Positions 1 through 34,671 of a stretch of 34,671 nt of DNA are shown piece by piece. Position 1 is the stretch's first letter, and each line of letters begins with the position of its first letter. The stretch lies in contig FIZJ01000005.1 of assembly GCA_900019385.1 (NCBI GenBank), positions 1-34,671 of the forward strand, in the 5' to 3' direction. This DNA is from an uncultured Clostridia bacterium. GTDB lineage: Bacteria > Bacillota > Limnochordia > Darwinibacteriales > DTU012. Under the pieces are notes generated by a model. The model made no database searches and was not told the origin of the DNA. It saw nothing but the letters and a program-made list of their open reading frames with translations. A program made the position numbers and the translations under genes.

Positions 1-868
1 CATCAACCTGGGGAGCAATGCCATGGTAGGTATCTACGATCCCGAGCTGTTTGCCCAAGCAGGCATCGAACCACCTGGGCCTGAGTGGACCTGGGAAGAT
101 TATATCGAGCTCGGCCGTATTGTTGTTGACAAGTTGGGTATTCATTGGGCGACACAGTTCCCCGGCAACTTCTTCCATGCTTTCCACCATGTGCTGAGAC
201 AAAACGGATATCCTTTCTACGCGCCTGACGGCACTGGATTGGGATGGAAAGACGACAAGCTTCTGGAGGAGTTCTTCAGGCTTGAACTGCAGCTTTACAA
301 GGAAGGGCTCTTTGCCTCGCCGGCGCTCCGCGACGAGGTTTCATCTGTTGAGCAGGATCTGCTGGTTACGCGCCAGGCGGCAACCGCTTGGGCGTGGAGC
401 AATCAAATCGTGGCCATGAGTCTGGCCGCCAACAGGCCGCTTGGGCTGATCACCCTGCCAAAAGCTAAAGACCAGGTCAAAGAAGGCCTGTATATCAAGC
501 CCAGTATGTTCTTCTCGGTTGCCGAATCCTCACCCCACAAAGACGCGGCCGTCCTTTTCATCGACTTTTTCACCAACGATGTTGAAGCCAACAAGATCCT
601 CATGGCAGAGCGGGGAGTTCCCATTTCCTCTAAGGTTAGAGAGGCATTACAGCCGTATCTGACTGATGTGCAGATCCAGATGTTCGAATACTTGGATTTG
701 GTCAGCCAGCACAGCAGCCCCATCGATCCTCCGGAGCCGGCAGGCCATCCTGAGGTTAACCGGCTGTTGGATGATCTGCAGAGCATGGTGCTTCACGAGG
801 TGATCGCACCAGCGGAGGCAGCCCGGACCTTCAGGCAGGAAGCCACTCGGATTCTGAGATCGAAATAG
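1..868 (+). CDS. Sugar ABC transporter substrate-binding protein, C-terminal part (5' truncated)
   Basis: Extracellular solute-binding protein of the family-1 (MalE/UgpB-like) type, delivering a sugar or oligosaccharide to the two permeases encoded next. The reading frame is open to the left window edge (codons in frame from base 2), so the start, signal peptide and N-terminal lobe are missing; the Met at base 23 is internal. The visible part begins with a segment typical of this family, in which a hydrophobic run leads to a YDPELFAQAGIEPP-like stretch, followed by a WTWEDY motif. The C-terminus is helical and ends in RILRSK. The substrate cannot be told from sequence. It is followed by an intergenic hairpin and then the permeases, the usual binding protein–permease–permease order; no ATPase gene is visible, so a shared ATPase encoded elsewhere is likely. 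Confidence 0.85.
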   Translation, partial: INLGSNAMVGIYDPELFAQAGIEPPGPEWTWEDYIELGRIVVDKLGIHWATQFPGNFFHAFHHVLRQNGYPFYAPDGTGLGWKDDKLLEEFFRLELQLYKEGLFASPALRDEVSSVEQDLLVTRQAATAWAWSNQIVAMSLAANRPLGLITLPKAKDQVKEGLYIKPSMFFSVAESSPHKDAAVLFIDFFTNDVEANKILMAERGVPISSKVREALQPYLTDVQIQMFEYLDLVSQHSSPIDPPEPAGHPEVNRLLDDLQSMVLHEVIAPAEAARTFRQEATRILRSK

Positions 869-885
869 ACCAAGCCAACCGGAAT

Positions 886-916
886 GCTCCCACAAAGGGA
901 CTGCCTTTGTGGGAGC
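886..916 (+). other. Intercistronic hairpin between binding protein and permease genes
   Basis: A perfect 13-bp inverted repeat (arms 886-898 and 904-916) with a 5-nt loop (GACTG) sits between the binding-protein stop and the first permease. No T-run follows, so it is not a standard terminator. Such hairpins often protect upstream mRNA or attenuate read-through, so that binding protein is made in excess over permease. That role is inferred. Confidence 0.7.
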
Positions 917-942
917 TTCGCAAGGAGCAGGAGGGGATTTGA

Positions 943-1836
943 GTGAAGATACTCCGTTCGGACCATTTCGCGGGTTATGTTTTCATTGCCCCATGGCTGT
1001 TCGGCTTTCTCGCGGTTACGATTGCGCCGATTGTAATCTCTTTGTACTTCTCGTTCACCAAGTATGACATTCTTTCCGCGCCCCAATGGGTGGGGCTGAT
1101 GAATTACGAGACCATGTTCAAATACGACTATCTCTTTCCCCAGTCGCTGAAGGTCACCTTTACGTACGCTTTTACCTCCGTTCCGCTGCGCCTGCTGTTT
1201 GCCCTGTTCCTGGCGGTTTTGCTGTCTCAGGATCGCAAAGGAGTGGGTGCCTACCGCACAATCTTCTATGTGCCTTCGGTGTTCGGCGGGAGCGTGGCTG
1301 TGGCTGTGATGTGGCGTCAGCTGTTCGGGATCAACGGCGCTTTGAATTCAATCTTGACGTCGGTTGGCGCCATCGACCGCAGCGTAGGGTGGCTCACCGA
1401 GCCCAAAACTGCGATCTGGACACTGGTGGCGTTGGCAGTATGGCAGTTCGGATCTCCGATGCTGATTTTCCTGGCTGGGTTGAAACAAGTGCCGTATTCG
1501 CTGTACGAATCGGCCATGATTGACGGCGCATCATCCTGGCAGCGGTTTTTCCGGATCACACTGCCTATGATCTCCCCGATTATTTTCTTCAATTTCCTGG
1601 TTCAGATCATCAACGGCTTCATGATGTTCACACAGGCACTGATCATCACTAACGGCGGCCCCTTCAACCGGACGCTGCTTTACGTGCTTTATGTGTACCG
1701 GAAAGCGTTTACCGATTACAGTATGGGCTACGCTTCGGCATTGGCCTGGGTGATGTTGGTGATTGTAGGGGTGCTCACGGCGGTTATCTTCAAAACATCA
1801 TCATATTGGGTTTATTACGAGTCAAAGGGGGAATGA
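943..1836 (+). CDS. Sugar ABC transporter permease (MalF/UgpA type)
   Basis: Inner-membrane permease of a carbohydrate ABC importer, 297 residues. The N-terminus enters a membrane segment almost at once (residues about 10-35), and further hydrophobic segments follow at about 70-95, 105-127, 157-180, 210-235 and 265-285. The EAA loop that contacts the ATPase is clear at residues 189-208 (ESAMIDGASS... FRITLP). The start is GTG at 943, with AGGAGGGG a few bases upstream. It stops 3 nt before the second permease, with which it would form a heterodimer. Confidence in the family is high; the substrate is unknown. Confidence 0.92.
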   Translation: MKILRSDHFAGYVFIAPWLFGFLAVTIAPIVISLYFSFTKYDILSAPQWVGLMNYETMFKYDYLFPQSLKVTFTYAFTSVPLRLLFALFLAVLLSQDRKGVGAYRTIFYVPSVFGGSVAVAVMWRQLFGINGALNSILTSVGAIDRSVGWLTEPKTAIWTLVALAVWQFGSPMLIFLAGLKQVPYSLYESAMIDGASSWQRFFRITLPMISPIIFFNFLVQIINGFMMFTQALIITNGGPFNRTLLYVLYVYRKAFTDYSMGYASALAWVMLVIVGVLTAVIFKTSSYWVYYESKGE

Positions 1837-1839
1837 GCA

Positions 1840-2688
1840 GTGAGCCGGAAGACTAAGCAGCGCCTTAAAACCGCATGCTATCATCTTTTTACGATTGCAC
1901 TGGCCGCCTTTGTGTTTTATCCCGTGCTGTGGCTGATCGCAAGCTCGTTCAAGCCGCAGTCGGAAATCTTCGCCAACGCCCACTCCCTGATCCCAAGTGA
2001 GATCAGATGGCAGAACTATGTCCAGGGGTGGAAGGGATTCGGGCGCACTAACTTTGGCGTATTTTTCCGGAACTCCTTCATGATCACGATCATCTCGACG
2101 GTTGGACAGGTCGGCAGTTCCGCCTGTGTAGCCTATGGATTCGCGCGGATCAACTTCTTTGGCAAACGGCTGCTCTTCGCCTGTATGATTCTGACCATGC
2201 TGATTCCCAGCCAAATCTTGATGATCCCCCAATACCTGCTGTTTAACCATATCGGCTGGATCAATACCTGGAAGCCGTTGATCATTCCCTCGTTCTTTGG
2301 GGTGCCCTTTTTCATCTTCCTGATAATGCAGTTTATCCGTGGAATACCGTATGAGCTGGACGAGGCAGCTAAAATAGACGGATGCAGCAGATTCGGAATC
2401 TTTTTCAGGATTATCCTCCCCAATATTGTCCCAGCCCTGGTTACAGCCACAATCTTTTCCTTTTATTGGAAATGGGAGGATTTCATGGGGCCCCTGATTT
2501 ACCTTCAGTCAGTAGAGCTGTATCCAGTTTCGCTGGCCTTGAGGCTGTTCTCTGACCCCGCTGCAGTCACTGATTGGGGCGCGATGTTCGCCATGTCGGT
2601 GGCTTCACTGATTCCCGTGTTCATTATTTTTGTCCTGTTCCAAAAATATCTGGTGGAAGGAATCGCCACCACTGGCTTGAAAGGATAA
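1840..2688 (+). CDS. Sugar ABC transporter permease (MalG/UgpE type)
   Basis: Second inner-membrane permease of the carbohydrate importer, 282 residues. It has an N-terminal membrane segment (about residues 13-35), a periplasmic stretch, and five further hydrophobic segments. The EAA loop lies at residues 174-194 (DEAAKIDGCS then FFRIILP). The C-terminus ends in GIATTGLKG, which is characteristic of MalG-type permeases. The start is GTG at 1840, with an AAAGGGGG ribosome binding site that overlaps the end of the upstream permease. It is the last gene of the operon and is followed by a strong terminator. Confidence 0.93.
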   Translation: MSRKTKQRLKTACYHLFTIALAAFVFYPVLWLIASSFKPQSEIFANAHSLIPSEIRWQNYVQGWKGFGRTNFGVFFRNSFMITIISTVGQVGSSACVAYGFARINFFGKRLLFACMILTMLIPSQILMIPQYLLFNHIGWINTWKPLIIPSFFGVPFFIFLIMQFIRGIPYELDEAAKIDGCSRFGIFFRIILPNIVPALVTATIFSFYWKWEDFMGPLIYLQSVELYPVSLALRLFSDPAAVTDWGAMFAMSVASLIPVFIIFVLFQKYLVEGIATTGLKG

Positions 2689-2697
2689 AGATAAGCG

Positions 2698-2737
2698 AAT
2701 TAGAGCTTCCCGCCCCACGGAGAAGCTCTAATTTTTT
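2698..2737 (+). terminator. Rho-independent terminator, shared by convergent genes
   Basis: A 12-bp stem (2698-2709 with 2722-2733) with T-run 2732-2737 ends the ABC transporter operon. The complementary A-run before the stem makes it bidirectional. The stop codon of the opposing gene (2736-2738) lies inside it. Confidence 0.9.
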
Positions 2738-2942
2738 ACTCAAGATCGATTGTCAATTCCACCTCGCCGGGCGTTTTCTCCCGGCTCATATCCAACATTC
2801 CCAGGGCGACATGGGCAAGCCCGAAACCAAGCAGCCCCGAGGCAAACCTGCTGCGGGGGCTTCGGCGCATTAGAGTGTAACCAATGCCTGAAACCGCCGC
2901 GCCCAGGGCAGTAACGACAACATTGGCGCTATTTGCCTTCAT
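2736..2942 (-). CDS. Small two-helix membrane protein, uncharacterised
   Basis: A 68-residue protein of unknown function. The start is ATG at 2942-2940, set by AGGAGGG (complement of 2948-2954); in-frame codons upstream are not needed. A hydrophobic segment at about residues 7-24 (VVVTALGAAVSGIGYTL) is followed by a short basic loop (RRSPRSR), then a second Gly-rich hydrophobic stretch (GLLGFGLAHVALGMLD) and a short acidic tail. The GFGLAH…LG pattern recalls small membrane proteins of Bacillota that carry no reliable functional name. It stands alone, convergent with the ABC operon and divergent from gin. Confidence 0.7.
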   Translation of the reverse strand: MKANSANVVVTALGAAVSGIGYTLMRRSPRSRFASGLLGFGLAHVALGMLDMSREKTPGEVELTIDLE

Positions 2943-3108
2943 AAGATCCCTCCTGCCACTAGTGTATCCCATAGATGGCAAAGACAGTGCTGGAGTTAAA
3001 AGGGAATCGGCCGCGAAGCAGGATATGGGGTATTTATCGAGAAACATTATTTAACGTGGACCAACACCTGCGGCAATCAAACGGAGTATCCTGTAGTGGG
3101 GTGAGGTT

Positions 3109-3312
3109 ATGGTCTGTGATTTGTGCGGGCAACCCTACACGGGTGATGGGTTGGAAATCAAGAGGGCCCATATCTGCGGCAACTGTGAGCGGGCGATCGT
3201 TTCAGCGGAGGTTTCCGACCCCGATTATCTCGTGTGGATTGAGCGCATCAAACAGATTTGGGGGCTTTTCTTGTCTGTACAAACCCCACTGTCGGGGGAA
3301 CCGATCTTATAG
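3109..3312 (+). CDS. gin: Gin-like (CsfB) anti-sigma-G factor
   Basis: A 67-residue zinc-finger-like protein with two CxxC pairs (C3/C6 and C23/C26) and a C-terminal helix containing YLVWIERIKQIW. This matches Gin/CsfB, the small protein that holds back the forespore sigma factor SigG (and SigE) during sporulation in Bacillus. Position supports the call: csfB lies just upstream of the tmk–yaaQ–yaaR–holB–yaaT cluster in B. subtilis, as here. The start is ATG at 3109, after GGTGAGG. The tmk start follows 17 nt later. In Bacillus this gene is read by forespore RNA polymerase; I could not identify a SigF-type promoter upstream. The tail after the helix is divergent. Confidence 0.8.
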   Translation: MVCDLCGQPYTGDGLEIKRAHICGNCERAIVSAEVSDPDYLVWIERIKQIWGLFLSVQTPLSGEPIL

Positions 3313-3329
3313 CTGAAGAGGGTTCAAAG

Positions 3330-3944
3330 ATGAAGCGGGGAACATTTATCACTTTTGAAGGCATCGACGGCGTGGGCAAGTCCACTCAACTGGATTTGGT
3401 GTATCAAAAATGCCTTCAGTTGGGCCATGCTGTCATCAAGACGCGGGAACCGGGAGGTACTGAACTAGGGAGGCGCATCCGCCAACTGCTGTTAGACCCT
3501 GGCATGGCCAAGATCAACGCCCAGACGGAGATGCTTCTCTATGCCGCCGACCGCGCTCAGCATGTGGCCGAAGTGATCGCTCCGGCGCTGGATATGGGCA
3601 ATGTGGTGCTGTGCGACCGTTACTTGGATTCCACTGTTGCCTATCAGGGTTACGGATTGGATCGGGACCCGGTGTTGATCCGGCTCATCAATGAGTTGGC
3701 GGTGGGAGGGATTCTTCCCCAAATCACCCTATGCCTTGACGAAGAGCCCGAGCTTGCCCTGAAACGGACTAAGGGCGATCGTATCGAGCAGCGGGATCTG
3801 GATTACTACCGCAAAGTAAGGTTGGGTTATCACCAGATAGCCCAGGCCGAACCTGAACGCTTTGTCTTGATCGATGCCTCAGGCACAATCGATCAGGTTT
3901 TCGAAAAAATCTGGTCCGTGATCGCAGAGAGGGGGATTCTGTGA
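3330..3944 (+). CDS. tmk: Thymidylate kinase
   Basis: Phosphorylates dTMP to dTDP with ATP in dTTP synthesis; cytosolic, 204 residues, normal length. The P-loop is FEGIDGVGKST (residues 9-19), the TMP-binding segment is KTREPGGT, and the DRYLDSTVAYQGYG motif follows in the middle. The start is ATG at 3330, preceded by GAGGG, giving the standard MKRGTFITFEG opening; longer in-frame starts would run into gin. The stop overlaps the darA start by 4 nt (GTGA), so the two are translationally coupled. Confidence 0.96.
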   Translation: MKRGTFITFEGIDGVGKSTQLDLVYQKCLQLGHAVIKTREPGGTELGRRIRQLLLDPGMAKINAQTEMLLYAADRAQHVAEVIAPALDMGNVVLCDRYLDSTVAYQGYGLDRDPVLIRLINELAVGGILPQITLCLDEEPELALKRTKGDRIEQRDLDYYRKVRLGYHQIAQAEPERFVLIDASGTIDQVFEKIWSVIAERGIL

Positions 3945-4171
3945 AGCTTGCCATTGTTATTCTCCAGGACACCGAAGTGGCGGAGGCTTTGAACAAGCTT
4001 ACAGCCAACGGGTTCAGTGCCACGAAACTGGCGAGCACCGGTGGGTTTCTCAAAAAAGGGAACACCACGCTGCTGATCGGAACAGATGACCAGAAAGTTG
4101 ATCAATTGATGGAGCTTCTCACCGGAGCCACGGCTTTCGTGCTGGATGTGGAGCGGTTTGAACGGATCTGA
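3941..4171 (+). CDS. darA: Short PII-like cyclic-di-AMP receptor (DarA/PstA family)
   Basis: PII-like signalling protein related to DarA (YaaQ)/PstA, which binds c-di-AMP as a trimer. Only 76 residues are present against about 109 in Bacillus. The N-terminal half is well conserved: MKLAIVILQD, then TKLASTGGFLKKGNTT and IG, which is the ligand-binding region. The missing part is the roughly 33-residue loop (B-loop) between the second helix and the last strand: the helix DQKVDQLMELL runs almost directly into TAFVLDVERF. The start is GTG at 3941, overlapping the tmk stop, with GAGAGGGGG upstream. Position between tmk and yaaR is as in Bacillus. Whether the shortened form still binds c-di-AMP is unknown. 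Confidence 0.88.
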   Translation: MKLAIVILQDTEVAEALNKLTANGFSATKLASTGGFLKKGNTTLLIGTDDQKVDQLMELLTGATAFVLDVERFERI

Positions 4172-4186
4172 CCATGGAGGTTGCCT

Positions 4187-4627
4187 ATGAAAATCGGTGA
4201 AAAGAGGACCCGCGAGAAGTTTATCAAGAGGGAAAAGCCCGGTAGGCGCCAGGTCCAGGTGATTCACGGCCCGTTTTTAACCACTCTTCAGGAGAAGCAG
4301 GCTGTGGAGATCGATCTTGATTCGGCTTTGGAGGTCATCGATGAACTGGGCAGAAAGCTTAGGAGCCAGCCCACCCTCGCCAATCTGAAAGATTATAAAG
4401 CGGCAGTCCGTTCATTCCTTAAACAGGCAATCGGCGGCACGTACGAAGTGTCGGAGCGCCGGTTTATCGATCGGCTTGGCCGCAGGCGGCTTTATGTCAT
4501 CGTTGCCAAAATCGACGAGCGCTTGGACGAGCTTACCCGTCTAGTCTTGGACAGGCAGGACTCAACTTTGGATTTGGCCTCCAAATTGGACGAGATCCGC
4601 GGCCTTCTGTTGGATATCGTCTCCTAA
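4187..4627 (+). CDS. yaaR: YaaR family protein (DUF327)
   Basis: A 146-residue, highly charged, mostly helical protein of the YaaR/DUF327 family, whose function is not established. The basic N-terminus is followed by a central segment LKDYKAAVRSFLKQAI and a C-terminal helical part ending in LDEIRGLLLDIV, all typical of the family. The start is ATG at 4187, with GGAGG at 4176-4180; a TTG two codons upstream is too close to that site. It lies between darA and holB, the same slot as in Bacillus, and no membrane segment is visible. Confidence 0.85.
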   Translation: MKIGEKRTREKFIKREKPGRRQVQVIHGPFLTTLQEKQAVEIDLDSALEVIDELGRKLRSQPTLANLKDYKAAVRSFLKQAIGGTYEVSERRFIDRLGRRRLYVIVAKIDERLDELTRLVLDRQDSTLDLASKLDEIRGLLLDIVS

Positions 4628-4641
4628 AGCAGGTGAAACAG

Positions 4642-5631
4642 ATGCATCTAGGAGAAGTCATAGAGCAGCGAGTGGCGGTCCGGACACTGCAGCGCGCCGC
4701 TGCCGCCGGCACGGTGGCGCACGCCTATCTCTTCCACGGGGATCGGGGTGTCGGCAAGAAAACAACGGCCATGAGCTTCGCCCATCAGATCCTCTGCCGA
4801 AACAGGACAGGCTGCGGCAGCTGCCCTGAATGCTTGAAACTCAGCCGCGGCAATCATCCGGGGCTGAGGGCTCTGGAACCGGAAGACGGCACGATCAAGA
4901 TCGAACAGATCCGCAGTGTGCAAAGCCAAGTCCAATATGCCCAGGAACACCATTTGATCTGGATCATAGATGATGCCCATAGAATGACGCCGGAGGCGGC
5001 CAACAGCTTTCTCAAGCTGCTGGAAGAACCACCGGCCTATATCGTGTTCATCCTGGTCACAGACCATTTGGAGCAAGTCCTGCCGACGATCAGGTCCCGA
5101 TGCCAGGTAATCGCTTTCACTCGCCTGAGCGACGCCGCGGTGGCAGAGGCCCTGAGAGCGAAAGCCGCAAACGGAGGCAGCACGCAGGACGATGGCCAAA
5201 AGATTGAGCTCGTGGCCAAAATGGCCCAAGGTTCCATCGGCAGGGCGCTCGAGCTGTGGGAGAGCCCCTTGGTCGACCGCCGCCGGTGGGTGCTTGAGCA
5301 GCTGATTAATATTCCCGACATGGATTTGTACGAAGTCTTGGGGCTGAGCCACCGCTGGGAGGAAGACCGCAGCCTGGTGGCTTTGGATTTAACGCTCATT
5401 CTCCAGTGGTACCGAGATTTATGGTGCCTCAAAGAAGGATTGGAACGCCAAGTGGTGAACATGGACTATCTACATGAATTGTCTGAGAGCTGCAAAAAAT
5501 ATCCCAAGTCATCCTTGGAGCAGATTACAAAGACTATCATTGATCTGCATGGGCAGCTGGAACGCAACGCCCGCATCAGATTCATGATGGCGAACTTATT
5601 AGTTCAGATCAGAAAAGGAGTATTTGCATAG
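4642..5631 (+). CDS. holB: DNA polymerase III subunit delta'
   Basis: Clamp-loader subunit of the replicative polymerase, 329 residues. The AAA+ fold begins with Walker A GDRGVGKKT (residues 33-41). A four-cysteine zinc module follows (C52, C58, C61, C64), then the IDDAHRMTPEAANSFLKLLEEPP segment region (split here: Walker-B-like IIDDAH, sensor NSFLKLLEEPP). TIRSRCQ is the SRC motif shared by gamma/delta' subunits. The start is ATG at 4642, after AGGTGA; a GTG three codons upstream overlaps that site. The gene ends directly before ricT (stop at 5629-5631, next start at 5632). Confidence 0.93.
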   Translation: MHLGEVIEQRVAVRTLQRAAAAGTVAHAYLFHGDRGVGKKTTAMSFAHQILCRNRTGCGSCPECLKLSRGNHPGLRALEPEDGTIKIEQIRSVQSQVQYAQEHHLIWIIDDAHRMTPEAANSFLKLLEEPPAYIVFILVTDHLEQVLPTIRSRCQVIAFTRLSDAAVAEALRAKAANGGSTQDDGQKIELVAKMAQGSIGRALELWESPLVDRRRWVLEQLINIPDMDLYEVLGLSHRWEEDRSLVALDLTLILQWYRDLWCLKEGLERQVVNMDYLHELSESCKKYPKSSLEQITKTIIDLHGQLERNARIRFMMANLLVQIRKGVFA

Positions 5632-6558
5632 ATGGTAAAAGTTGTCGGTGTCAGATTCAAAAAGGCTGGAAAAGTGTACTATTTCGATCCTGGCGAACTG
5701 CCGATCGAAGCAGGGCACCGTGTTATTGTCGAAACCGCCCGCGGCATGGAGTACGGCGAAGTGGTGGTTGGAATCAAAGAGGTAAAGGAAGAAGATGTGG
5801 TCCAGCCTCTTAAACAAGTGATCCGCATTGCCAATGAGGCGGATCACAAGCACATGGAAGAAAACCGGGTGAAAGCAGCCAAAGCTTTTGACATTGCCCT
5901 GGAGAAGATTGCCAAGCATGGGCTGCCCATGAAACTGATCGATTCAGAGTATACCTTCGATGATTCAAAACTGATCTTTTACTTCACCGCCGACGGCCGG
6001 GTCGATTTCCGGGAACTGGTCAAAGATCTGGCCAGTGTCTTCAAGACAAGAATCGAGCTTAGGCAGATCGGTGTCAGGGACGAAGCAAAGGTCATTGGAG
6101 GCATCGGTCCCTGCGGCAGGACGCTGTGCTGCTCCACTTTTTTAGGGGACTTTGAGCCGGTTTCCATCAGGATGGCCAAGGAGCAGAATCTGTCGTTGAA
6201 CCCAACGAAGATTTCTGGTATCTGCGGGCGCCTGATGTGCTGTCTGAAGTATGAAGCGGATGTTTACAAAGAAGCCAAGGACGAACTGCCTTACAAAGGC
6301 GCGTTCGTGCTCTCCGCTTACGACGAGTCAGATTTGGCCGATTTGGCGGCCCTCGACGAAGAACCCACGGCTGTGCCGGAACCGGAACAGGAAGTTGATG
6401 AAGCTGCTTCCGGCGGCGATGCAGCTCAAGAAGGTGTTCATGAGGAAGAATCTTCCGCCGCCGATGGGAAGCCGGCCAAAACAGAAAAACCCCCCCGCTC
6501 GAAACGGAAGAAAAGCGGTTCAAAGAAAAAATGGAAGCGGCCCAGGCGCCAGAGTTGA
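5632..6558 (+). CDS. ricT: PSP1-domain protein RicT (YaaT)
   Basis: Member of the RicT/YaaT family, part of the RicA-RicF-RicT complex that in Bacillus promotes RNase Y-dependent mRNA maturation and affects sporulation and competence. The conserved cysteines expected to hold iron-sulfur clusters are present: C161, C166, C167, C198, C203, C204, within GPCGRTLCC and ICGRLMCC. After about residue 225 there is a long lineage-specific tail, first acidic (Glu/Asp/Ala-rich) and then strongly basic (Lys/Arg-rich). The ATG at 5632 abuts the holB stop; an AGGAG lies about 11 nt upstream. A 7-bp hairpin (6546-6552 with 6562-6568) surrounds the stop codon but lacks a T-run. Confidence 0.93.
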   Translation: MVKVVGVRFKKAGKVYYFDPGELPIEAGHRVIVETARGMEYGEVVVGIKEVKEEDVVQPLKQVIRIANEADHKHMEENRVKAAKAFDIALEKIAKHGLPMKLIDSEYTFDDSKLIFYFTADGRVDFRELVKDLASVFKTRIELRQIGVRDEAKVIGGIGPCGRTLCCSTFLGDFEPVSIRMAKEQNLSLNPTKISGICGRLMCCLKYEADVYKEAKDELPYKGAFVLSAYDESDLADLAALDEEPTAVPEPEQEVDEAASGGDAAQEGVHEEESSAADGKPAKTEKPPRSKRKKSGSKKKWKRPRRQS

Positions 6559-6598
6559 GGCCTGGCGCTGCAGGCTGTTTGGAGGATCGACATCTAAC

Positions 6599-7444
6599 AT
6601 GTTGTATGTCTGCGCCACTCCAATTGGCAATTTGGAGGATATCACCCTAAGAGTCCTGCGAGTCCTGGAAGCGGCGGATCTGATTGTGGCCGAAGATACT
6701 CGGCAGACCCGGAAGCTCTTGAGTCACTACCAGATTGCCAAACCTTTGACTTCGCTGCATAAATACAATGAGCGGGAAAAATCCGGGCAGATCATCGAAC
6801 TGCTCAAACAGGGCAAGACTGTGGCTTATGTTTCCGACGCAGGCATGCCCGGCATCTTCGATCCGGGGGCGGAGCTGATCGCCCAAGCCATCGCCGCAGA
6901 TCTGCCTTTGACTGTATTGCCTGGAGCCAATGCCGCTCTAACTGCCGTGGTGCAAAGCGGGCTTATCGCCGGGCCTTTTTATTTCCATGGCTTTTTGCCC
7001 CGGAAGCAGGCGCAGGTTGCTGAGGCTTTGGCCAGATTGCAGGATCTGCCCTGCCCTTTGATTTTTTACGAAGCCCCTCACCGTTTGCTCAAGACCCTGG
7101 CGGCCCTGAAAAAGCACTTGGGAGACCGGCGCTGCTCTGTTTCCCGGGAGCTGACCAAACTGTTCGAGGAAACCAAGCGGGGCAAACTCTCGGATCTGAT
7201 CGAGCATTACACTGCCCAGCCGCCCCGGGGAGAATTTGTGATCGTGGTGGCAGGGGCCGATCCTGAAGTACAGCCGCATTTAAGTGATGAAGAACAGATC
7301 CTAGGCTGCCTTGGGCAGTGTCTCGATCGGGGGTTATCCAAGAGGGAGGCGGTCAAGGCTGTAGCCCAGCAGCTGGGAGTAAGCAAGAATGAAGTGTACA
7401 GGCTTGCGCTCCAGCTCAACCCGGCGGATCGGGAAGAAGGCTGA
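6599..7444 (+). CDS. rsmI: 16S rRNA (cytidine1402-2'-O)-methyltransferase
   Basis: Methylates the ribose of C1402 in the 16S rRNA decoding centre using SAM. It is 281 residues long, normal for the family. Hallmarks are the opening LYVCATPIGNLEDITLR, then EDTRQTRKLL, the Gly-rich VSDAGMPGIFDPG, LPGANAALTA and FHGFLPRK. The start is ATG at 6599; GGAGG lies about 13 nt upstream, rather far, but no closer in-frame start exists that keeps the family N-terminus. In Bacillus the rsmI homologue also lies downstream of yaaT; yabA and yazA, which sit between them there, are absent here. The stop lies 3 nt from the end of the convergent comA with no terminator between. Confidence 0.95.
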   Translation: MLYVCATPIGNLEDITLRVLRVLEAADLIVAEDTRQTRKLLSHYQIAKPLTSLHKYNEREKSGQIIELLKQGKTVAYVSDAGMPGIFDPGAELIAQAIAADLPLTVLPGANAALTAVVQSGLIAGPFYFHGFLPRKQAQVAEALARLQDLPCPLIFYEAPHRLLKTLAALKKHLGDRRCSVSRELTKLFEETKRGKLSDLIEHYTAQPPRGEFVIVVAGADPEVQPHLSDEEQILGCLGQCLDRGLSKREAVKAVAQQLGVSKNEVYRLALQLNPADREEG

Positions 7445-7447
7445 GCC

Positions 7448-8263
7448 CTACGGCCGCGTACGGATTCTAACCAAGTTCCTTAAGGTATCGCCCCGCAGGC
7501 CCCGGCGTGTGGATTCCAGGGTAAGCACATCCTGGGGCTGTACATTGCCGAGGTTGACATTAGGCCCGATTTTGGTCAAAAGATAATTGTGCTGGCTGGT
7601 CTGGGGCGCTTCGATTATGATTTTGCCGATGTCCGCGACACCGTTGATCAATACACTCAGGAGCTCTCCCCGGACTTTTCCGTCCTCGTCGTAAATCCCT
7701 ACCCCTTTGCCCGAATCCCGTCCTTCGATGATTACCTTCTCGGCGCCGTTGGCCAGGTCGGCTTCGATTTGTACAATGGCTGCATGGGGGTCGAGATGGA
7801 TCGTCCCGTCTTTCTTGCCGATTTCCGACAGCACTCCAAAACCCTGGTCCCGCGACTGTTTGATGTACCTTTCCCGCAGCTGCGGTGTGAGATCGATCGT
7901 GCCTTCTGACACTTCCACATAAGTGAAACCGAGTTCCGCAGCCCTTTGATAAAACTGCGGCAGCCGGCCTTGATAGGCAGCGATTTCAAACAAGGTGCCT
8001 CCTGGGTAGACCTGGATCCCATACGATTTGATCAGGACGACTTTCTCTCTCAGCATGGCCTCAGGGTAGAGCGCGGCGCTGCCGAAGGCGATTTTGACAA
8101 AGTCGATGTAAGCGGCGGCCATCTCCAGCAAATCCTTGGTGGCTCCGATTCCCAGCCCTTTGTCTATGACCATGGTGACGCCGCTGGCCCGCGGTTTCAG
8201 CGCCCGGTTCTGTTCCGGCATCTCCACCGCCCCGTCCCAGGCTAAAGCTGTACCTACGTTCAT
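7448..8263 (-). CDS. comA: Phosphosulfolactate synthase (ComA/YitD family)
   Basis: Adds sulfite to phosphoenolpyruvate to give (2R)-phospho-3-sulfolactate. In methanogens this starts coenzyme M synthesis; in Bacillus the homologue YitD serves sulfolactate accumulation in spores. The 271-residue TIM-barrel protein shows VIDKGLG, IDFVKIAFGS, VYPGGTLFE, VEVSEGTI, VLSEIGKKD, KVIIEGRDSG and the C-terminal GLRGDTL. The start is ATG at 8263, with GGGGAG 9 nt upstream; a GTG two codons earlier is also possible. The upstream co-directional MFS gene ends about 40 nt away, so the two probably form an operon. No comB phosphatase is in the window. Given the gin gene, a spore role is more likely than coenzyme M; that is inference. 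Confidence 0.88.
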   Translation of the reverse strand: MNVGTALAWDGAVEMPEQNRALKPRASGVTMVIDKGLGIGATKDLLEMAAAYIDFVKIAFGSAALYPEAMLREKVVLIKSYGIQVYPGGTLFEIAAYQGRLPQFYQRAAELGFTYVEVSEGTIDLTPQLRERYIKQSRDQGFGVLSEIGKKDGTIHLDPHAAIVQIEADLANGAEKVIIEGRDSGKGVGIYDEDGKVRGELLSVLINGVADIGKIIIEAPQTSQHNYLLTKIGPNVNLGNVQPQDVLTLESTRRGLRGDTLRNLVRIRTRP

Positions 8264-8301
8264 GCACACCTGCTCCCCTCAGTTCAATTGATACTGCTAT
8301 C

Positions 8302-9498
8302 CTATTCCTGTTTTTGGGGAGTTGTGATAAACAGCACAGCAATCACTGCAGCCACCGCTGTAACCGCGGCGGCGCCGGCGAACATCACCCACCTGCCGTA
8401 GTTGATGGCAAGCCCAAACAGGGGAGGCCCGATGGCTACGCCAAAGAAACGGACGGTGCCGTATAGGCTGGTGACAATGCCCCGCTGATCCGATTTGGTG
8501 GCTCCGGTGATGATGGCGTTGACGGGCGGCAGGACGCTCCCGATAAAGATCCCTAAAAAGAGCAGCATCAGCATAAAAAGATAAATGTTGGCGAACAGGG
8601 GAATCAAGAGCAGCACCGCTGTGGCGCCTACAGTGCCGAAGATTATCGCCGCCTTGGACCACTGGGGCTGTTTGGAGAGCCACATGCCGCTGAAAAATGA
8701 AGTCAAAGCCATGGCTGTCACCGGGATGGCCAAGACCAGCCCTTTGGCGATGGCGAAGATCCTGTATTCACTTTCCAGATAATCTGACACCCAGCTCATG
8801 ACTCCGAACAATGTGAACAACACCACCATGCCGCTGAAGTAGCTGGCAAGCAATGTCTTGCCTTTCTGACGAAAGACGCTTAAGAGCTTCTGACCGTATT
8901 TTTTTAAGCTTTCGGAGGCTTTCTCATGTTTGGGCTCTTTGACCAGGAACCAGACACCGAGGGCAATCGGGTATGTGACTATGCTGTAAACGAAAAAAGG
9001 AGCGTGCCAGGTGATCATCGCGATCAAAGCTCCCAGGATGGGGCTCGCCACTTTGCCGAACCCGTTTGATGCTTCCAGCATTCCCAGAGCCTTGGTCCGT
9101 TCTTTGCTTTGGAAAATGTCTCCCGTCAGTGCCATGGCCAGCTGATATGTCCCACCGGCGCCCATTCCCTGCAGCACGCGCCCCGCCAGAACGACGGGAA
9201 AAGGGCGTTCCAAAAGCAGCGCGGCGAACCCGGACACCAAACCGCCCAAACCGTACAAGAACAAAGCAGGCACAATGATCACTTTCCGCCCAAACCGGTC
9301 CGACAGATAACCGGCAAAAGGGATGAGAATGCCCGCCGGCAGAGAAAAGAAAGTGACAATCAGCCCCACTTGAAACTGGGTGAGGTTCATGGCCTGTTTC
9401 ATCTGGGGGAACACGGGAATCAGCATTGAGTTGCCCAGCACCATCACAAACGGCACGCCGCAGAGCACGGCAAACTGCAGCGCAGTAGCTTTTTTCAT
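8302..9498 (-). CDS. MFS transporter (drug/metabolite efflux type)
   Basis: A 398-residue major facilitator protein with about 12 hydrophobic segments. The motif between segments 2 and 3 is GYLSDRFGRK, and segment 5 carries GMLEASNGFGKVASPILG, resembling the motif C of 12-14-helix antiporters. The start is ATG at 9498-9496, with GGAGGG about 10 nt upstream. It precedes comA in the same direction. In B. subtilis an MFS gene (yitG) lies in the same cluster as the phosphosulfolactate synthase gene, so transport of sulfolactate or a related compound is a reasonable guess; drug efflux is the alternative. The gene is divergent from the metG leader. Confidence 0.88.
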   Translation of the reverse strand: MKKATALQFAVLCGVPFVMVLGNSMLIPVFPQMKQAMNLTQFQVGLIVTFFSLPAGILIPFAGYLSDRFGRKVIIVPALFLYGLGGLVSGFAALLLERPFPVVLAGRVLQGMGAGGTYQLAMALTGDIFQSKERTKALGMLEASNGFGKVASPILGALIAMITWHAPFFVYSIVTYPIALGVWFLVKEPKHEKASESLKKYGQKLLSVFRQKGKTLLASYFSGMVVLFTLFGVMSWVSDYLESEYRIFAIAKGLVLAIPVTAMALTSFFSGMWLSKQPQWSKAAIIFGTVGATAVLLLIPLFANIYLFMLMLLFLGIFIGSVLPPVNAIITGATKSDQRGIVTSLYGTVRFFGVAIGPPLFGLAINYGRWVMFAGAAAVTAVAAVIAVLFITTPQKQE

Positions 9499-9555
9499 AT
9501 GATGCGCCCTCCAATCCGTTCCCTAATAGTATGAAGCCCCATATTCAAGATAAAC

Positions 9556-9583
9556 TTGACAAACAATGGCATTGTGCTATACT
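9556..9583 (+). promoter_or_regulatory. Sigma-A promoter of the metG T-box transcript
   Basis: TTGACA (9556-9561) and TATACT (9578-9583) are separated by 16 nt, directly upstream of the T-box leader. The start of transcription would fall near 9590. Confidence 0.8.
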
Positions 9584-9589
9584 TATGGC

Positions 9590-9888
9590 TGAGATGCTGC
9601 AAGTATTGACAAAAGCTGTGAAAGAGAAGAGTAGGTTGTCGTGGCTTCTTACAGAGAGCTGGGGCAGGTGAAAGCCAGCAGGGGCAGATGACTGAACATG
9701 GCTCTGGAGCTGTCGGCTGAAGCTTAGTAAGCTTGTACCGGGGGATGCCCGTTACTGCATCAAGGTATAAACGAGACCGGCGGCGATCGCTGGTTTTGGA
9801 GTACCTATGGAGGCCGCTGCTGCGAGGCTGCGGTAAAATTGGGTGGTACCACGAGGCTCTCGTCCCAAACGGGATAAGAGCTTTTTTT
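9590..9888 (+). promoter_or_regulatory. T-box leader (methionyl-tRNA sensing) upstream of metG
   Basis: A leader RNA of about 300 nt that would couple metG expression to the level of uncharged tRNA-Met. The T-box itself is seen at 9836-9853 (AAAATT then GGGTGGTACCACG). Stem I elements include AGAGAG near 9653 and GGTGAAAGCC in the apical part. An ATG at 9698-9700, in the context GAACATGGCTC, fits the specifier position for methionine, which agrees with the downstream gene. A terminator stem and T-run follow at 9857-9888; pairing of the T-box with the 5' side of that stem would form the antiterminator. The call is strong for the T-box and moderate for the exact specifier. Confidence 0.92.
9857..9888 (+). 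terminator. Regulated terminator of the metG T-box
   Basis: A stem GCTCTCGTCCC/GGGATAAGAGC with a 4-nt AAAC loop is followed by seven T. It is the alternative structure to the T-box antiterminator. Confidence 0.9.
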
Positions 9889-9921
9889 AATGCAATAATA
9901 CGGGTATAGGGGGTTATTACT

Positions 9922-11883
9922 TTGGAAAGGCAGAAGTTTTATATCACCACACCTATTTATTATCCCAGCGACAAACTGCACATCGGCCATGCCTACACCA
10001 CAGTGGTCGCCGACTCGCTGGCCCGGTGGCACAAGTTCCTCGGCAAGGAGGTCCGCTTTTTGACCGGTTCAGACGAACACGGGCAGAAGATTCAGCGGAT
10101 CGCGCAAGAAAAGGGAGTGAGCCCTCAGGAATATGTGGACCGGATTGTGGCCTCTTTCAAGGATCTGTGGAAGCGGCTCAACATCGAGTATGACGATTTT
10201 GTCCGCACCACCGAGCCCCGGCACGAGCGGGCTGTGCAGGAAGTGTTTCGCCGAATCTACGAAAAAGGGGACATTTACAAAAGCACTTACAAAGGCTGGT
10301 ACTGCACTCCCTGTGAAACCTTCTGGCTTGAAAGCAAACTGGTGGACGGCAACTGCCCCGACTGCGGCCGCCCCGTGGAACTGGTGGAGGAAGAAAGCTA
10401 CTTTTTCAAAATGAGCAAATATGCGGACCGGCTGCTGAAACATATTGAGGAGCATCCGGAATTCATCCAGCCTGAATCCCGCCGCAATGAGATGGTCAAT
10501 TTCATCAAAAGCGGCCTTGAGGATCTGTGCGTGTCCCGGACCACGTTCGATTGGGGCGTGCCAGTCCCCGATGCGGAAGGCCACGTGATTTACGTATGGT
10601 TCGACGCTTTGACCAATTATCTCACCGGAGTCGGTTTCCCGGACAATCAAGAGTTGTTCGCCAAATGGTGGCCGGCAGATGTGCATCTGATGGCTAAGGA
10701 GATTTTGCGCTTCCACTCCGTTATTTGGCCGATTATCCTCATGGCGTTGGATCTGCCGCTGCCCAAGATCGTCTTCGGCCATGGGTGGCTCTTGTTCGAC
10801 AGCGACAAGATGTCCAAATCCAAGGGGAATGTGGTCGATCCCATCGCTTTGATCCAAGAGTTCGGGGTTGATCCGATCCGCTATTTCCTGTTAAGAGAGA
10901 TTTCCTTCGGCCAGGACGGCAACTTCAGCCGCCAGGCGCTGATTGACAGGACCAACGCGGATTTGGCCAACGACTTGGGCAACCTTCTCAACCGGAGCCT
11001 CGCCATGCTGGAGAAATACCACAACGGTGTTATCCCGGCCCCGGTTCAGCTGGAGCAAGTCGATCACGACCTGGTCAGCTTCGCCGAGGTTACCATCAGC
11101 AAATTTAGGGAACTAATCGACAAACTGGCCATCAACGATGCCCTGGCTACTCTGTGGCAGCTGGTCAGGAGAGGCAACAAATACATCGATGAAACGGCGC
11201 CGTGGGCTTTGGCCAAAGATCCGGCGCGGAAAGGCCGCCTCGATACCGTCATGTATCTTGTCTTCGAGCTTTTGCGGGTCCTGGCCCTGCTGCTGAAGTC
11301 TTTTATTCCTGAAACAAGCGCCAAGATTTGGAACCAGTTGGGAATTGAGGAGCCCATCGACGAACTCCTGGTCGATGCTGCCGAATGGGGCGGACTCAAG
11401 CCCGGCACTGTGACCCGCAAAGGAGATCCGATTTTCCCAAGGATCGACGTTAAGAGGGAAGCCGCATCTGCAGAGATGGAGATTTCAGTCAAAGAACCTC
11501 AAGTCCAGGCCGAGGCATCGAAAGCGGCGAAGCCTGCTGCCGAGGGCGGACAGGACAATCTAATCGACATCAGCGAGTTTGCCAAACTGGAATTGGTTGT
11601 CGCCCGGGTGATCAGCGCCGAAAAGCATCCCAACGCCGACAAGCTGCTGAAGCTTAAGGTTGATACGGGAGACGGCCAGCGCCAGATTGTCGCCGGCATC
11701 GCCAAGCATTACCGGCCTGAAGAATTGGTAGGTAGAAACGTGATCATTGTAGCCAACCTCAAGCCGGCGGTGCTGAGGGGAGAGCGCTCCGAAGGGATGC
11801 TGCTGGCGGCCACTTCCGCCGACGGCACTTTGGAGATAGTCTCGGTGTCCGGACAAATTGCACCGGGAAGCCGGGTGAAATAG
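9922..11883 (+). CDS. metG: Methionyl-tRNA synthetase
   Basis: Charges tRNA-Met with methionine; cytosolic, 653 residues. Domains in order: Rossmann catalytic core with HIGH at residues 20-23; zinc knuckle with CTPC and CPDC pairs (about 127-148); KMSKS at 296-300; helical anticodon-binding domain (about 385-510); and, after an Ala/Glu-rich linker, a C-terminal EMAP/Trbp111-like tRNA-binding domain (about 550-653) used for dimerisation. The start is TTG at 9922, after AGGGGG, giving MERQKFYITTPIYYPS. It is controlled by the T-box leader. tatD follows after 11 nt, the same order as in B. subtilis (metS–yabD). Confidence 0.97.
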   Translation: MERQKFYITTPIYYPSDKLHIGHAYTTVVADSLARWHKFLGKEVRFLTGSDEHGQKIQRIAQEKGVSPQEYVDRIVASFKDLWKRLNIEYDDFVRTTEPRHERAVQEVFRRIYEKGDIYKSTYKGWYCTPCETFWLESKLVDGNCPDCGRPVELVEEESYFFKMSKYADRLLKHIEEHPEFIQPESRRNEMVNFIKSGLEDLCVSRTTFDWGVPVPDAEGHVIYVWFDALTNYLTGVGFPDNQELFAKWWPADVHLMAKEILRFHSVIWPIILMALDLPLPKIVFGHGWLLFDSDKMSKSKGNVVDPIALIQEFGVDPIRYFLLREISFGQDGNFSRQALIDRTNADLANDLGNLLNRSLAMLEKYHNGVIPAPVQLEQVDHDLVSFAEVTISKFRELIDKLAINDALATLWQLVRRGNKYIDETAPWALAKDPARKGRLDTVMYLVFELLRVLALLLKSFIPETSAKIWNQLGIEEPIDELLVDAAEWGGLKPGTVTRKGDPIFPRIDVKREAASAEMEISVKEPQVQAEASKAAKPAAEGGQDNLIDISEFAKLELVVARVISAEKHPNADKLLKLKVDTGDGQRQIVAGIAKHYRPEELVGRNVIIVANLKPAVLRGERSEGMLLAATSADGTLEIVSVSGQIAPGSRVK

Positions 11884-11894
11884 GGGGTGGCACG

Positions 11895-12650
11895 TTGATC
11901 GACAGTCATGCCCATCTAAACGATCCAGATTTTGACGCCGATCTCGACCAGGTGATCACAAGGGCGAAAGCCGCCGGAGTGACGGGGATCATCAATATTG
12001 GCTATGACCTTTCTTCGTCCCGGCGGGCTGTGGAGCTTGCGGAAGAATACGACTGGATGTACGCCGTGGTCGGCGTGCATCCCCATTATGCCCAGGATGT
12101 GACGCCGGAGACCATGGCGGAGCTTGAAGAGATTGCAAAGGCGCCGCAGGTTGTGGCCATCGGCGAAACGGGGCTGGACTATTATTACGACAACTCACCC
12201 CGGGAGGCGCAAAAACGGGTGTTTAACCAGCATCTGGCTTTGGCGGGAAAACTCGGCCTGCCGGTGGTGGTCCATTCCCGGGACGCCACCCAGGATACGT
12301 TTGAGATTATTAAGGCGAATCCCGGGATACGGTACTTGATGCACTGCTATTCCCAGAGCCTGGAAAGTGCCAAGAGCTATCTAGATTTAGGCTGCTATAT
12401 ATCATTCGCCGGGCCCGTGACCTTTAAAAACGCCCACAAACTGCGGCAGGCCGCTGCGTCAGTGCCTTTGGACCGCCTGCTTTTCGAGACAGACTGCCCG
12501 TATCTGGCGCCGGAACCCCTTCGGGGCAAGCGCAACGAACCAGCGTTCGTGAAGTATGTGGCAGAAAAGCTTGCGGAACTGCATGGTGTGCCGGTGGATG
12601 AGTTAATCGCCGCCGTCACCGCCAACACTAAGGCCTTTTTCCGCATCTAG
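11895..12650 (+). CDS. tatD: TatD family metal-dependent hydrolase (deoxyribonuclease)
   Basis: A 251-residue TIM-barrel metalloenzyme of the TatD/YabD family, with 3'-5' exonuclease or DNase activity in characterised members. The metal ligands are visible: H5 and H7 in SHAHL, Glu in IGETGLDYYY, His in VVHSRDA, His in LMHCYSQS, and Asp in FETDCPYLAP. The start is TTG at 11895, with GGGGGTGG just upstream; it follows the metG stop by 11 nt and is therefore likely co-transcribed. The length is normal for the family. Confidence 0.95.
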   Translation: MIDSHAHLNDPDFDADLDQVITRAKAAGVTGIINIGYDLSSSRRAVELAEEYDWMYAVVGVHPHYAQDVTPETMAELEEIAKAPQVVAIGETGLDYYYDNSPREAQKRVFNQHLALAGKLGLPVVVHSRDATQDTFEIIKANPGIRYLMHCYSQSLESAKSYLDLGCYISFAGPVTFKNAHKLRQAAASVPLDRLLFETDCPYLAPEPLRGKRNEPAFVKYVAEKLAELHGVPVDELIAAVTANTKAFFRI

Positions 12651-12661
12651 GCAAAACGGGG

Positions 12662-12690
12662 TTGACGGAACAGACGCCATCTTGTACAAT
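12662..12690 (+). promoter_or_regulatory. Promoter of the tRNA-Lys/tRNA-Glu transcript
   Basis: TTGACG (12662-12667) and TACAAT (12685-12690) are 17 nt apart, ending 18 nt before tRNA-Lys. Confidence 0.8.
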
Positions 12691-12708
12691 AATCTTTGCG
12701 TGATATAA

Positions 12709-12784
12709 GAGCCATTAGCTCAGCAGGTAGAGCACCGGACTTTTAATCCGGGTGTCCCGCGTTCGAGTCGCGGATGGCTCACCA
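12709..12784 (+). tRNA. tRNA-Lys (anticodon TTT)
   Basis: 76 nt with a complete cloverleaf. The acceptor stem is GAGCCAT/ATGGCTC, the D arm GCTCAGCAGGTAGAGC, the anticodon stem CCGGA/TCCGG with loop CTTTTAA, and the T arm CCGCG TTCGAGT CGCGG. The CCA end is encoded. Confidence 0.97.
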
Positions 12785-12785
12785 T

Positions 12786-12861
12786 GCCCCCATCGTCTAG
12801 CGGCCTAGGACACCGCCCTTTCACGGCGAAGGCACCGGTTCAAATCCGGTTGGGGGTACCA
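12786..12861 (+). tRNA. tRNA-Glu (anticodon TTC)
   Basis: 76 nt, one base after tRNA-Lys. The acceptor is GCCCCCA/TGGGGGT, the anticodon loop CTTTCAC (anticodon TTC), the T arm ACCGG TTCAAAT CCGGT, and CCA is encoded. It is co-transcribed with tRNA-Lys. Confidence 0.97.
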
Positions 12862-12871
12862 TGCCAAACAC

Positions 12872-12907
12872 AACTCCTTCCTTAAATAAGCAGGAAGGAG
12901 TTTTTTT
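12872..12907 (+). terminator. Terminator of the tRNA-Lys/Glu transcript
   Basis: A 10-bp stem AACTCCTTCC/GGAAGGAGTT (12872-12881 with 12893-12902) runs into seven T. Confidence 0.92.
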
Positions 12908-12975
12908 ATTCCGGCCCTGTTGGAATAGACAGGGGGGATTTAGTGAAAACTACTGAAAAAACGGAGGGAATGTTA

Positions 12976-13368
12976 ATGAATAGAATGTGGATCGCCGTTG
13001 TCGTGGTGGCCTTGATCCTTGCCGGCGCATGGTACTTCAACCGCCAGTCCAGTGCCATAAGTTACAAAGACGGCACATATGAAGGAAAATCCGCCACAGA
13101 CGAGCGGGGCAATTATGGTGTGATCCAAATCAAGATTGAGGGCGGCAGAATCACAGATGCCGATTATGTGGAATACGACGCCGGCGGCAACCCCAAAGGC
13201 TCGGAATATCCTTGGCCGCAGGCCATAGAAGCCATTCCCAAGTATGAGGCACGGTTGGTGGAAACGCAGGATCCGGACAGGGTTGACAACATCACAGAAG
13301 CGACGGGGACCGGAGAGAAATTCAGGGAGGCAGCCAAAAACGCGTTGAAATCTGCGGATAAAAGATAA
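12976..13368 (+). CDS. Membrane-anchored FMN-binding-domain-like protein
   Basis: A 130-residue protein with an N-terminal membrane anchor (residues about 4-20, WIAVVVVALILAGAWYF) and one extracytoplasmic domain resembling FMN_bind. Visible features are YKDGTYEGKSA, a middle stretch IQIKIEGGRITDADYVEYD, and a C-terminal segment VDNITEATGTGEKFREAAKNAL. In FMN_bind proteins that last segment reads SGAT-T-S, with FMN attached at Thr; here it is EATGTGEKF, so covalent flavin attachment is uncertain. The start is ATG at 12976, with GGAGGG 7 nt upstream; earlier in-frame ATG and GTG codons sit on or before that site. It stands alone between tRNA genes, with its own terminator. Confidence 0.78.
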   Translation: MNRMWIAVVVVALILAGAWYFNRQSSAISYKDGTYEGKSATDERGNYGVIQIKIEGGRITDADYVEYDAGGNPKGSEYPWPQAIEAIPKYEARLVETQDPDRVDNITEATGTGEKFREAAKNALKSADKR

Positions 13369-13369
13369 A

Positions 13370-13395
13370 GGCTCCTGGCAGGAGCCCATGTTTTT
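13370..13395 (+). terminator. Bidirectional terminator between FMN_bind-like gene and tRNA-Gly
   Basis: GGCTCC/GGAGCC (13370-13375 with 13381-13386), extendable to 8 bp, is followed by CATG and five T. On the minus strand the same stem is followed by a T-rich run, so it can also end the tRNA-Gly transcript. Confidence 0.75.
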
Positions 13396-13405
13396 CTTTA
13401 GAAAA

Positions 13406-13481
13406 TGGAGCGGATGACGGGTCTCGAACCCGCAACCCTCGGCTTGGGAAGCCGATACTCTACCAATTGAGCTACATCCGC
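13406..13481 (-). tRNA. tRNA-Gly (anticodon CCC)
   Basis: 76 nt on the minus strand. The acceptor is GCGGATG/CATCCGC, the D arm GCTCAATTGGTAGAGT, the anticodon stem TCGGC/GCCGA with loop TTCCCAA (anticodon CCC, reading GGG), the T arm GCGGG TTCGAGA CCCGT, discriminator T, and CCA is encoded. Confidence 0.96.
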
Positions 13482-13491
13482 CTGCAAAACT

Positions 13492-13519
13492 ATTATATCA
13501 CTTTTTGGCGTGAGTGCAA
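13492..13519 (-). promoter_or_regulatory. Promoter of tRNA-Gly
   Basis: On the minus strand TTGCAC (13519-13514) and TATAAT (13497-13492) are 16 nt apart, ending 10 nt before the tRNA. Its -35 element is 10 bp from the divergent promoter of tRNA-Arg. Confidence 0.78.
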
Positions 13520-13529
13520 GTAGGAATTC

Positions 13530-13558
13530 TTGACGTCCAAGCCGGCGGGTGCTATAAT
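13530..13558 (+). promoter_or_regulatory. Promoter of tRNA-Arg
   Basis: TTGACG (13530-13535), a 17-nt spacer and a perfect TATAAT (13553-13558), 13 nt before the tRNA. Confidence 0.85.
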
Positions 13559-13571
13559 TACAAATGGTTAT

Positions 13572-13646
13572 GCGCCTATAGCTCAGAGGATAGAGCACCG
13601 GCCTCCGGAGCCGGGTGCGCAGGTTCGAGTCCTGCTAGGCGCGCCA
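13572..13646 (+). tRNA. tRNA-Arg (anticodon CCG)
   Basis: 75 nt. The acceptor is GCGCCTA/TAGGCGC, the D arm GCTCAGAGGATAGAGC, the anticodon stem CCGGC/GCCGG with loop CTCCGGA (anticodon CCG, reading CGG), the T arm GCAGG TTCGAGT CCTGC, discriminator G, and CCA is encoded. Confidence 0.96.
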
Positions 13647-13656
13647 TCTTTTATTC

Positions 13657-13694
13657 AAGACCGAGAATCGTACCTGTCTCCGGTCTTTTTTTTT
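13657..13694 (+). terminator. Terminator of tRNA-Arg
   Basis: AAGACCG/CGGTCTT (13657-13663 with 13681-13687), with further AGA/TCT pairing past a one-base bulge, runs into nine T. Confidence 0.88.
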
Positions 13695-13760
13695 GTTGCA
13701 GGAAACGGGCAGGAATATGCCGAAACCTGTCACCATAAGCTGTAGCGAGGAGGTAATACT

Positions 13761-14600
13761 GTGGCGGCGCAGATCATCGACGGCAAGCAAATTGCCCAGC
13801 AGATCCGCAGCGACCTTGCCCGGCAGATACAGGAACGTATTGAGCAGGGAAAGCCCAGGCCGGGCCTGGCGGTCGTCCTGGTGGGAGACAACCCGGCATC
13901 ACAGCTGTATGTGAAGATGAAGCAAAAAGCATGCCTTGAAGTGGGTATTCACTCGGAAGAACACCGGCTGCCGGCATCCATCAGTCAAGGCCGGCTGCTT
14001 GGACTGATCGATCAGCTCAACAGTGATCCCCGGATCCACGGGATCCTTGTGCAGCTCCCTCTTCCGGATGGACTTGACGAGGAGGAGGTTATCATGAGGA
14101 TCCGCCCCGAGAAAGATGTGGACGGGTTTCATCCCATCAATGTGGGCCGGCTGGCCATCGGGGCCGATACTTATGTGCCCTGCACTCCAGCGGGGGTAAT
14201 GAAAATGCTGGATTGGATCAACTATGATCCGGCCGGTAAAAAAGCGGTTGTCGTCGGGCGGAGCAATATCGTCGGCAAGCCCGTTGCCCAGCTCCTCCTT
14301 AAGCGCAATGCCACGGTCACCATCTGTCATTCCCACACGAAAGATCTTATGGATGAATGCAGGCAGGCCGACATCCTGGTCGCAGCCGTAGGCAGGCCGC
14401 AAATGATCAAGGCGGACTGGGTGAAACCGGGGGCGGCCGTGATTGATGTGGGCATCAACAAAATTGGCAAAAAAACAGTCGGCGATGTCGACTTTGACAA
14501 TGTAAAAGAGGTGGCCGGATGGATTACGCCGGTTCCGGGCGGAGTTGGGCCGATGACCATTGCCATGCTGCTGGCCAATACGGTGCGAGCGGCGGGATAG
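13761..14600 (+). CDS. folD: Methylenetetrahydrofolate dehydrogenase / methenyltetrahydrofolate cyclohydrolase
   Basis: Bifunctional one-carbon enzyme interconverting 5,10-methylene- and 10-formyl-tetrahydrofolate with NADP(H); cytosolic, 279 residues. Hallmarks are [16 protein letters not shown] (catalytic Lys and Tyr region), [36 protein letters not shown], the nucleotide-binding [18 protein letters not shown], and the C-terminal [19 protein letters not shown]. The start is GTG at 13761, behind a GAGGAGG site. It is followed by its own terminator, so it is probably not in the mla operon. Confidence 0.97.
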
Positions 14601-14609
14601 ACAGCCTAG

Positions 14610-14640
14610 AAGACGCTGCCATTTTGGCAAGCGTCTTTTT
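14610..14640 (+). terminator. Terminator of folD
   Basis: AAGACGCT-GCCA pairs with TGGC-A-AGCGTCTT (14610 to 14637, one mismatched position), followed by a T-run. It separates folD from mlaE. Confidence 0.85.
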
Positions 14641-14671
14641 CGCAGGAGTTCTTTTGCCGGATCAAGAATAT

Positions 14672-14690
14672 ATTCTCTAGCTAGATGAAT
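14672..14690 (+). promoter_or_regulatory. Near-palindrome upstream of mlaE, possible operator
   Basis: ATTCTCTAG and CTAGATGAAT form a dyad centred between 14680 and 14681 with a single bulged T, about 18 bp before the mlaE start. No convincing sigma-A promoter with correct spacing was found in this gap. A regulator binding site is only a possibility. Confidence 0.3.
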
Positions 14691-14707
14691 GACGGGGAGC
14701 CAGGGCA

Positions 14708-15445
14708 ATGATCAAGTTTTTCGAGAATGTAGGCAAGATCGCACGGTTGATCGCCGAGTCCATCTACCACGTTGTCCGCGGGGACGTGGAATTCAAGAAC
14801 ACCACCCAGCAAATGGTGTCGCTCGGAGTCAGGTCCATCCCTCTCGTATTGATCATCAGCGGTTTTACCGGTATGGTGTTTTCACTGCAGGTAGCCCAGG
14901 AACTCAAGAGGTTTGGCGCCGAATCATTCATAGGCCAGCTTTTGGGGCTGGCGATCATCAGAGAACTGGGCGCAGTCCTGACAGGGGTCGTGGTTGCCGG
15001 CCGGGCCGGATCGGCTATCGCCGCGGAACTCGGCGCCATGAAGGTGACGGAACAGATCGATGCCTTGGAAGCCATGGCCACCAGCCCGGTGCAGTACTTG
15101 GTGGCGCCCCGTTTGATCGCTTGTATGATCATGGTGCCTGTCTTGACGGTGTTCGCCCATTTAATCGGCATGACGGGCGGATACGTTGTAGCCACCAGCC
15201 AAGTGGGGATTATCCCCATGGTGTTCTACCAGTCGTCGATTCGCGCAATCCGTTTCTATGATATTTTCTGCAGCTTGGTCAAAGCTGCGGTGTTCGGCAT
15301 GATCGTGGCGGTTGCCGGATGTTATCACGGGCTGAACACAAACAAAGGCGCCCAGGGCGTCGGCACGGCGACCATCGCGGCAGTGGTCAGCAGTATGATC
15401 GGCATTTTCATTTCCAACTACTTCCTCTCGGCTTTAATGTGGTAA
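14708..15445 (+). CDS. mlaE: MlaE family phospholipid ABC transporter permease
   Basis: Inner-membrane permease of the Mla/MCE lipid transport system, 245 residues. An N-terminal amphipathic helix region (residues 1-45) precedes about five membrane segments. The family signature is clear in the middle: FTGMVFSLQVAQEL, IIRELGAVLTGVVVAGR, then AGSAIAAELGAMKVTEQIDALEAM, the coupling region contacting MlaF. The C-terminal segment carries GVGTATIAAVV. The start is ATG at 14708, with GGGGAG a short way upstream. mlaF follows after 16 nt and mlaD overlaps mlaF, so the three form one operon. No MlaB (STAS), MlaC or MlaA gene is present. Confidence 0.95.
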   Translation: MIKFFENVGKIARLIAESIYHVVRGDVEFKNTTQQMVSLGVRSIPLVLIISGFTGMVFSLQVAQELKRFGAESFIGQLLGLAIIRELGAVLTGVVVAGRAGSAIAAELGAMKVTEQIDALEAMATSPVQYLVAPRLIACMIMVPVLTVFAHLIGMTGGYVVATSQVGIIPMVFYQSSIRAIRFYDIFCSLVKAAVFGMIVAVAGCYHGLNTNKGAQGVGTATIAAVVSSMIGIFISNYFLSALMW

Positions 15446-15461
15446 CCTTGGAGGACGCAAC

Positions 15462-16202
15462 ATGTTCGTGCTAAAAGACGTTTGCTTCAGCGCTGACGGC
15501 AATTCAATCCTGAAGAGGATCACCTTGTCAATCAAACATGGTGAGATTTTTGTGATCATGGGTTTGAGCGGAGCGGGAAAGAGCACGATTCTGCGGCTGC
15601 TCAACGGCTTGATCAGGCCGGATTCAGGCCAGATTCTGGTGGACGGCACAGATATCAGTAGAGCCTCGGAAAAAGAACTGCGGGTGATCCGGCGCAAAGT
15701 CGGGATGGTGTTCCAGTCCGCAGCGCTGTTCGATTCCCTCACTGTGGCCGAAAACGTAGGTTTTGCCTGGCGCAAAGACAAGATCAGCAAAAAAGAAATG
15801 GCGGAAAAGGTAAAGGAAGCGTTGGCCTTGGTAGGTTTGGCCGATGTGGAAGATAAAATGCCAGCCGAACTCAGCGGCGGCATGAAAAAGCGGGTGGGCC
15901 TCGCTCGGGCGATTGCCATGCGGCCGCAGGCAATTCTTTATGACGAGCCCACTTCGGGCCTTGATCCCATGACCAGCAACACCATCCTCACATTGATCAA
16001 AGATCTCAACCAGCGCCTGCAGGTGACTTCAGTGGTCGTCACCCATGACCTGGCGGGAGCGTTCAAGATCGCCGACCGGGTGGCACTGCTGCATGAAGGG
16101 GAGATTGTGTTTGTGGGCACGGCGGCCGAAATGGAGCAGGCGACTATACCGTTGGTAAAAAGGTTCCTTACCGGTGGTCAAGCTGAACAGGGGGGATATT
16201 AA
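15462..16202 (+). CDS. mlaF: MlaF family phospholipid ABC transporter ATPase
   Basis: Cytoplasmic ATPase that powers lipid movement through MlaE, 246 residues. Walker A is GLSGAGKST (about residues 31-39), the Q-loop is MVFQSAALFDSLTVAENV, the signature LSGGMKKRVGLARAIA, Walker B AILYDEPTSGLDP, and the switch His is in VVVTHDLAGA. The SAALFDSLTV segment and GGMKKR variant are typical of the MlaF/MCE ATPase subgroup. The start is ATG at 15462, after TTGGAGGACGCAAC. Its stop TAA shares one base with the mlaD ATG (TAATG), which suggests translational coupling. Confidence 0.96.
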   Translation: MFVLKDVCFSADGNSILKRITLSIKHGEIFVIMGLSGAGKSTILRLLNGLIRPDSGQILVDGTDISRASEKELRVIRRKVGMVFQSAALFDSLTVAENVGFAWRKDKISKKEMAEKVKEALALVGLADVEDKMPAELSGGMKKRVGLARAIAMRPQAILYDEPTSGLDPMTSNTILTLIKDLNQRLQVTSVVVTHDLAGAFKIADRVALLHEGEIVFVGTAAEMEQATIPLVKRFLTGGQAEQGGY

Positions 16203-18382
16203 TGCGGCTGTCAGCGGAAGTAAAAGCGGGAGTGACGGTGGTCTTAAGCGTTGTCCTGTTCGCAGCCATGGTCTTTGCTGTCGAGCGGATAGATTTCCGC
16301 CGGGCCGAAGGCCAGGAGATTACTCTCGTATTTGATAATGTCGGCGGGCTGATCGAAGGTGCCCCAGTCCGCTATGCTGGAGTCAACGTGGGCACTGTCG
16401 CCGCAGTGCAGCTTGTGGGCAGTCAGGTATTGGTGAAGGTCCGGTTGAACCGGGAACTGTTAATCCCGGCCGATTCACGCTTCATGATTGCCGCCACCGG
16501 CATCCTCGGCGACAAATATATCGAGATTCAACCCGGCCAAACTCAAGAACCACTAGACCTTGATCAAACGATCGCAGGCATCAGCCCGGTTAGCATAGAC
16601 AGCATGATTCAGGAAGTGGAAACGGGGCTGCGCAATCTCAACGAAGTGATTGTGAAAATAACAGAAGTGGCAGGGTCCGAGGAACTGCAGGAAAACCTGG
16701 CAGCCACTGGCGAGCTGATGAAAGAAACGATGGCCAGCCTGAAATACGCTGTCGATCAGGTGGCTTTGGTCGCGGAAAACGTGCAGGTTGTTGTGGATGA
16801 TCTGGCGGAATTCTCCCGGCAGATGCCGGAACTGGATCTGCAATCCACCTTCGCGGACATTCAAGCTTTCTCCCAGCAGCTGGCGAACCTCAACCTGGCT
16901 GATCCGATCAATGAAATCAACGTCTTTGCGGCGCGCTTGAACGCGCTGCCTTTGGAAGAATTCACCGCAGATGTGCAGCGGGTTGCCCAGCAGCTTGCCG
17001 CCTTGGATCTGGCGGCAATCGAAGCGGATGTGCTGAAGTTCACCTCCATGCTGGCTTCAGTGGAGATTCAGCCTCTGATCGATGAAATCTTGCTCGTCAC
17101 AGAACAGATCAAATCCCTTGAGCTTGACCAGCGCAGCGCGGAAATAGCCGCGTTCACCTCCCAGCTTGGGACACTTCCCCTTGGGGAAATCGCCGCTGAT
17201 CTCCAGACCATATCCCGGAACCTGGCGCTGGTTCCGGTCGAAGACATTGCAGTCAACATCCGGGACGTGACGGAAAAACTCGCCGGACTCCCAATCGACC
17301 AAGTCGTCAGCGATCTTCAGGTGGTGGCATCCGAGCTGAAAAACATCGGCTGGCGGGAGATGGCCGTCGAACTCTCTGAGTTCACCAATGAGCTGGCCAG
17401 TTTCGATTTCGACACGATGCTCACAGGCGTGACCGAGGATCTGAACCGGTTCTCCCACACCTTGGCAAGCCTGCGGTTGGATGAGCTTCTGGCTAGCGTC
17501 GCCGAAGTGGTGGAGAACTTGCGGGAAGTCAGCACGGCGGTTGATCCGAACAGTGTGTCGGCCATCATGGCTGATCTGGAAGGCATTTCAGCCAACGTCC
17601 ATGCCGTAACGGCGGAGATTAACAAGATGGTGGCCCAGATCAACGTGGATGTCCAAAGCTTCAGCCGGGAAACGCTGGTTGCTTTGCAGGACATTCAGAG
17701 CATTGTTACCGGAGTTGACGAGAGTATCGCCAGAATCAACCTGTTTATCGATGATGTGACTGCTGAAGGAGAGACAGCCGCCAACATCCGGGCGACCCTT
17801 GCCAACATCGAGGCGGGGACGCAGGAACTGGCGGAGCTTTTGTCCAAGGTTTCCGACAGTTTTGATTCCGACACCGGTGTTTTTGTGCAGCTGCAGGAAA
17901 CCATGGATACGATCCAGAAGCTCAACGAGGATATCGAAAGAGTAAAAACCATGGGCGAGAAGGTGGACATTCACTCCAAATGGGGAGTGCACGCCACTTT
18001 GACAAAAGAACCAAGCATCAATGCAGGTGTCAGCTTTGAATTCTGGCCGCAGGATACGAATTCTTTCATCCTGGTCGGCATTAAAGATATTCTCGGCGAC
18101 AAAGGCAACCGGCTTCAGCTGCAGTACGGCCGCCAAACAGGATTTTTGCGGCAGCGTTACGGCATAATCGATACCAGCTTGGGTGTCGGCCTGGATGGGC
18201 AGTTCGGCGAAAAATGGGGCTGGACGGCCGAGCTTAAGGAGCTGACTACCGGCTTCCCATGGACCTTGTCGCTGGAAGGGCGTTATACCTGGACGCCCAA
18301 CTGGATGATCAGCCTCATTGCCAACGACATTTTCAGCCGTGAGGAAAGAAGCTTCCGGATCGGAGTGGAACGGAGTTTCTAA
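16202..18382 (+). CDS. mlaD: MlaD with MCE domain, 19-residue helical repeats and C-terminal beta-barrel-like domain
   Basis: A 726-residue lipid-transfer protein, against 183 for E. coli MlaD. Order of parts: membrane anchor (residues 8-27); one MCE domain (about 37-117, with FDNVGGLIEGAPVRYAGVNVG and GILGDKYIEIQPG); a helical linker (about 130-193); thirteen tandem repeats of 19 residues (194-444, one with a 4-residue insertion); a further helical, coiled-coil-like stretch (445-590); and a C-terminal part (about 590-726) of roughly ten amphipathic beta strands with aromatic girdles, ending in RSFRIGVERSF, a typical outer-membrane C-terminal signal with terminal Phe. This matches the fused MlaD known from diderm Firmicutes such as Veillonella, thought to bridge inner and outer membranes. 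The start overlaps the mlaF stop. Confidence 0.93.
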   Translation: MRLSAEVKAGVTVVLSVVLFAAMVFAVERIDFRRAEGQEITLVFDNVGGLIEGAPVRYAGVNVGTVAAVQLVGSQVLVKVRLNRELLIPADSRFMIAATGILGDKYIEIQPGQTQEPLDLDQTIAGISPVSIDSMIQEVETGLRNLNEVIVKITEVAGSEELQENLAATGELMKETMASLKYAVDQVALVAENVQVVVDDLAEFSRQMPELDLQSTFADIQAFSQQLANLNLADPINEINVFAARLNALPLEEFTADVQRVAQQLAALDLAAIEADVLKFTSMLASVEIQPLIDEILLVTEQIKSLELDQRSAEIAAFTSQLGTLPLGEIAADLQTISRNLALVPVEDIAVNIRDVTEKLAGLPIDQVVSDLQVVASELKNIGWREMAVELSEFTNELASFDFDTMLTGVTEDLNRFSHTLASLRLDELLASVAEVVENLREVSTAVDPNSVSAIMADLEGISANVHAVTAEINKMVAQINVDVQSFSRETLVALQDIQSIVTGVDESIARINLFIDDVTAEGETAANIRATLANIEAGTQELAELLSKVSDSFDSDTGVFVQLQETMDTIQKLNEDIERVKTMGEKVDIHSKWGVHATLTKEPSINAGVSFEFWPQDTNSFILVGIKDILGDKGNRLQLQYGRQTGFLRQRYGIIDTSLGVGLDGQFGEKWGWTAELKELTTGFPWTLSLEGRYTWTPNWMISLIANDIFSREERSFRIGVERSF
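16781..17533 (+). repeat. Thirteen tandem 19-residue (57-nt) repeats within MlaD
   Basis: Protein-level repeats at MlaD residues 194-444. Twelve units are exactly 19 residues and one (403-425) is 23. Consensus by position: 1 Leu/Ile/Val, 4 mostly hydrophobic, 7 Asp/Glu, 8 Ile/Leu/Val, 11 Phe/Val/Ile, 15 Leu, 18 Leu/Val, 19 Pro/Asp/Glu/Gly. Examples are LEEFTADVQRVAQQLAALD (251-269) and LGEIAADLQTISRNLALVP (327-345). The DNA has diverged; repetition is visible in protein only. Confidence 0.88.
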
Positions 18383-18451
18383 ACGTCTCACAACTTCACC
18401 CTGTTTATTGGATAAACTATAGGTACACATTATCAGAGGAAGGTGTGTACC

Positions 18452-19516
18452 ATGGTGAAAAAGGGTGTAGCTGTGCTTTTGCTTGCGGCCTGTCTGATTG
18501 CTGCCGCTTGGCTGATATGGCAGCCGCCTGCGGATATACCTCTCGAGGACGAGGTTGAGTCCCAGGAGCAGCGGGGCAGCTGGAACGATCCGGTGGTGTT
18601 GGCAGTGCAGAAAGCAGGCCCGGCGACAGTCAAGATCGAAACCGTGGCCAGGGTCGTGATCGATCAGTTCTTCTTCCAAACCCTGGAAGAACAACAGGGA
18701 ATCGGCTCTGGTGTCATTTACCGGGATGACGGGTATATCCTCACCAATCATCATGTGGTCGCCGATGCGGACCAAATCCTGGTGAGGCTGCCGGACGGGC
18801 GCAGTTTCCCTGCGGAGATCACAGGCACTGATGAACTCTCGGATCTGGCAGTGTTGAAAATAGACGCCCAGGATTTGCCCACGGCCAGCCTGGGCGATTC
18901 AGATGAGCTTAGGGTGGGGCAGCCGGTGGTGGCCATTGGCAATCCGCTTGGCCAGGACAATACGGTCACAACCGGGGTAGTCAGCGCCACCAACCGGGAT
19001 CTGCTGGTAGATCCCGAGGGCAACCGCTTCTTGGAGGGAATGATTCAGACTGATGCCGCCATCAATCCCGGCAATTCAGGGGGGCCGCTGGTAGACCTCA
19101 ACGGGCAGGTGATCGGCATCAACACGGCGATCATAGCGCAGGCACAGGGAATCGGGTTCGCCATACCCGCCACCACCGCCAAGCTGATTGCCGATCAGAT
19201 TATTGAACACGGTAAACCTCTGCGCTTAGGGATTTTGGGGGGATCCCTCTACCCAGCTCTGGCGGAAACCATCCGCAGGGAAACCAAGGCGAAAATCGCG
19301 GTGGAACGGGGAGCATTCATCACCCGCGTGATCGAGGACAGCCCCGCTGACGCCGCAGGGCTGAAGCCGGGCGATATCATCGTGGCGGTGAACGGCCAGG
19401 AGATAGCCGGAATGAGAGAGGTGAGGGATGCGGTCCAGCGCACTGGATTCGGCGGCATCATGCAGTTGGAGTACTATCGAGGCGAAGAGAGGCAGCAGGC
19501 CGAAGTGCGGTTCTAA
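18452..19516 (+). CDS. htrA: HtrA/DegP-type serine protease, membrane anchored
   Basis: Envelope quality-control protease, 354 residues. It has an N-terminal signal anchor (about residues 4-24), a trypsin-like domain with catalytic His101 (TNHHVV), Asp131 (SDLAVLKI) and Ser209 (NPGNSGGP), and a single C-terminal PDZ domain (about 265-350, with GAFITRVIEDSPADAAGLKPGD). One PDZ is normal for Gram-positive HtrA and DegS-like proteins. The start is ATG at 18452, with AGGAAGG 8 nt upstream; a GTG three codons earlier overlaps that site. It lies 69 nt after mlaD and is followed by a terminator and rlmH, the same htr–rlmH pairing as in B. subtilis. Confidence 0.95.
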   Translation: MVKKGVAVLLLAACLIAAAWLIWQPPADIPLEDEVESQEQRGSWNDPVVLAVQKAGPATVKIETVARVVIDQFFFQTLEEQQGIGSGVIYRDDGYILTNHHVVADADQILVRLPDGRSFPAEITGTDELSDLAVLKIDAQDLPTASLGDSDELRVGQPVVAIGNPLGQDNTVTTGVVSATNRDLLVDPEGNRFLEGMIQTDAAINPGNSGGPLVDLNGQVIGINTAIIAQAQGIGFAIPATTAKLIADQIIEHGKPLRLGILGGSLYPALAETIRRETKAKIAVERGAFITRVIEDSPADAAGLKPGDIIVAVNGQEIAGMREVRDAVQRTGFGGIMQLEYYRGEERQQAEVRF

Positions 19517-19540
19517 TCCAGGGCAAACCCCTGGATTTTT
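19515..19540 (+). terminator. Terminator of htrA
   Basis: A 9-bp stem AATCCAGGG/CCCTGGATT (19515-19523 with 19529-19537), loop CAAAC, runs into a T-run. The stem begins inside the htrA stop codon. Confidence 0.88.
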
Positions 19541-19563
19541 CATAACAACTGGGAGTGGAGAGC

Positions 19564-20043
19564 GTGAACATCTGCATCATATGTGTGGGAAAACTGAAGG
19601 AGAAGTACTTGAGCGCAGGCGTCGAGGAATACCTTAAACGCCTGCGGGCTTATGCCAAGGTAGAAATTAGGGAGACGAAAGAAGAGCCCTTCAGTGAGCC
19701 CTTGAACGAAAAAAACCTGGCGGCGGTCCTGGATAAAGAGGCCGAGCGCGTCTCGGCCCTGATTCCCAGCCGCTTTTATGTCATCGCTTTGGACAGGAGG
19801 GGCGAACAACCCAGTTCCTCGGAGCTTGCGGCTCTAATGGAAGAACAGTGCGTCTACGGGCAGGGGAATATCGCTTTTATTATCGGGGGGCCCTTGGGCC
19901 TTGCTCAATCGGTGCTTGACAAGGCCGATTACATCCTCTCTTTTTCCAAGTTCACTTTCCCCCATCAGCTGATGCGCCTGATACTGGTGGAACAGATTTA
20001 CCGGGCGCTGACCATCATCAACAAGGAGAAATATCACAAATGA
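19564..20043 (+). CDS. rlmH: 23S rRNA (pseudouridine1915-N3)-methyltransferase
   Basis: SPOUT-class enzyme methylating pseudouridine 1915 in helix 69 of 23S rRNA. It is 159 residues long, the usual length. Hallmarks are VGKLKEKYL at the start, YLKRLRAYAKVEI, FYVIALDRRGEQPSSSELA, the knot segment IAFIIGGPLGL and the C-terminal SFSKFTFPHQLMRLILVEQIYRA. The start is taken as GTG at 19564, giving MNICIICVGK, as in homologues, with GGGAGTGGAG just upstream; a GTG three codons earlier is less well placed. Confidence 0.96.
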   Translation: MNICIICVGKLKEKYLSAGVEEYLKRLRAYAKVEIRETKEEPFSEPLNEKNLAAVLDKEAERVSALIPSRFYVIALDRRGEQPSSSELAALMEEQCVYGQGNIAFIIGGPLGLAQSVLDKADYILSFSKFTFPHQLMRLILVEQIYRALTIINKEKYHK

Positions 20044-20130
20044 GGGCAGGAACCGCATCCCACGCCGATGCAGGAAAAATATGCAAGTAGAAGAACTATA
20101 AGAGTATAGAGTGGGAGGAGTGTGAGCTTA

Positions 20131-20793
20131 GTGAGGTGGAACAAAATCTCTGACGCCGTTGTCAGACGGCTCCCCATATATCTCCGAGTCCTGGATGACT
20201 TGGCGAAATCCGGCGACACCCCCCTGATTTCCTCGCAGGAGCTGGGTGAGAAGGCGGGCGTGGGTTCAGCTTTGGTCCGCAAAGACTTAGCCTGGTTCGG
20301 TGAGTTCGGCAAACAGGGGGTTGGCTATGAAGTCGAGTATTTGCGTTCCGAACTGAGGCAGATTCTCAATCTGGATCGGGAACACAACGTGATCCTGGTT
20401 GGTGCCGGGAGCCTCGGCGTCGCTCTGGCCCGTTATGCGGTCCGCCGCTGCCAGGAGGACGAGAGCTTCAGCTTGAAGCTGATCGGATTGTTTGATCAGG
20501 ATCCAGACAAAGTCGGCAGGGCGTATGCCGGTGTTCCCGTTTACGCAATGGCGGAGATGGAAGGATTCATCCGGAAACATAACGTGCGCATGGCCATTAT
20601 CACTGTGCCGGCCGACGCGGCCCAGGAAATAGCCCTGCGGCTGGTCGAAAGTGGTGTGAGGGCGATTCTGAATTTCGCTCCCGCCAAGCTGATCCTGCCG
20701 GGGCATGTGCAGGTGGCCAACGCTGATCTCACCCTTGAACTGCAGCGGTTGGCTTACTACCTCCCTCCGGGACAAACCGAACCTCAGGGTTGA
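20131..20793 (+). CDS. rex: Redox-sensing transcriptional repressor Rex
   Basis: Dimeric repressor that responds to the NADH/NAD+ ratio and controls fermentation and respiration genes. The N-terminal winged helix (about residues 5-75) contains RRLPIYLRVL and the recognition part SALVRKDLAWFGEFGKQGVGYEV. The Rossmann domain starts with VILVGAGSLGVALARY and ends with ILNFAPAKLILPG and the C-terminal helix LTLELQRLAYYL. The start is uncertain: GTG at 20131 has AGGAG 10 nt upstream, while GTG at 20122 is almost on top of that site and would add three residues. The length of 220 is normal. It appears to be transcribed alone. Confidence 0.95.
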   Translation: MRWNKISDAVVRRLPIYLRVLDDLAKSGDTPLISSQELGEKAGVGSALVRKDLAWFGEFGKQGVGYEVEYLRSELRQILNLDREHNVILVGAGSLGVALARYAVRRCQEDESFSLKLIGLFDQDPDKVGRAYAGVPVYAMAEMEGFIRKHNVRMAIITVPADAAQEIALRLVESGVRAILNFAPAKLILPGHVQVANADLTLELQRLAYYLPPGQTEPQG

Positions 20794-20801
20794 CCCACCT
20801 C

Positions 20802-20837
20802 AAGCCAGGAGCATGCGCTGTGCCTGGCTTCATATTT
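20802..20837 (+). terminator. Weak terminator after rex
   Basis: An 8-bp stem AAGCCAGG/CCTGGCTT (20802-20809 with 20823-20830) with a 13-nt loop is followed by CATATTTT. The T-run is short and displaced, so termination may be partial. Confidence 0.55.
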
Positions 20838-20851
20838 TGTCCAAAAAGCGG

Positions 20852-20880
20852 TTTATTTTCAATTCCTTTTCTGATATACT
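20852..20880 (+). promoter_or_regulatory. Possible promoter of argS
   Basis: TATACT (20875-20880) is preceded at 17 nt by TTTATT (20852-20857), a weak -35. It sits in an AT-rich stretch between the rex terminator and argS. Confidence 0.45.
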
Positions 20881-20922
20881 ATTTTGGGTATAGTTAGTCA
20901 TGCTTGTGGAAGGATGTCGGCA

Positions 20923-22599
20923 ATGAGTGTTTTGGCAGCGCAGAAGCAAGATTTGGCAGCATTGATCCGTTCAGCCTTGGAACAGTTGATAGCCCGGAAT
21001 GAACTGCCGCAGGTGAGTATCCCGGAAATAACCTTGGAAATGCCGAAAGACAAGGCCCACGGCGACCTGGCCTCCAACATCGCCCTTGTCTTGGCCAAGC
21101 CCGTAGGCATGAAGCCGAGAGATATCGCCGACAAGATCGCGGCGGTTGTCTGTGCCCACCCGTCGGTTGAGAAAGTCGAAGTGGCCGGCCCGGGTTTTAT
21201 TAATTTTTTCTTCACTAAAGAGTGGGTTTACCAAGTATTGGAAGCGGTGGAATCGCAAGGGGTGAACTACGGGTCAGCCGATTACGGCAAGAACGAACGG
21301 CTTTTGCTTGAATTTGTCAGCGCCAACCCGGTGGGGCCGATGAATGTGGTCAACGCCAGGGCGGCGGCTGTTGGCGACACTTTGGCCAGGATTCTGGCGG
21401 CAGTGGGATACGACGTTGCCACCGAGTACTATGTCAATGATGCGGGAGTGCAGACCGAGGTTTTCGGCCGCTCGCTCTTGGCCCGTTACCGCCAGTTGGA
21501 CGACCCTTCCTATCCTTTTCCGGAGGACGGTTATCCCGGAGCGTACGTGGTTGATCTAGCCCAGAAGCTTCGGAATGAGGTTCCTGGTTTTGATCAGATG
21601 GAAGAAACGGCCCAATTGGAGTTCTGCCGCCAATGGGGCATTGATCAGATGGTGGAATGGCAGAAAAACGACCTGCTGGGATTTAACGTGAGATTCGACT
21701 GCTGGTTCCGGGAACAGGAACTGCATAGAGCCAACGCGTTGGAGAGAATTATCGCTGTCCTGCGGGAACGTGGTTATATCTACGAGCTCGACGGAGCACT
21801 CTGGTTCCGCTCCACTGAATTCGGCGACGACAAGGACCGGGTGATCGTCAAAAGCGACGGCAACTACACATATGTGACCGCGGACATAGCTTATCATTAC
21901 AACAAGCTGCAGAGGGGCTTCACCAAACTGATTGACATCTTGGGCCCGGATCACCACGGCTACATCGGCAGAATGAAGGCCGCCGTCCAGGCTTTGGGAT
22001 ACCCCGAGGACACGCTGGAAATCCTGATTTTGCAGTATGTCGCCCTGCTCCGTGACGGCAAACCGGTGAAAATGTCGAAGCGGGCTGGGGAGTTTGTCAC
22101 CCTTGAGGATCTTGTGACCGAAGTCGGCCGTGATGCAGCCCGTTATTTTTTTGTGATGCGCAGCCTCGATTCTCATCTTGATTTCGACTTGACTTTGGCG
22201 GCGCAGCAGAGCAGCGAAAACCCAGTCTATTACATCCAGTATGCCCATGCCCGGATCTGCAGCATCATGGCCCAGGCGGAGCAGCAGGGCGTTGTTGTCA
22301 AGCCGGTGGCAGACGTTGCCTGGCAGGCTTTAACCAATGAACTGGAAATTGATTTGATCAAGAAAATGGCCGAACTGCCTGAGGAACTTCTGACAGCGGC
22401 AAAAGAGAGAGCGCCGCACAGGATTGCCCGTTACGCTTTGGATCTGGCCAGTCTGTTCCATTCATTTTACACGCACTGCCACATCCTCGGCGAGGAGGAG
22501 ACCATCAGAGATGCCCGGCTGGTATTGGTCAACTGCGTCCGCACTGTGCTGCAGAAAGTTTTGGAGTTGATGGGCATATCAGCGCCGGAACGGATGTAG
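20923..22599 (+). CDS. argS: Arginyl-tRNA synthetase
   Basis: Charges tRNA-Arg; class I synthetase of 558 residues. Domains: N-terminal tRNA D-loop-binding domain (about 1-110, with AHGDLASNIAL and VAGPGFINFFF), Rossmann core, KMSKRAGEF at 383-391, and the DALR-type anticodon-binding C-terminus (from about 445, with VYYIQYAHARICSI before it). The HIGH motif is altered: the usual P-GPLHxGH reads PVGPMNVVN (N141-N144). The start is ATG at 20923, with GGAAGG 9 nt upstream; an ATG three codons earlier touches that site. Confidence 0.96.
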   Translation: MSVLAAQKQDLAALIRSALEQLIARNELPQVSIPEITLEMPKDKAHGDLASNIALVLAKPVGMKPRDIADKIAAVVCAHPSVEKVEVAGPGFINFFFTKEWVYQVLEAVESQGVNYGSADYGKNERLLLEFVSANPVGPMNVVNARAAAVGDTLARILAAVGYDVATEYYVNDAGVQTEVFGRSLLARYRQLDDPSYPFPEDGYPGAYVVDLAQKLRNEVPGFDQMEETAQLEFCRQWGIDQMVEWQKNDLLGFNVRFDCWFREQELHRANALERIIAVLRERGYIYELDGALWFRSTEFGDDKDRVIVKSDGNYTYVTADIAYHYNKLQRGFTKLIDILGPDHHGYIGRMKAAVQALGYPEDTLEILILQYVALLRDGKPVKMSKRAGEFVTLEDLVTEVGRDAARYFFVMRSLDSHLDFDLTLAAQQSSENPVYYIQYAHARICSIMAQAEQQGVVVKPVADVAWQALTNELEIDLIKKMAELPEELLTAAKERAPHRIARYALDLASLFHSFYTHCHILGEEETIRDARLVLVNCVRTVLQKVLELMGISAPERM

Positions 22600-22610
22600 G
22601 GAGGTATTAG

Positions 22611-23306
22611 ATGGGTGTCTCTCAAGCAGGCAAATTGATTCTCAATGCTCTCAAAAAAACGTGGGAGCATATGACGATGTTGGTCATCTTGAACATGGCT
22701 TGGTTTTTTCTGGTTTTCGCACCGCTGTTTTTGGACTCGCTGACCAAGGGTCCTGATCTGGCCAACCTAATCTGTACCGGCTTGTCTGTTCTGCTGTTCG
22801 GGCCTGTTTCCGCCGCCACTCACTGTATGATCAGCCGGGTTATCGGCGAAGGCGAACTGAGTGCCGGGGAATTTTTCAAAGCGCTGAAGCGGTTTTTCTG
22901 GCGCAGTGAGCTGTTGTTTTTCGCCTGGCTGTTGATTCTCCTGATTATTGTGTATGCCTTCACCAGCACCGGCAACCAGGACGCACTGCTGATGCGGATT
23001 ATCAACGGCATCTGCCTGTACCTGGCCCTGGTATGGTTTTTGCTGTTTCAGTACCTGTTTCCCTTTCTAGTGCAGCAGGATACAAGTGTCTGGCTGGTGC
23101 TCAAGCGGTCAACCATCCTCATGTTCGACAATTTGTTGGTAAGCCTGATGATGCTGTTGCTCAGCGGGCTTTTGACCTTTGTTTCGTTGATGCTTGTGAT
23201 CCCGCTGGTTATTCTTTGGTTTGCCATGATCAGTCTCATGCAGAACTATGTGACGATGGAACTGTTAAAAAAATATGGTAGTGCTCATAGTAATGACTTG
23301 GATTAG
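22611..23306 (+). CDS. DUF624/YesL-like membrane protein
   Basis: A 231-residue integral membrane protein with about six hydrophobic segments (near residues 22-42, 55-75, 95-117, 128-150, 165-190 and 192-212). The N-terminal organisation and the GPVSAATHCMIS stretch after the second segment resemble DUF624/YesL proteins, whose role is unknown although they often sit near sugar uptake genes. Here it lies between argS (11 nt) and pyrG (13 nt) and is likely co-transcribed with them. The start is ATG at 22611, behind GGGAGG. The family call is moderate. Confidence 0.7.
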   Translation: MGVSQAGKLILNALKKTWEHMTMLVILNMAWFFLVFAPLFLDSLTKGPDLANLICTGLSVLLFGPVSAATHCMISRVIGEGELSAGEFFKALKRFFWRSELLFFAWLLILLIIVYAFTSTGNQDALLMRIINGICLYLALVWFLLFQYLFPFLVQQDTSVWLVLKRSTILMFDNLLVSLMMLLLSGLLTFVSLMLVIPLVILWFAMISLMQNYVTMELLKKYGSAHSNDLD

Positions 23307-23313
23307 GAGGTAG

Positions 23314-24930
<1,617 letters not shown>

Positions 24931-24995
24931 TCTGACTTTTTTGTATAAATTGGCAACTCGTGATGCATACTCTTCAATAGAAAGGGGTATGCATA

Positions 24996-25430
24996 ATGAG
25001 ATGCCTGTGTTTTTTGTGCCTGGCAGGTATACTGGTTTTCGCGGCGGCCTCCGCCGCCGGCGGCCAACGAGAGTTCACCCACTGGATCCACGGCGAGATT
25101 GTCGAGGTTTTTCCCGAACAAAATAAACTCAGGGTGCTGTATGACGGCAAAATGGGCATTTTCAGCCTTGCCCGCGGCGGGGAGATCTACCGCGGCGGCC
25201 GCTTGGTGTCGCTGGTCTCAACCAGGCCGATCACCGAGTCAAGATTTCAAGAAGGCTTGTTTTTCTTTAATGAGCATGGAGAGATCATCTTGATGATTGT
25301 GGATTATTCCATCGCCGAGGTGGAGACAGAAGCTGGCAGTGTTCTTGTTTACTACGACATTTTCGGCAGGGTGAAAGATATGGAACAAATCCCCCCATTT
25401 GAGAGGGATCCTGTGATTTGTAGCGAATAA
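24996..25430 (+). CDS. Small secreted protein of unknown function
   Basis: A 144-residue protein that I do not recognise. An N-terminal signal peptide (residues 1-21, FLCLAGILVFAAASAAGG, likely cleaved after Ala) is followed by a mature part predicted to be mostly beta strands, with repeated segments such as HGEIVEVFPEQNKLRVLYDG and ILMIVDYSIAEVE. The start is ATG at 24996; AAAGGGG at 24981-24987 is the ribosome binding site and lies between the arms of a 6-bp inverted repeat (24965-24970 with 24987-24992), which might influence translation. It lies between pyrG and fba, a slot that holds unrelated genes in Bacillus. Confidence 0.72.
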   Translation: MRCLCFLCLAGILVFAAASAAGGQREFTHWIHGEIVEVFPEQNKLRVLYDGKMGIFSLARGGEIYRGGRLVSLVSTRPITESRFQEGLFFFNEHGEIILMIVDYSIAEVETEAGSVLVYYDIFGRVKDMEQIPPFERDPVICSE

Positions 25431-25484
25431 TAGCTACATACAGATAGGGGGAATTAGAAGTTGCTGTTATCCGGAGAGAGAACT

Positions 25485-26081
25485 ATGGCAATTTACTGCC
25501 CTGCATGTGAACAGGTTCATTTTCACCAATTCTCATTGTTCGAACTGTCTAATTCTCCTCGTGCCTTTCACTGTGCCTGCGGATTCACCCAAGCCCATAT
25601 CGCCAAGCACAACCACCGTTATGAAATAAGCCTGCTGACAGCCGCCGGCGATCGCGTGCGCCTGCTGTTTCCATTCAGAGAGATCTGGTCTGCACCTTTG
25701 CTGACGCTGTATTCCCCTGGAGAAGGAGATATTCTCGGCTTCTTCGGCGATGCCGATCAGGTGGAAGAAGCCGTTGCCGATTTGGACAGCGATTTTTTGG
25801 AACCGGAGGATTTCTTCGCGCCGGAAGTGATGACCAGGATCCTGGCTTATCTGCAAAAGCTTGCCTCGAACCACAAGATCGGCTGTACATGCAGTAATCC
25901 GGCGGTGGGCATCGATGTCTACCCCGACAAGGTCGAACTTGTGTGTTCCCACTGCGGCAGCGCCATTTTGATGAGCGCTGTCAGCGAGGAGGATGTGAAC
26001 AGGCTTTTGAGCTTGTCGGAACTGAGAATGAAACCGGCGTCATATATATATTTGGGAGAATGGCTGAAGCCGATTCGGTGA
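25485..26081 (+). CDS. Cysteine-cluster protein of unknown function
   Basis: A cytosolic 198-residue protein without a family I can name. It carries two four-cysteine sets in mirrored order: CPAC (C5, C8) with CAC (C30, C32) near the N-terminus, and CTC (C134, C136) with CSHC (C154, C157) near the C-terminus, both plausible zinc sites. Between them is an acidic stretch (about residues 90-115, rich in Asp/Glu). The start is taken as ATG at 25485, with GGAG 8 nt upstream; an in-frame TTG at 25461 behind AGGGGG is an equal alternative that would add eight residues. It lies directly before fba (16 nt). Confidence 0.72.
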   Translation: MAIYCPACEQVHFHQFSLFELSNSPRAFHCACGFTQAHIAKHNHRYEISLLTAAGDRVRLLFPFREIWSAPLLTLYSPGEGDILGFFGDADQVEEAVADLDSDFLEPEDFFAPEVMTRILAYLQKLASNHKIGCTCSNPAVGIDVYPDKVELVCSHCGSAILMSAVSEEDVNRLLSLSELRMKPASYIYLGEWLKPIR

Positions 26082-26097
26082 TTGAGGAGGAGTTTTT

Positions 26098-26949
26098 TTG
26101 TTAGTATCAGGAAAAGAACTTTTTCAGGACGCTAAACGCCGCAAATACGCGGTAGGTGCTTTCAACATCAACAACATGGAGATTATGCAGGCAATTGTGG
26201 AAGTGGCGGAGGAGCTGAATTCGCCCGTTTTCATCCAAGCCAGCCAAGGCGGCATTAAATACGCGGGCCTGGAATACATAGCAGGCATGGGTAAAATTGC
26301 CGCAGCCAAAGCCAAGGTGCCTGTCGCCTTGAACATTGACCACGGCACCGATTTCAACCAGGTGGTGCGCTGTATCCGGCACGGTTTTTCCGCAGTGATG
26401 ATCGACGGGTCGAAACTGCCGTTCGAGGAAAATGTCGCCATCACCAGGAAGGTGGTGGAGGTGGCCCATCCCAATGATGTTTCTGTGGAAGCTGAACTCG
26501 GCAAGATCACAGGAGTCGAGGATGACATCGCCGTCGCCGAGCACGAGGGGTTGTTCACCGATCCTGACGAAGCCTATGCGTTTGTCCAGCAGACCAACTG
26601 CGATGCTTTGGCAGTTGCCATCGGCACCGCGCATGGGGTCTACCGCGGCGAGCCCAAGTTGGATTTTGACCGGCTGCAGGCCATCGCCAGCAAGATTGAC
26701 ACACCAATAGTGCTCCACGGGGCTTCCGGCGTACCGGATGACGCCATCAGGAAGGCTGTTTCTCTGGGCGTGTGCAAGATCAATATTGACACGGAACTGC
26801 GGCTGGCGTTTGCTCAGGCGATCAAACAAGTACTTAACGAAAACCCCGACGAATACGATCCCCGGAAGATTCTCGGCCCGGCAAAAGAGGCCATGAAGAA
26901 TACGGTCAGGGCCAAAATGCAGTTGTTTGGTTCAGCAGGCAAAGCATAG
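26098..26949 (+). CDS. fba: Class II fructose-bisphosphate aldolase
   Basis: Zinc enzyme cleaving fructose-1,6-bisphosphate to DHAP and glyceraldehyde-3-phosphate (or the reverse); a closely related tagatose-bisphosphate specificity cannot be excluded. It is 283 residues long. Metal and phosphate motifs are visible: NIDHGTD (H82), [36 protein letters not shown] and KINIDTELR. The start is TTG at 26098, behind AGGAGGAG with optimal spacing. The rho start lies 37 nt downstream of the stop. Confidence 0.95.
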
Positions 26950-26986
26950 GGCCGGTTCAATCACTGGGAAACGAGGTGTTCGATGC

Positions 26987-28255
26987 TTGGATATCGCTGA
27001 ATTGGAAAGGATGACGACGGCGGAGTTGCAGTCAATCGCCAAGCAGCTGTCTGTTCCCTACTCAAATCTGCGCAAGAGAGACTTGATCATCCAGATCTTA
27101 AAGGGAGAGACGGAAAAAGAAGGGCTGCTGTTCATCAGCGGAATTCTGGAAATAATGCCTGAAGGCTTTGGCTTCTTGCGAGTGGATAATTACACTCCCG
27201 GTGTCGACGATGTCTATGTCTCTCCTTCGCAGATCAGGCGTTTCAACATGCGGGTAGGAGATGAAGTACTGGGCCAGGTCCGGCCGCCGAAAGATGGCGA
27301 ACGGTATTACGCGCTGCTGAAAGTGTGCGCCATTAACCTGTCCAATCCTGAACTGGCTCTGTCAAGGCCTCATTTCGACGACTTGACTCCGATCTATCCC
27401 AACCAGCGCTTACGGTTGGAAACATCCCCCTCCGAGATTACCATGCGGCTGATCGACATCATTGCCCCTTTGGGCCTTGGCCAGCGCGGTATGATTGTGG
27501 CGCCGCCCAAGGCGGGGAAGACTACTATCTTGAAGCAGATCGCCAACGCCATCACCGCCAACAATCCTGATGTGGAATTGATTGTGCTGCTCATCGACGA
27601 GCGGCCGGAGGAAGTAACCGACATGGAACGTTCGGTGGACGGGGAAGTCATCAGCTCCACTTTCGACCTGCCCCCGGAAAACCACGTCCGGGTGGCGGAT
27701 ATTGTCTTAGAGAGAGCCAAACGCTTGGTTGAGTCGGGCAAAGACGTAGTGATTCTTTTGGACAGCATCACAAGGCTGGCCAGGGCTCACAACCTGGTTG
27801 TCCCTCCCAGCGGGCGGACTTTGTCCGGCGGCGTGGATCCGGCGGCGCTTCACCGCCCAAAAAGGTTCTTTGGTGCCGCCAGAAAGCTTGAGGAACATGG
27901 AAGCCTCACCATCCTGGCGACAGCCCTGGTGGAAACCGGAAGCCGGATGGATGATGTGATTTATGAAGAGTTCAAAGGCACTGGGAACATGGAAATCCAT
28001 CTCGATCGGAAGCTTGCGGAACGAAGAATATTCCCCGCCATAGATATCTACCGTTCCGGCACCCGCAAAGAGGAACTGCTGCTTGATCCAAGAGAATTGG
28101 AAGCCATGTGGATTCTGCGCAAGGCCATGAGCTCGCTGGGGCCAGCGGAGACTTTGGATTTGATCCTGGAGCGCTTGTCTGCGACCAAGTCCAACGCCGA
28201 ATTGATCGATCTAATCATAAATTCTTCGTTTGCGGAGAATCTGAGAAATATGTGA
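26987..28255 (+). CDS. rho: Transcription termination factor Rho
   Basis: Hexameric RNA-dependent ATPase that ends untranslated transcripts; 422 residues. It has an N-terminal helical domain (about 1-45, with [13 protein letters not shown]), an OSB RNA-binding domain (about 48-120, with [13 protein letters not shown]), and an ATPase core with Walker [10 protein letters not shown] (about 172-180), Walker [15 protein letters not shown], the Q-loop and the C-terminal [21 protein letters not shown]. No large lineage-specific N-terminal insertion is present. The start is taken as TTG at 26987, with GAGGTG 8 nt upstream; this gives the usual short opening and avoids overlap with fba. Confidence 0.95.
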
Positions 28256-28317
28256 AAGGAATTCGTTAATCTCTGTCGAAACAGTTTTGGAGAAGGGTTT
28301 GGCAAAGGAGGAGAATC

Positions 28318-29451
28318 ATGAACGGCCGGCGACGATATCTACGGCCGCTGACCTTGTTTATTCTTATGGGCCTGTTCAGCCTGTCACTGGTGGGTCAGTT
28401 GGACAGTAGGTTGAATATCGGTGGGTTCGATTGGGAAACTACTATAGACTATGAAGCGCATTATCAGTCCCGCGGATTCGCTGGGAATCAAACCGATGAC
28501 TCTTTGGCCGCCGATCAAGCAGAAGATGCGGCCAGCGGACTTGAACAACCTATGACCAGTGCCACCGAAGAAAGCGCACAAGCGGAAAGCCAAGAGGCAG
28601 AACCGGCCTTTGCCAACACCCAGGAAGCTGAAAAGGCAGACCAGGAACCGGCCGTGAAAGCAGCGGTCAAAGTGGACTTGAACGATATCCCTCAGGCGCC
28701 GATACCCAAACCGGAGCAGGATAGGGAAAAACCCACCATCCTCATTCATACCGTCCGCGCCGGCGAGACCCTGTGGGATATTGCCAAATCGTACGGCATC
28801 ACGGTGAACGAGATCGTTGCCACCAACAATATCAAGAATCAGAACCGGATCCAGGTTGGCCAGGCCCTGAAGATTCTGACTGTCAAGGGTGTGCTGCACA
28901 AAGTCGCCCCGGGCGAGAATCTTTGGGAGATTGCCGAGCGCTACGGAGTATCCTTGGCGGAGATTGCCGATGTTAACAAAATCACCAACCCGTCTCTGGT
29001 CCAGGCGGGGCAGGAGATTGTAATTCCCGGAGCCACTCAGCTGCTGATCAAGGATGCCCTTGTGGTCAACGGTCAGCTGCAGAGAGCCTTTGACTGGCCG
29101 GTGCGGGGCCGGATCTCTTCGAATTTCGGCATGCGCTGGGGCAGGATGCATAACGGATTGGATGTCGCTGTGGTTACCGGCACTCCCGTGCGGGCTGCCG
29201 CCGACGGCCGGGTCACTTTCAGCGGCAGCATGGGCGACTATGGGCTGCTGGTGATCATTGATCACGGCAATAGTGTGGAAACCCGCTACGCCCACAACTC
29301 ACGGCTTGTGGCCAGTGTGGGGCAGCAGGTGAAACGGGGCGATATCATTGCCTACAGCGGCAATACCGGCAACTCCACCGGGCCGCATCTCCATTTCGAA
29401 ATCAGATACCGGAACACTCCTGTCGATCCGGTCAAGTACCTGAAAAACTAA
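28318..29451 (+). CDS. Murein hydrolase: signal anchor, two LysM domains, M23 peptidase
   Basis: Cell-envelope peptidoglycan endopeptidase, 377 residues. The N-terminal anchor or signal lies at about 9-27, followed by an acidic, Ala/Glu/Gln-rich linker (about 55-120). Two LysM peptidoglycan-binding domains lie at about 143-187 and 193-236, and an M23 (LytM-like) metallopeptidase at about 262-375. The zinc and catalytic residues are intact: H278 and D282 in HNGLD, H326, and the HLHFE motif (H357, H359). It should therefore be an active enzyme, not an EnvC-like activator only. The start is ATG at 28318, behind AAGGAGG. It lies between rho and rpmE and may act at division, growth or spore germination. 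Confidence 0.94.
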   Translation: MNGRRRYLRPLTLFILMGLFSLSLVGQLDSRLNIGGFDWETTIDYEAHYQSRGFAGNQTDDSLAADQAEDAASGLEQPMTSATEESAQAESQEAEPAFANTQEAEKADQEPAVKAAVKVDLNDIPQAPIPKPEQDREKPTILIHTVRAGETLWDIAKSYGITVNEIVATNNIKNQNRIQVGQALKILTVKGVLHKVAPGENLWEIAERYGVSLAEIADVNKITNPSLVQAGQEIVIPGATQLLIKDALVVNGQLQRAFDWPVRGRISSNFGMRWGRMHNGLDVAVVTGTPVRAAADGRVTFSGSMGDYGLLVIIDHGNSVETRYAHNSRLVASVGQQVKRGDIIAYSGNTGNSTGPHLHFEIRYRNTPVDPVKYLKN

Positions 29452-29459
29452 ATTTTAGC

Positions 29460-29488
29460 TTGTTTCATTCGCTCTCTTGTGGTATAAT
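29460..29488 (+). promoter_or_regulatory. Sigma-A promoter of rpmE
   Basis: TTGTTT (29460-29465), a 17-nt spacer and a perfect TATAAT (29483-29488), 33 nt before the rpmE start. Confidence 0.8.
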
Positions 29489-29521
29489 TGCTTTTGGTTT
29501 ACGGAGAGAGAGGTGAAGGCA

Positions 29522-29740
29522 ATGCGGAAAGGTATCCATCCAGAATATGGAGATGCTACTGTCACATGTGCGTGTGGCGAAACCTTCAAGACGAAGTCAA
29601 CCAAGAAAGAGATCAGAGTAGAGGTCTGTTCGAAATGCCACCCGTTCTACACCGGCCAGCGACAGCAAGTGGTCACCACCGGTGGGCGCATTGAGCGGTT
29701 CCGGAAGAAATACGACTTGGATAACAGTAACGCCAAATAA
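29522..29740 (+). CDS. rpmE: 50S ribosomal protein L31
   Basis: Large-subunit ribosomal protein of 72 residues. Four cysteines (C16, C18, C36, C39; CxC and [10 protein letters not shown]) mark the zinc-binding, C+ form of L31. The start is ATG at 29522, giving the standard [18 protein letters not shown] lies just upstream. It has its own promoter and a terminator, and follows the rho neighbourhood as in Bacillus. Confidence 0.97.
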
Positions 29741-29749
29741 GAACAACTT

Positions 29750-29780
29750 AAAGCAGGGAAATCCCCTGCTTTTAGTTTTT
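29750..29780 (+). terminator. Terminator of rpmE
   Basis: A 9-bp stem AAAGCAGGG/CCCTGCTTT (29750-29758 with 29764-29772) is followed by AGTTTTT. It lies 33 nt before dusB. Confidence 0.88.
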
Positions 29781-29813
29781 ACAGAATGGTTGGAAACAGG
29801 TGGTGATTACCCA

Positions 29814-30767
29814 GTGGTCATTTTGGCTCCTATGGCAGGCGCCACCGACCAAGCGTTCAGAACAATCGTGAAATGTTTCGGCTGTGATTTGGTTGTCAGC
29901 GAGATGGTTTCAGCCCAAGGGCTGCTCTATGATAATGAAAACACAAAAGCGCTGCTTGAGTTCACAGAAGCCGAACGGCCGATTGCAGTGCAGCTGTTCG
30001 GCCGTGATCCCAAGGTGCTGGCGAAAGCGGCGGCCATAGTGGCCCAGGAATACCGCCCGGACATGATTGATCTCAACATGGGCTGCCCCACCCCGAAGAT
30101 TGTCAAAAACGGGGATGGCGCCGCACTGTTGAGGCAGCCGCAGTTGGTGAGCGAGATCGTCGAGGCGGTGGCTGCCGCGGTCGATCTGCCCGTTACTGTC
30201 AAGATCCGCCTTGGATGGGATCAAAGCCAGATCAACTGTGTCGAGATAGCCCGCAGGATTGAGGATGCTGGAGCTTACTGGATAGCCGTCCATGCCAGGA
30301 CGCGGGATCAGTTCTACGGCGGCCGGGCTGATTGGGATTATATCCGCCAGGTCAAGGAAGCAGTAAGCATACCGGTCGTGGGCAACGGCGATGTGGATTC
30401 GCCGCAGTCGGCGGCGAAGCTGATTGCCGAGACCGGCTGTGATCACGTGATGGTCGGCAGGGCGGCGCTGGGCAGGCCGTGGCTTCTCAAGCAGATCAAG
30501 CACTACCTGGCCACCGGATCTCTGCTTCCAGAACCAAGCCTGGCTGAACGGTTGGAGCTTGCCTTGGCTCATCTGCGGTTGAAGATTGGCTTTCAGGGCG
30601 AAGAAAGGGCTGTCAAGGAAATGCGTTCCCATTTGGCCTGGTACTTGAAAGGCATGCCCCATTCGGGAAAATTCAGGGCTGCCATGAATCAAGTGACAGA
30701 TTATGACGGCGTTAAAGCATTGTTGGAAAATTTCGCAGAGTCTCTTGCCCATGACACCAGAATTTGA
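29814..30767 (+). CDS. dusB: tRNA-dihydrouridine synthase
   Basis: FMN enzyme that reduces uridines in the tRNA D-loop; 317 residues. The TIM-barrel core has LAPMAGATDQAFR at the start, LFGRDPKVLAKAA, DLNMGCPTPKIVKNGDGAALLR with catalytic Cys91, KIRLGWD, VHARTRDQFYGGRADWDYI and VVGNGDVDSPQSA. The C-terminal helical domain binds tRNA. The start is taken as GTG at 29814, with AGGTGGTG 8 nt upstream; the frame is open further upstream but would run through the rpmE terminator. The gene is probably read from a promoter not clearly visible or by read-through. Confidence 0.93.
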   Translation: MVILAPMAGATDQAFRTIVKCFGCDLVVSEMVSAQGLLYDNENTKALLEFTEAERPIAVQLFGRDPKVLAKAAAIVAQEYRPDMIDLNMGCPTPKIVKNGDGAALLRQPQLVSEIVEAVAAAVDLPVTVKIRLGWDQSQINCVEIARRIEDAGAYWIAVHARTRDQFYGGRADWDYIRQVKEAVSIPVVGNGDVDSPQSAAKLIAETGCDHVMVGRAALGRPWLLKQIKHYLATGSLLPEPSLAERLELALAHLRLKIGFQGEERAVKEMRSHLAWYLKGMPHSGKFRAAMNQVTDYDGVKALLENFAESLAHDTRI

Positions 30768-30808
30768 TATGATTATTGTGAACAATGATGTGCACAGGAG
30801 GAACCGTA

Positions 30809-31345
30809 ATGGATGTGATCCGTATCGGCGACAAGCTGATCAGCCGCGAGAAAATCCACCGTTCCGTTGACCGGATCCTATCACTCAGGACAACCGGCGC
30901 CTCACAGCAGGAAGTGGCTAATCAGACCGGGATTGACCGCACATTCATATCCCGGTTGGAAACTCTGGGAGAGGTGCGCAAAGGTGGACGGGTAGCGGTT
31001 ATCGGTTTTCCTCTGGCGAACAAGGCCGAATTGGAGCAGGTCTGCCGGGACTGCGCCGTTGACTATCACCTCCTGCTGACGGATCAGGAACGGTGGCAGT
31101 TCGTGGACATCGAAAGCGGTTTGACCCTCATGAACAAGCTGATGGAGATCATCACCAAGCTCCGGGAATTCGATGTGGTGATCATGATCGGCTCGGACAT
31201 GAGGATTCGCCTTGCGGAGGCTCTTTTCGGAGATGCGGTCATCGGTGTGGAGATCGGCGAATCTCCAATCAAGCAAGATGTTTACTATGACCCAGAACGT
31301 CTGGCCGGGTTAATCTCGAGTATAAAAGGTGGAACAGTCCAATGA
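30809..31345 (+). CDS. Helix-turn-helix transcriptional regulator, paired with downstream gene
   Basis: A 178-residue protein with an XRE-like helix-turn-helix near the N-terminus (about 30-55: TGASQQEVANQTGIDRTFIS then RLETLG) and a C-terminal alpha/beta domain with strands GRVAVIGFP and VVIMIGSDM that I cannot assign to a known ligand-binding family. The start is ATG at 30809, after AGGAGG with 7-nt spacing. Its stop overlaps the next ATG by 4 nt (ATGA), so the two are translated together and very likely act together. Confidence 0.82.
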   Translation: MDVIRIGDKLISREKIHRSVDRILSLRTTGASQQEVANQTGIDRTFISRLETLGEVRKGGRVAVIGFPLANKAELEQVCRDCAVDYHLLLTDQERWQFVDIESGLTLMNKLMEIITKLREFDVVIMIGSDMRIRLAEALFGDAVIGVEIGESPIKQDVYYDPERLAGLISSIKGGTVQ

Positions 31346-32253
31346 AGCATGTGGTGAGTGTGAGCATTGGCTCCAGCAAGCGGGATCACCGTGCGGAAGT
31401 GACCTTCCTCGGACAGGAATTCATCCTGGAACGGAGAGGCACCGACGGCGACATCAATAAAGCGATCGCCATGATCAAAGAGCTCGACGGCAAGGTCGAT
31501 GCCTTCGGCATGGGCGGCATTGATATCTGGATCTGGGGCGGGAAACGCCGTTATACTTTCAGGGACGGCAGGAAAATCGCCGCGGCTGCCCAAAAGACAC
31601 CGATTGTGGACGGATCGGGTTTGAAAAACACCCTCGAACGGCGGGTAATCTACCAGATCATTGAGCGGAATCCGGGTTTGCTGAGTGGCAAAAACGTGAT
31701 GATGGTCTCCGCCATGGATCGGTTTGGAATGGCCGAAGCCTTGCTTGATGCCGGGTGCAGAACCATGTACGGTGATTTTATCTTCGCACTGGGGATGCCG
31801 CTGCCCCTTTACCGGCTCAGCACCCTTCACAATGTCATTGCACCCGTAGTGGCGCCTATCGCTGTACGGCTTCCCTTCAAGATGATTTACCCCACCGGCG
31901 AGAAACAGGAGAAAACACACCCGGAGAGCCGCTTCAAGAAATACTATGATTGGGCGGATGTGATTGCCGGCGACTGGCACATGATCAAGAAATACCTACC
32001 CTGGCACATCGATGGCAAAGTGATTATCACCAACACAGTCACCCTGGCCGATGTCGAACTGCTCCGCTCCCGGGGAGCCGGTTTGTTGATCACCACTACA
32101 CCGGAGATCCAAGGCCGGTCGTTCGGGACCAATGTCATGGAGGCTATGCTGGTGGCATATATGGGGAAGCCGCTTGAGCAGATTCGGCCGGAGGACTACA
32201 TTAAGCTATTGGAAAAGGCTGAGCTCGAGCCCAGGTTTGTGCATCTGAACTAG
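31342..32253 (+). CDS. 'Quinate 5-dehydrogenase'-like protein of unknown function
   Basis: A 303-residue cytosolic protein. Homologues in clostridial genomes are often labelled quinate/shikimate dehydrogenase, but I see no standard GxGxxG nucleotide-binding loop; the best candidate segment, KNVMMVSAMDRFGMAEAL, is only loosely similar. Other notable segments are SIGSSKRDHRAEVTFLGQEF at the start, a Gly-rich FGMGGIDIWIWGGKRRYTF, and ITTTPEIQGRSFGTNVMEA near the C-terminus. The start overlaps the regulator stop by 4 nt, with AGGTGG upstream. A strong terminator follows. The enzymatic label should be treated as unproven. Confidence 0.75.
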   Translation: MKHVVSVSIGSSKRDHRAEVTFLGQEFILERRGTDGDINKAIAMIKELDGKVDAFGMGGIDIWIWGGKRRYTFRDGRKIAAAAQKTPIVDGSGLKNTLERRVIYQIIERNPGLLSGKNVMMVSAMDRFGMAEALLDAGCRTMYGDFIFALGMPLPLYRLSTLHNVIAPVVAPIAVRLPFKMIYPTGEKQEKTHPESRFKKYYDWADVIAGDWHMIKKYLPWHIDGKVIITNTVTLADVELLRSRGAGLLITTTPEIQGRSFGTNVMEAMLVAYMGKPLEQIRPEDYIKLLEKAELEPRFVHLN

Positions 32254-32274
32254 TTTTTTCCCGAGGTCAAACAG

Positions 32275-32305
32275 AAGATGTCATTTCCTTGACATCTTTT
32301 TTTTT
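32275..32305 (+). terminator. Terminator of the HTH/quinate-dehydrogenase-like operon
   Basis: A 9-bp stem AAGATGTCA/TGACATCTT (32275-32283 with 32290-32298), a 6-nt loop and nine T. Confidence 0.93.
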
Positions 32306-32317
32306 GTTACTTATAAT
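32289..32317 (+). promoter_or_regulatory. Consensus sigma-A promoter of greA–lysS, overlapping the terminator
   Basis: A perfect TTGACA (32289-32294), 17-nt spacer and perfect TATAAT (32312-32317). The -35 lies in the loop and 3' arm of the preceding terminator, and the spacer contains its T-run. The leader to greA is then about 118 nt, containing a CCCTCA/TGAGGG stem (32378-32383 with 32401-32406) of unknown meaning. Confidence 0.87.
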
Positions 32318-32442
32318 AGATAAGACACATTGCGAAGCGTGGAAAACAGCAGGTTAGAGCAAGCATAAACTGTAATCCCCTCAGCCATATTAACGATAAT
32401 TGAGGGTCATGATCATCGCATTGACAAAGGAGAGGTTAGCCT

Positions 32443-32925
32443 GTGACACAAAAGGAAGTCCTGTTGACACCTGAGGGATTGAAAAAGCTGGAGAAGGAGC
32501 TGGAGTATCTCAAAACCGTCAAGCGCCGAGAGATCGCCCAGCGGATCAAGCAGGCCCTCGAATTCGGCGACATCACCGAGAACTCGGAATACGATGACGC
32601 GAAAAACGAACAGGCTTTTATCGAAGGAAGAATCCTGACGCTGGAGAGAATCTTGCGGAATGCCAGAGTAATAGATGATGAAGAGCATGCCGAAGGAGAG
32701 GCAGTGGTGGGACGTTGGGTCACCTTAAAGGATCTGGAGACTGGAGAGGTCTTTGAGTATAAGATTGTTGGTTCCGCCGAAGCCGACCCCATGCACGCCA
32801 AAATATCCAATGAGTCACCGGTAGGAAAAGCCCTGATCGGCAAGACTCCAGGCGCGGAAATAATTGTCGATGTAGCCGACGGGATCTTACGGTATCAAAT
32901 ACTGGATGTTCGCCGGGAGGGATAA
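32443..32925 (+). CDS. greA: Transcription elongation factor GreA
   Basis: Binds backtracked RNA polymerase and stimulates cleavage of the nascent RNA; 160 residues, normal length. The N-terminal antiparallel coiled coil (about 1-75) carries the acidic tip in [17 protein letters not shown]; the C-terminal FKBP-like domain has [21 protein letters not shown] and [14 protein letters not shown]. The start is GTG at 32443, with GGAGAGG upstream. lysS follows after 2 nt; the greA–lysS order is common in Bacillota. Confidence 0.97.
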
Positions 32926-32927
32926 CT

Positions 32928-34409
32928 GTGGCAGAGGAACACAACGAACATCAACTGCCGTTGGAAGAACTGATGAAAATTCGCCGGGCCAAGCTCGAGG
33001 ATTTGTACAAGCAGGGGATTAATCCTTACGGAGAAAGGTTTGAACGAACTCATCTCGCCCGGGAAATCATCGATCATTTCGATCAGCTTGCCGAGACCGA
33101 GACTAGAATCGCCGGCAGAATCATGTCCTTTAGGACCCACGGCAAGGCTTCCTTTGCCGATTTGGCGGATCAATCAGGCAGAATTCAGCTGTACATCCGG
33201 GTGGATCAAGTTGGAGAAGCCAAGTATGAACAGTTCTGCAAGCTGGACATCGGCGACGTCGTCGCTGTTTATGGCCGCATTTTCCGTACCCGCCGCGGCG
33301 AGATCAGCGTCGAGGTATATGACTTCCTGATGATGGCCAAGTCGCTGCGGCCTCTGCCAGACAAGTGGTATGGGCTGAAGGACGTGGAAATCCGCTATCG
33401 GCAGCGCTACCTCGATTTGATCGTCAATCCTGACGTGCGAAAAGTGTTTGAAACGCGGAGCAGAATTATTCAAGCACTCCGCGGCTACTTGCTGGAGCGG
33501 GGGTTCCTGGAAGTAGAAACGCCGATGCTGAATGTAATTGCCGGCGGTGCCACCGCTCGGCCGTTTGTCACCTACCACAATGCCCTCGACATGGACCTCT
33601 ACATGCGGATTGCGCCGGAGCTGTACTTGAAGCGGCTTTTGGTGGGAGGGTTCGAGAGGGTGTTCGAGATCGGCAAGAATTTCCGCAACGAGGGTATTTC
33701 CACCAAGCACAACCCCGAGTTTACCAGTGTGGAAATCTACCAGGCGTATGCCGATGCCAGCGACATGATGAAGCTGACAGAAGAGCTGGTGGCCTATATC
33801 GCTCAGGAAGTCCTGGGAACCACCGAGGTGCAGTTCGGCGACTATACCGTCAACCTTGCGCCGCCGTGGCCGCGCCTGCCCATGCTTGAGGCAGTAAGGC
33901 AGTATGCCGGAGTCGATTTGGCGGGGTTGAGCGACGCCGAGGCTAGGGCCGCAGCCCGGGAAAAAGGCCTCGAGATTGATCCCGATGCATCCTATGCCCA
34001 GGTGCTGGAAGAGTTGTTTGATACATATGTGGAACCGAACCTGATTCAGCCGGTTTTCATCACAGACTACCCGGTGGAGATTTCGCCTTTGGCCAAGCGG
34101 AAAAAGGACAACCCGCAGCTGACCGAAAGATTCGAGCCGTTTGTAGTGACCTGGGAGATCGGCAACGGATTCTCAGAGCTGAATGATCCCATTGATCAGC
34201 TGGACCGCTTCCGCAAGCAGGTTGAGAAAAGAGAATCGGGCGACGAAGAGGCCCACATGATGGATGAAGACTTCATCGTTGCCTTGGAATACGGGATGCC
34301 GCCGGCAGGTGGTTTGGGGATCGGCATTGACAGGCTGGTGATGCTGCTGACCAATTCCCGTTCGATCAGGGATGTGATTCTGTTCCCACATATGCGGCCA
34401 AAGGGGTAA
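32928..34409 (+). CDS. lysS: Lysyl-tRNA synthetase, class II
   Basis: Charges tRNA-Lys; dimeric class II enzyme of 493 residues. The N-terminal OB-fold anticodon-binding domain (about 55-150, with IAGRIMSFRTHGKASFADL) is followed by the catalytic domain: motif 1 around RSRIIQALRGYLLERGFLEVETP (split by eye), motif 2 FEIGKNFRNEGISTKHNPEF, and motif 3 GGLGIGIDRLVMLL. The start is GTG at 32928, after GGGAGG. It ends 28 nt before a putative rRNA operon promoter, recalling the lysS–rrn neighbourhood in Bacillus. Confidence 0.97.
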   Translation: MAEEHNEHQLPLEELMKIRRAKLEDLYKQGINPYGERFERTHLAREIIDHFDQLAETETRIAGRIMSFRTHGKASFADLADQSGRIQLYIRVDQVGEAKYEQFCKLDIGDVVAVYGRIFRTRRGEISVEVYDFLMMAKSLRPLPDKWYGLKDVEIRYRQRYLDLIVNPDVRKVFETRSRIIQALRGYLLERGFLEVETPMLNVIAGGATARPFVTYHNALDMDLYMRIAPELYLKRLLVGGFERVFEIGKNFRNEGISTKHNPEFTSVEIYQAYADASDMMKLTEELVAYIAQEVLGTTEVQFGDYTVNLAPPWPRLPMLEAVRQYAGVDLAGLSDAEARAAAREKGLEIDPDASYAQVLEELFDTYVEPNLIQPVFITDYPVEISPLAKRKKDNPQLTERFEPFVVTWEIGNGFSELNDPIDQLDRFRKQVEKRESGDEEAHMMDEDFIVALEYGMPPAGGLGIGIDRLVMLLTNSRSIRDVILFPHMRPKG

Positions 34410-34436
34410 AAACGGCTGGCAAGGCAGAAAAAGTAC

Positions 34437-34465
34437 TTGCAATCCATGCTTGGCCGTGGTATACT
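34437..34465 (+). promoter_or_regulatory. Upstream promoter (P1) of a putative rRNA operon
   Basis: TTGCAA (34437-34442), a 17-nt spacer and TATACT (34460-34465). Confidence 0.7.
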
Positions 34466-34520
34466 AATCAATGCAGCAGCCGGTGACGGCCGCTGAAATT
34501 GTCTTGGTACAAGATGGCTG

Positions 34521-34550
34521 TTGACACCGCCCGAACAGGTGTGGTAAGAT
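34521..34550 (+). promoter_or_regulatory. Downstream promoter (P2) of a putative rRNA operon
   Basis: TTGACA (34521-34526), an 18-nt spacer and TAAGAT (34545-34550). It lies 56 bp after P1 between matching hexamers minus the element length; tandem promoters are typical of rRNA operons. Confidence 0.7.
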
Positions 34551-34671
34551 AAGAAAGCTGTCGCCAATGACAGATGCCGCAAATTGGCAGTTTGCCATGT
34601 TTGCCGGCATGGACCTTGAAAACTAAACAGCAGAAGTGCGAAAACGCAAGCAAGACCCTGTCAATGCGCTG
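34551..34671 (+). other. Probable 16S rRNA leader region, cut by the window edge
   Basis: Contains CCTTGAAAACTAAACAG at about 34614-34630, close to the boxA-proximal TTTGAAAACT sequence found before rRNA genes in Bacillus relatives, and a small GCGAAAACGC hairpin just after. No 16S start sequence is reached before 34671 and no protein gene is supported in 34410-34671. The rRNA assignment is inference from these signals and the lysS neighbourhood. Confidence 0.6.

Follow-up and report, generated by a model that had tools for sequence, protein, structure and literature searches.

The window, a stretch of 34,671 nucleotides from an uncultured Clostridia bacterium of the class Limnochordia, contains three neighbouring genes on the forward strand: mlaE (14708..15445), which codes for an ABC permease of 245 aa (Pfam MlaE, E=1.2e-77; NCBIfam TIGR00056, 4.5e-78, above cut-off); mlaF (15462..16202), for an ABC ATPase of 246 aa (Pfam ABC_tran, E=2.9e-38); and mlaD (16202..18382), for a long form of MlaD of 726 aa, identified by Pfam (MlaD, E=7.3e-22) and by an AlphaFold2 (AF2) model. 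MlaF scores E=1.1e-58 with the NCBIfam MlaF model, under the cut-off of that model, and its gene sits between mlaE and mlaD in the relatives too. The genome carries one copy of mlaE, and MlaD is the sole MCE protein that it encodes. The start of mlaD lies on the stop of mlaF, the two genes sharing one base (TAATG), and a gap of 16 bp separates mlaE from mlaF; thus, of the "one overlapping operon" proposed in an earlier, sequence-only reading of this DNA, the grouping of the three genes at these positions was correct, whereas the overlap is true of mlaF-mlaD only. Each gene is preceded by a Shine-Dalgarno-like sequence, and the boundary between folD and mlaE contains a hairpin followed by T residues. 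In nearly all relatives examined mlaEFD comes after folD, and the site, mostly with htrA and rlmH following, is kept in relatives from several families. The same reading saw no mlaA, mlaB or mlaC in the operon; indeed, none lies within or adjoining it, and the absence of MlaC (PF05494) extends to the entire host genome, where a whole-genome search gave zero candidates, with none above cut-off across the 37 genomes of the host order.

From its sequence, MlaD had been read as an anchor followed by an MCE domain, a long stretch of helix and a beta-rich C-terminus with Phe as its last residue; this anatomy is borne out by Pfam and by the AF2 model, which was built from 17 sequences and has a whole-model pTM of 0.28. 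Residues 5-27 (16214..16282, +) are the predicted inner-membrane anchor, a helix in the model and hydrophobic in sequence, and residues 38-125 (16313..16576, +) are the MCE domain, recognized by Pfam MlaD at residues 37-112 and by its fold match to the MCE domain of E. coli MlaD (5uw8; Z 15.2, rmsd 1.9 A, 95 residues). Residues 132-583 are helical in the model, with their packing at low confidence; the last part of this region, residues 449-583 (17546..17950, +), consists of long helices (449-519, 524-552 and 560-583, of low to middling confidence) that link a set of repeats to a C-terminal 10-stranded beta barrel at residues 588-726 (17963..18379, +), which was identified by AF2, structure matches and HHalign.

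In the AF2 model the ten beta strands occupy residues 588-725, the final residue is Phe726, and the mean pLDDT per block of the barrel is 74-90. The best matches among solved structures are outer-membrane barrels, including Pla (Z 15.6), OpcA (Z 14.1), OmpT and the designed TMB10 (Z 13.1); soluble barrels, such as nitrobindin (Z 11.8) and those of DUF3598, match less well. Comparison of the Limnochordia barrel profile with that of the Negativicutes MlaD barrels gave an HHalign probability of 99.5% (E 3.1e-22) and, on this evidence, the C-terminal barrel is a homologue of the Negativicutes one. The presence of nitrobindin and DUF3598 among the matches would also suit a calycin-like barrel that remains soluble in the periplasm as a lipid binder and stays out of the outer membrane, and the alternation of polar and non-polar faces along the strands, a pattern common to soluble and outer-membrane barrels, fits either type; however, such a soluble domain is highly improbable, given that the outer-membrane barrels match best, that the C-terminal Phe is invariant in 17/17 aligned MlaD proteins, and that one barrel of the homologous Negativicutes family, from Veillonella parvula MlaD, was recovered in the outer-membrane fraction (PMC10665443). 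The proposal of a membrane barrel at this end was therefore upheld, by a confident 10-stranded fold as well as by these matches and the Negativicutes homology, and the barrel is likely to be inserted in the outer membrane. The sequence-only reading was also right that fused, barrel-bearing MlaD proteins had been described in diderm Firmicutes (Veillonella): 103 long MlaD of this kind are described in PMC10665443.

Most of the helical region is made of tandem 19-residue units, a feature that the sequence-only reading had missed. Eleven of them are consecutive (residues 192-400; 16775..17401, +), as detected by autocorrelation and by a PSSM scan with exact 19 spacing, and the scan revealed two further repeat-like units, one at residues 405-423 (17414..17470, +), past a 4-residue insertion, and the other at residues 424-442 (17471..17527, +). 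The consensus is L-P/D-L-x-E-I-A-A-D-L-Q-x-F-T-x-E-L-A-x, position 2 being mostly Pro, Asp or Gly. The profile of the scan was trained on the scanned proteins themselves, so that the independent evidence comes from the phase-locking and from the autocorrelation of residues 191-440, which is far above chance (z of 11.1, 10.0, 10.0 and 9.1 at lags of 19, 38, 57 and 76, versus shuffles). The array is shared with relatives in the host order. It is unbroken and in phase in 9/11 relatives compared, the remaining two being L020, with one gap, and L026, which is irregular; compared with the MlaD of the window, L027 has one unit more and L025 two more. The array was not found by the PSSM scan in five Negativicutes MlaD proteins, 19-residue repeats are not known from Mce1, and a literature search, most subscription journals aside, returned no prior report of such repeats in an MCE protein; the repeat-extended MlaD is new relative to the literature searched.

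The array poses a concrete structural question, since a periplasm of normal width could not accommodate MlaD as a straight tunnel. At 1.5 A per residue, the 452 helical residues would reach about 68 nm if arranged as one straight helix, a length that exceeds an ordinary periplasm and implies either that the repeats fold or that the periplasm is wide; in V. parvula, the tunnel is 23.5 nm long and the periplasm 24.2 nm wide (PMC10665443). There is about an even chance that the repeats fold back as a compact helical array, either a solenoid or a collar, which surrounds or flanks a normal-length tunnel and provides a scaffold or docking surface. Folding back, which concerns geometry only, would agree with two separate AF2 runs, both of which interrupt the helix at almost every unit, with the residues at unit position 2, which are typical of a helix start, and with the approximately 200 helical residues, or about 30 nm, that are left when residues 192-442 are removed, a length near that of the V. 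parvula tunnel. Those helix breaks are nonetheless of low confidence, the pLDDT of the repeat region being 40-73 in the whole-protein model and no higher when the region was folded separately (mean 54.7), and a change by a single unit, as in L027, suits a linear array equally. A folded-back array is compatible with the remainder of the explanation preferred here.

The system belongs to the known MlaEFD transenvelope bridge type described in V. parvula (Grasekamp et al. 2023, PMC10665443), here found in Limnochordia. The two share an operon of three genes only, with overlapping mlaF and mlaD, no MlaC and a related MlaE, as well as the layout of MlaD, in which the anchor and the MCE domain are followed by a helical region and, at the C-terminus, a 10-stranded barrel. 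Unlike V. parvula MlaD, which has 419 residues, the protein of the window has about 300 extra residues, mostly 19-residue repeats; moreover, the V. parvula locus is beside tolC and tamB and its host has LPS, whereas here the genes lie between folD and htrA, TamB was not detected in the genome, and the host order is without LpxA/C. The mycobacterial Mce1 complex (8fed and 8fef, the top Foldseek matches) similarly has an MCE domain followed by long tunnel-building helices, but it is a heterohexamer without a full barrel per chain (PMC10665443) and belongs to the mycobacterial envelope. The E. coli MlaFEDB-MlaC-MlaA system has in common the MlaE permease, the MlaF ATPase and the MlaD anchor and MCE fold; there, however, MlaD is short (183 aa) and works with the MlaC shuttle, the MlaA lipoprotein and MlaB, all missing from the present operon. 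The MCE domain also matches those of E. coli PqiB and LetB, in which MCE rings bridge the envelope; unlike these proteins, which stack three and seven MCE domains, respectively, the present MlaD combines one MCE domain with repeats and a barrel.

The genome provides several indications of the outer membrane that had been postulated from the operon, since it encodes Omp85/BamA, OmpH, LptF/G, LptD, LptA and an OmpM-like protein containing SLH and barrel parts. These belong to an outer-membrane cluster of BamA, OmpH, two barrel-like proteins, LptF/G, LptD, an LptC-like protein (scoring under the Pfam cut-off), LptA, FabZ, an LpxB-like protein, an LptB-like ATPase and the OmpM-like protein; the names OmpH and LptB rest on sequence, position and BLAST to relatives. 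Among the four genes that the earlier reading had named as those to look for, BamA, LptD and an OmpM-like gene are present, while TamB was not detected in the genome, which may have a divergent TamB or other AsmA-like proteins. Within the host order, TamB occurs in 4/37 genomes, all four Mla-positive, and Omp85 in 36/37; the latter count led to the rejection of outer-membrane loss as the meaning of Mla loss in family f3.

Searches for LpxC and the LpxA C-terminal domain, in which the controls behaved as expected, found neither in the 37 genomes of the host order nor in the three of family f12; of the remaining 33 class members, 31 have LpxC and 32 the LpxA C-terminal domain. In the LpxC-positive genome G054 the cluster reads OmpH - LpxD - ... 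LptD - LptC - 717aa - ABC - LpxC - nucleotidyltransferase - FabZ - LpxA - methyltransferase - LpxI - LpxB - LptB. The host genome and four relatives have a cluster much like it minus LpxD, LpxC, LpxA and LpxI, the absence of LpxD resting on cluster synteny, and the cluster of G010 is also without FabZ. LpxB is kept in 34/37 genomes of the order; in all seven LpxC-negative sequences compared, however, its GEASGD motif has changed, and in its IDFxGFN-type motif Gly replaces the Asp, a residue that is catalytic in E. coli LpxB, whereas both are intact in all three LpxC-positive sequences. Ordinary LPS in the order, which the Lpt proteins and LpxB might suggest, was rejected on the LpxA/LpxC searches and this motif comparison. 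As judged from gene content, the host order has lost the LPS synthesis genes, which the sequence-only reading had not noted, while keeping the Lpt export genes.

MlaD was found in 13/37 genomes of the host order and in one of the three of f12, that is, in 14/40 genomes without LpxA/C, and in 0/33 class genomes with LpxA or LpxC (Fisher p = 1.3e-4, a value to which few independent events contribute, the genomes being related). This pattern, with Mla only in LpxA/C-less lineages, runs against the published account, which ties Mla to LPS and holds that in most bacteria without LPS the loss extended to Mla; it also notes Mla in a few Limnochordia. A literature search, again most subscription journals aside, found no prior report of Mla in LPS-less Limnochordia. 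Mla is nevertheless missing from 24/37 LPS-less members of the order, and is thus dispensable there. In the MlaE tree the group, including a second family outside the order, forms one clade (99/96) beside the Negativicutes (92/84); this clade and the folD site fit vertical descent with repeated loss, and could also result from a single transfer. That the LPS-less lineage gained MlaEFD by horizontal transfer, instead of from a diderm ancestor, is rather unlikely: its absence from all 33 class members keeping LpxA or LpxC would agree with a gain, but the single clade next to the Negativicutes, with its second family, and the conserved chromosomal site argue for inheritance.

The genes, the domains, the predicted fold and the barrel homology all support the earlier overall reading of a simpler MlaEFD envelope bridge, and we consider it very probable that the locus codes for a three-component MlaEFD lipid transporter of uncultured diderm Limnochordia, in which MlaD bridges both membranes. 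MlaE and MlaF would constitute the inner-membrane ABC transporter; MlaD, presumably as a hexamer, would be anchored in the inner membrane and carry the MCE ring, its helical tunnel would be lengthened by the 19-residue array, and its barrel would be inserted in the outer membrane by the BAM machine, so that lipid could pass along a single protein bridge without MlaC or MlaA. Experimental precedent comes from V. parvula, in which mlaEFD mutants have envelope phenotypes (PMC10665443). Against this explanation, the tunnel geometry is unproven at the confidence of the model (repeat-region pLDDT 40-73, pTM 0.28), and the published authors considered a single such barrel too narrow for phospholipid.

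The cargo is presumably phospholipid, as suggested by V. parvula genetics (PMC10665443), and by analogy with the same organism transport may be retrograde. The opposite direction, in which MlaEFD would deliver phospholipid for the construction of an outer membrane free of LPS, would be consistent with the lack of LpxA/LpxC in the order (0/37 genomes), with the failure to detect TamB in the host and with the confinement of MlaD, within the class, to LpxA/C-less genomes; anterograde transport is nonetheless decidedly unlikely, as many LPS-less relatives live without Mla, the V. parvula evidence favours retrograde transport (PMC10665443), and a divergent TamB or other AsmA-like proteins may be present. 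The missing steps of LPS synthesis make upkeep of LPS asymmetry, the role usually assigned to Mla, an unlikely function; more probably, the system maintains phospholipid balance in general, or excludes phospholipid from an outer leaflet that consists of some other lipid exported by Lpt. A fuller picture, put forward tentatively and somewhat less probable than its opposite, is that of an MCE bridge in an LPS-free outer membrane, where the modular 19-residue repeat sets the tunnel length and the outer leaflet is formed by a different lipid exported by Lpt. If true, it would show that Mla bridges keep phospholipids in balance whether or not there is LPS asymmetry to maintain. As Mla in the class is seen only in lineages without LpxA/LpxC, which keep the Lpt export genes, the host order offers a natural test of the roles of Mla and Lpt without LPS. 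LpxK was detected in merely 1/73 genomes of the class, hence lipid A may be unusual across the whole class.

Within the order, TamB was detected only in genomes that carry Mla, in four of 13, and in none of the 24 Mla-negative genomes; in the related genome G001 it is adjoined by a tandem pair of Omp85 proteins (contig C76, stretch L096, positions 1-5980).

The outer-membrane gene cluster of the host genome (contig 11, stretch L071) contains LptD, an LptC-like protein and LptA (11097-14388), which are kept although the order is without the genes for the committed steps of lipid A synthesis. LpxK was found in one of the 73 genomes of the class Limnochordia, whereas LpxA or LpxC is present in 33. 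An LpxB-like protein (L071, 17915-19036) is also retained despite the lack of LpxA/C. Seven LpxC-negative genomes show an altered GEASGD motif in this protein and Gly in place of the Asp of IDFxGFN, sequence changes which suggest that it has a new role as a glycosyltransferase. The cluster also comprises a 717-residue membrane protein with no Pfam family, adjoining an ABC ATPase (L071, 14478-17371); this membrane protein is kept there throughout the class, LpxC-positive genomes included, at 27-57% identity.

In the window, a hairpin followed by T residues lies between folD and mlaE (14609-14640) and is probably the folD terminator; thus, mlaE is likely transcribed separately from folD, from its own start. 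In some relatives (loci L022, L023 and L026) an additional ABC transporter set is located between mlaD and rlmH.

The minus strand at 7448-8269 codes for a ComA-type (2R)-phospho-3-sulfolactate synthase, a coenzyme M pathway family found here in a bacterium. Two successive ORFs of 144 and 206 aa (24996-26081), between pyrG and fructose-bisphosphate aldolase, gave no convincing match in a family search; relatives have positional counterparts of similar size.
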